Below, piece after piece: positions 1 through 64,000 of a stretch of DNA of 64,000 nt. A model generated the notes under the pieces. It was not told the DNA's origin, did not search any database, and saw nothing but the letters and a program-made list of their open reading frames with translations. The translations under genes were made by a program, and so were the position numbers. How positions within the stretch are numbered: position 1 is the first letter of the stretch; every line of letters starts with the position of its first letter. The stretch comes from Sphingobacterium sp. N143. GTDB lineage: Bacteria; Bacteroidota; Bacteroidia; Sphingobacteriales; Sphingobacteriaceae. The DNA is taken from assembly GCF_030325625.1 (NCBI RefSeq), contig NZ_JACAIS010000003.1, positions 1-64,000 on the forward strand, in the 5' to 3' direction.

Positions 1-283
1 AAATTAATAAATTTATAACGCAAAATACTCCTTAAGGAATTTGACCTATGTGTCTAATTTAGTTTGAAGACATACAAGCAGAGTTGATATTAATTCGTTG
101 TTGCATTGTTTTGTTTGTTATTAAATGAACAGTTCTTGTTTGTGTGGAAAGTATCAACAGAAAGGCCAAAAAATATATACCGCTAAAAATCAAATCATTA
201 CAAAATAAAACGATTGTAAACATACACGATATAAAGTGATATTACCTTGATGATCACTATATTTAATGACACAACATCATCGG
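1..283. other. AT-rich stretch with no gene seen
   Basis: This stretch lies downstream of the short-chain dehydrogenase, whose stop is at 284. I see no open frame with protein character, no clear terminator hairpin and no RNA gene. It may hold the 3' end region of a neighbouring unit outside the window. Confidence 0.4.
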
Positions 284-1018
284 CTATGAAATAGAAATCC
301 CTCCATCTACTGGTAGAATAATTCCCGTGGTCCATTTTGACTCCAAAATAGCGACCGCAACCGAAACAATATCGTCAACATTTCCACGGCGTTGTAATGG
401 AATTTGTTTTTTTTCGCTTTCCTGAATGGTTAAAACAGTCTCATCATCATAACCAGCCGCTTTCAATATTCCGGTATTGGTAGGCCCTGGAGCAATGGCA
501 TTTACTTTGATACCAAGTGGCGCCAACTCAAGTGACCAGATTTTCGTTAACATATTCAGGCCTGCTTTTGCGGATCCATATGCGCTTAAATCAGCATATA
601 CTTTAATTCCATGACTACTAGTGATATTGAGAATATGTCCATTGGTCGCTGCTAAGAACTTTAAACATTTAGAAGCAAGCAAAGTGGGACCGATCAAATG
701 GGCTTGGTACATAGCTTCCAATGAGGATTTTGAAATGTCCTTTAAACTTGTCAATTCCACGTGTCCTGCACTGTTGACCAGAATATCCAATAAACCATTC
801 CAATCGTTTTCTATAAAGTTGACGAGATCCGCCAAATGATTTTCATTCGCACTGTCATATACTATAGTGCGGATACCAGGCATCGCTGCTTTTGCCGAAT
901 TTAGCTTATCTTTGCTTCTGCCGGTAATCAGGACATCCCATCCTTTTTCATAAAAGTGTTTGGCTATACCATAACCGATACCGGATGAACCTCCAGCAAT
1001 TAGAATTTTATTATTCAT
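284..1018 (-). CDS. SDR family NAD(P)-dependent oxidoreductase
   Basis: A 244-residue classical short-chain dehydrogenase/reductase, predicted to be cytoplasmic. The N-terminal Rossmann motif GGSSGIGYG is at about residues 9-17, NSAG (a variant of NNAG) at about 82-85, the catalytic Ser in NITSS near 134, and the YxxxK pair at Y147 and K151. The PG motif after beta-6 and a C-terminal DGG complete the family pattern, and the length is normal. The substrate cannot be told from sequence. The gene is divergent from an HxlR regulator that starts 134 bases away, an arrangement typical of a regulator and the detoxification enzyme it controls, so it may reduce a reactive carbonyl or quinone-like compound (inference). 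Confidence 0.9.
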   Translation of the reverse strand: MNNKILIAGGSSGIGYGIAKHFYEKGWDVLITGRSKDKLNSAKAAMPGIRTIVYDSANENHLADLVNFIENDWNGLLDILVNSAGHVELTSLKDISKSSLEAMYQAHLIGPTLLASKCLKFLAATNGHILNITSSHGIKVYADLSAYGSAKAGLNMLTKIWSLELAPLGIKVNAIAPGPTNTGILKAAGYDDETVLTIQESEKKQIPLQRRGNVDDIVSVAVAILESKWTTGIILPVDGGISIS

Positions 1019-1073
1019 ATATTATATATTTATAAACGGTCAAAAATAAAACACAAAAACTTGAATAACAATA

Positions 1074-1091
1074 ACTTACCACAAGGTTAGT
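1074..1091. promoter_or_regulatory. candidate HxlR operator (imperfect palindrome)
   Basis: ACTTACC, four bases, then GGTTAGT form an imperfect inverted repeat with one mismatch between the arms. It lies between the divergent SDR and HxlR genes. HxlR proteins are winged-helix dimers that bind short inverted repeats, so this is the best operator candidate in the gap. It is found by eye only. Confidence 0.3.
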
Positions 1092-1152
1092 AACTGAAAA
1101 TATGGTTTGAATTATTGATTGAGAGCTTGTTAAAAAAAAATAAAATAAAAAA

Positions 1153-1506
1153 ATGAGTTATAGCAGACGATCTACCATCAACTGTGAGAATAATCCTAAT
1201 GTTGATTGTACCATCGAGGCGTCTTTGTCGATCCTTGGAGGTAAATGGAAACTAAAAATCTATAAAGCTTTGAGGGCTGGCCATCCCTTACGATTTAAAG
1301 AGATCAAAGATCGATTGGATCCTATATCGGACAAGACATTGACCGCACAACTTCGTGAAATGGAAGAAGATAAGCTTATCACTAGGGAAGTATTTCCTGT
1401 TGTACCTCCAAAGGTGGAGTACCAACTAACGGACTTGGGTAAATCGTTGGAAGAGATTTTTCTCGCCCTTGAAAAATGGGGTAAAATTTATATCAATCAA
1501 CGATAA
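1153..1506 (+). CDS. HxlR family winged-helix transcriptional regulator
   Basis: A 117-residue protein that is almost entirely one HxlR (DUF24) winged-helix domain. The hallmark LGGKWKLKI is at about residues 27-36, the KTLTAQLREME recognition region near 64-74, and a VEYQLTDLG wing near 87-95. Cysteines lie at about positions 11 and 19, just before the domain, where redox-sensing HxlR members such as YodB and HypR carry their reactive Cys. It is divergent from the SDR gene at 284-1018 and probably controls that gene and itself, either as a thiol/electrophile sensor or as a small-ligand sensor. Which of the two is inference. Confidence 0.92.
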   Translation: MSYSRRSTINCENNPNVDCTIEASLSILGGKWKLKIYKALRAGHPLRFKEIKDRLDPISDKTLTAQLREMEEDKLITREVFPVVPPKVEYQLTDLGKSLEEIFLALEKWGKIYINQR

Positions 1507-1815
1507 CTTATTTTTCGCATCGTTTATTTCATTGATTAAGATATCCCCGGTCTACAATATCTTTTTCTCTGATGTCATAACAGAACGCCTAATTAAATAT
1601 TAGTCATTTTGTTGTTAAGCCAGTTGGTATATTGGAAACTCTACCAGTTTCCAATATACCAACTGGCCATCATCTCCTTAATAACCAATTGGTGTCTTAT
1701 GCCCCAGTAATTCACATGGTTGTATTTGATTGTCATCTATCGACCACACCCTCATGGGCCTTTGCGGAACCTGCAAAGGAAATTTACCCACCCTGAGGCT
1801 CGAAACAAAAAAATA
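1507..1815. other. convergent intergenic region with long hairpin and a possible gene remnant
   Basis: This gap lies between the HxlR stop and the stop of the minus-strand glycosidase. It holds a 22-bp perfect inverted repeat (1619-1667). Between the hairpin and the glycosidase is a minus-strand open stretch (about 1678-1815) in the same frame as that gene but behind its TAG stop. It reads like protein, with peptides such as RVWSIDD and CELLGHKTP. No start codon or family could be assigned. Confidence 0.4.
1619..1667. terminator. perfect 22-bp hairpin between convergent genes
   Basis: Arms 1619-1640 and 1646-1667 are perfectly complementary around a 5-base loop. It is placed as a bidirectional terminator for the HxlR gene (+) and the glycosidase (-). 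However, it is unusually long, has no clear U-tract, and lies over 110 bases from either stop codon. A small repeat element is the alternative. Confidence 0.55.
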
Positions 1816-4035
1816 CTATTTTACTTTTTGCAGTTTGCAAAGTAAGGCGTCACGCACATTTACATAAAGTGAAAAAGACTGTTCCTTCTCATCTATTTTT
1901 CCAATCCTCGTTCCTGTAAAAAAATCTATAATCTCAAAATTCCCGCTGTCTAATCCAATTGTTTTTCGTTCAAATACCGCTTCAAATGGCTTCTCCTCAT
2001 CAAAATTAAAAGCTGAAACAAGTAGGTCTTTATCTTTCAGGTAAAAACTAAGCTGTTGATCCATACACTCTCCAACTGATAATTTTAATGGCATAAAAGC
2101 TTTCGGAGCTGCAAAAAAATTTGTAACAGCTGAACTATTGAGATATTTCTTTGCTCTTTCAGAGGACAATTGGTCGCGATAATCTGAACCATCTCCTAGA
2201 ATACTTCCCATCGTAATAAGCGAGATCAACCGTGTCTTTACCTCATTCTCATTTAAATCAGGGTGTTTTTGAAACTTACGCATAACTAGGTTGTCCATGT
2301 TTGTATAGGGCCATAATGTTCCTTGTACCCATCCCATATGGGAAGCCGTTATCATCGATGCAGCGGTACTTCCATAATGTGCAAAACCTGGCTGACCATC
2401 ACGAAGGTGGGAATGGACATCCGTCGAAACAAATCGCGTATGTGCATATTGATGTGGAAACATTGGCGAAATAGCCATACTAATAAAAACATCATTTCCC
2501 ATGATAGAATCAGCCAGATGCTTAAAGAGTTTCATACCGTAATTATAAGCCTGCATCCCACTCCTTACTTTGGGGTCATACCATTTTACAGCCTCTAAAG
2601 ATCCCGCTGTCAAGAAATCAATCTTAATAAATTTGGCCCCAATAGCATGTGCTTTTTCTATTTGGTTGATCATCGACATCCTAGTTGCTGGATGTGTAGG
2701 ATCCATAGGATACGCTCCCCATTCACCATCTTTAAATGGAATTGGGTGATTTTTGTCATCACGTAGAATAACCTCTCTCAGAGGAACCTTCGTACCAGGC
2801 AATAAGGCGTTCTCAATATTATTACTCCAGGTCCAAAGTGAAAATGGGCTACAGTAAAATCCTATTTCCTGTCCTGCACTCCGAGCATAATCCCCTATCT
2901 TTTTTAATACCTCAGTCGAATAAATTCCTTGATCATAAGAATCTATACTGATAACCGGCCTTCCTTCTTTATTCCATTGATCCATACCTTTTATAAAATC
3001 AATGGTCTGGTAAACACCTTTGGGCATCATTACGCCTTCATGTCCAAGTACTCCCTCTACACTAAAGCTATTCCAGTACATTGGTGCATTACCCTTCCAT
3101 TGCAAACTGCCATTCATCTGTACCTCAGCTTTTCCAAAATTGATGTTAGATACACGAAAATCATTAGACGATTCAATAAAAATTAAAGGAGACCGTAACT
3201 CTTTAGCCAACATTGTGCCATGAGGCATAACATCATGCGTGCCGTCATTACCACCAAAATTTGCTGGCAATGAGGGATTATCTGGCCTAGCAGCTCCTCC
3301 AAATACAATAAAATTATCGAGTTCGCCTTTATTTTTCGCGGTTAAATAACGTATGCCCGTCTTCCAAAAATCATGTTCAAGACTTCCGACAACAAGACCT
3401 CTATAGGTATTTGCATCATAAATCATCGTGAGTTCATGGCTGACCCCATCCAGCACTTGTCCATCACCTGGCCAGATCTGAGGGAGTAATTTTCCCCAGT
3501 TATCGTTGTCAAAGGGTAGATCCACTAGCATGGGCTTGGCCCAAGAAAATATTGACTTGCCGCCAGAAGAACTCATTGTACACAACGGACTAATATTACG
3601 CGTTTCCAATATTTGCCCTTTTTTGCTTACTTCCAGGCCAACCTGTAGATGTTGTTTACCTTGATATACTTCAAATATTTGCCTTAGGGACAATCCATCG
3701 CCATCACTATGTGTGAAAATTAAACGTCTGCCACTACCCCAACTATTGCTGATCATTTGCTGGGAGATTTTATGTACGGCTAATGATGAGCTGGTTCTTA
3801 ATCCTGAAGATAGGAGATCAACATACGCAATGGTGTTTTTTAAATTAACACCATTTTCATAGACATAATCGACCGTTCCGGTTTTCAAATTAAAAAGCAA
3901 CTTTCCATTTGGGATCATCCACGATATTACATCGCTTTTAACGTCTACCGGCATCCTACAATACGCATTTACTGCACAAAGACAGAGTAGCATTAATACT
4001 ATAATATTCTTTTTCATCTTTAGCTTTTTTTCCAT
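1816..4035 (-). CDS. secreted clan GH-D-like glycoside hydrolase (putative alpha-galactosidase)
   Basis: A 739-residue exported protein. A hydrophobic signal segment follows a lysine-rich start, and the second Met (start at 4017) gives the cleaner signal peptide. The middle of the protein resembles (alpha/beta)8 alpha-galactosidases: an SIDSYDQG stretch, a GFYCSPFSLWTW stretch, and a KFIKIDF strand whose Asp (about D473) sits where GH27/GH36 enzymes have the KxD nucleophile. A later VSTDVH segment may supply the acid/base Asp. The C-terminus is a beta-sandwich-like region. It is the last gene of the minus-strand locus behind two lipoproteins and susD/susC, so it probably trims an alpha-linked sugar from the imported glycan. 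The exact CAZy family is not certain from sequence alone. Confidence 0.72.
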   Translation of the reverse strand: MEKKLKMKKNIIVLMLLCLCAVNAYCRMPVDVKSDVISWMIPNGKLLFNLKTGTVDYVYENGVNLKNTIAYVDLLSSGLRTSSSLAVHKISQQMISNSWGSGRRLIFTHSDGDGLSLRQIFEVYQGKQHLQVGLEVSKKGQILETRNISPLCTMSSSGGKSIFSWAKPMLVDLPFDNDNWGKLLPQIWPGDGQVLDGVSHELTMIYDANTYRGLVVGSLEHDFWKTGIRYLTAKNKGELDNFIVFGGAARPDNPSLPANFGGNDGTHDVMPHGTMLAKELRSPLIFIESSNDFRVSNINFGKAEVQMNGSLQWKGNAPMYWNSFSVEGVLGHEGVMMPKGVYQTIDFIKGMDQWNKEGRPVISIDSYDQGIYSTEVLKKIGDYARSAGQEIGFYCSPFSLWTWSNNIENALLPGTKVPLREVILRDDKNHPIPFKDGEWGAYPMDPTHPATRMSMINQIEKAHAIGAKFIKIDFLTAGSLEAVKWYDPKVRSGMQAYNYGMKLFKHLADSIMGNDVFISMAISPMFPHQYAHTRFVSTDVHSHLRDGQPGFAHYGSTAASMITASHMGWVQGTLWPYTNMDNLVMRKFQKHPDLNENEVKTRLISLITMGSILGDGSDYRDQLSSERAKKYLNSSAVTNFFAAPKAFMPLKLSVGECMDQQLSFYLKDKDLLVSAFNFDEEKPFEAVFERKTIGLDSGNFEIIDFFTGTRIGKIDEKEQSFSLYVNVRDALLCKLQKVK

Positions 4036-4120
4036 CGGTTAAATGGATAGTTCTCTATTTTTATAAATTTATCAATCATATAATTTTTTCAATGATATTG
4101 CTATCATCCGGAAGAATTAA

Positions 4121-5329
4121 TTACTCTTTCCTAAATGGGGTAATTTCGAGAATATGAACATAATTAGTTCCGCCCCAAGTTTCTAGAACCCTAAATCGGA
4201 GATACCTGAAGGGCTGGATTTCATTTGGAAATGTATAGTCATCTCCTTGCTCTGCAACTTTCCGATCTTCATCACTTACAGAGCCTACAGGAAGACCAGA
4301 AGGTTTTATAGTCATGAAGCCTGCAAGTTTTGTCCAGGATCCCCAGCTTCCATCACTTGACGGATTGTTGCTTCCCCATACTTCAAAGCGTTTGGGATTC
4401 CCGTAGTTATATAAACCTGAAAGGCGCTGCCAAACTTTCAAACGGGACAACTCATGCTCTTCGCCCATATCCAAAGTGAAAGAAAGTGGCAAATCCCTGC
4501 CCGGCGTGTGATATCCCGGTTCATCAAAGTTGTTGTCCCAAAGATTGGTAATTACCCATCCCCAATCAGGTCCGGCATCATTAGGAAGATTAAATTCGTG
4601 AAATTTCGTTTTATCAATAGCAATCGAACGCCGTATCTGCGGGTAAACTTCACTTGCCAATACAAAAATAGTGTCGATGCCATGGTCTTCGGCAAGATAA
4701 CCGGACTTATAACTGACACTAGATCCAAACTTAAAATCTGGAAGCTCTATAGTATTTTGTTTTTGTGAAAGGCGAACCGTTTTCTCCCTCCCAGCATGAT
4801 CAATGTAACTTATCTCTGTCACCACATTCAATGTATCAGGCGCATTAAAATGCAACTGGACCTTATTGTCTTCACTTATGCTATAAGGATTTTGTCTATT
4901 TGGGGATCTATTTAACAATAAGGACTGAAAATTTGTCCCATATACCCTTACATTCTGTATCTGCTGACCAATAGACGCATTTCCATCACGGTCATATGCG
5001 CGGATGGAAAAACTATACACATACTCTGTCAAATCAGGTATAACAACCTGAATGCTGTCTATCGGATTATGGGTATTGGCCTCTACCTGTACAGATTTAT
5101 TGCCATTCTCCCAATTTACGATATAATAGGCAATGTTAGGGTCAGGACTTGGATTCCAAACCAATTTAGTCCTGAAGTGCCCTGCATAGTAACGCAGATT
5201 ACGAGCTTGGCCTGGGTATATGATTTCTTTATTGTCCAAATAATTTTTATAATCATCGGCGTATTTATCACAGGACATTTGAACCAAAATGGTCACCAAC
5301 ATCACAAACGACAACAGTAATCTTTTCAT
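4121..5329 (-). CDS. DUF4998/DUF5000-type surface lipoprotein
   Basis: A 402-residue predicted lipoprotein. The signal peptide ends in a lipobox with Cys at about 20, followed by acidic residues typical of Bacteroidota surface export. The N-terminal half is a pair of fibronectin-like beta domains of the DUF4998 kind (LVWNPSPDPNI, YYIVNWENG). The C-terminal 150 residues (from about 250) form a discoidin-like jelly roll (DUF5000): FDEPGYHT, RLKVWQRL, FEVWGSN, RYLRFRVLETWGG. The same C-terminal module occurs in the neighbouring upstream protein. In PULs such proteins are thought to be glycan-binding accessory proteins (family knowledge). It lies 16 bases after the DUF4959-type gene, so the two are co-transcribed. 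Confidence 0.82.
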   Translation of the reverse strand: MKRLLLSFVMLVTILVQMSCDKYADDYKNYLDNKEIIYPGQARNLRYYAGHFRTKLVWNPSPDPNIAYYIVNWENGNKSVQVEANTHNPIDSIQVVIPDLTEYVYSFSIRAYDRDGNASIGQQIQNVRVYGTNFQSLLLNRSPNRQNPYSISEDNKVQLHFNAPDTLNVVTEISYIDHAGREKTVRLSQKQNTIELPDFKFGSSVSYKSGYLAEDHGIDTIFVLASEVYPQIRRSIAIDKTKFHEFNLPNDAGPDWGWVITNLWDNNFDEPGYHTPGRDLPLSFTLDMGEEHELSRLKVWQRLSGLYNYGNPKRFEVWGSNNPSSDGSWGSWTKLAGFMTIKPSGLPVGSVSDEDRKVAEQGDDYTFPNEIQPFRYLRFRVLETWGGTNYVHILEITPFRKE

Positions 5330-5345
5330 GATTTAATTTTTAAGA

Positions 5346-6575
5346 TTATTGATTAATGCCATAGAATGAAATTTCCATCGCATTTGTATAGCCCAATCCT
5401 CCCCAAGTCTGGTTGACAAGAAATCGTATATATTTGACGGGAGGTGCTGTACTAGGCATTCTAAAATTTATCCCAGCCGCGGCAAAAGCATTATCACTTG
5501 CATTTGCTTGGCTACCTGGTAATCCTGAAGGAGGGTCAGGATACATAAAATTCCCCATATTGACCCAATCACCTGCGATATCACCTGGAGATGAAATTCG
5601 TGGTAAATTCACATCTTTTGGCTGATCAACATTGGATCCCCATATTGTTATTGATTTGGGGTTTTGAAATGAATACATACCTGGCAATCTATTCCATAAG
5701 ACAAAACGGCTGATTTTTGCAGAGGGGCCAATGCCGAAAGTTCCTACTGTCACGGGAGCGTCTTGGGTATGCCATCCAGGTTCGTTCAAACTTCCATCAA
5801 AAAAATACCGTAATTCCCACCCCGGCCAAAGTGGCGCATCAGAGGGTAAGCGATAAACAAAAAATTTACTCTTGTCCAACAAGGTTTCGAAAAGTGGTGT
5901 CAGTTTACTGTAACGAATCTCTGATTTATTACCAAATCGATCGGTAGTATATACACCAAATTCCTGTGGAACAGCTTCAAATCCGCGTAGTGAGACATCA
6001 ACAATCCCGCCATTAATGTATTCAGGATCCTTTTCCTCAAACTTATTTTTACTCGGATCAAATGCCAGCAAATGCACTGATATTGGAGACTTATCCGGAT
6101 TTGCTCCATAAAAGTTAGCACCTCCAAAATCTGCTGTTATATCGAGTCCCTCGTTTACCAAAATGTAATTGGGTGTTTTCGGCTTTACCTTTACGACAAC
6201 CGGATCGGACATTATATTTGCTCGACTTACAGTATGGAGAGTGACATCATATTCACCCGCTTTGGCAAAACCTTCCACCAAAATTGTATCGGTATAAAAG
6301 CTAGTTTTTGATTCGCGCTCATATCCTTCACGAATGGGATACTTGGCCGATACATAAAGTATATTGGGCGATTGGGGGAGTTTGTAAATTATGCGTGCAG
6401 CACCATTGAGATTTTCTACACGTACATCTGTCACAATGCCGGGTTTGGTCTGATCTTCAGAGATCACCTCAACGGGTGATACACTTTTCTTACATGACCA
6501 TATAGTAAGGAATGTTAGAATAATGAACATGCTGTATGCTATTATCCCGCTTCTTTTCAATATTTTATTTTTCAT
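5346..6575 (-). CDS. DUF4959/DUF5126/DUF5000-type surface lipoprotein
   Basis: A 409-residue lipoprotein with lipobox Cys at about 28 (TIWSCKK). The domain order is a DUF4959-like Ig fold (about 40-130), a DUF5126-like middle domain (about 135-230), then a discoidin-like DUF5000 module (about 250-409) with LNEPGWHT, RFVLWNRL, ITIWGSN and IRFLVNQTWGG. The last module is clearly related to that of the following gene. It sits behind susD (6695-8593) across a 119-base gap containing a 19-base palindrome. A role in cell-surface glycan binding with SusC/D is inferred from context and from the family's usual location. Confidence 0.83.
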   Translation of the reverse strand: MKNKILKRSGIIAYSMFIILTFLTIWSCKKSVSPVEVISEDQTKPGIVTDVRVENLNGAARIIYKLPQSPNILYVSAKYPIREGYERESKTSFYTDTILVEGFAKAGEYDVTLHTVSRANIMSDPVVVKVKPKTPNYILVNEGLDITADFGGANFYGANPDKSPISVHLLAFDPSKNKFEEKDPEYINGGIVDVSLRGFEAVPQEFGVYTTDRFGNKSEIRYSKLTPLFETLLDKSKFFVYRLPSDAPLWPGWELRYFFDGSLNEPGWHTQDAPVTVGTFGIGPSAKISRFVLWNRLPGMYSFQNPKSITIWGSNVDQPKDVNLPRISSPGDIAGDWVNMGNFMYPDPPSGLPGSQANASDNAFAAAGINFRMPSTAPPVKYIRFLVNQTWGGLGYTNAMEISFYGINQ

Positions 6576-6649
6576 CTATTTAAATATTTTTTAAGTGCTC
6601 TGTCTCATCAATGTCAATGAGTCTCATTCACTCGGTTATCTTTTTCCTT

Positions 6650-6668
6650 TATGATCAAATTGATCATA
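6650..6668. promoter_or_regulatory. perfect 19-bp palindrome between susD and lipoprotein genes
   Basis: TATGATCAA, one A, TTGATCATA: the arms are perfect around a single base. It lies in the 119-base gap between susD and the downstream lipoprotein gene of the same operon. It could be a repressor site for an internal promoter, or an RNA processing or attenuation hairpin that lowers downstream expression. There is no T-tract on the minus strand to make it a strong terminator. Confidence 0.45.
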
Positions 6669-6694
6669 TCGTCTCCCCTATGATAGGATTGTGA

Positions 6695-8593
6695 TTACCA
6701 ATAAGGATTTTGTGTTAGATTCTCATTGACAATAACAGCCGTATTATTGATCGGCCATAAATAATCACGCAACCCAAAGACTGGGGTGATCACATTTACC
6801 GGCCTATAATAATTCACGGGGTTTTCTTCGTTAATATTCCAGCCTTGCAGTGGTCTGCTCAATACAGACTGTAATTCTTTCCATCTCCTTAGATCCCAAC
6901 CACTCTGACCTTCAAATGCAAGTTCTATTCTCCTCTCCTGATGTATGATCTGACGCATGCCATCTTTGGATTGCACTTTGGTTGGGAGACGTGAAAAATT
7001 GGCCCAGGCCTGCCGAACAGGAGCTAAACCAGCACGCTCACGCACTTTATCAATGTAGGCATATACTTCCTCAGAAGGTGCTGCTCCTACCTCATTTAGC
7101 GATTCGGCATATAACAAATAAAGTCCCGCAAGGCGCATCATCGGCACTTTAAAATCTGCTGGAGTAAAAGTTTCGTCCATGACTGTCATATAATGCACCA
7201 GCTTTTTGGGCCAATATCCAGTGATATTACGAGCGTTTAGACTTTTGGGGCCCGCTATACCGGTAATACCTCGGGCCTGAACATAATATGCATTTTCTTC
7301 ATCAGAAATCCCATTTCCAAACCATATTCCTCCGTCAAACCCAATAGAAGAATAAAAGCGCCTTTCCCGGTTAAAATGTGCACTCACCGTCTCATACCCC
7401 AAACGGATTACGTGCCGATTTTTGTCGTCTCCCGCTTTTAACGCAAGACGATTGGAATAATCCCAAGTTCGGTCCTCATTTATCGGAACCCCATTCTCTG
7501 TGTAGAAAATTTCTGTTGTTGAGATTGGCACCGCCCAATTGGATGGATAGCTATTAGACATGCCCACCGAGCGACCTGTCAATTTAGGCATCGTATATGC
7601 TTGGTAAGAAAAACCAAAATTTAATCCCCAGATCAATTCCGGACTTTCTTCCCAGCGCTGGGTAATTATATTCTGGAGGACTAAAATCTTTTTCAATTCA
7701 TCAGACACATTACGAATATTGGAAGTCGGCAGATCCACAGACAGATGCAGTCCGACTTTTTCACATTCGGCAATAGCTTCACGGCACGCAACGACAGCTT
7801 TTTCCCATTTTTTACCCTCGTAAGATTGCGGAAATAGGAATCTTCCATCTTTATCTTTGAAATTTCTATAATCGGGATTACCGTTAAATAATGGGCTTGC
7901 AGCGGTTGCCAACATTTCAGCCTTGATCGACATGGCCATAAATTTTGTGATCCGGCCAAACTCCTGTACCTTATTTTCAATGGTAACCGGTAAATCAGGG
8001 ATCGCCTCATCCATCAAAGAAATGACGTAGTCAAATGACTCGTCCAATGTTGCACGTTTTCTTTTAGTTTGTGCTATATCTACATCGACCGGATTATTCT
8101 CTTTGATCAAGACAACTGGACCATGTGTCCTCATGAGGTAATAATGATAGTATGCCTTTAAGAATTTAGTTTCAGCTATCCAGCGCTTTTTCTCGTCTTC
8201 CCTTAAGTCAATCGGCTTATCAATGTTTTCCAACATAATATTGCAACGTCGAATTGCTTTGTACATGTTATCCCATTCACCAAGCACCGGGTTACCGCTT
8301 GTCTGAATGCCTCGAATGAGGTTAAAGCCAGCCGAATTAAAATATTGTGTTTCAAGAATCGGGTAAACGATCTCTGCTGAAGTTGTAAAACCTGGATTAT
8401 AGATAACATCCGAAAATTTCTGCATGGTTGAATAACAGCCGAAAAGATAATTTTCGGCTTCATTTCGATTGCGAAAAGCATAGTCCAAGGTACCCACATT
8501 GTCTGGTACGATATCTAAATACTTAGAACATGATGTCAACATTGAGGACATCGAAAGTGCCACAATTAAAACAGATAGATGTACTTTTTTCAT
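6695..8593 (-). CDS. RagB/SusD family nutrient uptake lipoprotein
   Basis: A 632-residue SusD-like outer-membrane lipoprotein that caps its SusC partner and binds the glycan. The lipobox is LTSCSKYLD (Cys about 22), followed by the typical IVPDNVGTLDYAFRN region. TPR-like helices with AEMLATAASPLFNGNPDY lie near 220-240, and the C-terminal family signature ERRIELAFEGQSGWDLRRW is near 555-575. The mature protein ends shortly after LTQNPYW, as is common for SusD. It starts 15 bases after susC (8609-11863). Its PULs with DUF4959-type partners usually target plant- or host-type oligosaccharides, but the ligand is not readable here. Confidence 0.95.
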   Translation of the reverse strand: MKKVHLSVLIVALSMSSMLTSCSKYLDIVPDNVGTLDYAFRNRNEAENYLFGCYSTMQKFSDVIYNPGFTTSAEIVYPILETQYFNSAGFNLIRGIQTSGNPVLGEWDNMYKAIRRCNIMLENIDKPIDLREDEKKRWIAETKFLKAYYHYYLMRTHGPVVLIKENNPVDVDIAQTKRKRATLDESFDYVISLMDEAIPDLPVTIENKVQEFGRITKFMAMSIKAEMLATAASPLFNGNPDYRNFKDKDGRFLFPQSYEGKKWEKAVVACREAIAECEKVGLHLSVDLPTSNIRNVSDELKKILVLQNIITQRWEESPELIWGLNFGFSYQAYTMPKLTGRSVGMSNSYPSNWAVPISTTEIFYTENGVPINEDRTWDYSNRLALKAGDDKNRHVIRLGYETVSAHFNRERRFYSSIGFDGGIWFGNGISDEENAYYVQARGITGIAGPKSLNARNITGYWPKKLVHYMTVMDETFTPADFKVPMMRLAGLYLLYAESLNEVGAAPSEEVYAYIDKVRERAGLAPVRQAWANFSRLPTKVQSKDGMRQIIHQERRIELAFEGQSGWDLRRWKELQSVLSRPLQGWNINEENPVNYYRPVNVITPVFGLRDYLWPINNTAVIVNENLTQNPYW

Positions 8594-8608
8594 AATATCT
8601 GAGATGAT

Positions 8609-11600
8609 TTAAAAGTTAATATTAATCCCCATGTTGAAGACGCGCTGTAACGGATATGCAAAACCATTTCCACCTTGTTCTGGATCCCAAAGTTTAAATG
8701 AACTGAATGTATACAGGTTGAGCCCGCTGATATAAACTCTAAAGCTTTCCATTTTTAATTTCTGTGCGGCTTTAGAAGGCAGCGTGTAACCAATTTCTAC
8801 TGATTTTAATCGAAGAAAACTAGCATCGCGCAACCACCAGCTACTAGTCTGTAAATTGTTGGCAATGGAAGTTACATTAGTACCGAGCCTTGGATACTGT
8901 GCATACAGATTCTGATTTTCCTCTGACCAGTGACTATCTGCAAACTCTTGCAATATTTGAGTGTTACCATAAATATACTTTTGTGGGCTCTGTACAAATG
9001 GACTTGTACGCCAAGGATCTATAAAAAGTGAGACACGGGTCTGCCCTTGAAAAAATGCTGAGAAATCAAAGCCCTTATATCCGGTGGAAAAACCAAATCC
9101 ATACACGACTTCGGGAGTTGTTGGGTACCCCATGAATACCATATCCAAGTTATCAACAACACCATCACCGTTCATATCACGATACTTAATATCACCGCCC
9201 TGCGGCAAGATACCCTGGATTGTACTCCCCCATTCATCCTGTATTTTCATAGACTGGAGCGGAGAGCTCGCTGCCTCCTGATCATCAACAAAAAGACGTT
9301 CAGCGATATATCCGTATTGCCTACTTATGGGTTGCCCAATAAATTGACGCCATTTTTCGGCGTAATTGGGTTCCTCAAGATAACTGTATTTGTTTCTGGC
9401 AAAAGTAAAATTCCCACGAAACGAGGCCCATAGCCCATTACTAAAACTTTTGGAATAATCGGCCGAAAGGTCTATACCCTTGGAATCTACCTTTCCCAAA
9501 TTTGTACTCACTGTAGACTCAAGCCCCTCGGTTGATGGAATATAACGATCCCTCAAAATATCATACCTGTGGTTTTTATAGACTTCTGCAATAATATTCA
9601 GACCTTTGAGTAAGTTAGCTTCAACTGCCAGGTTTGTCTGACGAGAAGTCTCCCAGGTAATGTTGTTATTTTGGTAACTACGGATAAATACACCTTTGCG
9701 TTCATATTGATTGGCGAATCCAAATTGGGCCCAATTAGGTCCATTTGCAAGCTCAACATCTGATAAGTAAAAGAAACGTTGATTTCCAATTGCATCATTT
9801 CCGACCAAGCCATGGCTCGCCCGAATTTTCAACTTATTGAACAGACCATCTTTATTCCAGAAATCTTCGTTTGACACAACCCAAGAAGCACCAATTGTCG
9901 GAAAGAAACCAAATCGATGCTCTTTAGAAAAGCGTTCAGATCCATTGTACCCGAAATTAAACTCTGTGAAATATCGGTTTTTATAGGAATAGGTCAAGCG
10001 ACCCGCCAGCCCTATATTTCTAAACGGCAGTGAATACGGTAAAGTATACTGATCTGTTTTTGGATCCTTAGAACTTGAATAAACCGTTTCTTGCATAGTG
10101 CCTATCAAGCTTGAACTTATTCCATGTGCCCCGAAAGTACGGCTGTAATCCAAAGCTGTTTGCAGATACATAAATGTATTTGCATTGGGCTCTCCTCTGT
10201 TATAATTTAAATACTCTGTAGCAACATTATTACCCGTGGGCCTTGGGTTCAACCATAACAGACTATAAGTATTGCTTTGGTCATCGTATGTATTGATATT
10301 GTAATAGAATGGATTATATGCCAATTGAGAGTCAAAATAAGAATATCTATTTGTATTAAATAATCCCCTAAATTTCAACCCTTGGGTCAAAAATTGAAGA
10401 TTTTGATTCAATTCGAATTGCGCTGAAAGTCTAGATTCGGAAGATCTTTTTTGACCGCGTAGTAGATGCGCGTATGGGTTGTTGTACAGAATACTATTGT
10501 CATTTGTACCGCCTGCAGTACCATTGTTTCCAAATAAAATATGTTTGGTGTTAATATTGGCTTCGTCTGGTTCGTAGAATGCAGGAAATAACACAGGGCT
10601 TGTATGCATTGCCACATTATACAAGTCTGAAGCAAAAGATCCATCAGCAGTAATTGGTCCTTTGTATTCACTAAAATTGCCAGAAAGACGGACAATCAAT
10701 TCTGTCGTTTTCGTGAGGTTTACATTGACGTTAGATCGAAGCTGATAATTTTTAAAATTAACATTGTTCTTGTTATTGTTTCTTACGTCAGTCTTAAGTA
10801 CACCATAATCCTGATTGTAACTACCAGCTATAAAATATCGGGCGACGTTTCCACCGCCGCTCACACTGATATTGTTGCGATGCGTCATTGCGTTTTTCTT
10901 AAATAGCATATCCAGCCAATCCACAGCCGGATAAACAAAGGGATTACTTCCCTCAGCACCGCTCATCGTTGCTGCTGTATTACTGATCTTAGTCGGAGTA
11001 AAAGGTAAGGGCAATGAAGGATCCCTGGTAAGCGATGCTTCGTTGTAAAGACGCATATAATTCAGAGGATCACTCAATTGTATAGTCCGTGCAGATTGCG
11101 ATAAAGAGAGCTCCGAGCGGAAATTAATCTTCGCGCGACCTTCCTTTCCTTCTTTTGTACTGACTAAAATAACTCCGTTTGCTCCTCTTGCCCCATAAAG
11201 TGCAGTTGCACTTGCATCTTTGAGAATGACAAAACTGGCTATATCGTCTACATTAAGGCGTGCCAAATCATTTGTTGATAATTCAACGTTATCAATTAGA
11301 ATCAAGGGTTCCGTACGGTATCCGAACGTCGTAACACCTCGAATAAAAAATTGCGAATTATCTTGTCCGGGTTGCCCGGAACGTTGGAAACCAATGACTC
11401 CGGCAATCTGGCCAGCAAGCGCATTGGTAAGGTTACTTGCTGGGATCTTGAGCTTCCCCGGTTCTACCGACGTTACCGATCCCACAACTGCTTCTTTTCG
11501 CTGTTTCTGACTAAAGGCCGTAACAACGACTTCATCAACCTCTCTGGCACTAGCTACCAGCATAACATTCACGGGGTTACGGTCCTTCACTTCCACAGTA

Positions 11601-11863
11601 ACACTTGTGTAGCCAACAAAAGAAAATGTTAACGTTGATCCTACGTTTACCTCCAGAACAAAATTACCATTTTGATCCGTTCGGGTCTGTCTCCCGCCAG
11701 TTCCTTTGATACTGACACTGACACCTTCTATCTGTCTTCCTAACGTATCAGAGACGGATCCTGTCAGCGTAAATTTGTTTGTTTGCGCAAACAGATGCTG
11801 AGATTGCATCTGAAGAAACATAAGAAGACAAGTGCAACTCAAATAATAATAAATTGACTTCAT
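8609..11863 (-). CDS. SusC/RagA family TonB-linked outer membrane transporter
   Basis: A 1084-residue TonB-dependent receptor. After the signal peptide comes a carboxypeptidase-regulatory-like domain (about 30-108, LTGSVSDTLGR to SFVGYTSV). A TonB-box region DEVVVTAFSQKQRKE lies near 110-124, then the plug (PGQDNSQFFIRG, ILKDASATALYGARGANGVILVSTKEG), then the 22-strand barrel ending in the terminal aromatic of ININF. It lacks the FecA-type STN extension, so it is not expected to signal to an anti-sigma factor. It heads the operon that continues through susD, two lipoproteins and a glycosidase. A TAATTTTG -7-like box lies about 140 bases upstream of the start. Confidence 0.96.
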   Translation of the reverse strand: MKSIYYYLSCTCLLMFLQMQSQHLFAQTNKFTLTGSVSDTLGRQIEGVSVSIKGTGGRQTRTDQNGNFVLEVNVGSTLTFSFVGYTSVTVEVKDRNPVNVMLVASAREVDEVVVTAFSQKQRKEAVVGSVTSVEPGKLKIPASNLTNALAGQIAGVIGFQRSGQPGQDNSQFFIRGVTTFGYRTEPLILIDNVELSTNDLARLNVDDIASFVILKDASATALYGARGANGVILVSTKEGKEGRAKINFRSELSLSQSARTIQLSDPLNYMRLYNEASLTRDPSLPLPFTPTKISNTAATMSGAEGSNPFVYPAVDWLDMLFKKNAMTHRNNISVSGGGNVARYFIAGSYNQDYGVLKTDVRNNNKNNVNFKNYQLRSNVNVNLTKTTELIVRLSGNFSEYKGPITADGSFASDLYNVAMHTSPVLFPAFYEPDEANINTKHILFGNNGTAGGTNDNSILYNNPYAHLLRGQKRSSESRLSAQFELNQNLQFLTQGLKFRGLFNTNRYSYFDSQLAYNPFYYNINTYDDQSNTYSLLWLNPRPTGNNVATEYLNYNRGEPNANTFMYLQTALDYSRTFGAHGISSSLIGTMQETVYSSSKDPKTDQYTLPYSLPFRNIGLAGRLTYSYKNRYFTEFNFGYNGSERFSKEHRFGFFPTIGASWVVSNEDFWNKDGLFNKLKIRASHGLVGNDAIGNQRFFYLSDVELANGPNWAQFGFANQYERKGVFIRSYQNNNITWETSRQTNLAVEANLLKGLNIIAEVYKNHRYDILRDRYIPSTEGLESTVSTNLGKVDSKGIDLSADYSKSFSNGLWASFRGNFTFARNKYSYLEEPNYAEKWRQFIGQPISRQYGYIAERLFVDDQEAASSPLQSMKIQDEWGSTIQGILPQGGDIKYRDMNGDGVVDNLDMVFMGYPTTPEVVYGFGFSTGYKGFDFSAFFQGQTRVSLFIDPWRTSPFVQSPQKYIYGNTQILQEFADSHWSEENQNLYAQYPRLGTNVTSIANNLQTSSWWLRDASFLRLKSVEIGYTLPSKAAQKLKMESFRVYISGLNLYTFSSFKLWDPEQGGNGFAYPLQRVFNMGININF

Positions 11864-12004
11864 AGTTTGTTAATTGGTTATTTCATTGGTACTAATTTCT
11901 TCCCATTAAGCTGCCTATGGCTGTTCACAATGCTTAGTAGAAAAGCTTAAAATTGGTTATTGTCATATTATCCCACATAGGAGATCAACACGATTCTGTA
12001 AAGT

Positions 12005-12012
12005 CAAAATTA
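12005..12012 (-). promoter_or_regulatory. candidate -7 box of the susC (8609-11863) promoter
   Basis: The minus strand reads TAATTTTG, matching the Bacteroidota -7 consensus TAnnTTTG. It lies about 140 bases before the susC start and beyond the terminator of the upstream susC/D pair. I could not find a good -33 TTG at the usual distance, so support is weak. Confidence 0.3.
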
Positions 12013-12110
12013 TCCAATTATACCTGTGCCTAGAATGAACGATCTGACGGTATTGATGGATTATTTTATCGCTTAGGCACATTTCATACATCTTTCTCGA
12101 AAAAATGCAC

Positions 12111-12140
12111 AAAAAAAGGTCGAATAACTCGACCTTTTTT
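12111..12140 (-). terminator. intrinsic terminator after susD (12162-13664)
   Basis: Arms AAAAAAGGTCGA (12112-12123) and TCGACCTTTTTT (12129-12140) form a 12-bp stem with a 5-base loop. On the minus strand it ends in a T-run, 22 bases after the SusD stop codon. It separates the two minus-strand susC/D pairs into two transcription units. Confidence 0.85.
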
Positions 12141-12161
12141 CATTTCCACGACAGTTTTTAA

Positions 12162-13664
12162 TTATTGGTATCCGGGATTTTGATCTGATTCATTGATCTG
12201 ATCGTTCTGTTTTATTTCTGATTCCGGAATTGGGTAACGATTGTGGAACTCCTTTATAGAACCGCTCTCCTTCGCCCAAGGATTGCGTTGCGAAACGTAC
12301 TTCACTAGGTTTCCAGTTCGGATCAAATCCATCCTCCGCCATCCTTCAAACCCTAGTTCGCGCATCCGCTCATCCATGATCGACTCGCGCAATTGTTCCT
12401 TACCTAACCCCGTCCAGCTATATCCTTCGGGAATATTACCTTTAAATGCACGCTTCCTAACCGTATTGTTAATAAGCTGCACCGCTTCTTCTGTACGACC
12501 GAGTTCATTTAAGCATTCGGCCTTGCAAAGAAGAATGTCAGCCAGCCGGAGATAGTAAATCAACCCACCGGAGTACCAAAAATTCTGCTTTCCTTGCGTG
12601 CGTATATCTTCAAATTTTTTGGTATGCGGCTCCAGTTCATCCTGCTGTCCTGTCCAGGTAATTTTAGGTACTCTTCCATCAGGAAGTGTAAAATCATACC
12701 TTATACTACCCAGTTTACGCGTATCACCTGGCTCCCAAATTCCGCCCTTTGACTTATCATTATAATAATATGCCGTAGGCATAATAAGATCATATCCCCC
12801 GAAGTAACAATTACCATCTAAATCGGCTACAGCCCTCGACCCAGCGTGATGTTGCGCCATATTGTTATCCGGTGAAATATTGATAAATTGAAAAGCATAG
12901 ATAGATTCACTATTATTTTGATTAGTCGTCGTGTTAAACAGATCTGAATAGTTTTCTATCAGCTGATATTTCGGAATAACTTGATCAAAGCAATCCATGG
13001 CCTTTTCAAAGTCACGGAGTCCGGTTGCAACCGGAGCGGATAAGTAAACTTTACCCAAAAGCGCCAAAGCAGCTCCTTTGGTGGGTATCTTTTTATCTGT
13101 TTGACTTTCAGCGAGATTTTTACTTGCAAATTCAAGGTCTTCAATAATAAGTTCAAACACATCTTTTTCAGGCTGGCGGGCCTCCCGCATTTGATTAAGG
13201 TCAATAATGGGGATAGGTCCCCATAGCATCACAAGTTCGAAGTTCAGCGTTGCTCTGATAAAGCGAGCTTGTGCCTGTAAGGATGGTGTTTTGGCGTAAA
13301 AGACAGCTTTTGCCGCAGCTGTTATTACTGGCCATCGTTTATTCCACTGTTCAGCCAAGGACGTATTTGCAGCATTTAAACCGGAGCTATAGGTATCCAA
13401 TGATCCTTGGACACTACTTTCCCGCATTTGCTGACTTCCCTGTTTGGCTTCATCCGTCCCTAAATTGAACATAAATCCGCCCCGATCTTGTTTGGTATTA
13501 CGCCACTGTGTATATAACCCAGAAAGCAGCAGTTTAATGTTTTCTTCGTCTCCATAAACCTGTTCCTCTGTCAGTGCTGTTTTGGGTGTTTCATTTAGCG
13601 AACAACCATTGAGTAACAAAGCCATCAAGGCTAATGATACTGATTTTATTATGTTATTATTCAT
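12162..13664 (-). CDS. RagB/SusD family nutrient uptake lipoprotein
   Basis: A 500-residue SusD-like protein with lipobox Cys at about 21 (LLNGCSLNE). It has the SusD pattern of an N-terminal EEQVYGDEENIKLLLSGLY segment, helical repeats (RFIRATLNFELVMLWG, ALLGKVYLSAPVATG), and a C-terminal signature LRESIMDERMRELGFEGWRRMDLIRTG (about 430-455). It is shorter than the other SusDs in this window, which is still normal for the family. It is encoded 23 bases after its susC partner and followed at once by a strong terminator, so this pair forms a two-gene operon. It sits next to the AraC regulator gene and is probably part of the galactoside locus (inference). Confidence 0.94.
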   Translation of the reverse strand: MNNNIIKSVSLALMALLLNGCSLNETPKTALTEEQVYGDEENIKLLLSGLYTQWRNTKQDRGGFMFNLGTDEAKQGSQQMRESSVQGSLDTYSSGLNAANTSLAEQWNKRWPVITAAAKAVFYAKTPSLQAQARFIRATLNFELVMLWGPIPIIDLNQMREARQPEKDVFELIIEDLEFASKNLAESQTDKKIPTKGAALALLGKVYLSAPVATGLRDFEKAMDCFDQVIPKYQLIENYSDLFNTTTNQNNSESIYAFQFINISPDNNMAQHHAGSRAVADLDGNCYFGGYDLIMPTAYYYNDKSKGGIWEPGDTRKLGSIRYDFTLPDGRVPKITWTGQQDELEPHTKKFEDIRTQGKQNFWYSGGLIYYLRLADILLCKAECLNELGRTEEAVQLINNTVRKRAFKGNIPEGYSWTGLGKEQLRESIMDERMRELGFEGWRRMDLIRTGNLVKYVSQRNPWAKESGSIKEFHNRYPIPESEIKQNDQINESDQNPGYQ

Positions 13665-13687
13665 CGAATTTCTTTATATAGTTATAA

Positions 13688-16600
13688 TTACAATCCAACA
13701 TTTAAACCAATGACAAATGTTCTTGCAGTTGGATACCAGTCACCATTTTCAGGGTCATATCCTTTATATTTGGTTATATTAAATAGATTATTTCCGGAAA
13801 TATTCAATCTAAGGCTATTTAAGCCTACCGAGTTTAATAAGGCTTTCGGAAAATCATATGCTAAAGAAAGTGTAGCCAAACGCAAGAAAGAAGCGTTCTG
13901 TACTCCCCAAGATGTTTCACCACTACCAAATCGCAATGAATTGTCATAATTTGCTCTTGGAATAGTTGTACTTGGATTAGCTGCTGTCCAACGGTGTAAC
14001 ATATCCTTATGTGCAGCTCCATAACCTGTACCCGACATAAGCCCCTCGTAAAATCCGCTTAAGGCTTTGGCGCCATAACTATAAACAAAAACCGCATTCA
14101 AAGCAAAATTCTTGTATGCCCAATTAGACGAAAACCCACCATAGAATTTAGGATCTTTTTTGCCCACAATCACCCGATCATTTTGGTCGATAATTCCATT
14201 GCCTGCCAAACCTGCCCCTTGCTGATCTTTTGGTAAAATATCGCCAGGTTGCAACTTTTTACCCGGTAGATCTAAACTGTTGATATAAGGCATATCGGAT
14301 TCCTGAATAATACGGTCAAACTCCAACATATAGATCGTATTTAAAGACTGTCCTAAGAAGAAGTTTCCTTCCCTTTGGATATCCGTGCCTGAAAATCCAC
14401 CAAAATTATAAACGGCATCTACGTCACCAAACAATTTTGTGATCTTATTTTTATCAAAAGAAATATTTGCGCCTAAATTCCATCTGAAGTCCTTTTGGTT
14501 GAGTATTTTGGCATCTACTGTAAACTCCATCCCCTTATTTGTCATCTCACCAATATTAACTATGGCTGAATTATAGCCTGTTAATGTTGACAAAGACCTT
14601 CGCATCAATAAGTTAGAATTAACAATATTGAAGTATTCTGCGGTCAGATTAATCCTCTTGTCAAAAAATGAGGCATCAATGCCTACATTAAGCTGTTTTT
14701 GTTTTTCCCAGGTTAAATCTGTCGTACCCCGTTGACCGTTTGAATTAAAGATGACATTGCCAGATGTGTATGAAGGATAATATAAACTATAGAAAGCGTA
14801 GTCTGGAATGCGCTGATTTCCGACCTGTCCATACCCAAGACGTAGCTTAAGAAGATTGAAAGTAGCATTATCTTTTAAAAATGACTCCTGTGAAATATCC
14901 CAGGCTAGCGCTACCGATGGGAATAGCCCCCATTGCTTCCCTTTGGAAAATTTTGAAGAACCGTCATACCGGCCCGTGATCGTTGCGTAATACTTATTAT
15001 CATAATTATAATTGAAGCGTGTTACATAGGACATAATCTTGGAAGTAATAAAATCGGATCCTAAGGAGAAATTTAACTTGTCATATGCTGCACCAAGATT
15101 ATAGTATCCGAAATCATCTATTGGAAAATCACGGGCAGTCACGTTTGTATAATCACTGGAATTTTGGCTAAAATTGGTCGCAACCATTCCGTCAATATGG
15201 TGTACACCCAAATTCTTGCTGTAGGATATTGAATTATCCCATTGGAAATTATTGTTATGATTAAAATTGTGACTCGCTTTACCCCTGTAGGAATCTCTCT
15301 TAGCTTGCTGAATATCACTGGGGATATACTCATAATATTTACTCTGTAGTAAATCCATTGAAAAAGTTGACCGTATATTAAGTCCTGGAATGGGTGAAAT
15401 ATTCACATAGTTTGCTGATAGTAGCTTATTTCTGAGACGATCTTTATCTATTCGCATGGTGTTCAATGGATTTTCGAGATTTACGTCCCAATTATTACCC
15501 CAGGCCAAAATCAGCGAATCTTGGCTGATGGGTAAAAGTGGATTGGCATTTTGTGCAACCTGAAACACCTTTCCATCGACGTAATCATCCTTGGTGGCCG
15601 TAAAAGAAGTGTTGGTTCCGACTTTTAACCAGGGTTTTATCGTCCTTTCAACATTGAGACGGCCGGAATACCTTCTATAATTTGATGTTTTAACAAGACC
15701 TTGCTTATTATTGTAGCCAAAACTCAAATAAAAAGATCCCTTGTCGTTACCTCCGGAAAAAGCAAGCGAATGGTTGTTTTCAATGGCGGTACGTGTCACA
15801 GCATCAAGCCAATTGTAGGATCTTCCCTGACTGTAACTTTCTTTCTCGTAATCGGCAAACCATATTTTACCCGGGCCGAAAAGTTCTTGATCAATAAAAT
15901 CCTTTCTACTTGAACCTGGATTATTTTTGTAGAATTTTCCGCCTACAGATTCGGCATTCTCAAGTGCATCAATTCGTAATTCATAGATATCCTTGGCTCC
16001 CAAAGTGAGATCTGTATTAGAAAAATTTTGAAAGCCAAACCAAGTATCGTAACTGATCTGTCCTTCTCCTTTGTTGCCTTTTTTCGTTGTTATGACAACA
16101 ACGCCTTGTGCACCGCGCGAACCATAAAGTGCTGTGGAAGACGCATCCTTCAAGACATTCACAGAGGTCACATCATTTAAATTAAGCATATTAAAATCAG
16201 ACTCCATAATAATCCCATCCACGACATAAATCGGATTTCCTCCATACTGCATTGAATTATTTCCCCTGATCTTTATACTGGCATCTCCGCCGGGTTGTGG
16301 ATTATTCTGAATAAAGACCCCGGCAGCTTTTCCCTGTAAAGCTTCATTGACACTAGTTACTGGTCTTTCATTCAGCGCAGATTCCCCTAAACTTGCTACT
16401 GCGCCAGTAAGATCTTTTTGTTTCATAGAGGTTCCTACTACAACAACCTCTTCCAGCCCAATATTTGTAGACGCCAGCTTTATGTCAAGCAAGGATCTAT
16501 TGGCTACAGAAACCTTCATTTCTTTGTACCCAACACTACTGAATAGTAAGGTTGCCTGTGCAGGTACGTCTATTGTAAAATTTCCATATCTGTCCGAGGA

Positions 16601-16795
16601 AGCTGCTAGTTCTCCTCCAACATGTCTTATGCTTACGTTTGGAATGGGGTTATCAAGACTGTCCTTGACAGTCCCCTTCACATTAATCACAGCCGCTTGC
16701 TGTCCGAGGACCTGCATGGTAAATGAAAAATATAACAGAATAGTTAATAATGTGCCAAGGAGACCCCAACTTGGTTTAATTTTGGTTTTAGTCAT
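13688..16795 (-). CDS. SusC/RagA family TonB-linked outer membrane transporter
   Basis: A 1035-residue SusC-type receptor. It has a signal peptide, a carboxypeptidase-like regulatory domain (about 38-112), a TonB-box region LEEVVVVGTSMKQKDLTGAV (about 113-132), a plug (GGDASIKIRGNNS, VLKDASSTALYGSRGAQGVVVITTKKG), then the barrel. The C-terminus is FVIGLNVGL, ending in Leu rather than the usual aromatic. There is no STN domain. It is paired with the SusD gene downstream and is divergent, across 375 bases, from an AraC-type regulator that may control it. A second complete SusC/D pair in one locus suggests uptake of two related oligosaccharides or two sizes of the same one. Confidence 0.96.
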   Translation of the reverse strand: MTKTKIKPSWGLLGTLLTILLYFSFTMQVLGQQAAVINVKGTVKDSLDNPIPNVSIRHVGGELAASSDRYGNFTIDVPAQATLLFSSVGYKEMKVSVANRSLLDIKLASTNIGLEEVVVVGTSMKQKDLTGAVASLGESALNERPVTSVNEALQGKAAGVFIQNNPQPGGDASIKIRGNNSMQYGGNPIYVVDGIIMESDFNMLNLNDVTSVNVLKDASSTALYGSRGAQGVVVITTKKGNKGEGQISYDTWFGFQNFSNTDLTLGAKDIYELRIDALENAESVGGKFYKNNPGSSRKDFIDQELFGPGKIWFADYEKESYSQGRSYNWLDAVTRTAIENNHSLAFSGGNDKGSFYLSFGYNNKQGLVKTSNYRRYSGRLNVERTIKPWLKVGTNTSFTATKDDYVDGKVFQVAQNANPLLPISQDSLILAWGNNWDVNLENPLNTMRIDKDRLRNKLLSANYVNISPIPGLNIRSTFSMDLLQSKYYEYIPSDIQQAKRDSYRGKASHNFNHNNNFQWDNSISYSKNLGVHHIDGMVATNFSQNSSDYTNVTARDFPIDDFGYYNLGAAYDKLNFSLGSDFITSKIMSYVTRFNYNYDNKYYATITGRYDGSSKFSKGKQWGLFPSVALAWDISQESFLKDNATFNLLKLRLGYGQVGNQRIPDYAFYSLYYPSYTSGNVIFNSNGQRGTTDLTWEKQKQLNVGIDASFFDKRINLTAEYFNIVNSNLLMRRSLSTLTGYNSAIVNIGEMTNKGMEFTVDAKILNQKDFRWNLGANISFDKNKITKLFGDVDAVYNFGGFSGTDIQREGNFFLGQSLNTIYMLEFDRIIQESDMPYINSLDLPGKKLQPGDILPKDQQGAGLAGNGIIDQNDRVIVGKKDPKFYGGFSSNWAYKNFALNAVFVYSYGAKALSGFYEGLMSGTGYGAAHKDMLHRWTAANPSTTIPRANYDNSLRFGSGETSWGVQNASFLRLATLSLAYDFPKALLNSVGLNSLRLNISGNNLFNITKYKGYDPENGDWYPTARTFVIGLNVGL

Positions 16796-17170
16796 TTCAT
16801 TTGGTTTTATAAATTCCTTAGTTATTCAGGTTGAAAGTTAGATTGTTTTTGAAAGCTGGAAATAGACTATATTATTGTTAAAATGGAATTATTGATTAGA
16901 AATTGAACAAGCTCATTCATTTTTTGTAGTAGGGACCTATTGTCTGCCATGATATCAAAATTATGGGTTCATCTACCAGCAAGAATTTTAGAAGAAAATT
17001 TTCAAAAACAAAAAAAAACCTTTATTTTCAAAAGCTATTTCAGATTGTTTTTATGGTTTAAGGGTCACCTATTAAACTTCGAAGAATTAGTAACCGAAAA
17101 GTACTCCATTATCCATCCAAAAATGATTTTTCTATAAATTAAAAGGCTTTGTAATCCAAAATATTGATAT
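16796..17170. other. divergent promoter region between susC and araC-type gene
   Basis: This AT-rich gap separates the starts of susC (-) and the AraC-type gene (+), so it must hold both promoters. I found no convincing TAnnTTTG box with a matched -33 on either strand and no strong palindrome. A short open frame (16940-17137) has no protein-like features. Confidence 0.4.
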
Positions 17171-18073
17171 ATGGAAAGTGTTGAAAAATTAGAAGGTTTT
17201 GAAGGTCAGGTTAGGATTGTAATACCTCCGCTGATCATTAAAGAAAATGTTAAATACCAGCAATTTAACTCGTTCTACCTAACGGATATAGGCTATTATC
17301 CCAAAGCTAAAAACCACTATTGTGACCGCCCAAACGGTTGCCCAGAACACATACTCTTACATTGCGTCGATGGACGCGGAGTCGTAAAAATTGATCAGAA
17401 AGAATATCTGTTAGAAGCAAATGAATTTATCTTGATCCCAGCAAATACACCCCATTTTTATCATGCAAACTTTAATATGCCCTGGACGATATATTGGATG
17501 CACTTCTATGGAAGCCATACCTCATTAATTATTGAAGAAATCTATAAAAAAGTTCAAAATGAACACAACAAATTGACTTTTGAGGGTGAATTGGTGAATA
17601 TATTTAATCGCTATTGTAGATTGTTGCAAAAAGGATATAGTAAGGAAATTCTCAAATATATTTCTATGAGCCTTCCAAATTTCTTCAGTGGATACCTTTT
17701 TCCTGATTTATTCAAAAACATTGACAATACTGATACGGATGTTGTTGATAAATCAATTTTGTTTTTACAGGATAATATAGGCAATAGACTTGGTCTAAAA
17801 GAAATTGCGGACAATAGCAATCTATCTGTTTCTCATTTCAGTAAACTATTTAGAAATAGAACAGGATATTCGCCAATTGAGTACTTGAACCATCTAAAGA
17901 TTCAAAAGGCGTGCTATCAGTTGCAGTTCTCCGAAAAAAGAGTTTCAATCATTTCATTCGAACTTGGATTTGAAGATCAATATTATTTTTCCAGGCTTTT
18001 TAAGGAGCATATGGGTGTTTCCCCCGTTCACTATCGAGATAGTTTAAAAACAGATAATAAAAAAATCCATTAA
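17171..18073 (+). CDS. AraC family transcriptional regulator with cupin sensor domain
   Basis: A 300-residue regulator. Residues about 45-110 form a cupin-type sugar-binding fold (GRGVVKIDQKEYLLEANEFILIPANTPHFYHA), as in AraC/RhaS. Residues about 200-295 hold the double helix-turn-helix (LKEIADNSNLSVSHFSKLFRNRTG and IISFELGFEDQYYFSRLFKEHMG, ending in GVSPVHYRDS). There is no membrane segment, so it senses a cytoplasmic sugar rather than acting as a hybrid two-component system. It is the only regulator inside the galactoside locus, flanked by susC/D and by the sugar-acid kinase and aldolase genes, and is the obvious candidate activator. A galactose-derived inducer is inference. Confidence 0.93.
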   Translation: MESVEKLEGFEGQVRIVIPPLIIKENVKYQQFNSFYLTDIGYYPKAKNHYCDRPNGCPEHILLHCVDGRGVVKIDQKEYLLEANEFILIPANTPHFYHANFNMPWTIYWMHFYGSHTSLIIEEIYKKVQNEHNKLTFEGELVNIFNRYCRLLQKGYSKEILKYISMSLPNFFSGYLFPDLFKNIDNTDTDVVDKSILFLQDNIGNRLGLKEIADNSNLSVSHFSKLFRNRTGYSPIEYLNHLKIQKACYQLQFSEKRVSIISFELGFEDQYYFSRLFKEHMGVSPVHYRDSLKTDNKKIH

Positions 18074-18365
18074 CTAACTGCAATTATACATCTTAATATA
18101 AAATCAAGGCAATAACTTTAAAAGCTATTACGACTTAATGCTAATTCAAAAATGAGCAGTATGGTTTTTAAATTGTTAGTACCTTTTTTTAGAAGGTTAC
18201 AGTTTTCAAATTGGGTTACCTCACGGTTCTATGATTTACATAAGGGTCCGAATTTCTTCCGTATTGCAAATTCTACCAGCAAGAAATGGGGTGAGGCAAT
18301 TTTAGTCAAAAATTTCCCCATGCCAGCTGCTGTATATTAGACCAATACCAAATTATTAACTATTA

Positions 18366-19370
18366 ATGATCATAATAAATCGTACTATGTCCAATCACAG
18401 AATCTTATGTTTTGGAGAATTGCTAATACGTCTTCAATCAGTATCTGAAGGCTTTTTTGAACAAAATAATCTAAAAATCTACCCAGGAGGATCTGAAGCC
18501 AACGTGGCTGCTGCTTTAGGGCAGCTCAAAATCCCTACCCGCTATATAACTGCTATGCCTAGAAATCCTATGACGCTAGAAATACAGCAAATTCTAATTG
18601 ATTACGGGGTAGATACTTCCAAAATACTTTTTCAGGGAGATCGACTTGGAAGCTACATGCTTCTTTCAGCTAATGGTCTAAGCAATGGTGAAGTGATCTA
18701 TGACCGTAAGTATTCATCTTTTAGTCAGATTCAAGTAGGTAGCATCGACTGGGACTCCGTATTTGATCATATCACCTGGTTCCATTTCACGGCCTTAACA
18801 CCAGCATTAAACACTGCATTGGCCGAAGTCTGTCTTGAAGCCCTTAAAATTGCCAGCAAAAAAGGAATTATAATATCTATTGACCTTAACTATCGTAATA
18901 AACTGTGGCAATATGGAATGGACCCCATTGAAGTCATGCCAGAACTATTAAAATATGTAGACGTAATAATGGGTAATATTTGGGCTGCAAATAAGATGCT
19001 GGGTACATCCATAGAAGCACACTTTGACGACAAAACCACCAAAGAAGAATACTTTGCGCACGCACAAAAAGTTTCAAAAGAAATCTTTTACAATTATCCC
19101 CAATGTAAACATATTGCAAACACTTTCCGTTTTATGGAAAATGTGAACCACAACCTCTTTTATGCGACCTATCATACGCCCCTAGACAATTTTGTCTCCA
19201 CAACTTACGAAACAAGATCACTCATTGACCGAATAGGTAGCGGAGATGCATTTATGGCCGGATTAATTGCAGCGATTGCTAGTGACCTAGAAGAACAGCA
19301 AATAATCGATTTTGCCACTAAAATTGGTTTCGATAAATTGTTCGTAAAAGGGGATTTCATTAAATTCTAA
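18366..19370 (+). CDS. PfkB family 2-keto-3-deoxy-sugar-acid kinase (KdgK-like)
   Basis: A 334-residue ribokinase/PfkB-family kinase, expected to phosphorylate 2-keto-3-deoxygluconate or -galactonate with ATP at O6. The sugar-binding motif PGGSEANVAAALG is at about 40-52, the SIDLNYRNKLW segment near 171-181 is typical of KdgK, and the anion-hole/catalytic motif is GSGDAF (291-296, base D294). A second Met at residue 8 (start 18387) precedes the conserved ILCFGE strand and is the more usual start. It is followed 10 bases later by the KDPG-type aldolase gene, forming a kinase-aldolase pair. E. coli uses a different family (DgoK) for the galactonate route, so the sugar specificity here is inferred from the DgoD gene nearby. 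Confidence 0.88.
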   Translation: MIIINRTMSNHRILCFGELLIRLQSVSEGFFEQNNLKIYPGGSEANVAAALGQLKIPTRYITAMPRNPMTLEIQQILIDYGVDTSKILFQGDRLGSYMLLSANGLSNGEVIYDRKYSSFSQIQVGSIDWDSVFDHITWFHFTALTPALNTALAEVCLEALKIASKKGIIISIDLNYRNKLWQYGMDPIEVMPELLKYVDVIMGNIWAANKMLGTSIEAHFDDKTTKEEYFAHAQKVSKEIFYNYPQCKHIANTFRFMENVNHNLFYATYHTPLDNFVSTTYETRSLIDRIGSGDAFMAGLIAAIASDLEEQQIIDFATKIGFDKLFVKGDFIKF

Positions 19371-19380
19371 AAATCACAAT

Positions 19381-20016
19381 ATGCAACAAATACTAGATAA
19401 AATAACAGAAAGTCCAATTATTCCTGTTTTCTATGACAGGGATCCAGTGCGATGCCTTGATATTTTACAACAATGCTACGAGGGTGGTGTCCGGGTTTTT
19501 GAATTTGTAAACCGTGGTCCTAGGGCTTTGGAAAATTTCACTAAACTAAAATCCAATATAAAAGCGGATATGATTTTGGGAATGGGGACAATAAAATCTC
19601 CAGAAGAAGCGCGCATATTTTTGGATGGAGGTGCCGATTTTATAGTCAGTCCTATTATTGATCCCCATATTGCTGCTGTGAGCACAGAAAAAGGAAAACT
19701 ATGGATCCCTGGGTGCATGACACCGACTGAAATAAACTTTGCTGCAGGATGTGGCGTTCCACTGATAAAACTTTTTCCCGGAGATGTATTAGGCCATGAT
19801 TTCCTAAAAGCGGTAAAGCCCCTATTTCCAGATGTCCAGTTTATGGTCACCGGAGGTGTAAAGCTAGAACGATCAAATCTCAACAGTTGGTTCAAAAATG
19901 GCGCTTTCGCAGTTGGCGTAGGTTCTAGCTTATTTAATGTAGATAAAACACATCCTGACCTAACAATTGCAAGTCAATTACGCGATTCGTTTTCATTACT
20001 TCGCAAACAAGAATAA
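19381..20016 (+). CDS. 2-keto-3-deoxy-6-phospho-sugar-acid aldolase (KDPG/KDPGal aldolase, Eda/DgoA type)
   Basis: A 211-residue class I aldolase of the KDPG family. It cleaves 2-keto-3-deoxy-6-phosphogluconate or -galactonate to pyruvate and glyceraldehyde-3-phosphate. The Glu of VRVFEF (E41), the GMGTI strand (about 67-71), the PGCMTPTE loop (about 110-117), the Schiff-base Lys K130 in PLIKLFPG, and the phosphate-binding VTGGV and GVGSSLF motifs are all present. The length is normal for the family. It is the second gene of the kinase-aldolase operon and ends in a hairpin shared with the convergent HpcH/HpaI aldolase. Which of the two epimers it prefers cannot be decided from sequence. The nearby galactonate dehydratase favours KDPGal. 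Confidence 0.92.
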   Translation: MQQILDKITESPIIPVFYDRDPVRCLDILQQCYEGGVRVFEFVNRGPRALENFTKLKSNIKADMILGMGTIKSPEEARIFLDGGADFIVSPIIDPHIAAVSTEKGKLWIPGCMTPTEINFAAGCGVPLIKLFPGDVLGHDFLKAVKPLFPDVQFMVTGGVKLERSNLNSWFKNGAFAVGVGSSLFNVDKTHPDLTIASQLRDSFSLLRKQE

Positions 20017-20020
20017 AAAC

Positions 20021-20040
20021 GAGAGACTTAAAAGTCTCTC
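20021..20040. terminator. bidirectional terminator between two convergent aldolase genes
   Basis: GAGAGACTT (20021-20029) pairs perfectly with AAGTCTCTC (20032-20040). An A-run lies before the stem. It sits 5 bases after the KDPG-aldolase stop and 30 bases from the stop of the minus-strand HpcH/HpaI gene. Confidence 0.7.
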
Positions 20041-20069
20041 TTCACTTGTCTAATAATTGAGCGTGTGGA

Positions 20070-20840
20070 TCAGATAGAAAGCTGATGAATAATGGTTTTG
20101 CTTGCCTCCTGGATAATTCCAACATCAACCGAAAATGAAATATAATCAACGCCCAGATCAAGCCATCTCTTGGCATCTTGGACCCTATCTGTGAAGACAC
20201 CAGATTTAATATTTTTTGATTTACATTTTTCAATTACATATCGCATTTTTTCCAGTACAAGTGGATGATTGATCTGGCCACTCACACCAAGTGCCTGTGA
20301 TAGATCATAAGGTCCTAGAAAAATCACATCAATGCCTTCAACGGAAATGATATCCTCAAAATTGGCTATGGCCTCTTGTCCTTCAAGCTGTAAAATCAAA
20401 AATTGCCTGTTTGCTTCCTGAAAATAATCAAATCGATCTTTATTCGAAAATTCTGCCGCACGCACAAATCGGCATACCCCGCGCATCCCTAAAGGTGAAA
20501 ATTTAGCGTGCGATACAGCAGCACGCGCTTCCTCCGCAGTTGTTATCTGTGGCACCTGCACGCCTTTAGCACCGATATCCAATGCTTTACCTATATCAGT
20601 CGCATTGTTGTCTGCAACCCTGATTACCGGAAAGGTTCCCGAAACCTCAGCGGCACGGATAAGATTTTGTGCATTCAGTACCGTATTGGGGCCATGTTCC
20701 ATATCGATGATAATAAAGTCGAAACCGGCATAGCCCATGGCCTCGATCATAGAAGGATCTGATGTCTTGGAGAAAGGCCCCAGTACCGATTCTCCTTTTT
20801 TAATTTTTTCTAAAAAACGCATAGTTTTATTTTTTACCAT
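20070..20840 (-). CDS. HpcH/HpaI family aldolase (2-keto-3-deoxy sugar-acid aldolase type)
   Basis: A 256-residue class II (metal-dependent) pyruvate aldolase of the HpcH/HpaI/GarL/RhmA family. The expected active-site residues are present: His49 in DMEHG, Arg74 in PVIRV, Glu153 in LQLEGQEA and Asp179 in GPYDLSQ. They match HpaI H45/R70/E149/D175 with a constant offset of four. Its start overlaps the dgoD stop by 7 bases. An alternative Met at 20822 starts just before the family's FLEKIKKGE segment. As the last gene of the porter-SDR-dgoD operon it could split unphosphorylated 2-keto-3-deoxygalactonate into pyruvate and glyceraldehyde, giving a second branch beside the kinase-aldolase route (inference). 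A 2-keto-3-deoxy-L-sugar acid is the alternative substrate. Confidence 0.88.
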   Translation of the reverse strand: MVKNKTMRFLEKIKKGESVLGPFSKTSDPSMIEAMGYAGFDFIIIDMEHGPNTVLNAQNLIRAAEVSGTFPVIRVADNNATDIGKALDIGAKGVQVPQITTAEEARAAVSHAKFSPLGMRGVCRFVRAAEFSNKDRFDYFQEANRQFLILQLEGQEAIANFEDIISVEGIDVIFLGPYDLSQALGVSGQINHPLVLEKMRYVIEKCKSKNIKSGVFTDRVQDAKRWLDLGVDYISFSVDVGIIQEASKTIIHQLSI

Positions 20841-21982
20841 TCTGCAATTGAATTATCTCTGTACCTCCAGACAGGGTTATGCCAGTTATGACCAACCTTT
20901 TCCATTGTTTGCACATAATCTTCGTTGACCTCTATCCCTAGACCACTGCCCATCGGAATAGAAACCATTCCATCTTGATAATTAAAAATCTCCGGATTTT
21001 TAATATAGTCAAGTAAATCATTAGATTCATTATAATGAATCCCCAGACTCTGTTCCTGTATGGCGGCATTATAGCTCACTGCATCAATCTGGAGACAGGC
21101 CGCCAAAGCAATTGGTCCCAAGGGACAATGCGGAGCCAAGGCAACATCGTATGCTTCGGCCATTGCAGCAATCTTTCTACATTCTGTAATTCCACCTGCA
21201 TGCGATAGATCCGGTTGAATAATATCCACAACACCAGATTCCAGTACCTTCTTAAAATCCCATCTCGAAAATAGACGCTCTCCCAGCGCAATGGGGATAG
21301 CCGTATTTTTTGCAAGCTCAACAATACCTTCAAAGTTTTCAGAGAGTAAAGGTTCTTCGATAAACAATGGATTAAATTCCTCTAACTTTTTCATCAGAAT
21401 TTTAGCCATTGGCTTATGTACACGCCCATGAAAATCAATACCCACATTAATCGTATTACCAAAATATTCGCGGATAATCGACATACGCTCCAATAGATGA
21501 TCAATTTCAACAAAGGAGTCTAAGTATTGCAGTTTGCCCGTACCGTTAATTTTCACCGTATGAAAGCCCCGATCAACGACTTTTTTGATCTCTTCAATAA
21601 TAACCTGCGGTTCATCCCCGCCCACCCAAGAGTAGACATCCATTTTATCCCGGCATTTGCCACCTATGAGTTCGTGTACTGGTGCATTAAAATATTTTCC
21701 CTTTAGATCCCAGAGAGCCTGATCGATTCCGGAAATTGCACCCATCAAAATAGGGCCACCCCGGTAAAATCCTCCCCTATACATCGAGTTCCAGTGATCT
21801 TCAATAAAGCGTGGATCCTTATCCAGAAGCTGCTCCATCAATTCTTTAACGGCGGCTATAACAGTATCTGCCTTGCCCTCGATAATTGGTTCTCCCCAAC
21901 CGACAATCCCCTGATCCGTCTCTATCTTTAAAAATAGCCATCTTGGTGGCACCTTATACAATCTGAATCCTGTGATTTTCAT
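20834..21982 (-). CDS. dgoD: D-galactonate dehydratase
   Basis: A 382-residue enolase-superfamily (mandelate racemase subgroup) enzyme that dehydrates D-galactonate to 2-keto-3-deoxy-D-galactonate. It matches E. coli DgoD in length and, as I recall that sequence, at nearly every landmark: PPRW near 12-15, FYRGGPIL near 72-79, YSWVGGD near 117-123, metal ligands D183, E209 and E235, and acid/base H185 and H285, all at the same residue numbers. IQEQSLGIHYN and the C-terminal DNSIAEW end are also shared. This makes it the most specific functional marker in the locus. It starts 2 bases after the SDR gene's stop and overlaps the HpcH/HpaI aldolase start, so the three are translationally close. Confidence 0.95.
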   Translation of the reverse strand: MKITGFRLYKVPPRWLFLKIETDQGIVGWGEPIIEGKADTVIAAVKELMEQLLDKDPRFIEDHWNSMYRGGFYRGGPILMGAISGIDQALWDLKGKYFNAPVHELIGGKCRDKMDVYSWVGGDEPQVIIEEIKKVVDRGFHTVKINGTGKLQYLDSFVEIDHLLERMSIIREYFGNTINVGIDFHGRVHKPMAKILMKKLEEFNPLFIEEPLLSENFEGIVELAKNTAIPIALGERLFSRWDFKKVLESGVVDIIQPDLSHAGGITECRKIAAMAEAYDVALAPHCPLGPIALAACLQIDAVSYNAAIQEQSLGIHYNESNDLLDYIKNPEIFNYQDGMVSIPMGSGLGIEVNEDYVQTMEKVGHNWHNPVWRYRDNSIAEW

Positions 21983-21984
21983 AC

Positions 21985-22773
21985 TTAAAATTTATCCGAG
22001 TGATATAGTCTCGCGGTCAACCCTCCATCGATCAAAAAGTCACTCCCCGTAATATTCTTACTGCTATCTGTCACCAGAAAGAATACGAGTTCGGCAATAT
22101 CTTCTGGTGTAGATATCTTACCTAAAGCATGCAGATCAAATATTTCCTTTTCGGTCGCTGTTGGATTTTCCTTTTCAGATAACCATCGTTGATAATGATC
22201 TGTATCCGTAAACCCTGGACAGACCGCATTCACCCGAATCCCGAATTTGCCCAGACTAATTGCCATACTTCTCGTCATGGCATTAACCCCTCCCTTAGCA
22301 GCTGCGTACAGTTCTGTATCGGGGAGCGTACGGTAGGCATGATTAGAAGAAATATTGACGATGCTTCCTCCGTCGAAATTTTTGATCATAGCGGCAGCAA
22401 CATATTTACTACATAAAAAAACCCCTTTTAAATCTGTATCAATAACTTTATTCCAATCAGAGAGCGTCGCTTCCAAAATAGACTTGAAAATTGTAATACC
22501 CGCATTGTTGACCAAGACATCAATTTTGCCGGTAATACGAAGCACCTGTTCCACCATATTTTTGACACTTTCCTCATTACTGACATCAGTCTGTATATAA
22601 CGGGCCCAGTATCCGATTTCTTTTAAATTATTTTCAAGGCTCCCCCCCTCATCATCATATTTTGTTGCCAAAATAACCTTCGCCCCTCTTTTTGCCATCA
22701 ATTCGGCTATTCCTTTGCCGATACCATTTCCAGCACCGGTCACGACAACAACTTTATTATTGATATCTTGCAT
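21985..22773 (-). CDS. SDR family sugar dehydrogenase (putative galactose 1-dehydrogenase)
   Basis: A 262-residue classical SDR. TGAGNGIGKG is at 12-21, NNAG at 89-92, Ser in NISSNH near 142, Y156 and K160 in YAAAKGG, and a C-terminal DFLIDGG. All catalytic positions are intact. SDRs of this type include glucose, galactose, arabinose and fucose 1-dehydrogenases as well as sugar-acid reductases. Here it stands 28 bases after a sugar porter and directly before dgoD, and no other aldose dehydrogenase is present in the locus, so the simplest role is oxidation of beta-D-galactose to galactono-lactone with NAD(P)+. That assignment rests on context. A gluconate- or galactonate-type 5-reductase is possible. 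Confidence 0.82.
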   Translation of the reverse strand: MQDINNKVVVVTGAGNGIGKGIAELMAKRGAKVILATKYDDEGGSLENNLKEIGYWARYIQTDVSNEESVKNMVEQVLRITGKIDVLVNNAGITIFKSILEATLSDWNKVIDTDLKGVFLCSKYVAAAMIKNFDGGSIVNISSNHAYRTLPDTELYAAAKGGVNAMTRSMAISLGKFGIRVNAVCPGFTDTDHYQRWLSEKENPTATEKEIFDLHALGKISTPEDIAELVFFLVTDSSKNITGSDFLIDGGLTARLYHSDKF

Positions 22774-22801
22774 TCTATATTATAGTTTAGATAGAAAAAT
22801 T

Positions 22802-24121
22802 TTAAACCTTATTATTTTTTGTTTCGGGAACTACTGTTATTAAGAAGAAAAAGTAAAACGCACATAATCCTGCAAAAGTCAAAAATGACTGAAAGGCGCT
22901 AAATTGGTCTATCATAATTGGGAAAATATAAGTAATTCCAAAACAGGCAGCCCAAAGAAATGCAGAGGCTATGGCCATTCCTTGCTCACGTATTTCCATT
23001 GGAAATATTTCCGAAATGATTACCCAGGTCACAGGAGCCAATGTAGCGGCATAAGTACCAATAAATAATAACACCATTACACTGGCCAGCGATTGGGGAA
23101 TATAAGTTCCCTGAAAGGACAAACCTATAAACACAAGTAAAATTGACATCAGCCCAGCTCCAACAACCATCAGTTTTTTACGTCCTAATCTGTCAACCAG
23201 CCGAATCGCCAATAGTGTAAAAACAAGGTTTACTGATCCTATAAAGATCTGTATGATAAGTTGATTATTGACATTCATTCCAACTTTATCAAATATGATC
23301 GGCGCATAAAACAATACAGCATTCGCACCCGAAATCTGTTGGAATATGGCAACAACAACCGCAATGACCAACAACAAGAGATACGTCTTTTTTGAAAACA
23401 TTAACAACACAGATTTTTTTATGTCCCTTGTTTGCTCAGGTTCCCGCAATGATTGTATCGCCTGAATTTCCTCATCAACATTACCATTTTCCATTATTTT
23501 TGTCAGTTCTTTCCTGCCTCTCCCCAGTTTACCTCTATATATCAACCATTTAGGGCTTTCTGGAAGAAAAAATGCACCGATAATAAAAAGTCCTGCGGGT
23601 AAACATCCGCTCATAAACATCAGACGCCAGTTGAGTTCGAGATGTGATAAAAAATAATTAGAATTGTAGGCCATCAATATACCGATTACAATGGCCATCT
23701 GGTTTAAAGTGACCATCTTTCCCCGAATTGGCTGAGGACTTATTTCTGCTATATATAAAGGTGACAGTATTGAAGCTCCCCCAACACTGATGCCAGCAAC
23801 GATACGCCAAAGAATCAACTCCCCAACAGTATTTGCCATACCCATCAAAATCGAGGAAACAATAAAAACAATGGAAACTAACACAAGAGAATTCTTTCGA
23901 CCTATGTGTTCGGTAATTTTTCCAAAACCGATCGAACCGACTGCACAACCTACATATAGGCAACTGGCCACCCAACCCAACTCCGCCGGCGAAAGGTTAA
24001 AAAAAGGTGTGATAAACGGAATCGTGCCAGAAAAGATGGCAATATCAAATCCAAAGAGTAGACCGCCCAACGATGCGATCAAACTATAAATAAAAATACT
24101 CTTGTATTTAGCTTCTATCAT
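22802..24121 (-). CDS. MFS sugar porter (sugar:H+ symporter type)
   Basis: A 439-residue inner-membrane transporter with 12 predicted transmembrane helices. It carries sugar-porter signatures: FGFDIAIFSGT in TM1, GSIGFGKITEHIGRKNSL after TM2, PESPKWLIYRGK (about 188-199) before the central loop, QQISGANAVLFYAP in TM7, DRLGRKK (about 310-316) and the C-terminal VPETKN. These match XylE/GalP-type proton symporters of hexoses and pentoses. As the first gene of the minus-strand operon with SDR, dgoD and aldolase, and opposite galM and alpha-galactosidase, it probably imports free galactose released in the periplasm. Confidence 0.92.
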   Translation of the reverse strand: MIEAKYKSIFIYSLIASLGGLLFGFDIAIFSGTIPFITPFFNLSPAELGWVASCLYVGCAVGSIGFGKITEHIGRKNSLVLVSIVFIVSSILMGMANTVGELILWRIVAGISVGGASILSPLYIAEISPQPIRGKMVTLNQMAIVIGILMAYNSNYFLSHLELNWRLMFMSGCLPAGLFIIGAFFLPESPKWLIYRGKLGRGRKELTKIMENGNVDEEIQAIQSLREPEQTRDIKKSVLLMFSKKTYLLLLVIAVVVAIFQQISGANAVLFYAPIIFDKVGMNVNNQLIIQIFIGSVNLVFTLLAIRLVDRLGRKKLMVVGAGLMSILLVFIGLSFQGTYIPQSLASVMVLLFIGTYAATLAPVTWVIISEIFPMEIREQGMAIASAFLWAACFGITYIFPIMIDQFSAFQSFLTFAGLCAFYFFFLITVVPETKNNKV

Positions 24122-24404
24122 AATATTGGTTTTTCAATGCTGCTAAGTTAGCTTGTAACGCCATTTTATTAAATGTACTATACAAGCGTATTAATGGATT
24201 TTATTATTCTATTGGAAGTTTTCCTCAGCGGACTTACAGGATAATAATAATATAATCCATTTAAATGAAAATTAATTCTATCACAAGCTACTTCCTTTCT
24301 AGTAAATTTGTACAGTAATGACCAATAGCAAAATGCTACATTAATAAACCAGTAGTCATCAGAAATCAAATTATCAATTGAAGCTATAAAAAAAGCATTT
24401 ACAC
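24122..24404. promoter_or_regulatory. divergent promoter region of the two galactose operons
   Basis: This gap of 283 bases separates the porter-SDR-dgoD-aldolase operon (-) from galM-GH36-lactonase-GH95 (+). It contains a plus-strand TAAATTTG at 24303-24310 fitting the Bacteroidota -7 consensus TAnnTTTG, about 95 bases before galM. A -33 element is not obvious. No convincing operator palindrome was seen. Confidence 0.4.
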
Positions 24405-25355
24405 ATGAAAAGTTTTTTGATAAAAAACAAACGAAATATGCGTGTTGAGATATTGGACTGGGGGTGTAGAATTGTATCCATCCGCGTTCCTGACAGTAAT
24501 GGAAAACTCATTGACACTGTATTAAAATATAATAACATAACTGATTATAAAAAGGATAAACATTATTTGGGCAGTACTGTCGGGCGATATGCTAATAGAA
24601 TTGAAAACGGAAAGTTCAATTTGCACGATTCTGGGATCCAACTATCACAAAATGAATCAGGGAAGAATCATCTTCATGGTGGATTCATAGGTTTCGACAA
24701 AAAGTATTGGAACTTAACAAGCCACACAGAAAATAGTATTGAAATGCAGATACTCAGTCCTGCAGGTGATGAGGGATATCCAGGAAATCTTACTGTGGGT
24801 GTTCGCTATGAAGTTTCTGAGGATAATATATTGACCATAGATTATCATGCTAAGGCTGACGAAGCGACCCTTGTCAATATCACAAACCATAGTTACTTCA
24901 ACCTCTCTGACAATAGAGATTCCATCGATAGCCATGAGGTACAAGTGAACGCTGAATACTATACACCTTTAAGTGATGGACATCTTCCTGTCCCTCCCTA
25001 CAGGAAAAAAGTTAAAAATACGATTTACGACCTCACAGAGCTTCAACCTATAGATACACTGAAAGAAGAAATAGGAAATATAAACTATTGTATGGATCCC
25101 ACCGATGAAATAAAGCAGGTAGCAATCATAAAAGATATTGAAAGCGGCCGTAGAATGACGATCTCCTCCGACTATCCGGGTATACAGGTTTATTTTGGGA
25201 ACTACCTGTCCGGGGAATTTAAACCCTTTCAGGGAATGTGCTGTGAACCCCATTATTTCCCAAACTCTCCAAATATAAACACATATCCCTCAGCACTTTT
25301 ACTACCTGGAGATCATTATGAACACTGCATAAAATATAGTTTTGAAAATTTCTAA
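24405..25355 (+). CDS. galM: aldose 1-epimerase (galactose mutarotase)
   Basis: A 316-residue GalM-type mutarotase that interconverts alpha and beta anomers of aldohexoses. It shows YLGSTVGRYANRIENGKF (about 51-68, substrate Arg), GKNHLHGG (about 86-93, catalytic His in the HLHGG motif), NHSYFNLS (about 165-172, second catalytic His) and a C-terminal Glu region in GMCCEPHYFPNSPN (about 284-297). The family's usual length is kept and no signal peptide is seen. The retaining alpha-galactosidase encoded next releases alpha-galactose, while galactose dehydrogenases normally take the beta form, so a mutarotase fits at this point. It starts the plus-strand operon, with its stop just before the GH36 signal peptide Met. 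Confidence 0.95.
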   Translation: MKSFLIKNKRNMRVEILDWGCRIVSIRVPDSNGKLIDTVLKYNNITDYKKDKHYLGSTVGRYANRIENGKFNLHDSGIQLSQNESGKNHLHGGFIGFDKKYWNLTSHTENSIEMQILSPAGDEGYPGNLTVGVRYEVSEDNILTIDYHAKADEATLVNITNHSYFNLSDNRDSIDSHEVQVNAEYYTPLSDGHLPVPPYRKKVKNTIYDLTELQPIDTLKEEIGNINYCMDPTDEIKQVAIIKDIESGRRMTISSDYPGIQVYFGNYLSGEFKPFQGMCCEPHYFPNSPNINTYPSALLLPGDHYEHCIKYSFENF

Positions 25356-25365
25356 TTCAAATGGC

Positions 25366-27567
25366 ATGAAAAAATACACGCTCTTATTAGTTGTAGTCCT
25401 ATTTGCAGAAATAGTCAAGGGACAACAAACGCAACTTATGTTAAAAACAATGAAAGACATCATACTGGAAACAAAAGATTTGTCGTTGGCATTCACAGTT
25501 GAAGAAAACAGAGACCTCAATATGGTCTATCTAGGAAAAAAATTGCAGGATCATAATGAATATAGGCAATTGAATGGTCAGTACAAACAAGCTCATGATT
25601 ATACCAACATGTACCAATCGGCCTACACCGCATCAGGCACAAGAAATCTTCTTGAACCTGCCATTAGTGTCGAGCATGCAGACGGGAACCAATCATTGGA
25701 TCTAAAATTTGTGGATCAACAGTTAAAAACTATCGACAATAACCGAAAAGAACTTATCATTCAGCTCAAAGATGAGCTATATCCTTTCTATGTTGAACTT
25801 CATTATCTAACTAACTTTCAGGAGAATGTCATTGAACAGTGGGCAGTGATAAAACACAATGAGAAAAAAAATGTAAAGCTCATCAAATATGCTTCCGCCA
25901 ATATTAATCTTAAAGGAGAAGACTACTATCTAAGAAGTTATCACGGTGACTGGATCGCTGAAATGCAACGTGAAGACGAAAAGCTTACCCACGGGATAAA
26001 GACTCTTGACAGTAAACTAGGCACAAGGACTAATCTATTTAGATCATCCTATTTTGCCTTAGGCCTCAATAACGCAATAACTGAAAATCAAGGAACTGTG
26101 CTTTTGGGCGGACTGGAGTGGAGTGGCAACTTTCGCGTGGACTTTGAAAAGGATCCACAGGATAATTTAAGGATACTGGCCGGCGTAAACAATTATGCAT
26201 CCCATTATTCACTTGCCGCAGGCTCAAACTTTGTCACTCCTAAATTCAGTTTTACGGTATCTACAAATGGACTGGGGGAAGGAAGTAGAAATCTGCACGA
26301 CTGGGCCAGGAAACAAAGGTTAATTGATGGCTATGGAGAAAGATATACCTTGCTGAATAACTGGGAAAGTACTTATTTTAATTTTGACGAGCAAAAAATA
26401 TCCCATTTACTGGACAACACTAAAAAACTTGGTGTTGATCTTTTCTTATTAGATGATGGCTGGTTTGGTAATAAATACCCGAGAAATGCAGATACCTCAG
26501 CGCTTGGCGATTGGGAAGAAAATAAATCAAAGCTACCTAATGGACTGCTATCGATCGTTAAGGAAGCCAATGAAAAAGATGTCAAATTCGGTATTTGGGT
26601 GGAACCCGAAATGATTAGCCCAAAAAGTGAGCTGTATGAGAAAAAACCACAATGGGTAGTAAAACAGCCAAAAAGGGATGAATACTATTTTAGAAATCAG
26701 CTCGTGTTAGATCTATCCAATCCCGAAGTACAAGATTTTGTTTTCAATATCTTGGATAACCTTTTTCAAAAAAATCCAGGATTAGCCTACATAAAATGGG
26801 ATTGCAACGCGGTGATCTATAATGCGTATTCATACTTCCAGAAAGATCAAAATAACTTTTATGTAGATTACACCAAAGGACTGTACCGTGTTTTGGATCG
26901 CTTCCGCGAAAAATATCCAACAGTCCCAATGATGCTTTGCTCAGGCGGAGGCGGCCGTATTGACTACGGATCCTTACAGTATTTTACAGAGTATTGGCCC
27001 AGTGATAACACGGATCCTTTTGACCGGATTTTTATGCAATATGAGAACTCTTTGTTCTTTCCCTCTATCGCAAGCGTAAATCATGTGACAACTTTCGGGA
27101 AACAAGATTTAAAATTCAAGATAGATGTTGCCATGATGGGAAAAATGGGATTCGATTTAAACTTGGAGGAGCTGTCTGCAGACGAACTGAGCTTTGCACA
27201 ACAGGCCGTAAAAACTTATGATCAATATAAGCACATTATTTGGCATGGAGATCTATTTCGGCTTGCGGATCCAAGAAAAGACAATCATGCCAGCCTCGCT
27301 TATATCAGCAAAGACAAATCGCAAGCGCTGATGTTAAACTATCTTGTCCAATACAGCCAGATTTCCAGTACATCAGCTCCAATACGGTGGTTGGGCCTAG
27401 ATCCAAATAAAAAGTATAAAATACAGGAAATCAACTTACATGGAACAAACAGTTGGATACCATCAGAACTTACCCTCTCAGGTGACTTCTTGATGAAAGT
27501 AGGCTTGAACCCCATACTGAACAACAATAGAAAAAGTGTAATACTGGCATTAAAAGCCATCAATTAA
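25366..27567 (+). CDS. GH36 alpha-galactosidase, secreted
   Basis: A GH36 enzyme of about 733 residues that hydrolyses terminal alpha-1,6-linked galactose with retention. I chose the Met at 25366 because a signal peptide (KKYTLLLVVVLFAEIVKG) begins there. The longer frame from 25342 overlaps galM. The DDGWF motif lies in the barrel. The nucleophile Asp is in YIKWDCN at about residue 479, and the acid/base Asp in WPSDNTD at about 547, with CSGGGGRIDYG before it. These spacings match bacterial GH36 enzymes of about 730 residues. An N-terminal beta-supersandwich and a C-terminal beta domain complete the family. It lies between galM and the lactonase gene, and periplasmic action is expected. Confidence 0.95.
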   Translation: MKKYTLLLVVVLFAEIVKGQQTQLMLKTMKDIILETKDLSLAFTVEENRDLNMVYLGKKLQDHNEYRQLNGQYKQAHDYTNMYQSAYTASGTRNLLEPAISVEHADGNQSLDLKFVDQQLKTIDNNRKELIIQLKDELYPFYVELHYLTNFQENVIEQWAVIKHNEKKNVKLIKYASANINLKGEDYYLRSYHGDWIAEMQREDEKLTHGIKTLDSKLGTRTNLFRSSYFALGLNNAITENQGTVLLGGLEWSGNFRVDFEKDPQDNLRILAGVNNYASHYSLAAGSNFVTPKFSFTVSTNGLGEGSRNLHDWARKQRLIDGYGERYTLLNNWESTYFNFDEQKISHLLDNTKKLGVDLFLLDDGWFGNKYPRNADTSALGDWEENKSKLPNGLLSIVKEANEKDVKFGIWVEPEMISPKSELYEKKPQWVVKQPKRDEYYFRNQLVLDLSNPEVQDFVFNILDNLFQKNPGLAYIKWDCNAVIYNAYSYFQKDQNNFYVDYTKGLYRVLDRFREKYPTVPMMLCSGGGGRIDYGSLQYFTEYWPSDNTDPFDRIFMQYENSLFFPSIASVNHVTTFGKQDLKFKIDVAMMGKMGFDLNLEELSADELSFAQQAVKTYDQYKHIIWHGDLFRLADPRKDNHASLAYISKDKSQALMLNYLVQYSQISSTSAPIRWLGLDPNKKYKIQEINLHGTNSWIPSELTLSGDFLMKVGLNPILNNNRKSVILALKAIN

Positions 27568-27588
27568 AAACGAATAAAAAAATCAAGT

Positions 27589-28482
27589 ATGAAAGTGGAA
27601 AATATAATAGAATTACGCACCGTGCATAATGGTTCACTGACGTTGGGTGAGGGACCTATCTGGGACGAAAGAATCCAAACTTTATACTTCGTTGATATTC
27701 TTCAGAAAACACTATACCGCTGGAACTATGCTTCCAAAGAAACAAGGTTAAAAATATTTGAAGAATATATTAGCTGCATAGCTTTATCAGAAAATGATGG
27801 GTTGATCCTAATAGCACTTGAAAGTGGAGTTTTTAGTTATGAGCTAGACACGGAGTCACTTTCATTTATATGTAAGCCTGAATCGCAAAATAACTTTAGA
27901 TATAATGATGGCCGTGTAGATTGGAACGGAAGCTGGCTACTTGGGAGCATGAACAATCTCAATAATGGTCCGGCTGCCCCCCTACTTCCCGATGCGACTC
28001 TCTATCAGGTCGAGGGAACAACCGTAACTTCTCTATTAAAAGGCGTAACTATTTCAAATGGAATCGCATTTCGCAAACCTTATATCTACTTTATCGATTC
28101 CAAAGTAAACTGCATCCGTAAGTTCGTTTATGAAAAGGGGCAATTTACATTGATCAAGGAGGTTTTTAAACTTGAAGACAAAACAACTTTGGACGGTATG
28201 TGCATCTCATCGGACAACAAGCTTTTTATTGCCAATTGGGCCGGATCTAAAATAATCGTCTTTGACCTTATAAAAGAACGTGTCATAAATATAATACCTT
28301 TACCTTGCCTCAACCCCACATCCTGTACTTTTGGCGGTCCTGAAATGAATGAGCTGTTTATCACTACCTCATCCATAAATGAGAACAATACAGCTATAGC
28401 GGGAGTTTATGTCATCACGCTAAATGAACATGGTCTTCCAGAAAATAAAATTAAACTAAAGAACCTAAAAAATGAAAATTAA
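27589..28482 (+). CDS. SMP-30/gluconolactonase/LRE family lactonase
   Basis: A 297-residue six-bladed beta-propeller lactonase. It has the family start LGEGPIWDERIQTLYFVDI (about 18-36, metal-binding Glu in GEGP), the NDGRVDWNGSWLLGSMN region (about 105-121, Asn and Asp ligands), ISNGIAF (about 157-163) and LDGMCIS (about 203-209, catalytic Asp in DGM). There is no signal peptide, so it is cytoplasmic. In this operon it would open galactono-1,4- or 1,5-lactone made by the SDR dehydrogenase, giving galactonate for DgoD. The family also acts on glucono-, xylono- and fucono-lactones. It lies 21 bases after the GH36 gene and overlaps the GH95 gene by 11 bases. Confidence 0.92.
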   Translation: MKVENIIELRTVHNGSLTLGEGPIWDERIQTLYFVDILQKTLYRWNYASKETRLKIFEEYISCIALSENDGLILIALESGVFSYELDTESLSFICKPESQNNFRYNDGRVDWNGSWLLGSMNNLNNGPAAPLLPDATLYQVEGTTVTSLLKGVTISNGIAFRKPYIYFIDSKVNCIRKFVYEKGQFTLIKEVFKLEDKTTLDGMCISSDNKLFIANWAGSKIIVFDLIKERVINIIPLPCLNPTSCTFGGPEMNELFITTSSINENNTAIAGVYVITLNEHGLPENKIKLKNLKNEN

Positions 28483-30811
28483 AAAACGATTAAGTTATAT
28501 CTTTTTTGCATTCATATCCCTCCCATTGGCTGCGATATGTCAAAAAGGGGATCCGAACTTGAGATTATGGTATAACCAGCCCGCTTCTCAGTGGGAAGAG
28601 TACCTACCCATGGGAAACGGTAAAATGGGCATGATGCCAAATGGAGGGATCCATAAAGAGAATATCACCTTGAACGATATCACTTTATGGTCTGGCTCGC
28701 CGCAGGATGCTAATAACTATCAGGCAAACGAACATTTGCAAGAAATTCGTTCATTGTTGCTTGCTGGCAAAAATGAAATCGCACAGGAGCTGATCAATAA
28801 TCATTTTATATGTATGGGTCCAGGGTCCGGAGGAGGCCAATGGGGTTGCTTTCAGACGATGGGTGATTTAAATATCGACTATACCCTCAATAAAAATGTC
28901 AAACCCCTAAATTACAAACGTGAACTTGATATCCAGACAGCAAAGGCTTCGACATCATTTGTAATTGATGGGACAAAATACACCCGGGAATATTTTACAA
29001 GTTTCAATACCGATGCCGGGTATATACGCTTAAGTGCAGATAAAGCAAAAAGTATATCCGTCGAAATTAGCCTAAACCGACAGGAAAAAGCCTCATATCA
29101 GATACAGGGCAGCCAATTGACGATGTTTGGTCAGCTGGACAACGGTACAGACGGAAAGGGCATGAAATTTATTACGCGGGTATCGACCACAGTCAAAGGA
29201 GGCACTGTCTCTTACCTAAATGACCGAATCATAATTAAATCTGCGGACGAGGCCATAATTCAAGTGGTTACGGATACTGATTATAAACAAAATGACCATT
29301 TGACCAACAGCGAGCGCGTATTAAAAAAAGCGATATCGGCCAACTGGGATCAGGAATTAACTCTGCATAGGAAAAAATATGCAGCATTGTTTGACCGTTT
29401 AGCTTTATCATTTGGAGCCTTTAAGCAGCTACAAACCCCGACTAATGAAAGACTAAAAAACTACCAAAACAATCCGTCAGCAGACCCCGAACTGGCTGCA
29501 TTATTTTTTCAATATGGACGATATCTCAGTATAAGCAGTACCAGATTAGGGTTGCTTCCTCCAAATTTACAGGGGCTTTGGGCCAACCAGATACGTACAC
29601 CTTGGAATGGTGATTATCATCTTGATGTAAATGTACAAATGAACCACTGGCATCTTGGGCCAACCAATTTGAGTGAACTTGAGCTGCCTTTGGCTGATCT
29701 GGTAGCAGGCTTGACTAAAAACGGTGCGAAAACAGCCAAAGCATACTATAATGCTCCGGGATGGGTAGCACATGTTATAACCAATATCTGGGGCTATACC
29801 GAACCCGGTGAGGCAGCCTCCTGGGGAATTGCCAATGCAGGATCTGGGTGGCTTTGTAACAACCTATGGAATCATTTTGCATACACACAAGATCTTAATT
29901 ATCTAAAAAGTATCTATCCTGTTTTACGTGGTGCAGCACAATTTTACAATGCAGCACTCATGTCCCATCCAACAAAAGGTTGGTTGGTGACCGGTCCATC
30001 GGTTTCGCCTGAAAATGCTTTTTATCTTCCAAATGGAACACATGCAAATGTTTGTATGGGACCTACCATAGATAACCAAATTACAAATGAGCTATTTAAA
30101 AATCTAATTACAGCGAATGAGCTTCTGGGATTGGAAGATTCATTCTGCGATACTTTACAACAAAAAATACTACTGCTCGCTCCAATTGCCCAAGTCAGTA
30201 AAGATGGCCGGATAATGGAATGGCTCGAAGATTATAAAGAAACAGATCCACAGCACAGACATATTTCCCATCTATATGGCTTATATCCAGCCAATCAAAT
30301 TACAATTGACGGAACACCGGAACTTGCCGCTGCCGCAAAGAAAACCCTTGAAGTACGTGGTGACGATGGTCCAAGTTGGGCAATTGCGTACAAAATGATC
30401 TTTTGGGCAAAACTGAAAGACAGCGAAAGGGCTTATAAATTGTTCCGGCAATTGGTTATTCCTCGAACAGATACCCATATCAATTATGGTGCAGGTGGAG
30501 GTTCTTACACAAATCTATTAACAGCAGGGCCACCATTTCAGATCGATGGTAATTTTGGTGGCACCGCAGCAATAGCCGAAATGCTAATTCAAAATAATAA
30601 AGATTTTATAGAACTACTACCATCCCTACCCAAAGACTGGTCACATAAAGGCTACATCAGGGGTTTAAAAGCAAAGGGAGATTTAACAATAGACATGCAA
30701 TGGCAAGACGGGCAAATCACAATGGCGAAAGTCTATAGCAAACAGAAAAAAACAATAAATGTAGTGTATAACGGAAAATTTCATAAACTAAACACCATTT
30801 TGTTAAAATGA
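28472..30811 (+). CDS. GH95 family glycoside hydrolase (alpha-L-fucosidase or alpha-L-galactosidase), secreted
   Basis: A 779-residue enzyme with a signal peptide ending near CQKGDPN. The N-terminal beta domain has the GH95 start LWYNQPASQWEEYLPMGNGKMG (about 31-52) and NDITLWSGSP. The (alpha/alpha)6 catalytic domain has LQGLWANQIRTPWNGDYHLDVN and MNHW, the general-acid Glu in RIMEWLEDY followed by HRHISHLYGLYP, and the base Asp region QIDGNFGG. GH95 enzymes invert and release L-fucose, and some release L-galactose. Its place beside an alpha-D-galactosidase and a D-galactonate pathway is therefore notable. It may strip L-fucose or L-galactose caps so the rest can be degraded. It is the last gene of the operon, ahead of a strong hairpin. 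Confidence 0.92.
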   Translation: MKIKKRLSYIFFAFISLPLAAICQKGDPNLRLWYNQPASQWEEYLPMGNGKMGMMPNGGIHKENITLNDITLWSGSPQDANNYQANEHLQEIRSLLLAGKNEIAQELINNHFICMGPGSGGGQWGCFQTMGDLNIDYTLNKNVKPLNYKRELDIQTAKASTSFVIDGTKYTREYFTSFNTDAGYIRLSADKAKSISVEISLNRQEKASYQIQGSQLTMFGQLDNGTDGKGMKFITRVSTTVKGGTVSYLNDRIIIKSADEAIIQVVTDTDYKQNDHLTNSERVLKKAISANWDQELTLHRKKYAALFDRLALSFGAFKQLQTPTNERLKNYQNNPSADPELAALFFQYGRYLSISSTRLGLLPPNLQGLWANQIRTPWNGDYHLDVNVQMNHWHLGPTNLSELELPLADLVAGLTKNGAKTAKAYYNAPGWVAHVITNIWGYTEPGEAASWGIANAGSGWLCNNLWNHFAYTQDLNYLKSIYPVLRGAAQFYNAALMSHPTKGWLVTGPSVSPENAFYLPNGTHANVCMGPTIDNQITNELFKNLITANELLGLEDSFCDTLQQKILLLAPIAQVSKDGRIMEWLEDYKETDPQHRHISHLYGLYPANQITIDGTPELAAAAKKTLEVRGDDGPSWAIAYKMIFWAKLKDSERAYKLFRQLVIPRTDTHINYGAGGGSYTNLLTAGPPFQIDGNFGGTAAIAEMLIQNNKDFIELLPSLPKDWSHKGYIRGLKAKGDLTIDMQWQDGQITMAKVYSKQKKTINVVYNGKFHKLNTILLK

Positions 30812-30911
30812 AGGCTTCATCTCATGAAGATACCTTGAGCATTACCCTTATCGCTCGCGACCGGAGTAAGAAAAAAGTCCACTTCAAAATAACAGTCTCA
30901 ATAAAGAGGAA

Positions 30912-30942
30912 ATGGCCGTTTGAATAGTATTCAAACGGCCAT
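30912..30942 (+). terminator. terminator after the galM-GH36-lactonase-GH95 operon
   Basis: A 15-bp perfect inverted repeat around a single central G: ATGGCCGTTTGAATA and its complement. It lies about 100 bases after the GH95 stop. The T-run after it is poor, so it may act together with another factor or simply protect the mRNA 3' end. Confidence 0.65.
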
Positions 30943-31098
30943 AAAATCCTATATTATATTATGCTTTATTATCCTTTATAAACTTACATTGTACATCTCA
31001 AGTTCCTCCGGGCTTTGATCTCGTGATTTACCTATATTCCAATTGAGATAAGATTAGCGAGAGTAGGTAAACTTAAATCTATTTGTTAAAAGTTGCTC

Positions 31099-31127
31099 TT
31101 GAATAATTGATTATTTTTGTAGTTTTG
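31099..31127 (+). promoter_or_regulatory. candidate promoter of the GAF-domain gene
   Basis: TTG at 31099-31101, 18 bases, then TAGTTTTG at 31120-31127 match the Bacteroidota TTG/TAnnTTTG promoter pattern. A second -7-like box TATTTTTG (31112-31119) adjoins it. The start codon is about 45 bases further on. Confidence 0.45.
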
Positions 31128-31171
31128 TTGGACTACTTTACCCTGATCAAATATAGTCTATAACAACCACG

Positions 31172-33490
31172 ATGCAATTTAACTTCAATTTTGATAGCAG
31201 CCCTTTCAAAACACTTATCTCGTTTCATAAGATTATACAATCTTTTGAGGAAACTGCGACGTCTGAAGTTGATTTTCAGGCGACCTACGCTAAATCTTTA
31301 CTGGAAGAACTAAAAAAATATCCAGCCCTCACGGACGGGATTGAAAAAACGGCAGATTTACCACTATATGAACCTATAATCAGGATTCTTTTAGCAGATT
31401 TGTTTCCAAGGTCGCTAACGAAAAACGAGATCAAGGCAATTACCATACCCTTTTATTTATATACCTTCAACCATACTGAGCGTTTGCAAAACATCCTCAA
31501 TGATGCCGGTGATCATTATGAATTCAGATTTAGGAATATCTCCGCAGACACCTACTACATTTTGAATTGTTGTATGATTATCAGCCAATATTATGGTATT
31601 AATTTGGATGCGATGAATGGGCCGATATTTTTGGATATTCCTGACAAAAATAATATTATGCATCATTATCGTGTGTTGTTTAATGCCGATTTTATGGATA
31701 TTATTCCCACAGACGAGGCATCGCCTCTATCGATAGAAGATATTACACAGCTCATTGATAATTTTTCAGATATAGCCTTGTGGAAGTCGAAGTTTCCAGC
31801 CCAAAGCTGGATATTGAAAGGTTTTTCGATCATGACCCTATTTGATGCAACGACTGAAAATGCCATATCTAACTTTAAAAGCACCTTGTTGCGCGAAAGT
31901 TCGAACGTACAATTTGAAGAAATTCAGAACATTTTTAGATCTATTTATAAAATTGATAACCTTCGGATTGGAGTTACCTCCTTTGAAAAGGTACGGGAAG
32001 AATATAATCTAAAAATCGTCGAAAAACAGATGTATAGTCATTTCCTACATGATTCTACGATCGCTGAATGTGAAAAAATGCTGTGTAACGAGACACTCGA
32101 AAGCATACTGAGCCGCGACGAGTTTCTTGTAGTTCCGGACATCGACGCGTTAGCCGTGGAAAGTCCAAAGAAAGCATTTTTTATTAACAAACTTAAACAG
32201 CAAAATGTAAAGAGCTTTATCTTAGCACCCCTCAAACAGGATGACAGGGTGCTCGGGATATTGGAACTGACCTCATCTAAGGTTCGTGAATTGAATTCTG
32301 TCAATGCAGAAAAGCTCCATTTAATCTTACCTTTTATCAAAGACAAAGTATCTAAAGCATTTTCCGAAACCGAAAACAAGATTGAAGCGATCATCCAAAA
32401 AGAATATACTTCCATTCATCCAAGTGTCAAATGGCGGTTTCAGGAGGAGGCTGTCCATTTTCTAAATGACAAAGTATTTGGAAAAGATTATACCCTTCAA
32501 GAAATTGTCTTTGAAAATGTCTATCCGCTCTATGGTCAGATTGATGTCCAAGGGTCCTCAGAATCAAGAAATCTAGCTATAAAACAAGACCTCATCAATC
32601 AGACAACAGATTTGATTGGTTTATTCAGTAAGATAAACCAGACGCATAAATTACCGCTCTTTGAACAAAAAGTCTTTGACCTGGAAAGAAACCTAGCTAC
32701 GTTGGACCAAAGCCTATCTACAGATACCGAGCAGACTATTCTTGACCATATTAATCTGGATGTACATCCTATTCTTGATAATTTTATAAAAAATCATAAG
32801 AATAGCATCATTGCTCCAGCTATCAAAGCCTATTTTGATCGCATAAACGATGCAATAGGTGGCTTTTATGAAGCGCGCCAAGATTACGACAATTCAATCA
32901 CATTGATCAATAAAAGGCTTGTTGCTATCCTCGACGAAAAACAGACAGAAGCACAGGAATATTTCCCTCATTATTACGAACGTTATAAGACTGATGGAAT
33001 TGAGCATAACATGTATATCGGAGCGTCTATTGCCCCAGACAAAAATTTTGAACTCTATTACCTCAAAAACCTGCGGCTATGGCAAATGCAGGTGATGTGT
33101 GAAATGGAGAAAAAGTTTAGAGATCTCCAGCCTAACTTGCCGAATCAATTGGAGGTCACCTCTCTAATTCTTGTTTTTGGCAATCCGATTTCTATCCGCT
33201 TCAAGATGGATGAAAAACAGTTTGATATCGACGGATCCTACAATGTACGTTATGAAATTGCAAAAAAACGAATTGACAAAGCAAAAATAAAAGGTACAAG
33301 TGAGCGCATTACCCAAAAAGGCAAGTTAGCAGTAGTCTATCTACATCTCCATGAAGAAATGGAATACCTTGGTTATATCAGTCTACTTCAACATAAAGGA
33401 TTATTGAATGATGATATTGAAAAGTTTGATGTAGAGGATTTACAAGGGCTCGTTGGTCTCAAAGCCCTTCGGGTTGGATTTAAGGTGTAG
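31172..33490 (+). CDS. large GAF-domain protein of unknown function
   Basis: A 772-residue soluble protein with no signal peptide or membrane helix. Residues about 1-250 are a helical region without a family I can name. A GAF-like sensory domain occupies about 265-400 (VREEYNLKIVEK, FFINKLKQQNVKSFILAPLKQDDRVLGILELTSSK), where KSFILAPL and GILEL are typical GAF strands. The C-terminal 370 residues are mostly helical (WRFQEEAVHFLNDK, KAYFDRINDAIGGFYEARQDYD) and end in a beta-rich part. I recall similar long GAF proteins as single genes in Bacteroidota but no known function. It stands alone, with its own promoter and terminator, and no output domain such as a kinase or GGDEF is visible. Confidence 0.8.
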   Translation: MQFNFNFDSSPFKTLISFHKIIQSFEETATSEVDFQATYAKSLLEELKKYPALTDGIEKTADLPLYEPIIRILLADLFPRSLTKNEIKAITIPFYLYTFNHTERLQNILNDAGDHYEFRFRNISADTYYILNCCMIISQYYGINLDAMNGPIFLDIPDKNNIMHHYRVLFNADFMDIIPTDEASPLSIEDITQLIDNFSDIALWKSKFPAQSWILKGFSIMTLFDATTENAISNFKSTLLRESSNVQFEEIQNIFRSIYKIDNLRIGVTSFEKVREEYNLKIVEKQMYSHFLHDSTIAECEKMLCNETLESILSRDEFLVVPDIDALAVESPKKAFFINKLKQQNVKSFILAPLKQDDRVLGILELTSSKVRELNSVNAEKLHLILPFIKDKVSKAFSETENKIEAIIQKEYTSIHPSVKWRFQEEAVHFLNDKVFGKDYTLQEIVFENVYPLYGQIDVQGSSESRNLAIKQDLINQTTDLIGLFSKINQTHKLPLFEQKVFDLERNLATLDQSLSTDTEQTILDHINLDVHPILDNFIKNHKNSIIAPAIKAYFDRINDAIGGFYEARQDYDNSITLINKRLVAILDEKQTEAQEYFPHYYERYKTDGIEHNMYIGASIAPDKNFELYYLKNLRLWQMQVMCEMEKKFRDLQPNLPNQLEVTSLILVFGNPISIRFKMDEKQFDIDGSYNVRYEIAKKRIDKAKIKGTSERITQKGKLAVVYLHLHEEMEYLGYISLLQHKGLLNDDIEKFDVEDLQGLVGLKALRVGFKV

Positions 33491-33785
33491 CCAAGATTTC
33501 GGGCTACTCGCCCCTATCCCTTTTCAGATCAGGAGGCTATGGCAAGCTCCAGTCTATTCTACAATTCTCCTGTAGCCGAATATTCAATCGCTGGAAGCGG
33601 CGGTCAAGAAACTGGATCGGGCAATAGAAATCATCCACTTGCGTCAGATAATGTAGCAAGGCTCTTTCCGCAATGAACAGATAAATAAAGAGGGGCTAAT
33701 GCAGTGGTGCAATTTTGAAAATTGAAGGTGCCCTTTATGTGGGGCACCTTCAGTGATATTATAGTTTCTGTTCTGTCAATCAAGA
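33491..33785. terminator. convergent gap with terminator hairpin at 33723-33752
   Basis: TGAAGGTGCCC (33723-33733) pairs with GGGCACCTTCA (33742-33752) around an 8-base loop, between the GAF gene (+) and the azoreductase gene (-). The rest of the gap has a short protein-like plus-strand stretch (about 33585-33640, including AVKKLDRAIEIIHLRQ) broken by stops. This may be the trace of a lost gene but cannot be assigned. Confidence 0.55.
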
Positions 33786-34385
33786 TTATAAACTGTATGT
33801 AGCAACTGATTGTAGTCCCTTGGATAAAGCGTTATCTTGTAGACCTGGTATTGCGGAGCCTTCAACTCTAAAAGTAGTGATATCATTTATACCAATGAAT
33901 CCCAATATATTACGAAGGTATTTTTCCGTAAAATCAAATTCTTTCATTGGACCTTCTGAATAAACTCCACCACTTGAAATAGCGAGAAATACTTTTTTAT
34001 TCTTTACCAATCCCTCCACACCATTTTCAGTATAACGGAATGTAATTCCAGCTCGGACAACATGGTCAATCCAAGCTTTGAGCGATGAAGGTATGCTAAA
34101 ATTGTACATAGGAACATCAATAACCACTATATCAGCTGACATGAGCTCTTTAATGGCATTATCAGAATGATACAATGCTTCACGAAGTGCTGGATTATCA
34201 GAGGGCGTAATAAATGAAGAAAAATGAACTTCGTTGAGATGGGGTAATTCATTTTTAGCCAGATTCATAACCGTCATATCCAGTTCAGGATAACTTAATC
34301 TTATTTTTTCAACAATCGCATTTCCCAATTGAAAGCTGATGGAGTCCTTACCCCTAAAACTTGTGACTAATCTTAAAATTTTCAT
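33786..34385 (-). CDS. azoR: FMN-dependent NADH:quinone oxidoreductase / azoreductase
   Basis: A 199-residue flavodoxin-fold enzyme of the AzoR (ACP phosphodiesterase-like) family. It carries out two-electron reduction of quinones and azo compounds with NADH. The phosphate-binding start is at about 8-17 (SFRGKDSISF). The diagnostic PMYNFSIPSSLKAWIDHVVRAGITFRY region (about 96-122) binds FMN, and the SSGGVYSEGPM loop (about 137-147) and LGFIGI strand follow. It is slightly shorter at its C-terminus than E. coli AzoR. It is divergent from an HxlR regulator with repeat operators between them, the arrangement expected for quinone-inducible detoxification. Confidence 0.9.
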   Translation of the reverse strand: MKILRLVTSFRGKDSISFQLGNAIVEKIRLSYPELDMTVMNLAKNELPHLNEVHFSSFITPSDNPALREALYHSDNAIKELMSADIVVIDVPMYNFSIPSSLKAWIDHVVRAGITFRYTENGVEGLVKNKKVFLAISSGGVYSEGPMKEFDFTEKYLRNILGFIGINDITTFRVEGSAIPGLQDNALSKGLQSVATYSL

Positions 34386-34413
34386 TTGTTTTGTGCTTCA
34401 AAGTTTGCAATAA

Positions 34414-34469
34414 ATACTATACATTTGTTATCTGTTACAAAAAGGATAGTACTTACAAAAAGAATAGTA
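34414..34469. promoter_or_regulatory. repeat operators between azoR and hxlR
   Basis: Two tandem copies of TTACAAAAAGRATAGTA (34435-34451 and 34453-34469) differ at one base and are spaced 18 bases apart. A related inverted copy, ATACTATACATTTGTTA, is at 34414-34430. The three fill the 85-base divergent gap, with the last copy ending 1 base before the HxlR start codon. The TACTAT half-site resembles the operator I recall for the YodB HxlR repressor of Bacillus. Likely a self-controlled HxlR binding region. Confidence 0.55.
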
Positions 34470-34470
34470 T

Positions 34471-34815
34471 ATGGCAATACATACAGTAGAAAGTTGTGCA
34501 AAAGCCAAATTGGCTATCCGGGATACCTTGGATGTAGTAGGCGGCAAATGGAAGCTTGTCCTGATCTCTTTATTGCGAAGTGGCAAAAAAGGATTTAATG
34601 AGCTATCTAGGGAAGCTGGTATTTCACCGCGTATCCTCTCCAAAGAATTGCAAGAACTAGAAATAAATGGGCTGGTGTCCAGGCAGGTCCGCAATACCAA
34701 ACCCATTACGGTACAATACGAGTTAACGGAATATAGCAATAGCTTAAGTGAGGTATTGATGGCGATGGAAAAATGGGGCCATCAACACAGATTGAAGATT
34801 GTATCCAGAAGTTAA
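34471..34815 (+). CDS. HxlR family regulator (YodB/HypR-like)
   Basis: A 114-residue HxlR winged-helix protein. A single N-terminal Cys (Cys9 in VESCAKAK) lies just before VVGGKWKLVL (about 22-31), in the region of the redox-active Cys of YodB and HypR. The recognition helix region is GISPRILSKELQELE (about 50-64), and the wing is VQYELTEY. It is divergent from the azoreductase gene. The expected action is repression of azoR and of itself until quinones or diamide-like oxidants modify the Cys. The Cys and the gene pairing are seen; the mechanism is by analogy to YodB/AzoR1. Confidence 0.93.
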   Translation: MAIHTVESCAKAKLAIRDTLDVVGGKWKLVLISLLRSGKKGFNELSREAGISPRILSKELQELEINGLVSRQVRNTKPITVQYELTEYSNSLSEVLMAMEKWGHQHRLKIVSRS

Positions 34816-34834
34816 ACGTTACTATTCTGCCTTA

Positions 34835-35311
34835 TCAATCAATTTTGATCCGTTTCATAATATCCTCAAATTCTATTCCATCTAAAAAAGCTACTACCTT
34901 GATTATTTTACCACCTTTCATATGCATATACCAGGAATAGGAAGAACGATAAGGTCTGCCATCCAATGCTACAGCCTCGCCATCCCATAATACAATCACC
35001 ATATCTTTATCGGCAAAAATATTTCGAATGGTAGGTTTAATTTTGACTTTCAATTTTTTGTTGAGAGGTATAATCACTTGATCTAAAAATTCCTGTTTGG
35101 ATGTATATGTTTTTGAGTAAGGTGTTGATCCGGCTATTTCCCACTTCATATCATCTGTCAGCAGATCAAAGAAATTTCCTATCCCATTATGCCAATGCTG
35201 AAATGCTTTGGCAATAATTTCCTTATTCTGAATTTCTTCATAGCTGTAATACTGTGCATTCACAGCCGTTGAAAATATGATCATCGTTAATAATGTTGTT
35301 AATTGTTTCAT
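34835..35311 (-). CDS. secreted SnoaL/NTF2-like protein
   Basis: A 158-residue protein with a signal peptide (MKQLTTLLTMIIFSTAVNAQ) followed by a cone-shaped NTF2/SnoaL-like fold: IIAKAFQHWHNGIGNFFDLLTDDMKWEIAG (about 29-58), EFLDQVIIPL, KDMVIVLWDGEAV and the closing GGKIIKVVAFLDG strand. These motifs match the ketosteroid-isomerase-like family. The substrate is unknown, and many members only bind small hydrophobic ligands. It is convergent with the HxlR gene (20-base gap) and separated from the upstream SDR gene by a terminator, so it is probably transcribed alone. Confidence 0.8.
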   Translation of the reverse strand: MKQLTTLLTMIIFSTAVNAQYYSYEEIQNKEIIAKAFQHWHNGIGNFFDLLTDDMKWEIAGSTPYSKTYTSKQEFLDQVIIPLNKKLKVKIKPTIRNIFADKDMVIVLWDGEAVALDGRPYRSSYSWYMHMKGGKIIKVVAFLDGIEFEDIMKRIKID

Positions 35312-35341
35312 GACAAATTCGTTTTAGGTATTTTACTGATC

Positions 35342-35374
35342 AAAAGCAGACCTGACGCTTCCAGGTCTGCTTTT
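35342..35374. terminator. terminator between the broken SDR gene and the SnoaL gene
   Basis: AAAAGCAGACCTG (35342-35354) and CAGGTCTGCTTTT (35362-35374) form a perfect 13-bp stem with a 7-base loop and flanking A and T runs. It lies 8 bases after the SDR stop on the minus strand. Confidence 0.8.
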
Positions 35375-35382
35375 TTGATGGG

Positions 35383-36192
35383 CTAAATCTTATTTTCCCA
35401 GGCTTTCAATTGGTGATCTTTCAACATATCTTCGATTATTTTCGGAACGACATTTCTGAATTTACCTTCGTCTGCCGGAACAATCTCAATCATACGATCA
35501 ATCATCTCGGTAGCATCTAGTTTTCCTTCAGGAGTAGCGAAGAAATCATCAAATCCTTTGCGTAGATCAGCTCTCTTTGTAAAGTTCACCTCATCATCCA
35601 ACCAACGGAACGGGTTGTCGGCCATGGTTTCATTGTAGCCTGTATAATAAGCTCCGGGATTAATTGTCTGTATCCTGATTCCATAAGTTTTGAGTTCTTG
35701 CTGCATGGCCTCAGCAAAAGCTTCCAATGCATGTTTGGTGGATACATAAGTTCCCCAATTTTCTGGCGTAAACAATCCCCCCATTGAAGAGGTAAACACG
35801 ACTTTACCTTTTTTTCCTGCTTTTACCCACTTCTGTACAACACCCTGTGTAAGTACCAATGGCAAGAAGACATTCACCTCATAGTTTTTTCGGACCAAAT
35901 CCACAGGAATCTCCCACACCGGACCTGCCTATACCATTCCAGCATTGTTCCAAAGAATATCAAAGTCCCATTTTAAGGCTTGCTTGATGTCGTACTGATC
36001 TGTAAGATCCAGGCGTTCAACCCTGATTTTATCGGAAAGTCCCAAAGCAGCGACTTCTTCGCGAAGTGGAGTCACCTGTGATGATACATGTACGGTTGCA
36101 ATAATATTGTGTCCGTTTTTAGCCATGCCCAGCGCTGCTCCTTTACCAAATCCTGAACCTGCTCCTGTAATTAAAATTGTTTTTGTTTCCAT
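35383..36192 (-). pseudogene. SDR oxidoreductase interrupted by one in-frame TAG
   Basis: Two same-frame pieces make one classical SDR of about 269 residues. The first (36192 to 35929, 87 codons) has TGAGSGFGKG, ERLDLTD and WNNAGMV. The second has AGPVWEIPVDLVRKNYEVNVF, TSSMGGLF, the catalytic YVSTKHALE and INPGAYYTGYNE. The only fault is a TAG at 35929-35931, between NNAGMV and AGP. There is no frameshift and no decay elsewhere. Relatives commonly carry Gln, Glu or Gly here, and CAG to TAG would need one change. It may be a recent nonsense mutation or a sequence error. The second part could restart from the GTG at 35919 but would lack the nucleotide-binding half. It follows the GlcG-like gene. 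Confidence 0.85.
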
Positions 36193-36233
36193 TTTGTTGA
36201 TTTTTTATAAATGATTAATGATTTATTTAATTT

Positions 36234-36638
36234 TTATTTTTGATCAAAAATTCCAGCACCTGCAGTAGCAATCTCAAGGTCCTCCGGAACAGCCCCACCT
36301 GAGACTCCGATATAACCGATAATCTCATTGTTTTTAAAAATAGGAAGCCCTCCTGCAAACCCTACTAAACCATCATTAGTGGCTGTCATCCCATAAGCCC
36401 TAGCTTCCGGCTTGAGATATTCACCAACATTTGCGCTGCTCGTCCTAAAGAGGCAAGCTGTTTTTGCCTTCTTGATCGCAATGTCCATGGATCCCAGAAA
36501 TGCATCATCCATTCTTTCAAATACTTTGAGATGGCCAGCTGTATCAAGTACTGCGATATTGGCGTTTACTTGCAGTTGTATTGCTTTGGCTATAGCCTGC
36601 TGTACAACTTGTTTTGATTCATTAAGATTGATTTCCAT
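36234..36638 (-). CDS. GlcG/HbpS family heme-binding-like protein
   Basis: A 134-residue single-domain protein of the GlcG/HbpS (DUF336) family. It shows ALAIQLQVNANIAVLD-type strand and helix segments, AIKKAKTACLFR (about 52-63), a YGMTATNDGLVGFAGGLPIF core (about 82-101), and the closing IGYIGVSGGAVPEDLEIA. There is no signal peptide. Members bind heme or corrins or act as small accessory proteins. In proteobacteria GlcG accompanies glycolate oxidation genes, but no such genes are here. It lies 41 bases upstream of the interrupted SDR gene in the same direction and is divergent from an AraC regulator that may control both. Confidence 0.88.
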   Translation of the reverse strand: MEINLNESKQVVQQAIAKAIQLQVNANIAVLDTAGHLKVFERMDDAFLGSMDIAIKKAKTACLFRTSSANVGEYLKPEARAYGMTATNDGLVGFAGGLPIFKNNEIIGYIGVSGGAVPEDLEIATAGAGIFDQK

Positions 36639-36805
36639 AATATTCGATGTTTATAATACTTTTATTTTCTTTTGATATCACAAAATTGCAACAGATCTAG
36701 AGGGATTCTTATAGGAAAAAAAAGCAGATTTTTATGAAAATCAAACCTTTTTGAATTTTTAACGGTTTTTCTATCTTTATACATGGAAAACATAATATCC
36801 TAATC

Positions 36806-37720
36806 ATGAAAACCAGTTTGGATCTAAAGGAAATAAATCTATTAAGGGACTTCCCAGAGCTAACTCCAATCTATCGAGAAGCATTGGATACAAAACAGAT
36901 TAAGATCTTCAACCGTGAAATTGAAGATTGCAGAAGTTACCTTTCCGCAAACCGAAGAGATTTCTATAAAATTTTGATGATTACTGCTGGTGACGGTATT
37001 TTTACTTTAGGACTGAATAGATACTTTATCAATAAGCCAACATTATTCTTCATTCATCCCAACGATATTATTTCCTGGCAGAAAACAACCGGAGAATCTG
37101 CAGGCTATTATCTGTTGTTTAAAAAGGATTTTATCAATGATCATCCAATATTAAAGTCTACGATAGAACGTCTTCCCCTTTTTAGCGACAAGACGAAGAG
37201 TGTGATTTCTGTTGAGGCTCAAGGACTGGAGAGCTTTGTGAGACTTTGGGAAAACATGTACAATGAACAGGGAAATGAACTGGGGTACGAAGCCATTCAG
37301 GCATATATTCAGCTATTGATGATCGACAGTGCCCGGATAGCACAATTTCCAGTGCCCGAAAGTACAAACGAGGACTATGGTCATATCCATCGTTTTTTTG
37401 GACTTCTGGAAGAAGAAATTTCGGGCATTAATTATGAAAATCCCATAAAACTGAGGACGGCACAAGAGTTTGCTGATACCATGAATCTCCATCCTAATTA
37501 TTTAAATAGAATCCTGAAAAAAAGAACGGGACAAAATGTAAGCAAACATATTAAAGGACGGCTGCTGGATGAATGCAAAGCACTTCTTCTTCAGACCAGC
37601 TGGACCTTGGAACAGATCAGTTACGCTGTGGGTTTTTCAGATCAGCCAAACTTTAACTTCTTCTTTAAAAAACATACCGGACTTACTCCTAATTCATTTA
37701 GACGGAATGCCTGGCAATAG
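36806..37720 (+). CDS. AraC family transcriptional regulator
   Basis: A 304-residue AraC-type regulator. The first 190 residues form a cupin-like ligand domain with KILMITAGDGIFTLGLNRYFI (about 53-73) and LFFIHPNDIISW. The C-terminal double helix-turn-helix (about 205-300) has TAQEFADTMNLHPNYLNRILKKRTGQNV and TLEQISYAVGFSDQPNFNFFFKKHTGLTPNSFRRN. This type often regulates an adjacent short-chain dehydrogenase operon in Bacteroidota. Here it is divergent from the GlcG-like/SDR pair, with 167 bases between the starts. No clear direct-repeat operator was picked out in that gap. Confidence 0.92.
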   Translation: MKTSLDLKEINLLRDFPELTPIYREALDTKQIKIFNREIEDCRSYLSANRRDFYKILMITAGDGIFTLGLNRYFINKPTLFFIHPNDIISWQKTTGESAGYYLLFKKDFINDHPILKSTIERLPLFSDKTKSVISVEAQGLESFVRLWENMYNEQGNELGYEAIQAYIQLLMIDSARIAQFPVPESTNEDYGHIHRFFGLLEEEISGINYENPIKLRTAQEFADTMNLHPNYLNRILKKRTGQNVSKHIKGRLLDECKALLLQTSWTLEQISYAVGFSDQPNFNFFFKKHTGLTPNSFRRNAWQ

Positions 37721-38070
37721 TCTATCCGTAATCTAAAAAGTTGTCCTTTATTGTGCTAGGCTCTTAAACTTTTAAGCCTAAAACATCGTTGAATATAAAA
37801 AAGGCCAGAGGTAGACTCCCCGGCAATACTGCGGCCTAGTTGCTCCAGTCTTTTAAATCAGCTACATGGGTTCAAGGCTGATCTGCCATCATGTTTTTCT
37901 TTAAATAGATAGATCAAAAGAATGGCGATCCGAAAGGCTTTCTGATTAAAACCAAGGCTATATAAGCTGTACTGTATGGCGTAGATACCGGAAAGTTGGT
38001 CTAGCTTGCGTATTATAAATAAAAAAGCTTCCCTCTTTTAAAAGGGAAGCCAGGCGCTAGAAACTCATCC
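37721..38070. other. convergent gap between araC-type gene and the sialic-acid operon
   Basis: Beyond the terminator at 38021-38050 I see only short, broken frames and no RNA-like structure. The DNA shows no inverted repeats typical of insertion sequences. Confidence 0.4.
38021..38050 (-). terminator. terminator of the sialic-acid operon
   Basis: On the minus strand GCTTCCC and GGGAAGC arms (38044-38050 and 38027-38033) close an A/T-rich loop region and are followed by TTTTTTATTTAT. It is 20 bases after the sialidase stop, a good intrinsic terminator for the nine-gene operon. Confidence 0.8.
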
Positions 38071-39228
38071 TCACTTTAACTTGAGGGGAACGATGACAAT
38101 TTTGCTATAACCTTCTTTTTCAAAGAGAACACCTAGGGTATTTTTATCCAAAAGCACCATATCGGAATACGCCGTATAATCTCCTTTTACACCTTCTGGT
38201 GCTTTTGCAACGACCTGACTGAAATACCATGTTTTACCTTGATCTTTACTTAAGCGAACGGTTAGGTTGTCTCTTCTATCTGTTGAGGCTGCATTGCAAA
38301 CGGCTAAGACATATTTTCCTTTCTTTTGCCAGGAAAGCACAGAACCCTGATTGACCGGATCGGGTAGATTTTTATCATAATAGGATGTGTCCCAAGTGAC
38401 ACCACCATCATTGGAATAAGACACAATCCTCGATTTTACATTGCCTTGCTGATTGCGGGAATTCATGTACAGTCCAGTCCCGGATATTTGCGCGGCCATG
38501 GTCTCATTGGATCCTTCAAATTTTATGCTCGCACCGATCTTAAATGTCTTTCCGTGGTCGTCCGAATAATACGAATGCGCAAAATAGTCCTTGCCATTTT
38601 CCTTTGGATTGCCTTCGGAATGATTTGCCGGAATATATATTCGCCCCTTGTATTTACCGGAATCAAATTGTAATGCATGCCCTGGTGTATTTGCATAGGC
38701 TCGCCAGTCTTCCTTAAAGGTGTATTGTGCATTGACCGACGGTTGATTGGGCCGATGGGTCTCAAGCGTAATATTCTGTGGCTGAGACCAGGTTTTGCCG
38801 CCATCGGATGAACTTATTGACCAGCATTCTCGCAGGCCATTCCCTTTGCGGACTTCGCCCTCATGATTATTGCCTGTATTATAAAAAAGTAACAGGCGTC
38901 CCTTTGGATATGCCGGATCCAATAGATCAACTACTGGGGCCGGATTTCCGACCTGTAGATTATCATTATCAACGGCGACTTGCAGTGGTCCCCATGTCTT
39001 TCCATTGTCCTGACTAATTTTATAAACAATATCCACATTACCAAAATCGCCAGCATGGTCTACCCTACCTTCTGCAAAAGCGATCAATTGTCCGGTTTTG
39101 TCCTTTACAATGGCGGGTATGCGGTAGCTTTTGTAACCATCTTCGCCGGAAACAAATACATTCACTTCCTGGGCGTGGCTAATACCGGCCAATAGGGCTA
39201 ATACCATAGTTGTACATAACTTCTTCAT
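38071..39228 (-). CDS. nanH: GH33 exo-alpha-sialidase (neuraminidase), secreted
   Basis: A 385-residue sialidase that releases terminal alpha-linked sialic acid with retention. A signal peptide (to about residue 20) precedes the six-bladed propeller. The FRIP motif appears as YRIP (Arg of the arginine triad near 36), followed by AFAEGR with the acid/base region DFGNVDI. At least five Asp-boxes of the S-x-D-x-G-x-T-W/F type are visible (SQDNGKTW, SSDGGKTW, SDDHGKTF, SNDGGVTW, SKDQGKTW). There is no lectin domain. It is the last gene of the operon, directly after GH20, and probably acts in the periplasm or on the surface to feed Neu5Ac to the downstream enzymes. Confidence 0.95.
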   Translation of the reverse strand: MKKLCTTMVLALLAGISHAQEVNVFVSGEDGYKSYRIPAIVKDKTGQLIAFAEGRVDHAGDFGNVDIVYKISQDNGKTWGPLQVAVDNDNLQVGNPAPVVDLLDPAYPKGRLLLFYNTGNNHEGEVRKGNGLRECWSISSSDGGKTWSQPQNITLETHRPNQPSVNAQYTFKEDWRAYANTPGHALQFDSGKYKGRIYIPANHSEGNPKENGKDYFAHSYYSDDHGKTFKIGASIKFEGSNETMAAQISGTGLYMNSRNQQGNVKSRIVSYSNDGGVTWDTSYYDKNLPDPVNQGSVLSWQKKGKYVLAVCNAASTDRRDNLTVRLSKDQGKTWYFSQVVAKAPEGVKGDYTAYSDMVLLDKNTLGVLFEKEGYSKIVIVPLKLK

Positions 39229-39275
39229 ATCTATCTCAGTTTTATTTTTGTGCTTATTAAAAAATTGACCTGCAT

Positions 39276-41258
39276 TTATTGCTCCTTTTCAACGGGAAGA
39301 CAAGTAAACATCCATTTCAATGGATTTTGCCAGTCTTTCCCTTTTAATTTTCCCACAGGCAGTTTTACGACAATGGTATTCCAGCCCTTGTGCAATTGAA
39401 CCATGGTAGGGCTTCTATAGCTATAGCCCTCATCAATCAATGGGATTTCCAGATTTCCTTTTTGCCCTGCATGCTGCCAATCTGGAGGAAGCACTTCTTG
39501 GGCATTGACCCAAAGTCTGCTCATTCGATCGTCCCAGGTTCCCAAATGTGGTGAATCACTGGCATATGAACGGGAAAGATCATTAAAGCCAATCCAAAAA
39601 CTTTGGTTCCCTCCTTTTTCACTCCATACTTTGCTCACGGCATAGATGGTGCTGTTTTCGAGCGGCCGGTCAATCGCTCCTTTGACAACATCAGACCACC
39701 AATGGCGTAGCACGATGGTGCCTCCATAAAACTCTCCGATTTTTTTTAAAGCGGAAAAATTTCCATTCGCCTCATTGTTTAAGGTCATATCAAGATCGCC
39801 TTTATTTTCCAGAGGCCCGTATAATGTCCATTTTTGCTTACTTTGCTGGTGATAAGGAAAAATAAGATCTTTAAAATACAATCGCTTATGTTGAAGCAAA
39901 CGCCCTTCAAATTCAGCAAATTCAGCTAATCCCTTTGCATCGGCCTTGATATTACTGCGCCATTCAAAATCTCCCCCTCCGAGCCAACTGCGTTCTGCAA
40001 ATGTCAATAAAGCTGGGTAAACCGCATTCTGCTGAAATACATCACGTTCATGCTGTACTGCACGGTCCGGCCATGAACAGAGTGTCGCTCCCAATAGCTT
40101 TTCATGGCCCTTTGTCTGTCCCCCCAACTGCCGATAAAATAGTGTCGTGACTGTTTCCAAAGGATCCATATGATTGATATACAAGTGTTTTGAATCAATT
40201 ACTTCAAAAGAGGAATCTTCCGTAATAGCCTGTGGTCCACCCATCCAGAGTTGGCGAATGGTCTGTGGCTGCAGATTACCGCCGGGCTCCCAGCCAATGG
40301 TCTTCATGCCTAAATCTTCTGTCCACTTTGTCATAAGCGGTAAAAATTGCTGATTGTGAATTTTCACCTCATCTCCGCCAATATGCAAATAGGGCAAACC
40401 TGGGAAAGTGTCCGCAAATTCCTTCACGAGTTCCTGGATGATCGCCACGCCACTATCGCTCTGCATATCGGTTTTAAAATATCGACGAAATGCTGCTGAG
40501 TGCCCGGGCATATCAATTTCGGGTACAAGCTGAATATGCCTATCGCGGCAATAGTGGATCAGCTCCTGCATATCTTCGACAGTATAATATTTTCCCGGCC
40601 AGCGCTCCATGTTGGAAGGATCGGTCAGGCCGGGATATGTCTTGCTGGCGAGCCGCCAAGCAATATCCTCCGTGAAATGAAAATGAAAAACATTCAGTTT
40701 ATACTGTGCCATGATATCGATCTGCTCTTTAAGTACATCCATGGACTGAAAATTTCGTCCCACATCCACCAGGTAGCCACGCCAGCGATAAGAAGGATAA
40801 TCGGTAATGGAGCAATATGGCAGCCGACCATCCTGGCCTCCTAGTTGCCGCAAAGTTTGTAAGGCGTAGAAAATACCGGTACTCGTGCGCGCGTCAATCC
40901 GTACGCCCTGCTTATCCACGACTATACGGTAAGCCGCTGAAGATGCCGATGGTAGATCTGATTGCTCATCGCAAACAATAGCGATATCACTGTTTTTTAG
41001 ACTGTCATGTTCTATCTTAACTACGTTCCAATCTTTTAATAGGACGCTCAGCGTCTGTCTATCAAAATTGGACAGCTCTCCTTTGATCTGTATACGGACA
41101 AGGGGCTGAATATGATAACTCCCTGTTTCCCAAGCTACAGAACGGGGCATAGGAAGCAATGGTCTAATTGAATCTGACAGACAGCGTAAAGGACTGATTA
41201 GCATAATAACAATCAGCGTGAATAATAAGATGGGTGTAGCAGCTTCTAGTCGTCTCAT
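39276..41258 (-). CDS. GH20 beta-N-acetylhexosaminidase, exported
   Basis: A 660-residue exo-beta-N-acetylhexosaminidase. A hydrophobic export segment is at about 8-27, a GH20b alpha/beta domain at about 30-150 (AYRIVVDKQGVRIDARTSTGIFYALQTLRQL), and the TIM barrel from SYRWRGYLVDVGRNF. The catalytic pair D296-E297 lies in HIGGDEVK (substrate-assisted mechanism), with MPGHSAA and a WPD near the end of the barrel. A C-terminal beta domain of about 180 residues follows. It would remove GlcNAc or GalNAc exposed after desialylation. The start is 6 bases after the AGE epimerase gene stop, so the two are translationally close. Confidence 0.94.
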   Translation of the reverse strand: MRRLEAATPILLFTLIVIMLISPLRCLSDSIRPLLPMPRSVAWETGSYHIQPLVRIQIKGELSNFDRQTLSVLLKDWNVVKIEHDSLKNSDIAIVCDEQSDLPSASSAAYRIVVDKQGVRIDARTSTGIFYALQTLRQLGGQDGRLPYCSITDYPSYRWRGYLVDVGRNFQSMDVLKEQIDIMAQYKLNVFHFHFTEDIAWRLASKTYPGLTDPSNMERWPGKYYTVEDMQELIHYCRDRHIQLVPEIDMPGHSAAFRRYFKTDMQSDSGVAIIQELVKEFADTFPGLPYLHIGGDEVKIHNQQFLPLMTKWTEDLGMKTIGWEPGGNLQPQTIRQLWMGGPQAITEDSSFEVIDSKHLYINHMDPLETVTTLFYRQLGGQTKGHEKLLGATLCSWPDRAVQHERDVFQQNAVYPALLTFAERSWLGGGDFEWRSNIKADAKGLAEFAEFEGRLLQHKRLYFKDLIFPYHQQSKQKWTLYGPLENKGDLDMTLNNEANGNFSALKKIGEFYGGTIVLRHWWSDVVKGAIDRPLENSTIYAVSKVWSEKGGNQSFWIGFNDLSRSYASDSPHLGTWDDRMSRLWVNAQEVLPPDWQHAGQKGNLEIPLIDEGYSYRSPTMVQLHKGWNTIVVKLPVGKLKGKDWQNPLKWMFTCLPVEKEQ

Positions 41259-41264
41259 AACCTT

Positions 41265-42464
41265 CTACCTAACGGAGTTAAATTCTTTTAATATTTGCAT
41301 ACAATACCACTCTTGGCGAGGGAGATGGAATGGACCTTTAAATAGATTTCCTTTTGCCGTTTGTGCAATCTTCCCGTCGCGATGAAGATAACCATACCAT
41401 TCACCATTCAGTTTATCATGAAAATGATCATAGGCATATTGATTGATCTGCTGATGCCAACTTTTATATTTCTCCTTACCTGTCATCACATAAGCGAGCA
41501 ATGTTGCTATAATCGTTTCATTCTGCGGCCACCAAAACTTCATATCTTGCCAATATTCTTGTACTGGTTTCCCATAAACGTCTCTAAAATATAGAATCCC
41601 GCCATATTCTTTATCCCAACCACGTTCCCACATATAATCGAGCATACGACAGCCAAGATCAATCAGTTGCGGATCGTTATCCCTATATTTTGCTTCATGC
41701 AGGATAAACCAAGCTCCTTCGATAGCATGCCCAGGATTGAGTGTACGGCCATCGATATGGTCAATGATCTCGCCCTTAGGACCAACTTGCTCCATCACAC
41801 AGCGGATGTCATCTTTTACAAAATCGCGTTCAATCTGCGCAATAAAATCGCTGATAACGAAATCACAGCGCGGATCACCAATGGTGTCACGGATTTGCTG
41901 TGCTGTATTGATCATAATCATGGGAACACCGATGCCCTTCATTGGCCTGGTCTGTTCATATTTTGGGTCCACCAGTCTTTCTCCCTGTGCATAGGCCAGA
42001 CAAACGCCAAACAGCTCGCGCGCTTCTGCGGCTATATCGGCATCATCTGTCGCCTTAGCATAGGCTGCAAAGGCAATTGCCGCAAATGTTTCCGAAAAGA
42101 AATAACGGCGCATACGAATTGGATTTCCAAGACGGTCTACATGAAAATACATTTTGCCATTTGCAGCAAAACAATGTTTCTTCAAAAATTCATAGCCTAT
42201 CCGGGCTCCTTCCAGCCATTCTTCTTTTTGTTCAACCGTATTGTAAAGTGTAGCCAGCAGCCAGCATGCCCTTCCCTGGATCCATACCGCTTTATCTGTA
42301 TCAATCAGGGCTCCATCATGATCACGCATGAAGAGGTAGCCGCCATGTTCTTGGTCAATCGATCGTGGAAACCAAAATGGTACAGTATCTTTTAAAAGCT
42401 GGTCTCTATAAAAGACTTCTAATTCGTTCAAGTAATCTGCATCTATGCTATTTATCTGTTTCAT
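41265..42464 (-). CDS. nanE: N-acylglucosamine 2-epimerase (AGE family, NanE type)
   Basis: A 399-residue (alpha/alpha)6-barrel epimerase that turns N-acetylmannosamine into N-acetylglucosamine. Family motifs: RACWLLATLYN (about 85-95), YFFSETFAAIAFAAYAKAT (about 131-149), DGRTLNPGHAIEGAWFIL (about 238-255, with the catalytic-type His), KFWWPQNETIIA (about 328-339) and FHLPRQEWYC near the end (second His). The length is normal. AGE-type NanE, instead of the proteobacterial ManNAc-6-P epimerase, is the known Bacteroidota variant of sialic-acid catabolism (nanLET). It follows the SGNH-SASA esterase gene by 31 bases. Confidence 0.93.
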   Translation of the reverse strand: MKQINSIDADYLNELEVFYRDQLLKDTVPFWFPRSIDQEHGGYLFMRDHDGALIDTDKAVWIQGRACWLLATLYNTVEQKEEWLEGARIGYEFLKKHCFAANGKMYFHVDRLGNPIRMRRYFFSETFAAIAFAAYAKATDDADIAAEARELFGVCLAYAQGERLVDPKYEQTRPMKGIGVPMIMINTAQQIRDTIGDPRCDFVISDFIAQIERDFVKDDIRCVMEQVGPKGEIIDHIDGRTLNPGHAIEGAWFILHEAKYRDNDPQLIDLGCRMLDYMWERGWDKEYGGILYFRDVYGKPVQEYWQDMKFWWPQNETIIATLLAYVMTGKEKYKSWHQQINQYAYDHFHDKLNGEWYGYLHRDGKIAQTAKGNLFKGPFHLPRQEWYCMQILKEFNSVR

Positions 42465-42495
42465 CTTTCTAATTTTTGCATCAATTCATTTCTAT

Positions 42496-44607
42496 TTAGT
42501 TGATCGCCAAATCGAAGGTGGACACGGGTGTTCCAATTTCATTTTGAAGATTTGCCCTGCTGAAGGGTTCATATCCATACAGGATGCTGGTGACTTTGAA
42601 ATCCGGCTTATTGATTTGGACAGTATTACCCGACAGGATATTTGCGCTTACATCGAAAATCCTGCCCTTAGGGTCCACCAGCTGAAAGCCTCTCACAGCT
42701 ACATTCCCCGGGGTTTTTAATTTTGTACAGTGATCAAATGTCAATAACAGCTTATCACCTTGAAACGTATACCTGACCGGATCAGGATGGTCTGCATTCA
42801 ATTCAGCTCCATACAAATGTTTACGCACTAAATTTGCCAAACGCCGTCCTACAACCATCTTCTCACGGGGGTGTACATCCAGAGAATCTCCTACATCGAG
42901 CGATACGGCCATATATGTACCTGCAATGCTTTTCTCTAATAAGCGCTGTGAGTTTCTAAAATCTCCCCATGAAGGCCGGTCTATACTGGAGAGCTGAACG
43001 AAGAAAAAAGGCAAATCTTGATGGAAACTCTTCCGCCAGGAAGAAACCAACGTTGTAAAAAGATGTTCGTGAAGTTCGATGTTATGGGCATTGCTCTCAC
43101 CCTGATACCATAGGATACCTTTCAATCCGGTGCGCAACCATTTGCTGACACCTGCTTCAAAATTGTAGGCTGGCTGATAGGGATGGCGTTGATTTTTCAC
43201 TTTCGAAATGGCCAGATTTTGACTGGCGCGCTCCCGGCAGAATTCCTGCAGGAAATCTGATTTTTGCCAATTATGAATATAAGAGGCCAGCAAATCATCG
43301 CTTTCTAATGATTTTCGGTCTATCCATGACTCTGTATTGGAGCCGCCAACTGAAAGGTCAATAATGCCAATGGGAATATGCTCTTCTTTGGCGATCTGTG
43401 CAGCAAATGAATAGGCTACTGCTGAGAATTGTGCTGCTTCATCCCCGCTAGCTTGCCTCCAGACGCCGCTGAAATACGCCAGATCGTTCACTTTTTTTAA
43501 GGTCACCGTATCCCATGCAACAGCATTGGTCTCCACGAGATTGTGACATTTAAAAAGGCGCAGATTAGGAAGGATACCTGCATTTTTGATCAATGAATCA
43601 CTTTTTAGGGCTCCACGAAGTTGAAAAGCCATATTCGATTGCCCAGCAGCAAGGTATACATCCCCAAAAAGAATATTTTTCAACATGATCTTCTGCCTGC
43701 CCGAACTCACTAGGATGTCATAAGGTCCTCCGGCCTCCATTTTGGGCAACTTTATTTCCCAGGAGCCATCTAGATTGACATTGCTCTTATAGTGCTTCTT
43801 ATTAAAGACAAGGCTGATCTCAGCGGTCGCAGTACCCTTGCCATGGATACTATTTTCCCAATTGCGCTGGAGCACCATATCTGAACCGATTGTTTCGGCC
43901 ACTTGCAAATCTTGGGTGACAGGTACCAAAGCATTGGCGACCTGTTCAGCAATCAATGCTGCTCCCTGCCTATCGGGATGTAAATAGTCGTCAAAAAGAT
44001 CAATCCGGTATTGCAGTGGGCTATTCAGATCGATCAGTCTAACTTGGTTGTTTTCTGCTATCTTGGGTATGAGCAGCTGAATTTGATCATACCAATCACG
44101 TGTCCCCGACAAGAAGCGCGGATGACCACTGAAAATAGGAGTCAACCGACAGATGTAAATCTGTACATTGGGATTGACGGATCGTATGGAATCTATCAAA
44201 GTCGCATAATCTGATGCAAAGAAATGCTTATAATTTGGCCAGTTCCGCGGATCGGTATCATTGAGCCCCAGATGTATAATGGCTATATCTGGTCTAAAAT
44301 CCAGCGCCTTCCTGTATTCTTCAGTTTGATAATAGGGGTTATGACCCTTACGTAAGAGTGTAGCCCCTGAATGTCCAAAATTCCGTACTTCAAACCGCTG
44401 GCCCAGCAAGGCTTGAAGCTGGCCCGGATAAGAATCCTGGACAGGACTGGCGAGGCCATAACCAAAGGTGACGGAGTTACCGATACAGGCTACTTTTGTT
44501 CGGGATTGCCCAAAGGCAATCGAGATGGAAACCATCAAACATACAAGTAGACCTGCTTTTTTGGAGCTATAGTTACCCATCGTTCGGATTAAGGATTTTA
44601 TTTTCAT
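42496..44607 (-). CDS. two-module SGNH hydrolase / sialate O-acetylesterase, secreted
   Basis: A 703-residue exported esterase with two catalytic modules. The N-terminal SGNH module (about 35-230) has block I GNSVTFGYG, block II NFGHSGATL, block III HLGLNDTDP and block V DDYLHPD. The C-terminal SASA module (about 240-640) has AAGQSNMAFQLRG (nucleophile Ser), SVGGSNTESW and the Gly/Asn-containing LWYQGESNAHN, as in sialate 9-O-acetylesterases. It would remove O-acetyl groups that block the sialidase and the lyase. One module may act on sialic acid O-acetyls and the other on another O-acetyl sugar (inference). It lies 28 bases after the MFS transporter gene and 31 bases before nanE. Confidence 0.92.
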   Translation of the reverse strand: MKIKSLIRTMGNYSSKKAGLLVCLMVSISIAFGQSRTKVACIGNSVTFGYGLASPVQDSYPGQLQALLGQRFEVRNFGHSGATLLRKGHNPYYQTEEYRKALDFRPDIAIIHLGLNDTDPRNWPNYKHFFASDYATLIDSIRSVNPNVQIYICRLTPIFSGHPRFLSGTRDWYDQIQLLIPKIAENNQVRLIDLNSPLQYRIDLFDDYLHPDRQGAALIAEQVANALVPVTQDLQVAETIGSDMVLQRNWENSIHGKGTATAEISLVFNKKHYKSNVNLDGSWEIKLPKMEAGGPYDILVSSGRQKIMLKNILFGDVYLAAGQSNMAFQLRGALKSDSLIKNAGILPNLRLFKCHNLVETNAVAWDTVTLKKVNDLAYFSGVWRQASGDEAAQFSAVAYSFAAQIAKEEHIPIGIIDLSVGGSNTESWIDRKSLESDDLLASYIHNWQKSDFLQEFCRERASQNLAISKVKNQRHPYQPAYNFEAGVSKWLRTGLKGILWYQGESNAHNIELHEHLFTTLVSSWRKSFHQDLPFFFVQLSSIDRPSWGDFRNSQRLLEKSIAGTYMAVSLDVGDSLDVHPREKMVVGRRLANLVRKHLYGAELNADHPDPVRYTFQGDKLLLTFDHCTKLKTPGNVAVRGFQLVDPKGRIFDVSANILSGNTVQINKPDFKVTSILYGYEPFSRANLQNEIGTPVSTFDLAIN

Positions 44608-44635
44608 GATCTGTTTATTCAGAATATATAACCAA

Positions 44636-45871
44636 TTACTTATCAGCTGTTTTTGGTTTGAGAAACAGGAGTTGCGAGAGTAACGCTAACAGTACCGCAG
44701 CCCCCAATAATGCAAAGCCTAATCCAAAATGGCCTTCATCCTTAAATTTGCCTAGCCACTGTGTGATAACAGCCCCAGCAAACACGCCTACCATATTCAT
44801 AAATCCATATGCGGTGGCCCGCAATTTTTTGGGAACAACCTGACAGAGAATAGGCATATTGTTCGCATCGAAGATGCCAAAGCCAATACCAAAACAGACC
44901 GCTGCTCCCACAACTGAAGGTAAAGTCTGGCCTAATCCTAAAAACAATAAAGCCGGTATGGTCAGTCCAAGGCCAATTGCACTGATATAGATGCGGCCAC
45001 GGATATGTTTTTGTACCCACTTGTCGCTGAGTATTCCTCCGGCAATAACCCCGATAAAGGAGGAAATCGCGATGGTGATCGTAGACAAGGGGCCTGCTTG
45101 GGCCATTGGAATATGCAGACTATCCGCAAATAGTGTTGGCAACCAATTTTTGATGGCCCAGCCGGGTAAACTCGGAGCCGCAAAATAAAACAACAGAATC
45201 CAGAACGCCACATTGGAAAATAGCAGCAATAGACTTTTGGGAAGAGACAATTGACCATCCGAACTGCGCTCTTCAATTGATGGCTCGTGTTTTTTCTCCA
45301 CAAGCAAGACCGCAAGGAGGACTGCATAACATATGCCGATAATTCCAAACCAATGAAATGCAGTATGCCATCCTTTTGAAGCAGCCAACGTGGCACCAAA
45401 ACCACCCAGGGCCTGACCTGTATAGAGCCCGGTCATATGTAGGCCAATGGCCAAGGATCGATTTTTTCCAGTATGATAATCGGCGATCAAGGAAAGGGCC
45501 GTCGGAATATATAGTGCTTCACTAAATCCCATAATTGCCCGCAAAACCAATAGTACTGAATAATCCTGCGCCATCCCCATGCCATAAGTTACGGCCGACC
45601 ACACAAAAAGACTGCCTACGATCAGCCACTTTCGGTTGCTACGATCGGCAACGATACCTGCTATGGGGCTCATAATACCATAGATGTAAAGAAAAACGGC
45701 CATCAATACACCAAAAGTCTCAGCACTTTGCAATTGTGGAATATCGACCTGCATGGCTTCGCGCATGGTTGACAGCATCTGCCGGTCCATATAATTGAGG
45801 AGTGCTACTCCCCAAAGGAGGGCTACAACGAGCCAGGGGTAAAAAGGTTTATATCGTAAAGAAGAGATCAT
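44636..45871 (-). CDS. nanT: MFS transporter, putative sialic acid permease
   Basis: A 411-residue 12-helix major facilitator with the MFS motif GIVADRSNRKWLIVG (about 72-86) after TM2 and a second-half counterpart GGILSDKWVQKHIRGR. It starts with SLRYKPFYPWLVVALLWGVALLNYMDRQML, typical of the anion:cation symporter/hexuronate branch. Within a nan operon, between the mutarotase and the O-acetylesterase gene, it is the natural Neu5Ac importer, as in the Bacteroides nanLET set. The sequence itself only says organic-anion/sugar MFS. It would move periplasmic sialic acid into the cytoplasm, where NanA acts. Confidence 0.88.
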   Translation of the reverse strand: MISSLRYKPFYPWLVVALLWGVALLNYMDRQMLSTMREAMQVDIPQLQSAETFGVLMAVFLYIYGIMSPIAGIVADRSNRKWLIVGSLFVWSAVTYGMGMAQDYSVLLVLRAIMGFSEALYIPTALSLIADYHTGKNRSLAIGLHMTGLYTGQALGGFGATLAASKGWHTAFHWFGIIGICYAVLLAVLLVEKKHEPSIEERSSDGQLSLPKSLLLLFSNVAFWILLFYFAAPSLPGWAIKNWLPTLFADSLHIPMAQAGPLSTITIAISSFIGVIAGGILSDKWVQKHIRGRIYISAIGLGLTIPALLFLGLGQTLPSVVGAAVCFGIGFGIFDANNMPILCQVVPKKLRATAYGFMNMVGVFAGAVITQWLGKFKDEGHFGLGFALLGAAVLLALLSQLLFLKPKTADK

Positions 45872-45923
45872 TTCAAGCTTTATCGGGTTTATATTGAGTT
45901 TTTTATGTCTTACTTTTTAAATC

Positions 45924-47060
45924 CTATTGCTCATTAAATGTAGCCACCAAGATCTGTGGGCTGCGAACGCCAGCCTTAATTTCGCCACTGGGCAGAATGA
46001 TCAGATCATCCCAGACTACCGCGGTCGTGGTCACTGGTCCGTCCGAGGGTAGATCGTCCATCTGTTTCCATTCGCTCGATTTCAAATCATAACGCCATAC
46101 TGCTCTGCCGAAACCGGGATGATTGATCTGCAGTTGATTTTTAGCATCAATGAGTTTCTGTCGCTGAGATGGATGTGATTCCTTTTTAGCATCAAAGATC
46201 AGCGCTTCCACCTGATGGAAGGTATTACCCTGGTCTGCACTCAACAACCATATTCCTTTGTCGGGCAATACACAAGCTGTTCCTGCCGCGGCGGGAAAGG
46301 GAATGTCCGCCCGTTTGGACCAGGTGCTACCGCCATCGCTTGAGCGCCATAATTCATGATACAACGTTGAGGGGCTATCCGGATAAGCTTTTCTTCCACC
46401 AAGTAGATAAAGATCGTGATTATCAGCCAACAATTGTACATGTGAAACTGCATAAGGTAATTTTCCCACAGAGGTCCATCCTTTTTCAAGATGCGCCAGA
46501 TCCAATTGTAGCACTTGGTCGGATACAGTATCCTGCCCCTCACCACCGGCAACGAAAAGTTTATTGCCATGAACTACCGCCCCCATATTGGCCAGCGGAA
46601 ATGGTAGGTCAGGAAAGTCTGACACCGCAATTTTCTTGGTATGGGCTTCATATTTAAACAGTCTACAGGCAGCAGTTTTTCCATCAGGAGTCTCTCCTCC
46701 GATAACCAGCAGACCATTGGGTAGGCTCAGGCTGGCAGCGTATGCAACTGCCTCAGCAAGGCTATCCTGGGCTGTCAAGCTCAGCCCCGCCCCTTCTTTT
46801 CTGTAAATAAAGACCTCTTTTTGGATCTTTTTCGCCCCACCTTCCCAAGGTGGTAAATCCGGAAAATTTGCCCCACCAGCAATCAGGAGACAATCGCCAG
46901 CAATACCAGCAATAGGCCCCGCGAGGCCAATATGTGCCTTTCCATGCTGCATGGATGGCAAGGTAATGGTCTTATGCCATGCCAATCGACCAACCTGTGC
47001 ATTAACAGCACCTGTAAACAGTATTCCCACGATAATTCCCATCCAATGTTGTTTTGTCAT
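45924..47060 (-). CDS. nanM: N-acetylneuraminate epimerase (sialic acid mutarotase)
   Basis: A 378-residue Kelch-type six-bladed beta-propeller with a signal peptide (to about 21). Repeats carry the GG-x-aromatic pattern of the cyclically permuted mutarotase family: LLIAGGANFPDLPPWEGGAKK (about 59-79), NGLLVIGGETPDG, KLFVAGGEGQD and DLYLLGGRKAYP, plus the conserved N-terminal ANFPD and a second-half GFGRAVWRYD. NanM speeds conversion of alpha-Neu5Ac released by sialidase into the beta form. Periplasmic location fits its place before the inner-membrane transporter gene in the pathway. It lies 92 bases after nanA, the widest gap inside this operon. Confidence 0.94.
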   Translation of the reverse strand: MTKQHWMGIIVGILFTGAVNAQVGRLAWHKTITLPSMQHGKAHIGLAGPIAGIAGDCLLIAGGANFPDLPPWEGGAKKIQKEVFIYRKEGAGLSLTAQDSLAEAVAYAASLSLPNGLLVIGGETPDGKTAACRLFKYEAHTKKIAVSDFPDLPFPLANMGAVVHGNKLFVAGGEGQDTVSDQVLQLDLAHLEKGWTSVGKLPYAVSHVQLLADNHDLYLLGGRKAYPDSPSTLYHELWRSSDGGSTWSKRADIPFPAAAGTACVLPDKGIWLLSADQGNTFHQVEALIFDAKKESHPSQRQKLIDAKNQLQINHPGFGRAVWRYDLKSSEWKQMDDLPSDGPVTTTAVVWDDLIILPSGEIKAGVRSPQILVATFNEQ

Positions 47061-47152
47061 ATCTATTTATTCTTGAACCTCCTACAGTCACCCCTGTAAT
47101 CTCCATCTCGCCATAAGCATACAGGATGCCCATAGCGCGATGGAAATCGATA

Positions 47153-48073
47153 TTACTGTGCACAAAACGTCTGAAAACTCAGTTTGTTCACATCTTTCTG
47201 AAAGAGCTCAAATTGCTCCGCCGACATGTTTTTCACAGGTAGCCTAAACTCTCCACAATCAAGATCAATTAATTTCATATAAGCTTTCCCCACCGAAATA
47301 CCACCATACTTCCCAAGCAATGTGATCATGTCGATAGATTGCTGCTGCAATGCATTCGCTTTTTCAAGATCTCCCCTTTCATAAGCATCTATGAGCGCAA
47401 GATACAAAGGTGCGGCGTAGTTATAGGTACTTCCAACAGCTCCTTTGGTACCTAAAACCAAGGCTGACAGCATATTCTCATCCCTTCCCCATAACATATC
47501 ATACTTGTGATCGGCGTAATTCATACAGCTTAGAAAATCCATAAAGTCTTCGTGTGTGTATTTGATTCCCTTAAAATTGGGTATTATGCCATCCACCTTC
47601 TTCAACAAGTCGATCATCTGGAAATTTCCACCGGTCAATACAGGAATATGGTAATAATAGAAAGCCGTATTCGGAGCTGCACTTGCAATTTCGACACAGC
47701 ACTTTGCCAGCTGATCCACGTTGGCAGGTTTAAAATATGATGGTGAGGTAAATGAAACGGCATCTACCCCGACTTGCTCAGCCTGCCTAGCCAGTTGTTG
47801 ACATTCTTTGATGTTCGTTCCCCCTAAAAGCATCATGAGTGTAAATGCAGCATCCCCCTTTGTCAATGTGGCCCAGGCTGTCATCACTGCAACTTTTTCA
47901 TCAAAAGTCAATGATACCCCTTCTCCTGTTGAGCCGCAGATAAAAGCACCAGTCACCCGATTGCGTTTTAACATGGCATAGTACTGCGGAATCAGCTCAA
48001 GATTCAATTCTCCGTTTTCATCAAAGGGTGTAAAAGGCGCCGCAATTAATCCTGAGATTTTTTGATTTAGCAT
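47153..48073 (-). CDS. nanA: N-acetylneuraminate lyase
   Basis: A 306-residue class I aldolase of the DHDPS/NAL family. It splits N-acetylneuraminate into N-acetylmannosamine and pyruvate. The carboxylate-binding loop GSTGE is at 47-51, the catalytic Tyr is Y141 in YYHIPV (the equivalent of YNIP), and the Schiff-base Lys is K171 in NFKGIKYT, followed by HEDF and DMLWGRDE. The GSTGEGVSLT loop is typical of lyases rather than dihydrodipicolinate synthases. There is no signal peptide, so it is cytoplasmic. It is the first enzyme gene after susD (38-base gap), and the epimerase and transporter genes follow. Confidence 0.94.
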   Translation of the reverse strand: MLNQKISGLIAAPFTPFDENGELNLELIPQYYAMLKRNRVTGAFICGSTGEGVSLTFDEKVAVMTAWATLTKGDAAFTLMMLLGGTNIKECQQLARQAEQVGVDAVSFTSPSYFKPANVDQLAKCCVEIASAAPNTAFYYYHIPVLTGGNFQMIDLLKKVDGIIPNFKGIKYTHEDFMDFLSCMNYADHKYDMLWGRDENMLSALVLGTKGAVGSTYNYAAPLYLALIDAYERGDLEKANALQQQSIDMITLLGKYGGISVGKAYMKLIDLDCGEFRLPVKNMSAEQFELFQKDVNKLSFQTFCAQ

Positions 48074-48111
48074 GATAGTATATTTAATATGATTTTATTT
48101 TTCAAGAATAA

Positions 48112-49656
48112 CTAAAACGAAGCATAACCCTTTGTTTGCACCAGCAGACGGTTATTTGTCAACGCATCTCTATTAATCGGCCATAAAAGACGAAATGATT
48201 CGGCTACTGGCAATGAAGTATATTTATAAACAAAGTTATCTCCCATTCTTCTCAAATCGTACCAATATTTGCCCTCGCCAATAAATTCCAATTTGCGTTC
48301 TTTCAAAATGGCCTCCATAGGATCGGCGTCCATGGTCTGATTTGGAAAGCCTAGCGTACCTTCGTTGTAATTACTGCCATATGCCCTCGCTCTAACCAAA
48401 TTTATTTCTTCTTTGGGATCTTCACCGAGTATCACTTTAGCTTCAGCTAACAGCAAAAGTAAATCTGCATAGCGATAGATCGGAAAATCATTCGTAAATG
48501 CCCGGGATCCTGCATTTTGTTCTCCCTGATATTTTTTCAGGAAACAACCAGCCATGCTGAACTTTCCGGTAGCATCTTTTGAGTATGCCGCTTGAATGGA
48601 TATATTTTTACGTTGATCCAAATCGCTATAGTCCCGATACGAACGGATGCGTGTCGGTGCACGTAGTATTCCGCCATAATTTTCGGCTGTTACGCTGAAT
48701 TTTCTGTTGGAAAGCGAATCATAATAATTGGCGATAAGCCCCGATTGTGGAACAAAATCGGATATAAAACCTAAGGTAGCTTCATTTAACTGATGGCGGG
48801 TGACAAAAATCATTTCACTATTACCGCGATTGGTTGAAGAAAATAGACTGGAAAAATCTGGTTGCAGTGACAGTGTGAGATTTGACTTGATTTCCGATAA
48901 AGCATTTTTGGCTGTTAAAGCAGCATCTTTCCCCCCGCCTCTATGTGCATTCCAAAGATTCACCTCTGCTTTGAGCATTAATGTTGCTGCTTTTGACCAG
49001 TACGATTTGGTATTTTTTACAGAATAATCCGATCCGAAGGAAGTCAACGAGTTTTCAAGATCCGCAACAACGAGTGCCAGTACATCCGAAGCTGGTGAAG
49101 CTGCTTTGGCAAGGCTGGTAATATCAATGTTTCCAACAGGTTCTGTCTGCAGCACAGCATCCCCCCAGGAGCGATACAACTGAAAATAATAAAATGCCCG
49201 CATTCCGTAGGCAATCCCCAAATAATAACCTTTATTTTGAGCAGTCACGACATCAGTCGTATTCAGTTTACTGATTAACAAATTTATCTGATTAATATTC
49301 TCGTAAAACGAACCAAAGTTGCTCACCCCAGGGTTATCAAGATCCAAATTATGATTCCACATTCTTTCCAGCCCCTGGGGAGCTTCGCCTGTAAAAGATG
49401 ATGTCGTTCCGGGGTCGTTTCCAAAGACCTCGCCCTGGTATTCACCCAAAAGGACAAATGCGCGTTCATGGCTCCTAAATCTGGCGTGTAAACCACTCAC
49501 AAAAGAGTCAAACTGATCTGCTGTCTTCCAATAATTCCCGTCACTAATGGTACTTACAGGATTTAGCTCCAGATTTTTATTGCAAGAACTTAAAAGGCCC
49601 AGGCCCAATAGCGTTGCCAAGCTCAGCGTTTTTATATTGATTTTCATCATTTTCAA
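48112..49656 (-). CDS. RagB/SusD family lipoprotein of the sialic-acid locus (NanU-like)
   Basis: A 514-residue SusD-like lipoprotein, with lipobox LLSSCNKNLELNP (Cys about 27). SusD features are DQFDSFVSGLHARF near the N-terminus, GMRAFYYFQLYRSWGDAV (about 151-168), the IYRYADLLLLLAEAKVILGED region and ILKERKLEFIGEGKYWYDLRRMGD (about 450-474). It lies 9 bases after its susC. In Bacteroidota nan loci the SusD homologue (NanU) binds sialic acid with high affinity, and its position before nanA makes that role likely here. Ligand specificity is from context. Confidence 0.94.
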   Translation of the reverse strand: MKMMKINIKTLSLATLLGLGLLSSCNKNLELNPVSTISDGNYWKTADQFDSFVSGLHARFRSHERAFVLLGEYQGEVFGNDPGTTSSFTGEAPQGLERMWNHNLDLDNPGVSNFGSFYENINQINLLISKLNTTDVVTAQNKGYYLGIAYGMRAFYYFQLYRSWGDAVLQTEPVGNIDITSLAKAASPASDVLALVVADLENSLTSFGSDYSVKNTKSYWSKAATLMLKAEVNLWNAHRGGGKDAALTAKNALSEIKSNLTLSLQPDFSSLFSSTNRGNSEMIFVTRHQLNEATLGFISDFVPQSGLIANYYDSLSNRKFSVTAENYGGILRAPTRIRSYRDYSDLDQRKNISIQAAYSKDATGKFSMAGCFLKKYQGEQNAGSRAFTNDFPIYRYADLLLLLAEAKVILGEDPKEEINLVRARAYGSNYNEGTLGFPNQTMDADPMEAILKERKLEFIGEGKYWYDLRRMGDNFVYKYTSLPVAESFRLLWPINRDALTNNRLLVQTKGYASF

Positions 49657-49665
49657 AGTTTAAGA

Positions 49666-52600
49666 TTAAAAGGATAGTTGAACACCCAGGACATATGATC
49701 TTGGTGTAGGATAAGTCCCTAAATATATGCCTGTAACCAAATTATTCCCAGCTACCGGTGGCTCAGGTGATGGTCCCGAGAATTTTGTGATGTAAAACAG
49801 GTTAGATCCGGTAAAATAAATACGTGCATGTGAAAATACCCGCGATTTTTCCAGTAATGACTTGGGCATATCATACGAAAGGGTCAGCTCACGGAGGGCC
49901 AAATAATCCCCTTTTTCATAAAATCTCGAATTGTTGCTATTCAATACCGCATTGGCATTATTGCCACGTGTATAATTCTGTTTGGATCCGCCGACCTGAT
50001 CAGCGAAATATACCTTTGGAATGTCCGTTACAGTATTGGAAGGTGACCAAGCCTGCTTTTGCAACTCAATATAATTGAACGTACCTTGATAATTACCTAA
50101 GGTCCTTGCGACAAGGTCATTATAAATAGTATGACCAAGCGCAAATTCCCAATTTGAAAAAAGACTCAGATTCTTATAACTTAAATTAGTCGTAAAACCA
50201 CCCGTCCATTTCGGGTTAATATTGCCCATATAAACTTGGTCGCGTGAATCAATAATATCATTGCCATCCACATCCAGCCAGTTGACGTCTCCAGGTGTAA
50301 TTCTTCCATTTTTTCCAGCAGGAAGGTTCGGCCCGGTAATTCCAGCGATATTATCTGTCCGATTTCCAGCAATTGCCATTACCTCAGCATCATCTTTAAA
50401 TATCGACATCTGTCTGTAGGCGTAGATATCACCCAGGGCTTGCCCCTCTTGATACCCACCTACCCATCTTACCTGACCTGAAGCTGGATCAAATATCTGT
50501 AACCCGCCTTGACGGTTGTTCTCATTACCATTATTCGGTAATTCCAGTATCTTGTTTTTAACAAATGCGGCATTGGCCCCAATATTCAAATTAATCCCAT
50601 CTGGATTTCTAAGTACACGGGCCTGAAGACCAAACTCCAATCCCTTGTTTTGCAAGGTACCTAAATTGGTATTTATGGATGAAAAACCTATATAACTAGG
50701 CAGCGTTAGATCTGTTAAAAGATTTTTAGTTTTTCTATCATAATAATCGAATAGTAAGGTCACGCGGTCTTGCCATAATCCCAGGTCCAAACCTATACCT
50801 GTAGTTTTACTCGTTTCCCAAACCAAATTTCCATTGACGGGCTGTGTATTTAGATAACCAGCTATCCCATTGTAATTGGTTTGCAAGGAATACGTCCCCT
50901 GGACTTCATATCGCCCCAGCCCGTTTATATTTCCATTTTCTCCATAGCTGAGTCTAGGCTTCAAGGTTGAAATATACTGTGCCAATTTGGTGTCTTTAAA
51001 AAATGCTTCTTGATGCACATTCCAACCAGCGGAAAGGCCTGGAAAAAAGCCCCACCGATGGCCATCTGCTAAACTCGACACACCATCCAGACGGTATACG
51101 GCATTTAACAAATATTTCCCATCATAATCATAAGCCAAGCGTCCCATGGAAGAAATAATTCTATATTCAGATTTGGAGGAGGTATTATCACCCGCTACGA
51201 AAACAGTCGATGCATTGACGGTCGGTATATCGTCTGTAGGCGCATTTTTCCCATACACTTGCATATAATCAGTTTTCGTGTTAAAATACTCTGCCCCCAA
51301 CATGGCATTCAGGTTATGCTTCTCGCCGAATGTCTTGGTATAATTTAAAATACCGTTGAACTGTGTCTGAAAATCGCGATTGATATTGCGATAGGCATCC
51401 CTAGAAGTACTACCTATAGTCTCTGGATTGGAAAATACATTGGCATATGTTTGGGTAGATTTTTGAAAGAACTCGTTTAACACTTCTTTCATATAGGCAT
51501 TTCCTGAAACTTTGAGATATAGACCAGGAATGATATCCCATTTTAGGGAACCATTTAGGACAATGCGATTCGTTTCATTGTTTCTTTCCATACGGCTCAA
51601 CCAATACAATGGATTGCCGTCATTGATGCCATTACCAGGGTTAGGTCTTGTTTTGGCTTCATCAACCCAGGGATTAAATGTAGGCCAAATAGCCAAATTC
51701 CGATATAATGCACTTACTTCAGATCCACCAACCCCATATTGAGAAGCCGTTGACAGATTCACGGATGTAGTAACCTCCAGATTAGGTTTCAACTTATATG
51801 ACCCATTGAGGTCGGCCGTATATCTTTTATACTTAGAGCCAACGATAATACCATTTTCATCATATGCATCAAATGCTGCGAAATATTTTCCACGATCGTT
51901 ACCGCCGGATACATTCACATAGTGATCCTTTGTATAGGTATTCCGAAATAAGATATCCTCAATCTCGCCTGAATGGTCTTTATAGATTATTTGGCCACCA
52001 TAGGGATCTTCGACCAGTTGCCAGCCTTTAGCTAATAATGGATCCAGGTCAGATGTGTAACGACGGATATCGAACGATGATAAATTGGCATTGTCAGTCA
52101 ATAATCCCAATCCCCTGGCACCATTTGCTGTCTCAATCGTTTTACCCGCATTTAAATACCCCAAGCGTGTATAATAAATGTAGTCCCCGGCGTTCATGTA
52201 ACGATATCCATCCCGACGCTGGTTAAAGCCTCCTGTGAATTTATAGGATATATTTGACACTCCCGACTTACCGGTTTTCGTTGTGATCAAAACGACACCA
52301 TTATTTGCACGGGCTCCATATATGGCCGTTGCAGAAGCATCTTTTAGCAGTTCTATGGATTCAATATTATCCGAACTCACGTCATTCATATCGCGAATGA
52401 CACCGTCTATTACCACCAATGGGGGGCTGGAACTTTTAATTGATGCCCCACCGCGCAATTTTAACATAGGTGCTGCACCGGGTGTACCCGATTTGTTCAC
52501 CACCTGCAGTCCAGGTACAGTTCCCTGTAAGGCTGTAGCAACATTAGAACGGGGTGTATTTTGTAGAACAGTTTTATCCACCTTGGAGATGGAGCCAGTT

Positions 52601-52965
52601 ACACTTCTCCTATTTTGCGTTCCATACCCCACTACCACAACCTCATCCATTTGCTCAACCCTGGACTCAAGTCTGATATCCAATTGATTTAATTGCCCAA
52701 CTTTTACTTCATACGGCCTATATCCTGTAGACGTGATAATTAAAATAGTATTGGGATTGGTACTGATCGAGAACGTTCCATCAGCACTTGCCTGCAAAGA
52801 TTGGTTGGATCCTTTGACCTTTACCGTGGCATTACTAAGTAATTCGCCAGTCTTTGCATCGCTAATTTTTCCTCGCACTGCATGGTCTTGTGCTTGAGCC
52901 AACAGCATATTGCCGGTCAATAAAGACAAGGTGAGAAGAGTTCGTAATTTTAGGTTTGAATACAT
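49666..52965 (-). CDS. SusC/RagA family TonB-linked transporter of the sialic-acid locus (NanO-like)
   Basis: A 1099-residue TonB-dependent receptor with a signal peptide ending at AQAQDHAV, a carboxypeptidase-regulatory-like domain (about 29-103), a TonB box QMDEVVVVGYGTQNRRS (about 105-121), a plug (GAAPMLKLRGGASI, LLKDASATAIYGARANNGVVLITTKTG) and a barrel ending in LGVQLSF. There is no STN domain. It heads the nan operon and is divergent from a FadR-type regulator. Upstream are a TATATTTG -7 box and a TTTG at -33 spacing, with a palindromic operator over the start-point region. It would import sialic acid or sialo-oligosaccharides. Confidence 0.96.
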   Translation of the reverse strand: MYSNLKLRTLLTLSLLTGNMLLAQAQDHAVRGKISDAKTGELLSNATVKVKGSNQSLQASADGTFSISTNPNTILIITSTGYRPYEVKVGQLNQLDIRLESRVEQMDEVVVVGYGTQNRRSVTGSISKVDKTVLQNTPRSNVATALQGTVPGLQVVNKSGTPGAAPMLKLRGGASIKSSSPPLVVIDGVIRDMNDVSSDNIESIELLKDASATAIYGARANNGVVLITTKTGKSGVSNISYKFTGGFNQRRDGYRYMNAGDYIYYTRLGYLNAGKTIETANGARGLGLLTDNANLSSFDIRRYTSDLDPLLAKGWQLVEDPYGGQIIYKDHSGEIEDILFRNTYTKDHYVNVSGGNDRGKYFAAFDAYDENGIIVGSKYKRYTADLNGSYKLKPNLEVTTSVNLSTASQYGVGGSEVSALYRNLAIWPTFNPWVDEAKTRPNPGNGINDGNPLYWLSRMERNNETNRIVLNGSLKWDIIPGLYLKVSGNAYMKEVLNEFFQKSTQTYANVFSNPETIGSTSRDAYRNINRDFQTQFNGILNYTKTFGEKHNLNAMLGAEYFNTKTDYMQVYGKNAPTDDIPTVNASTVFVAGDNTSSKSEYRIISSMGRLAYDYDGKYLLNAVYRLDGVSSLADGHRWGFFPGLSAGWNVHQEAFFKDTKLAQYISTLKPRLSYGENGNINGLGRYEVQGTYSLQTNYNGIAGYLNTQPVNGNLVWETSKTTGIGLDLGLWQDRVTLLFDYYDRKTKNLLTDLTLPSYIGFSSINTNLGTLQNKGLEFGLQARVLRNPDGINLNIGANAAFVKNKILELPNNGNENNRQGGLQIFDPASGQVRWVGGYQEGQALGDIYAYRQMSIFKDDAEVMAIAGNRTDNIAGITGPNLPAGKNGRITPGDVNWLDVDGNDIIDSRDQVYMGNINPKWTGGFTTNLSYKNLSLFSNWEFALGHTIYNDLVARTLGNYQGTFNYIELQKQAWSPSNTVTDIPKVYFADQVGGSKQNYTRGNNANAVLNSNNSRFYEKGDYLALRELTLSYDMPKSLLEKSRVFSHARIYFTGSNLFYITKFSGPSPEPPVAGNNLVTGIYLGTYPTPRSYVLGVQLSF

Positions 52966-52976
52966 ATTGGTTTGTA

Positions 52977-52991
52977 TTAAGTATTACATAA
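52977..52991. promoter_or_regulatory. operator site 1 at the nan susC start point
   Basis: TTAAGTATTACATAA differs by one base from the perfect palindrome TTATGTATTACATAA at 62801-62815. It lies 3 bases downstream of the susC -7 box and so covers the probable transcription start. A bound protein here would repress. Likely target of the adjacent FadR/GntR regulator (inference). Confidence 0.6.
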
Positions 52992-52994
52992 TGA

Positions 52995-53027
52995 CAAATA
53001 TATAAAATATAGAATGTAAAAAACAAA
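52995..53027 (-). promoter_or_regulatory. promoter of the nan susC operon
   Basis: On the minus strand TTTG (53027-53024), 21 bases, then TATATTTG (53002-52995) match the Bacteroidota -33/-7 consensus. A second TATATTTG-type box overlaps the -33 (53031-53024). The start codon is about 30 bases further downstream. Confidence 0.6.
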
Positions 53028-53038
53028 TATAAATTACA

Positions 53039-53053
53039 TTATGTATAACATAT
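53039..53053. promoter_or_regulatory. operator site 2 between nan susC and fadR-type gene
   Basis: TTATGTATAACATAT shares the TATGT-3-ACATA arrangement with the other sites. It is upstream of the susC -33 box and near the -33 region of the divergent regulator promoter. Confidence 0.5.
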
Positions 53054-53070
53054 TGTTGATTTTAATTAAT

Positions 53071-53078
53071 TATCTTTG
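53071..53078 (+). promoter_or_regulatory. candidate -7 box of the fadR-type gene
   Basis: TATCTTTG fits TAnnTTTG and lies about 35 bases before the Met at 53113. TTG at 53053-53055 is a possible -33, with a short 15-base spacer. Its position means translation cannot start at the earlier in-frame ATG at 53041. Confidence 0.45.
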
Positions 53079-53100
53079 TCTTAACGCGCCTAATGCGCTA

Positions 53101-53113
53101 TATGTAATATATA
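53101..53113. promoter_or_regulatory. weak operator-like site at the fadR-type start codon
   Basis: TATGTAATATATA keeps one intact TATGT arm and a one-mismatch second arm of the operator pattern, and touches the chosen start codon. It could serve autoregulation. Support is weak in AT-rich DNA. Confidence 0.3.
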
Positions 53114-53853
53114 TGGAATCGAAATCTTCGCTCATAGAACATCTGAATACAATTGATACCTCTTCATTAGTAGATCGTGCAGAAAAAGAAATCATCAACC
53201 TCTTTGTCAATCAAGGTTTAAAAGTTGGGGATGCATTACCTAAGGAAATTGAATTAGCTGAAACGCTTGGCGTTAGCCGTACAGTTGTTCGGGAGGCCAT
53301 GCTAAGATTGCGTATGATAGGATTGATTGAATCAAAAAAACATCGCGGAGCTGTTCTTACAAGTCCTGATCTTATCAAACCGCTGCGCAAATCACTTTAT
53401 CCAACCATCATGGAAAACAAGACTTTACAAGATCTATTTGAAATGCGTATGATTTTGGAAGTGGGTATGGCTGATATTCTATTCGAACATATACAGGAAA
53501 AAGATATTGAAGAATTGGAAGCGATCGTTGCAAAGGAACCATTGGATGCAGATAATACAATTTTTGACATTGAAACTGAAATTTCCTTTCACGGTAAACT
53601 TTATGAAATAACCGGCAACACGATCCTCAAAGACTTCCAGCATATGCTCTTACCTGTTTTTCAGTATGTTCATAGCAGTGGTCTATTGACCAGTTCTAGC
53701 GCATCAAAAAGTTTCATATCACACCGTGGATTAGTGGATATATTAAAGGTGGGGAATGCGGAAGTTTTTAGGAATGCTATGCGGAAGCATCTTGATAATC
53801 ATTATCAAAGGCTCTTTTCGTATAAGAAATCGGCTGATGTAAGTCGGCAGTAA
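53113..53853 (+). CDS. FadR/GntR family (FCD) transcriptional regulator of the sialic-acid locus
   Basis: About 246 residues from the Met at 53113. The frame stays open to 53041, but that part (YNILLILINYLCLN) covers the likely promoter and is not protein-like. The GntR winged helix (about 15-85 of the short form) includes GDALPKEIELAETLGVSRTVVREAMLRLRMIGLIES. The FCD ligand domain follows with FEMRMILEVGMADILFE, the metal-site-type Asp/His pattern in EISFHGKLYEITGN, and SHRGLVDILKVGNAEVFRNAMRKHLDNHY. Such regulators sense sugar acids; NanR of E. coli is one that responds to Neu5Ac. It is divergent from nan susC and followed by the sulfatase gene, so a NanR-like repressor role is likely. Confidence 0.92.
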   Translation: MESKSSLIEHLNTIDTSSLVDRAEKEIINLFVNQGLKVGDALPKEIELAETLGVSRTVVREAMLRLRMIGLIESKKHRGAVLTSPDLIKPLRKSLYPTIMENKTLQDLFEMRMILEVGMADILFEHIQEKDIEELEAIVAKEPLDADNTIFDIETEISFHGKLYEITGNTILKDFQHMLLPVFQYVHSSGLLTSSSASKSFISHRGLVDILKVGNAEVFRNAMRKHLDNHYQRLFSYKKSADVSRQ

Positions 53854-53916
53854 AAGCGTAAAATCAGCTCCCTTCCCCCCAAAAAAAACAACGATCAATT
53901 TTAAACAGAATGTACA

Positions 53917-55449
53917 ATGAAACTAAAAACTCTCTTATTCGTATTGCTTGCACTGCCGCTATTTAAACCTGCTTCTGCACAGAAAAAACCTAACATTGTC
54001 ATTATTATTTCGGATGATCATGCCTATCAGACCATTGGAGCCTATGGTTCACCATATGGCAAGACCCCACAGATTGATCGCATTGCTGCTCAAGGAGCCA
54101 TATTTAAAAATGCTTTTGTCAACAATTCCATATGTGGTCCAGCGCGAGCCACTTTGTTGACCGGCAAGTACAGTCATAAAAATGGATTTAAGGATAATGA
54201 AACTTCTGCATTTGACTATAGCCAGGACCTTTTTGTCAAGCAGTTGCAAAATGTGGGCTACAATACCGCCTGGGTGGGTAAGATTCATTTGGGTGACAAA
54301 TTACAGGGCTTCAATTACTACGATATTCTGGTTGGACAGGGAACCTATTTCAATCCGGATTTTATTAGCAAGCAGGGACGTAAACGTACCGAAGGTTACG
54401 TATCTGATATCGTCACCGAGAAAGCGATAAATTGGCTCGATACAGTCGATGCCAATAAACCTTTTTGCTTAGTCATCGGCCACAAGGCTACTCACCGGAC
54501 ATGGATGCCCGATCCAAAAGACTTTGGCACTTATGATACTGTCAATTTTACGTTACCCAAAACCTTCTACGACAATTACCAAAGTAGAGAAGCGGCAACC
54601 TTGCAAGAAATGTCAATTGATAAAGATATGCAGATGGGCTATGACCTTAAGATGTTCAAATCATTAGAAGATATGATGGCGGATGGCAATTTCAAACGGA
54701 TGAACCAAGCTCAAAAAGATAGCTATATTGCCTATTACCGCCCAATTTACGAACAATTAAAACAAGGTAAATTGACAGGTAAACAGCTAGCCGAATGGAA
54801 ATTCAAACGGTATATGATCGATTATCTTAATACGGCTCAATCAATGGACCGAAACATCGGTAAGGTATTAGATTATCTGGATCATAAATCCCTCAGCGAA
54901 AATACAATCGTTATTTATCTATCGGATCAAGGTTTTTATATGGGCGAACACGGCTGGTTTGACAAGCGCTGGATGTATGAGGAATCCTTTCGCACACCTA
55001 TGGTCATGCGTTACCCAGCCTTATTACAGGCACATTCAACCATTGATGCTAAAATCGTTAATGCCGATATTGCACCTACCTTGCTTGAGCTTGCCTCAGT
55101 CAAGAAACCTAAAGATATGCAAGGAGAATCTTTTGTTCATGTACTGAAAAATAATAAAGAAGAACATCGCAAAGATTTATTTTATCATTACTTTGAAAAT
55201 GGAGAACATGCCGTGAGTCCACATTTTGGGGTCCGAGATGACCGTTATAAATTGATCCGTTATTATAAACGCGTGGAAAATTGGGAACTTTTTGATCTTG
55301 AAAAAGATCCAAATGAGCTTCATAATGTATACAAGGATCCCTCTTACCGGAGCGTGGTCAACATGATGAAAAAGAAACTTGTCAATCAAATGCGCAAATT
55401 TGATGACAAAGAGGCAGAGGCTATTTATAAAGTCAATATAGACCATTAA
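53917..55449 (+). CDS. secreted S1-family sulfatase
   Basis: A 510-residue arylsulfatase-type enzyme with a signal peptide (to about 22). Metal-binding Asp residues are in IIISDDHAY, and the formylglycine site CGPAR (Cys73) is followed by ATLLTGKYSH, matching the C-x-P/A-x-R motif that needs activation by an anaerobic-type or FGE maturase. Later landmarks are GKIHLGD, GHKATHRTW, YLSDQGFYMGEHGWFDKRWMYEE and HNVYKDP. The overall pattern resembles S1 enzymes acting on sulfated hexosamines, but the subfamily is not certain. It lies 63 bases after the regulator gene in the same direction. Together with sialidase and hexosaminidase it suggests sulfated sialo-glycans such as mucin O-glycans. No maturase gene is in the window. 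Confidence 0.92.
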   Translation: MKLKTLLFVLLALPLFKPASAQKKPNIVIIISDDHAYQTIGAYGSPYGKTPQIDRIAAQGAIFKNAFVNNSICGPARATLLTGKYSHKNGFKDNETSAFDYSQDLFVKQLQNVGYNTAWVGKIHLGDKLQGFNYYDILVGQGTYFNPDFISKQGRKRTEGYVSDIVTEKAINWLDTVDANKPFCLVIGHKATHRTWMPDPKDFGTYDTVNFTLPKTFYDNYQSREAATLQEMSIDKDMQMGYDLKMFKSLEDMMADGNFKRMNQAQKDSYIAYYRPIYEQLKQGKLTGKQLAEWKFKRYMIDYLNTAQSMDRNIGKVLDYLDHKSLSENTIVIYLSDQGFYMGEHGWFDKRWMYEESFRTPMVMRYPALLQAHSTIDAKIVNADIAPTLLELASVKKPKDMQGESFVHVLKNNKEEHRKDLFYHYFENGEHAVSPHFGVRDDRYKLIRYYKRVENWELFDLEKDPNELHNVYKDPSYRSVVNMMKKKLVNQMRKFDDKEAEAIYKVNIDH

Positions 55450-55452
55450 CAA

Positions 55453-55486
55453 ACTGCGGGTATCCGATTTAATGGATACCCGCAGT
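55453..55486. terminator. bidirectional terminator between sulfatase and susD
   Basis: A 13-bp perfect stem, ACTGCGGGTATCC (55453-55465) with GGATACCCGCAGT (55474-55486), and an 8-base loop. It starts 4 bases after the sulfatase stop and is 63 bases from the stop of the convergent susD. Confidence 0.85.
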
Positions 55487-55548
55487 CGTTTATAAGCAAA
55501 CCACCACTCTTTTAACGGGGATAAGATGTCTCACAACTGCTTCAACAA

Positions 55549-57540
55549 TTAGGGGTTAGCCCCCTGATTAGCAACCAAAGGCCAATTAGGATTTTGATAG
55601 ATCATCGAACCACTCGGATTTCCATCCGTCGACGTTATGCTCAAATGACTTATAGCGATCGGTGACAAATAATGGGCACTTGTCCAGCTATAGCCATTTA
55701 AAACAAGATTATTAGCCGAAAGATTAATCCGATAGGGTCTTAAATATTGACTTTCCTGTGGTGAAGACACATTTGCGGTTTTCCCTGCAGTGCCTGGAAC
55801 GATTAGAGTAGTATTTCCTCCTTGCTTATACCAGTCTTGCATAGGCCCCCAAAGCTTCATTCCCTCGATAATGTATGGATTACTTGTCAATTGATCCAGT
55901 GCTCGCCAACGCTTGAGATCATTAAATCTAAAACCCTCCGCAATCAGCTCCAAACGGCGCTCCCTTCTGATATTATAAAGGATTTTGTCGGAAAGTAATC
56001 GTCCTGCTGAATATGCAGCGAAGTCTCCTTTAGCTTCCTTTTGCATGTCCGTCGCATTCACAGTTATCATAAAATCGGTATTTACACCTGCTCTTTCTCG
56101 GATTTTTGTCCAGTAGCTAGTGGCTTTTGCGTCTATCATTCCCTTTGCAAGATAACTCGCTTCAATATAGTTTAGATAGGCTTCTACGGCACGAAATACA
56201 ATCGAGCCTGTGGTACCCGTTTGCCCCTCAGCTTGGGAAAAAAGATAACTCATTCCTTTTTTTAAAGCGTAACCGGTCACATACCGTGTTTCTGCCAAGC
56301 CGATAATATCAGGTCGCGGCTCTGTCTGCACGCTACCTGTTGTTGAAGTCTGGTTGGTATAACTCAATTCTCCAGGGGCTTTCATAAATAGCTGTAGGCG
56401 ATTATCCCGATTTTTTTTGACGAGGCTAATTGAATCATCACCTGCATACCCAGAGTTTGAAGCATAAATAGGCAACCCATTTTTCATTGTAAAATTTTCC
56501 ACAAGACCTCTTGAATAACCAGAATTGCCACCATTACGATTCATGTAATGATTTACAGCATGTGTAATCCCTAAGGGTAGTGAGTAGCTCCGCCATAAAA
56601 GTACTTCGTTGTAACCATTTAGATTTTCGTCCCCAAACATTTTGAAATAGGGATTAGAAGATGAATTATAACCGTCGTCCTTTGTGTTTCCAACAAGCTC
56701 CACAGCATCAGCCACTTGAACTGCTGCCATCATCGATTGTTCTAAAAAATAACTGATCTCACTATCGATATTGATCGAAAAATTTGGATGTGATTTTGCA
56801 CCCGGCCAGCCAGCTCCTCCAGGAACAAACGCTGTTCCTTTATGATATTTTAACCAAGAGCCTTCAAATAGCCCTACTCGCGATTTGAAAAGTAATGCGG
56901 CCTTTTTTGAAATACGATTTTTCCCGTCTGGGGCAACATCATTCAATAGCGTAATCGCGGAATCTAAATCTGAAAGGATAAATCTAACTACCATATTCCT
57001 AGGTTGACGAATTGAAGCAGCCCTCAGCTCTTCCATATGATCTTTCAGTGTATGTTTAACAATTGGAAAATCACCTAGTGACTGTACTTTATTGAAATAT
57101 TCATACGCTCGCAAAAAATAGGCTTCACCCACGTAATGGTTTATATTTGCCGAATTTCCAGTTAATTTGCCATCCTTCCATTTGGGAAGTACTTGTTCGA
57201 GAAAATAGTTTAACTGCCTAATCTGAGTAAAATCCCACTCTCCCCCCGAACTTGGCACTCGCCATTCTCCGGGAACCCAACGTGTGGAATACCCCGAAGT
57301 CACCTGATTATCGGTACCGTTATCATTAGCAAAGATACCCAGTCCCCAACCAGCGTGTGATGGAAAGTTATACCGACCAACGGTATAGGCTGCTAAGTCT
57401 GCTTCAGTGTTTAAATATTCTTTTGGTGTCACATTAGACAAAGGCTCTCTGTCCAAATACTTATTGCAGGAATTCAGCGTTAGAATAAGTGTTAGCGACA
57501 ACCCCCAAATGATTGTCGAAAAATAGTATGTCGTTTTCAT
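55549..57540 (-). CDS. RagB/SusD family nutrient uptake lipoprotein
   Basis: A 663-residue SusD homologue. The lipobox is LTLNSCNKYLDREPLS (Cys about 25), with N-terminal EYLNTEADLAAYTVGRYNF, the helical GEAYFLRAYEYFNKVQSLGDFPIVKH segment (about 127-152), and ILYNIRRERRLELIAEGFRFNDLKRW (about 535-560). It ends with ISHLSITSTDGNPSGSMIYQNPNWP. It lies 10 bases after its susC and is the last gene of the ECF-controlled unit. No glycoside hydrolase follows on this strand, so the pair must depend on enzymes from elsewhere, possibly the sulfatase and nan enzymes next door. Confidence 0.95.
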   Translation of the reverse strand: MKTTYYFSTIIWGLSLTLILTLNSCNKYLDREPLSNVTPKEYLNTEADLAAYTVGRYNFPSHAGWGLGIFANDNGTDNQVTSGYSTRWVPGEWRVPSSGGEWDFTQIRQLNYFLEQVLPKWKDGKLTGNSANINHYVGEAYFLRAYEYFNKVQSLGDFPIVKHTLKDHMEELRAASIRQPRNMVVRFILSDLDSAITLLNDVAPDGKNRISKKAALLFKSRVGLFEGSWLKYHKGTAFVPGGAGWPGAKSHPNFSINIDSEISYFLEQSMMAAVQVADAVELVGNTKDDGYNSSSNPYFKMFGDENLNGYNEVLLWRSYSLPLGITHAVNHYMNRNGGNSGYSRGLVENFTMKNGLPIYASNSGYAGDDSISLVKKNRDNRLQLFMKAPGELSYTNQTSTTGSVQTEPRPDIIGLAETRYVTGYALKKGMSYLFSQAEGQTGTTGSIVFRAVEAYLNYIEASYLAKGMIDAKATSYWTKIRERAGVNTDFMITVNATDMQKEAKGDFAAYSAGRLLSDKILYNIRRERRLELIAEGFRFNDLKRWRALDQLTSNPYIIEGMKLWGPMQDWYKQGGNTTLIVPGTAGKTANVSSPQESQYLRPYRINLSANNLVLNGYSWTSAHYLSPIAISHLSITSTDGNPSGSMIYQNPNWPLVANQGANP

Positions 57541-57550
57541 CTCTATCTGT

Positions 57551-60500
57551 TTAAAAATTTATATTTAGTCCAAAAGAATACGTCGTTGAAAATGGATATG
57601 TTTTACCATCATTCCAGCCCCCAAGTCCAACAGTCTCCGGGTCAAAAACCTTAGCCATTTTGGTAAAAGTCAACAAATTCTCTCCTGATGCATAAACACG
57701 AATTTTTGAAAATCCTATTTTGTTCAATAGTTGGGGAGAAAACGTATAGCCCAGCTGAGCATTCTTTAAACGCAAATAAGCAGCGTTTTGTAAATATCTA
57801 GTTTGTGTTTGTTGGTTTTTCGAGGTATTAAAATAAGGTCTTGGTAAATACGAATCTTTATTAATACCCAAAACACCATTTTGTACCATAATAGAATTCT
57901 CATCACGATAGAAATCCATATTTTCTACAAATCCAGAAGATTGCCACATGCCACCATTCGCTCCCCAAAAATATGGGCCATTGGGCATGTAATCACGTTT
58001 TCCTACACCCTGCAAGAATATTCCCAGATCGAACCCTTTGTAATTAAGGCTTAAGTCAAAACTATAGCGATAACGTGGAGCCGAATTTCCTATGATTGTC
58101 AGATCCCCAGGATTTGCCAGCGTATTAGCTCCATTATTGACCTGGCCGTCTCCATTGAGATCAGCATACATAATATCACCAGCTTGCCAGTTTGTTCCAA
58201 AAGATTGTTTAGCGTTAGTAAGGTGGGCTGCCATTTCTTCTGCGCTCTGTGCTATTCCTAAAGTTTGGTACCCCCAGATTTCCCCATTCTTCCGCCCATC
58301 ATACCAAGTACTCAACGTACCTGTTGGATTGGGATATTTGGTAACTGTCTGGCGATCATCGGAAAGCACCCCTCTCACGCTATAATTTAATTTACCGATA
58401 TGATCTTTCCAATTTAGTTCAATTTCAAAGCCTTTGGAATTCATCTCGGCGTTGTTTAAGCGGGGTACAGCTGTGCCCAAAATGACAGGTAGCTCTGGTG
58501 CTGGCCCTATCATATCAAAGGTATTTCGACGATAGACTTCAAGAGATAAACCTAAGCGATTCGAAAGTGCTTGTACATCCAGGCCTATGTTCCAGCTGGA
58601 TACGCGTTCCCAGGTCAATGTCGACGCAATAAGCCCGGGAGCACCAGCTGTATTGGATTTTTGTCCATTCAAAAGCCATATGCCACTGGCAATACTTACT
58701 GGCATTGTCGCATAAAAAGGATACCAATTGTCCGTATATTGATTTCCCAACTCGCCATAGGAACCACGCAATTTAAACATGGATACATGCTCCTTAATAG
58801 GCCAAAAGGATTCATTTGCTAGGTTCCATCCTACGGAAACGGACGGAAACAGATTCCATCGCAAATCTCTTGGAAAACGTGAAGAACCATCGTACCGACC
58901 ATTAGCTTCAAAAAGATACTTATCTTTGTAACTATAGTTAAAACGTCCAAAAAATCCGGCGGTGGCCCAATGTTGATAACCACCCGATGCTCTCGGATTG
59001 GTGGTGGCGGTATTCAATGTCGGCACGTTATCTGTGATTAAATCACTCATGCTGCCATTAAGGTCCCTATATTTGTTCAGTTCTGAATTGAAACCACCTA
59101 AAATTTTAAAATGGTGATCATCGTTGATATCAATGGAATAATCCGAAAACAAATTGGTACTGAAATATTCATCTTTCCGATTGTACTCCGACACATTGGT
59201 ATATCCTGCCGCATTGTATCCTACTGCAACGGGAAAAGGGTTTCCTTTGGCGTCATTTGAATAAGCTCTCAAGATTTCAGCATGATCATTTTGACTTGTA
59301 ATGCGATAATTTACATTCCCGGTTATATTCCAGTTTTTGATTGGTTGATAATGCAATTGTAACTGTTGATAGAGAAAATCTTTCTGAAATTTTGAACGAC
59401 CTCCTTGCTGCAGCTGCAAAATTTCACTAGGTTCGGCATAATTTCCATTAGGATCATATAACGGTATAGTGGGCCATCTTCGAGCTATATTATGATAATA
59501 TAGATCATTCATATGACTTGCTTTTCCATAATCTTCCCGCACAAAACGTGTATTGGACATGAGATCCAATTTATCATTGATCTTGGCATTTATCTTAGTA
59601 GAGAAAGAATAGCGTTGGAAATTGTCCTTAGCAAATCGATTCAAACCCTTTTGATCCATATAATTTGCAGAACTATAAAAATTAAGTTTATCAGTACCAC
59701 CATTCAAACTAAGTGTATGTTCATGGGAAGTTGTAAAATCTCGATAAAACTCTTTAAACCAATTGGTATTTCCATTGGAACCTGTGTAATATTGAAACCT
59801 ATTATTCGCATCAGCTGTTGTTGTCGCCTCTATTTCTCCTTTTTGATAAGCTTCAATTCGGTCCAAAACTTCTTGTGAAAATTTTGCTCCCTCGCCATCG
59901 TTTGCTGCAACCTCATTGAAATAGTAAGCAAATGTTTTGGAATCTAACATCGTGGGTAGCCCTCGTGGCTTGCCTAATCTTATATTATTGCTATAATTTG
60001 CAGTTATCTTGCCTGATTTTCCAGACTTTGTCGTAATGAGAATAACACCAAAAGGTGCCCTCGACCCGTAAATAGCCGACGCAGCAGCATCTTTAAGTAC
60101 CGTAATATTTTCAATATCCTGAGGATTCAAAGCATTCATATTACCTTCCATTCCATCAATCAAAACCAAAACTGATGAACTTGACCCCACACCTATCGTT
60201 CCAGCACCGCGAATATTGACACTTAGATTTTGATTTAGCTCGCCCCCCAATCCAGTAGTCTGTAAATTTAGCCCAGGGATCATTCCCTGTAAAGCTTGTC
60301 CAACATTCTGTACAGGCCTTGATTCCAACTCTTTGCCATCAATAGAAGAAACTGCACCAGTCAAATTTGCTTTCTTTTGTGTTCCATATCCCACAACTAC
60401 GACTTCTTCCAAGGCCCTATCCTGCACTGACATCGTCAACAGTATTGGAGTGCGACTCGCATTTTGACTCACAGTAGCATATCCCACATAGGAAAAATCT

Positions 60501-61057
60501 AAAACGGATCTTTCATTCGCTACTTTTAAATTGAATGTGCCATCTTCTGCTGTCAATACAGAATTAGAGGTGCCTCTTTCTGTTACAGTCACACCTGCCA
60601 TGGGTTCACCCAAGGCATTTAAGACTGTCCCTTTAACCGCTATTTTATCTAATTTTTGACCTGAAATAATTTTTGATGTATTTCGCTCCCTGGGTTTAAC
60701 AATAATCGTCTTCCCTTCAATCACAAAATCTAGATCCTGTCCTGTCAAAGCTTTCTTCAACACCAATCGCAAGTCTAATTTCGAGCCCGAATAAGTGACC
60801 AATTTTTTGCTTTGTAGAATATCCGAATCATAGATGATCTGATATCCTGTTTGTCGGCGGATCTCTTTTAAGACTTCAGCTAGCGGTGCATTTTTTAAAT
60901 TCAGATTTAGCTCTTGAGCCTTTACTAAAGAAAAATTTTGGAGGGCCATTAAAGCGAAAATAGTACCAATTCTTGATGATCGCTTGAGAAAAGTGAAGGC
61001 AGATTCATTTCCAACTAGCCAAAATTTGTTTTTTTTTAGGTGAAATTTTTTATTCAT
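57551..61057 (-). CDS. SusC/RagA family TonB-linked receptor with N-terminal STN signalling domain
   Basis: A receptor of about 1168 residues. I prefer the Met at 61057 (NKKFHLKKN), although the frame is open to 61093. After the signal region comes a secretin/TonB short N-terminal domain (LNLNLKNAPLAEVLKEIRRQTGYQIIYDSDIL, then FVIEGKTIIVKPRE). It is followed by a carboxypeptidase-like domain, TonB box EEVVVVGYGTQKKANLTGAV, plug (LNQNLSVNIRGAGTI, VLKDAAASAIYGSRAPFGVILITTKSG) and a barrel ending in FGLNINF. The STN domain contacts the FecR anti-sigma factor across the periplasm, so substrate binding can switch on the ECF sigma factor encoded just upstream. It is the only one of the four SusC proteins here with this domain. 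Confidence 0.95.
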   Translation of the reverse strand: MNKKFHLKKNKFWLVGNESAFTFLKRSSRIGTIFALMALQNFSLVKAQELNLNLKNAPLAEVLKEIRRQTGYQIIYDSDILQSKKLVTYSGSKLDLRLVLKKALTGQDLDFVIEGKTIIVKPRERNTSKIISGQKLDKIAVKGTVLNALGEPMAGVTVTERGTSNSVLTAEDGTFNLKVANERSVLDFSYVGYATVSQNASRTPILLTMSVQDRALEEVVVVGYGTQKKANLTGAVSSIDGKELESRPVQNVGQALQGMIPGLNLQTTGLGGELNQNLSVNIRGAGTIGVGSSSSVLVLIDGMEGNMNALNPQDIENITVLKDAAASAIYGSRAPFGVILITTKSGKSGKITANYSNNIRLGKPRGLPTMLDSKTFAYYFNEVAANDGEGAKFSQEVLDRIEAYQKGEIEATTTADANNRFQYYTGSNGNTNWFKEFYRDFTTSHEHTLSLNGGTDKLNFYSSANYMDQKGLNRFAKDNFQRYSFSTKINAKINDKLDLMSNTRFVREDYGKASHMNDLYYHNIARRWPTIPLYDPNGNYAEPSEILQLQQGGRSKFQKDFLYQQLQLHYQPIKNWNITGNVNYRITSQNDHAEILRAYSNDAKGNPFPVAVGYNAAGYTNVSEYNRKDEYFSTNLFSDYSIDINDDHHFKILGGFNSELNKYRDLNGSMSDLITDNVPTLNTATTNPRASGGYQHWATAGFFGRFNYSYKDKYLFEANGRYDGSSRFPRDLRWNLFPSVSVGWNLANESFWPIKEHVSMFKLRGSYGELGNQYTDNWYPFYATMPVSIASGIWLLNGQKSNTAGAPGLIASTLTWERVSSWNIGLDVQALSNRLGLSLEVYRRNTFDMIGPAPELPVILGTAVPRLNNAEMNSKGFEIELNWKDHIGKLNYSVRGVLSDDRQTVTKYPNPTGTLSTWYDGRKNGEIWGYQTLGIAQSAEEMAAHLTNAKQSFGTNWQAGDIMYADLNGDGQVNNGANTLANPGDLTIIGNSAPRYRYSFDLSLNYKGFDLGIFLQGVGKRDYMPNGPYFWGANGGMWQSSGFVENMDFYRDENSIMVQNGVLGINKDSYLPRPYFNTSKNQQTQTRYLQNAAYLRLKNAQLGYTFSPQLLNKIGFSKIRVYASGENLLTFTKMAKVFDPETVGLGGWNDGKTYPFSTTYSFGLNINF

Positions 61058-61127
61058 ATTTTTAGGTTTATTGTAAATGGGGACTTTCCCCAATTCTACA
61101 ATAAAGAGTCTTCCAAACTCAGTTACC

Positions 61128-62117
61128 CTAAAAACTATTTTGAAAAACTATTTTATGGCCTTCCAAATTGATATCCATATTGCCTGATTTTTTTATAAGA
61201 TCTAAAATTTCAGAAAAAGGACGATCTCTTTTAAGAAATAATGTAAAATTCCGTTTTGGAACTTTATTGGCATCAAAATGAATGGGATAAATATTAGCAA
61301 GATCTGAAAGAATATAGCTTAAGCTTTTGTTTTCGTAATATAAGTTACCATCTTTCCAAGAGGTATAGTCTTCAGTTATAGCAATTGTTTTACTGATAGC
61401 CCCCTGCTCATTTAGCACGGCCCGCTCTCCAGGAGAAAGTGACGCATTTTTTCCAGATTTAGTACTTCTTAAAGCGATTCTTCCCTCTGTTAAAACAGCT
61501 TCTTCTACCTTTCCTCTCGACAAAACATTGAACTTAGTACCTAAAACGGAAATACGCTGACCTTCGGTCAGGACAACAAGTTTTTGCTTCTTTCCATACT
61601 GTTCCTTATGAGAAGCTTCAAAAAAAGCTTCTCCTTTTAGCTTCACGACCCTATTTTCTAAAAAATTTCCTTTATAACTCAATTCAGAGTTGGAATTGAG
61701 AAATACTGTTGTCCCATCTTTTAACAAAACCTTATAAAAGCCGCCAACACCAACACGCAAAACAACATCATCAAACTGAGAAACTGATGATTCTGTCTGT
61801 TCAATAATCAACATATTGTTTTTTTTGCTGACTTTGAAAGGTTTGTCTCCACTATTCCTCCATGCTGTAAGCGGAACAGGCTTTGATCCTGAAATTGTAA
61901 TATCGCCAGCTGTAATATCGGCATAAATATGTTCCGCTTGTTTAGGCGAAAAATCATTAGAACGCAAATAAAAAATGATTAAACTAACGGAAATAGATAA
62001 AACAAAAAATAGGATGCTTCCATTCAACAAACGTTTTTTACGCTCCTTCGCACTAATAGTTGCTTGAATACGATCAAAAGTTTGTTTTTTTATATCTTCT
62101 CTATCGTTTAGGGACAT
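61128..62117 (-). CDS. FecR family anti-sigma factor
   Basis: A 329-residue inner-membrane anti-sigma regulator. A short cytoplasmic N-terminus (about 1-30) is followed by one transmembrane helix (about 31-50, NGSILFFVLSISVSLIIFYL). The periplasmic FecR domain (about 110-215) has VVLRVGVGGFYKVLLKDGTTVFLNSNSELSY, RVVKLKGEAFFEASH and ISVLGTKFNVLSR, and a DUF4974 C-terminal domain (about 250-329) has YENKSLSYILSDLANIYPIHF. The N-terminal sigma-binding part is short compared with many FecRs. It lies 71 bases after the sigma gene, with a TTTGTA-A-TACAAA palindrome between, and 70 bases before the STN-type susC. Confidence 0.95.
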   Translation of the reverse strand: MSLNDREDIKKQTFDRIQATISAKERKKRLLNGSILFFVLSISVSLIIFYLRSNDFSPKQAEHIYADITAGDITISGSKPVPLTAWRNSGDKPFKVSKKNNMLIIEQTESSVSQFDDVVLRVGVGGFYKVLLKDGTTVFLNSNSELSYKGNFLENRVVKLKGEAFFEASHKEQYGKKQKLVVLTEGQRISVLGTKFNVLSRGKVEEAVLTEGRIALRSTKSGKNASLSPGERAVLNEQGAISKTIAITEDYTSWKDGNLYYENKSLSYILSDLANIYPIHFDANKVPKRNFTLFLKRDRPFSEILDLIKKSGNMDINLEGHKIVFQNSF

Positions 62118-62154
62118 ATGCGTATAATACGGGTGAATTTAAAGGTTTTAATTG

Positions 62155-62167
62155 TTTGTAATACAAA
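62155..62167. promoter_or_regulatory. palindrome between ECF sigma and fecR genes
   Basis: TTTGTA, A, TACAAA is a perfect 6-1-6 inverted repeat sharing the TGTAnTACA core of the operator at 62801-62815. It may be a second, weaker site for the same regulator or an RNA hairpin between the genes. Confidence 0.3.
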
Positions 62168-62188
62168 ATAACGAAAAGGTTAATATAA

Positions 62189-62725
62189 TTATAAGGCTTT
62201 TCGTAATTTATTCAAGACTTTTGATATATGATATTCAACAGATTTAATACTTAGATTCATTTTTTTTGCGATTTGTTTGTAGGATAAATCATCTTCGCGG
62301 CTCATAATAAAAATTGCTCTCGTTTTGTTCGGAAGCCTTGCTATTAACTTATCAAGCTGATCGGAAAGCTCTTTATATAGAAGTTCATCATGATCATTAG
62401 ATATATCTAACATCAGCTGTTCCTCCACTTCATTTAATCTACGCAGTTTTCCCAACAACTTAAAACATCTGTTTTTCGTACAAATGAACAAATAATCTTT
62501 AAGCGATGAATGAATGTCTAATCGATTATGCCGCGCCCATAATTCGGTAAAAACATCATGAATAACATCCTGAGCAAGATACTCCTCTTTCATTATTCGA
62601 AGCGCAAAATTATACAATCCATCCCAGTAAAAATTATAAACTAGGGAAAATGCTTGCATATCTCCTTCTTTTAGACATAGTAATATTTTGTGTTCTATTT
62701 GACTTTCCACTTGATTCGATTCCAT
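62189..62725 (-). CDS. ECF RNA polymerase sigma-70 factor
   Basis: A 178-residue ECF sigma factor of the Bacteroidota FecI-like group. The sigma2 region is at about 18-85 (FSLVYNFYWDGLYNFALRIMKEEYLAQDVIHDVFTELWARH), with SLKDYLFICTKNRCFKLLGKLRR after it. The sigma4 region is at about 120-175 (LIARLPNKTRAIFIMSREDDLSYKQIAKKMNLSIKSVEYHISKVLNKLRK). Sigma3 is absent, as expected. It is the first gene of sigma-fecR-susC-susD and should drive that locus when the STN receptor signals. Its own promoter region carries the perfect TTATGTATTACATAA palindrome. Confidence 0.95.
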   Translation of the reverse strand: MESNQVESQIEHKILLCLKEGDMQAFSLVYNFYWDGLYNFALRIMKEEYLAQDVIHDVFTELWARHNRLDIHSSLKDYLFICTKNRCFKLLGKLRRLNEVEEQLMLDISNDHDELLYKELSDQLDKLIARLPNKTRAIFIMSREDDLSYKQIAKKMNLSIKSVEYHISKVLNKLRKAL

Positions 62726-63035
62726 ATTGGTATTTAAATGTTCTAGGTTAGCAGAATGTTTTTAAGATTAATTGGTTAGATTAAGAATATGCTAACAGTA
62801 TTATGTATTACATAAAGTACAATATTAAGACTTTTTTATAAATGTATGTCATGATATATAAATTTTTTAAATAAAAAAATCATCCCAATTTTGCTTTGAC
62901 TAGAAATTATATTGCTCTTTTTATTACCTTGGTATATTGATATTTTTATTTCATTGAAGGATACCATGATAAAAACAAGAATGATATAAACATTTCAAAG
63001 ATAATAGTATTCAAAAACCTATAAATTGATCACAT
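62726..63035. other. divergent region between two ECF sigma genes
   Basis: This very AT-rich gap holds the promoters of two opposite ECF sigma genes. On the minus side a TAATATTG -7-like box (62827-62820) is followed by the operator palindrome at 62801-62815. No good TAnnTTTG box was found for the plus-strand sigma gene. Confidence 0.45.
62801..62815. promoter_or_regulatory. perfect operator palindrome upstream of the ECF sigma gene
   Basis: TTATGTA, T, TACATAA is a perfect 7-1-7 inverted repeat about 75 bases before the sigma start. It lies 4 bases downstream of a TAATATTG box, nearly the same position as operator site 1 relative to the nan susC -7 box. It matches site 1 in 14 of 15 bases. 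Confidence 0.6.
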
Positions 63036-63629
63036 TTGAACGATGACATAGTCATATTGCAAAAGTTATTACAGGGTAATCAAATTGCCCTGAGGGAACT
63101 GTATGACAAATATGCGCAAATGGTGTATCAGCTGGCTTTCCATATTTTAAAGGATGAGCAGATCGCTGAAGAGATTGTACAAGACACTTTCCTTCAATTG
63201 TGGGGTTCGAGAGAAAAAATAGATGCAGCGAGCAATATTCGGACATTTATTTATGTGATCAGTCGGAATAAATGTTTCAATAGGCTAAAACAACTTAAAA
63301 GATACCATAGCCTCTTCGAACCGCTACTTATCGAAGAATCTTATGACCACATTTCTGAACAAGACCCTTTGGCCGAAAAAGAGGTGACCGAAGCATTGGA
63401 ACAATTGGTTCAAAAGCTACCAACGAAACAACAGCTTGTATTCCGCATGAGCCGGTTCGAAGGCTTGTCACATCAGGAAATAGCACAACAATTGTCCATT
63501 TCCACAAATACCGTAAAAAATCATCTCGTATCTTCCTTAAAGTTTATTAGGGAAGAGCTTAAACGGAACCCTGAGGACTCATCTTTCATCTATCCAGTAT
63601 TATTTTTTGCTTTTTTTTTCATCGACTAG
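63036..63629 (+). CDS. ECF RNA polymerase sigma-70 factor (TTG start)
   Basis: A 197-residue ECF sigma factor. Sigma2 lies at about 8-75 (LLQGNQIALRELYDKYAQMVYQLAFHILKDEQIAEEIVQDTFLQLWGSRE) and is followed by NIRTFIYVISRNKCFNRLKQLKR. Sigma4 lies at about 120-175 (LVQKLPTKQQLVFRMSRFEGLSHQEIAQQLSISTNTVKNHLVSSLKFIREEL). The conserved sigma2 begins before the first in-frame ATG (residue 28), so the TTG at 63036 is taken as the start. A short hydrophobic tail (FIYPVLFFAFFFID) ends the protein and is unusual for a sigma factor. The partial FecR gene follows after 45 bases. It belongs to a second cell-surface signalling locus outside the window. Confidence 0.93.
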   Translation: MNDDIVILQKLLQGNQIALRELYDKYAQMVYQLAFHILKDEQIAEEIVQDTFLQLWGSREKIDAASNIRTFIYVISRNKCFNRLKQLKRYHSLFEPLLIEESYDHISEQDPLAEKEVTEALEQLVQKLPTKQQLVFRMSRFEGLSHQEIAQQLSISTNTVKNHLVSSLKFIREELKRNPEDSSFIYPVLFFAFFFID

Positions 63630-63674
63630 TCCTTTGCCCGGCTCAATATTGTTCTTACTATAAAGACCGATATC

Positions 63675-64000
63675 ATGATGACCAATTCTGAGTTTGAAAA
63701 CTTAGTTAAAAACTATCTCGAAAATAAGCTTAGCTCTGAACAAGAACAAAGGTTAGTTGACCTTCTGACCAATAATCCGAGTGCTGATTTTTTGGATAAA
63801 TTTGACCAGTATTACCTTAAGCATGCTCAGGAAGTTCCTTTAGATCAAGACAAAAAGGACAAGATCTGGTCCAATATCCATACACATCTGGGGCAAGGAA
63901 GCCCTTCGGAAAAATATACCAAGAGCATAAATCTCTGGCATTCCTTCCTTCCTTATGCAGCTATTTTCATTGGTATTGTTTCTCTTGCGATGCTTCTCTT
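63675..64000 (+). CDS. FecR family anti-sigma factor, 5' part only
   Basis: The open frame runs off the window after 108 codons. It starts MMTNSEFENLVKNYLENK, has LSSEQEQRLVDLLTNNP and KKDKIWSNIHTHLG in the cytoplasmic part, and ends in a transmembrane segment (SFLPYAAIFIGIVSLAMLL). This is the N-terminal architecture of FecR anti-sigma factors, and the preceding ECF sigma gene supports the call. The periplasmic FecR domain lies beyond the end. Either of two adjacent ATGs (63675 or 63678) could be the start. Confidence 0.85.
   Translation, partial: MMTNSEFENLVKNYLENKLSSEQEQRLVDLLTNNPSADFLDKFDQYYLKHAQEVPLDQDKKDKIWSNIHTHLGQGSPSEKYTKSINLWHSFLPYAAIFIGIVSLAMLL

Follow-up and report, generated by a model that had tools for sequence, protein, structure and literature searches.

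In the window, a 64,000-nucleotide stretch of DNA from Sphingobacterium sp. N143, a sialic-acid (nan) operon and a nearby ECF-sigma SusC/SusD locus carry nearly the same palindromic operator, and a NanR-like GntR regulator is encoded between the two sites (Table 1). The best model, which we regard as likely, combines NanR-like repression of the gene for the sigma factor ECF-A with FecIR-type surface signaling by the transporter SusC2. At the level of sequence and conservation, this model is supported by the operator and its association with the ECF gene, the co-occurrence of the regulator, the signaling domains and a candidate sigma promoter, and the proposal of the first-pass annotation that one sialic-acid-type sensor gates both loci is largely upheld.

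Table 1 Features of the nan/gntR and ECF-A loci in the window.
Feature	Position	Strand	Remarks
Remainder of nan operon: susD, NanA-like lyase, NanM-like epimerase, MFS transporter, O-acetylesterase-like protein, AGE epimerase, hexosaminidase, sialidase-like protein	38071..49656	-	Order kept in relatives
nan susC	49666..52965	-	Gene 1 of the sialic-acid operon; no hit for an STN signaling domain
Operator 1, TTATGTAATACTTAA	52977..52991	-	At predicted nan susC transcription start; conserved in Sphingobacterium
nan susC -7-like box, TATATTTG	52995..53002	-	From sequence; -33 TTTG at 53024-53027
Operator 2, TTATGTATAACATAT	53039..53053	+	Next to -33 of the gntR promoter; lies upstream of nan susC as well
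Weak operator-like variant over gntR start	53101..53113	.	Doubtful
FadR-subfamily GntR regulator (NanR-like), 246 aa, HTH + FCD	53113..53853	+	Pfam
Sulfatase (SGSH_C)	53917..55449	+	Downstream of gntR
SusD2	55549..57540	-	Pfam
SusC2 TonB-dependent transporter with STN	57551..61057	-	Pfam STN, Plug and barrel; TIGR04056
Candidate ECF-A-dependent promoter, GGGTAACTGAGTTTGGAAGACTCTTTA	61102..61128	-	Precedes susC2
FecR-type anti-sigma factor	61128..62117	-	Pfam FecR and FecR_C
ECF sigma factor ECF-A, 178 aa	62189..62725	-	TIGR02985, Pfam
Operator 3, perfect, TTATGTAATACATAA	62801..62815	-	ECF sigma promoter; sole exact genome copy
ECF sigma gene -7-like box, TAATATTG	62820..62827	-	Invariant in six genomes

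The start of gntR is most likely at 53113 rather than 53041, and that of susC2 is probably the ATG at 61057. Operator 2 is predicted to be the autoregulatory gntR site. Another ECF/FecR/SusC locus, divergent from the first and encoding a fucosidase-like protein (ECF gene at 63036–63629; L185), starts 221 bp from operator 3, and no operator of its own was seen there.

The 15-mers of operators 1 and 3 lie at the coordinates given by the first-pass annotation and are identical at 14 of 15 positions; as also claimed, the palindrome follows the −7-like box by 3 nt at nan susC and by 4 nt at the ECF gene. The sequence of operator 3, TTATGTATTACATAA, has one exact copy in the 5.15-Mb genome. Allowing up to one mismatch to TTATGTATKACATAA returned three distinct genome sites (62801, 52977 and C17:114113) compared to about 2.6 expected, each of them at a gntR, nan or ECF promoter. 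Whether the motif is simply common in this genome depended on stringency, as the exact 15-mer is unique and variants with up to two mismatches are at chance level (47 genome rows versus 54 for a reversed-pattern control). Because these looser counts did not exceed the control, variant sites were judged by conservation and not by number, and the case as a whole rests on conservation rather than on counting. A chance match in AT-rich intergenic DNA would agree with the two-mismatch variants being no commoner than the reversed pattern, but is almost certainly not the explanation: under an order-2 Markov model fitted to the window, 0.03 exact copies per genome would be expected, yet the exact site is found at every ECF-A ortholog and, in four genomes, at a second sigma gene (ECF-B), and its presence tracks that of the regulator.

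The operator was defined at the nan/gntR loci of relatives. GntR orthologs and homologs were collected with up to 10 kb of flank per side, and most homologs above ~55% identity, from Sphingobacterium and Chitinophagaceae, are divergent from a nan operon of susC, susD, nanA, nanM and an MFS transporter. At 32 such loci, the 260 bp upstream of gntR contain a site with at most one mismatch to TTATGTATKACATAA, although the GntR proteins at these loci are often just 56–61% identical; the Chitinophagaceae form of operator 1 is TTATGTATGACATAA. The palindromic GT-N3-AC core of TTATGTATKACATAA is conserved, as in operators of the FadR subfamily, and the site fits NyGTM-N0-1-KACNy, the subfamily consensus from a survey that holds no Bacteroidetes member (PMC4494728). 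Since the palindrome recurs beside nan susC/gntR orthologs in both Sphingobacteriaceae and Chitinophagaceae, TTATGTATKACATAA is very probably, on this comparative evidence, the operator of the GntR protein at 53113–53853.

A weight matrix built from the nan/gntR sites of relatives, with the window left out, has a maximum of 24.3 bits, which the ECF site attains; the 52977 site scored 20.4 bits. The further variants listed in the first-pass annotation fared unequally. The one at 53039–53053 (14.5 bits) is considered real because it is kept in all Sphingobacterium orthologs of at least 72% identity, while that at 53101–53113 (7.4 bits) is doubtful because only some of the nearest relatives retain it. 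The 62155–62167 variant was rejected as an operator, with 2.8 versus 24.3 bits and loss in five of five relatives (scores of −7 to −9.4). Across the genus, 31 exact copies of the operator were counted compared to three for the reversed pattern, and 21 of them are at nan/gntR (5), sulfatase (6), ECF-A (6) or ECF-B (4) genes. At the sulfatase genes of relatives (L016:10946, L017:11978, L020:10811 and L024:4533), a perfect operator directly precedes the gene, ~7 nt before a TAnnTTAG-like box; in the window, the sulfatase gene closely follows gntR.

The ECF site was then followed in 94 genomes of the genus, five of which, besides that of the window, encode an ECF-A sigma ortholog (88–90% identical). 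The perfect palindrome occupies the same place in the ECF-A promoter in all six genomes (sigma 88–100% identical). All 15 columns of operator 3 are invariant, and no other fully invariant 15-column stretch was present in the ECF-A intergenic region (0/142). The operator is positioned over a sigma promoter as in Fur–fecIR logic, and this placement is conserved. The ECF-A locus adjoins gntR only in the genome of the window and is unlinked in the other five: on the single contig of G079, gntR lies at 672 kb and the ECF-A sigma gene at 3,613 kb, ~2.9 Mb apart, and in the remaining four relatives the two genes are on different contigs. Neighboring loci alone could share a site by accident of position, but a site common to unlinked loci is no such accident, which supports selection of the link between operator and ECF sigma gene at the sequence level. 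The same comparison makes it very unlikely that operator 3 serves the divergent ECF gene instead of the one at 62725. The site does lie within the intergenic region common to both genes; in the five relatives, ECF-A retains it next to different upstream neighbors, none of which is this divergent ECF gene, and this change of neighbors disfavors the divergent gene as the target.

The GntR protein matched PF00392 (N-terminal HTH) and PF07729 (C-terminal FCD) above cut-off, which places it in the FadR subfamily, and its structural matches include E. coli NanR (6on4). Its best NCBIfam match, NanR, remained below threshold (93.4 bits versus a cut-off of 260). GntR and FCD were its Pfam matches, with no ROK domain, and its operator is a palindrome and not the GGTATA direct repeat of the E. 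coli type. Comparative genomics supports the suggestion that this protein is the shared binding partner of both sites.

This genome (G000) also contains a second nan-like cluster (C17:106000–114200; L176), with a GntR protein, GntR2 (C17:113286–113957), 49% identical to NanR, a BNR-repeat sialidase-like protein, a NanA-like lyase (41%), a NanM-like protein and a transporter. The GntR2 gene is flanked by the operators TTATGTAGTACATAT and TTATGTACTACATAA, which are C/G-centered and have the same half-sequence as the NanR sites. With identical half-sites, and with a C-centered site preceding the ECF gene in G004 and G005, the ECF site might be bound mainly by GntR2, or by both proteins. We consider this improbable: the five other ECF-A genomes each hold one GntR match at E ≤ 1e-40, the NanR ortholog, GntR2-like proteins group in a clade of their own (100/100), and the ECF-A sites have the A/T center of most NanR sites, not C/G. 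The separate clade and its absence from those five genomes make NanR the better candidate; in this genome, GntR2 could still cross-bind the near-identical operator.

Conservation of the operator extends beyond that of ECF-A. Where SusC2/SusD2 orthologs (at least 65% identity) are accompanied by a sigma factor of only 29–48% identity, an operator still heads the locus in G055 (TTATGTATGACATAA, 23.7 bits), G004 and G005 (TTATGTACTACATAA, 22.0 bits), G052 (TTAAGTATGACATAA, 19.8 bits) and G083 (TTTTGTATGACATAA, 16.5 bits). At L232, L238, L239 and L241, SusC and SusD are 65–73% identical, the sigma/anti-sigma genes were seemingly replaced by distant ones and the operator persists. G012, G021 and G018 have SusC2/D2 orthologs and an ECF gene with no site, and a NanR-like protein is present in at least G012 and G021; in G023, no regulator match, ECF gene or convincing site was found. 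Among more distant SusC2 homologs (44–49%), no head-of-locus operator was detected (0/22).

ECF-B belongs to a non-orthologous ECF locus (sigma and SusC both 27% identical). Its sigma promoter has a perfect site in G062, G075, G078 and G079; in two of these genomes ECF-B adjoins gntR, and in two it is unlinked. The ECF-B site of G055 is poor (12.5), and the orthologs in G077 and G085 (76–79%), genomes with no NanR match, lack the site (−6.2 and −3.5 bits). Operator scores at 22 unrelated ECF genes did not exceed 4.7. In G272, from another genus, a perfect site lies 326 bp upstream of the sigma start of an ECF-FecR-SusCD-GH29 locus, and an operator site is also present at nan. In relatives, the ECF-A locus continues into an α-L-fucosidase (GH29) and a GH2 enzyme, which fits host glycans as the substrate; close copies of both are absent from this genome, where the best matches elsewhere are 42% and 38% identical. 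The GH2 gene downstream of ECF-A in relatives has an operator of its own, TTATGTATAACATAA (L173:3689, L174:18266, L171:19635 and L175:177). On balance, we favor the view that the NanR-like repressor serves as the master gate for a number of unrelated ECF-sigma SusCD loci, namely those of ECF-A, of ECF-B and of the replaced sigma cassettes, and was recruited more than once. If so, sialic acid would license a host-glycan suite (fucosidase, sulfatase and β-galactosidase-like enzyme), each member needing its own surface signal.

The second step of the model concerns the activity of the sigma factor. An STN-bearing SusC2, a FecR protein in the same operon and an ECF sigma factor make up a FecIRA-type gene set. 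At 61102–61128, the element GGGTAA-N12-GACTCTTTA occurs once per genome in seven of seven genomes, always at the FecR–SusC junction, with no match to the reversed control. Both boxes are kept in G083, where the sigma factor is 48% identical and the flanks have diverged. From this pattern, the element may be the dedicated promoter of the ECF-A sigma factor. A predicted stable RNA hairpin precedes susC2 (61058–61135, minus strand; −27.6 kcal/mol, z −4.55) and overlaps the candidate promoter; it might act in attenuation or as a leader. As a general promoter of FecR-linked SusC genes, GGGTA-N-GACTC (spacing of 13) was discarded, being found only at ECF-A-type loci and at none of 12 other FecR-linked SusC genes or 25 SusC genes lacking FecR.

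The ECF, FecR, SusC and SusD genes share one orientation and are separated by about 10–71 bp, and a single NanR-controlled transcript is therefore possible; the sigma factor would then act at other sites or only on its own gene, and there would be no two-signal gate. Such an arrangement bears on the second step alone and could coexist with NanR acting on the ECF gene. It appears rather unlikely, given the unique promoter-like element conserved at the FecR–SusC junction and the STN domain of SusC2.

Under the favored model of repression plus surface signaling, we infer binding and repression by the GntR protein, the identity of its inducer and signaling through FecR and STN as follows. Without inducer, the GntR protein would occupy the promoters of nan susC, its own gene and the ECF sigma/FecR pair, keeping the sigma factor scarce. 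A metabolite arising as sialic acid is broken down would release the protein, turning on the nan operon and allowing the sigma/anti-sigma pair to be produced. A ligand at the STN-bearing SusC2 would then free the sigma factor from FecR for transcription of susC2D2 from the candidate promoter. As both internal release and an outside signal would be needed, the circuit would act as an AND gate for sialic acid used inside and the cognate glycan of the locus outside. ECF-sigma SusCD loci are usually regarded as self-contained switches that answer to their own glycan only. In this case, the very presence of the switch seems to depend on a cytoplasmic sugar sensor, a logic of iron uptake moved to glycans. 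The model provides a testable regulon for an uncharacterized regulator and predicts that sialic acid serves as the cue for host glycoprotein.

The first-pass annotation had presented this layered control as undescribed in Bacteroidota. In the open-access literature searched, we found no account of the present regulator and none of a glycan locus in which a repressor controls the ECF sigma gene; a repressor over a surface-signaling sigma gene is, as general logic, already known from fec/Fur. Bacteroides ECF SusCD loci likewise combine an ECF factor, a FecR-like anti-sigma factor and SusC/D with surface signaling (PMC3878776, PMC10766802), and we found no description of the sigma gene there being under a dedicated pathway repressor. 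The predicted sialic-acid regulator of Bacteroides thetaiotaomicron, NanR (BT0433), comes from the same phylum and is an unrelated protein of the ROK family; in the portion of PMC3878776 concerned, its control of an ECF sigma gene is not described. In the same species, PerR has been associated with the ECF factor SigR-1 in stress (PMC12596196).

E. coli NanR resembles the regulator of the window in its FadR subfamily, FCD domain and adjacent sialic-acid pathway, but binds (GGTATA) direct repeats (PMC8012715, PMC4494728) instead of a 15-bp palindrome. The closest logic is that of E. coli fec, in which Fur represses fecIR at a sigma-70 promoter and FecA signals via FecR to FecI for transcription of fecA (PMC9249621). 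Both arrangements place a cytoplasmic repressor on the housekeeping-type promoter of a sigma/anti-sigma pair (here predicted) and the activity of the sigma factor under an outer-membrane transporter with a signaling domain (here predicted from the gene set). In contrast to Fur–fecIR, the signal would be a sugar and not iron, the repressor a FadR-type GntR protein and not Fur, and the target a SusCD glycan locus. The operator of the present system also persists while sigma cassettes are swapped, a regulatory site that outlives the sigma/anti-sigma genes under its predicted control.
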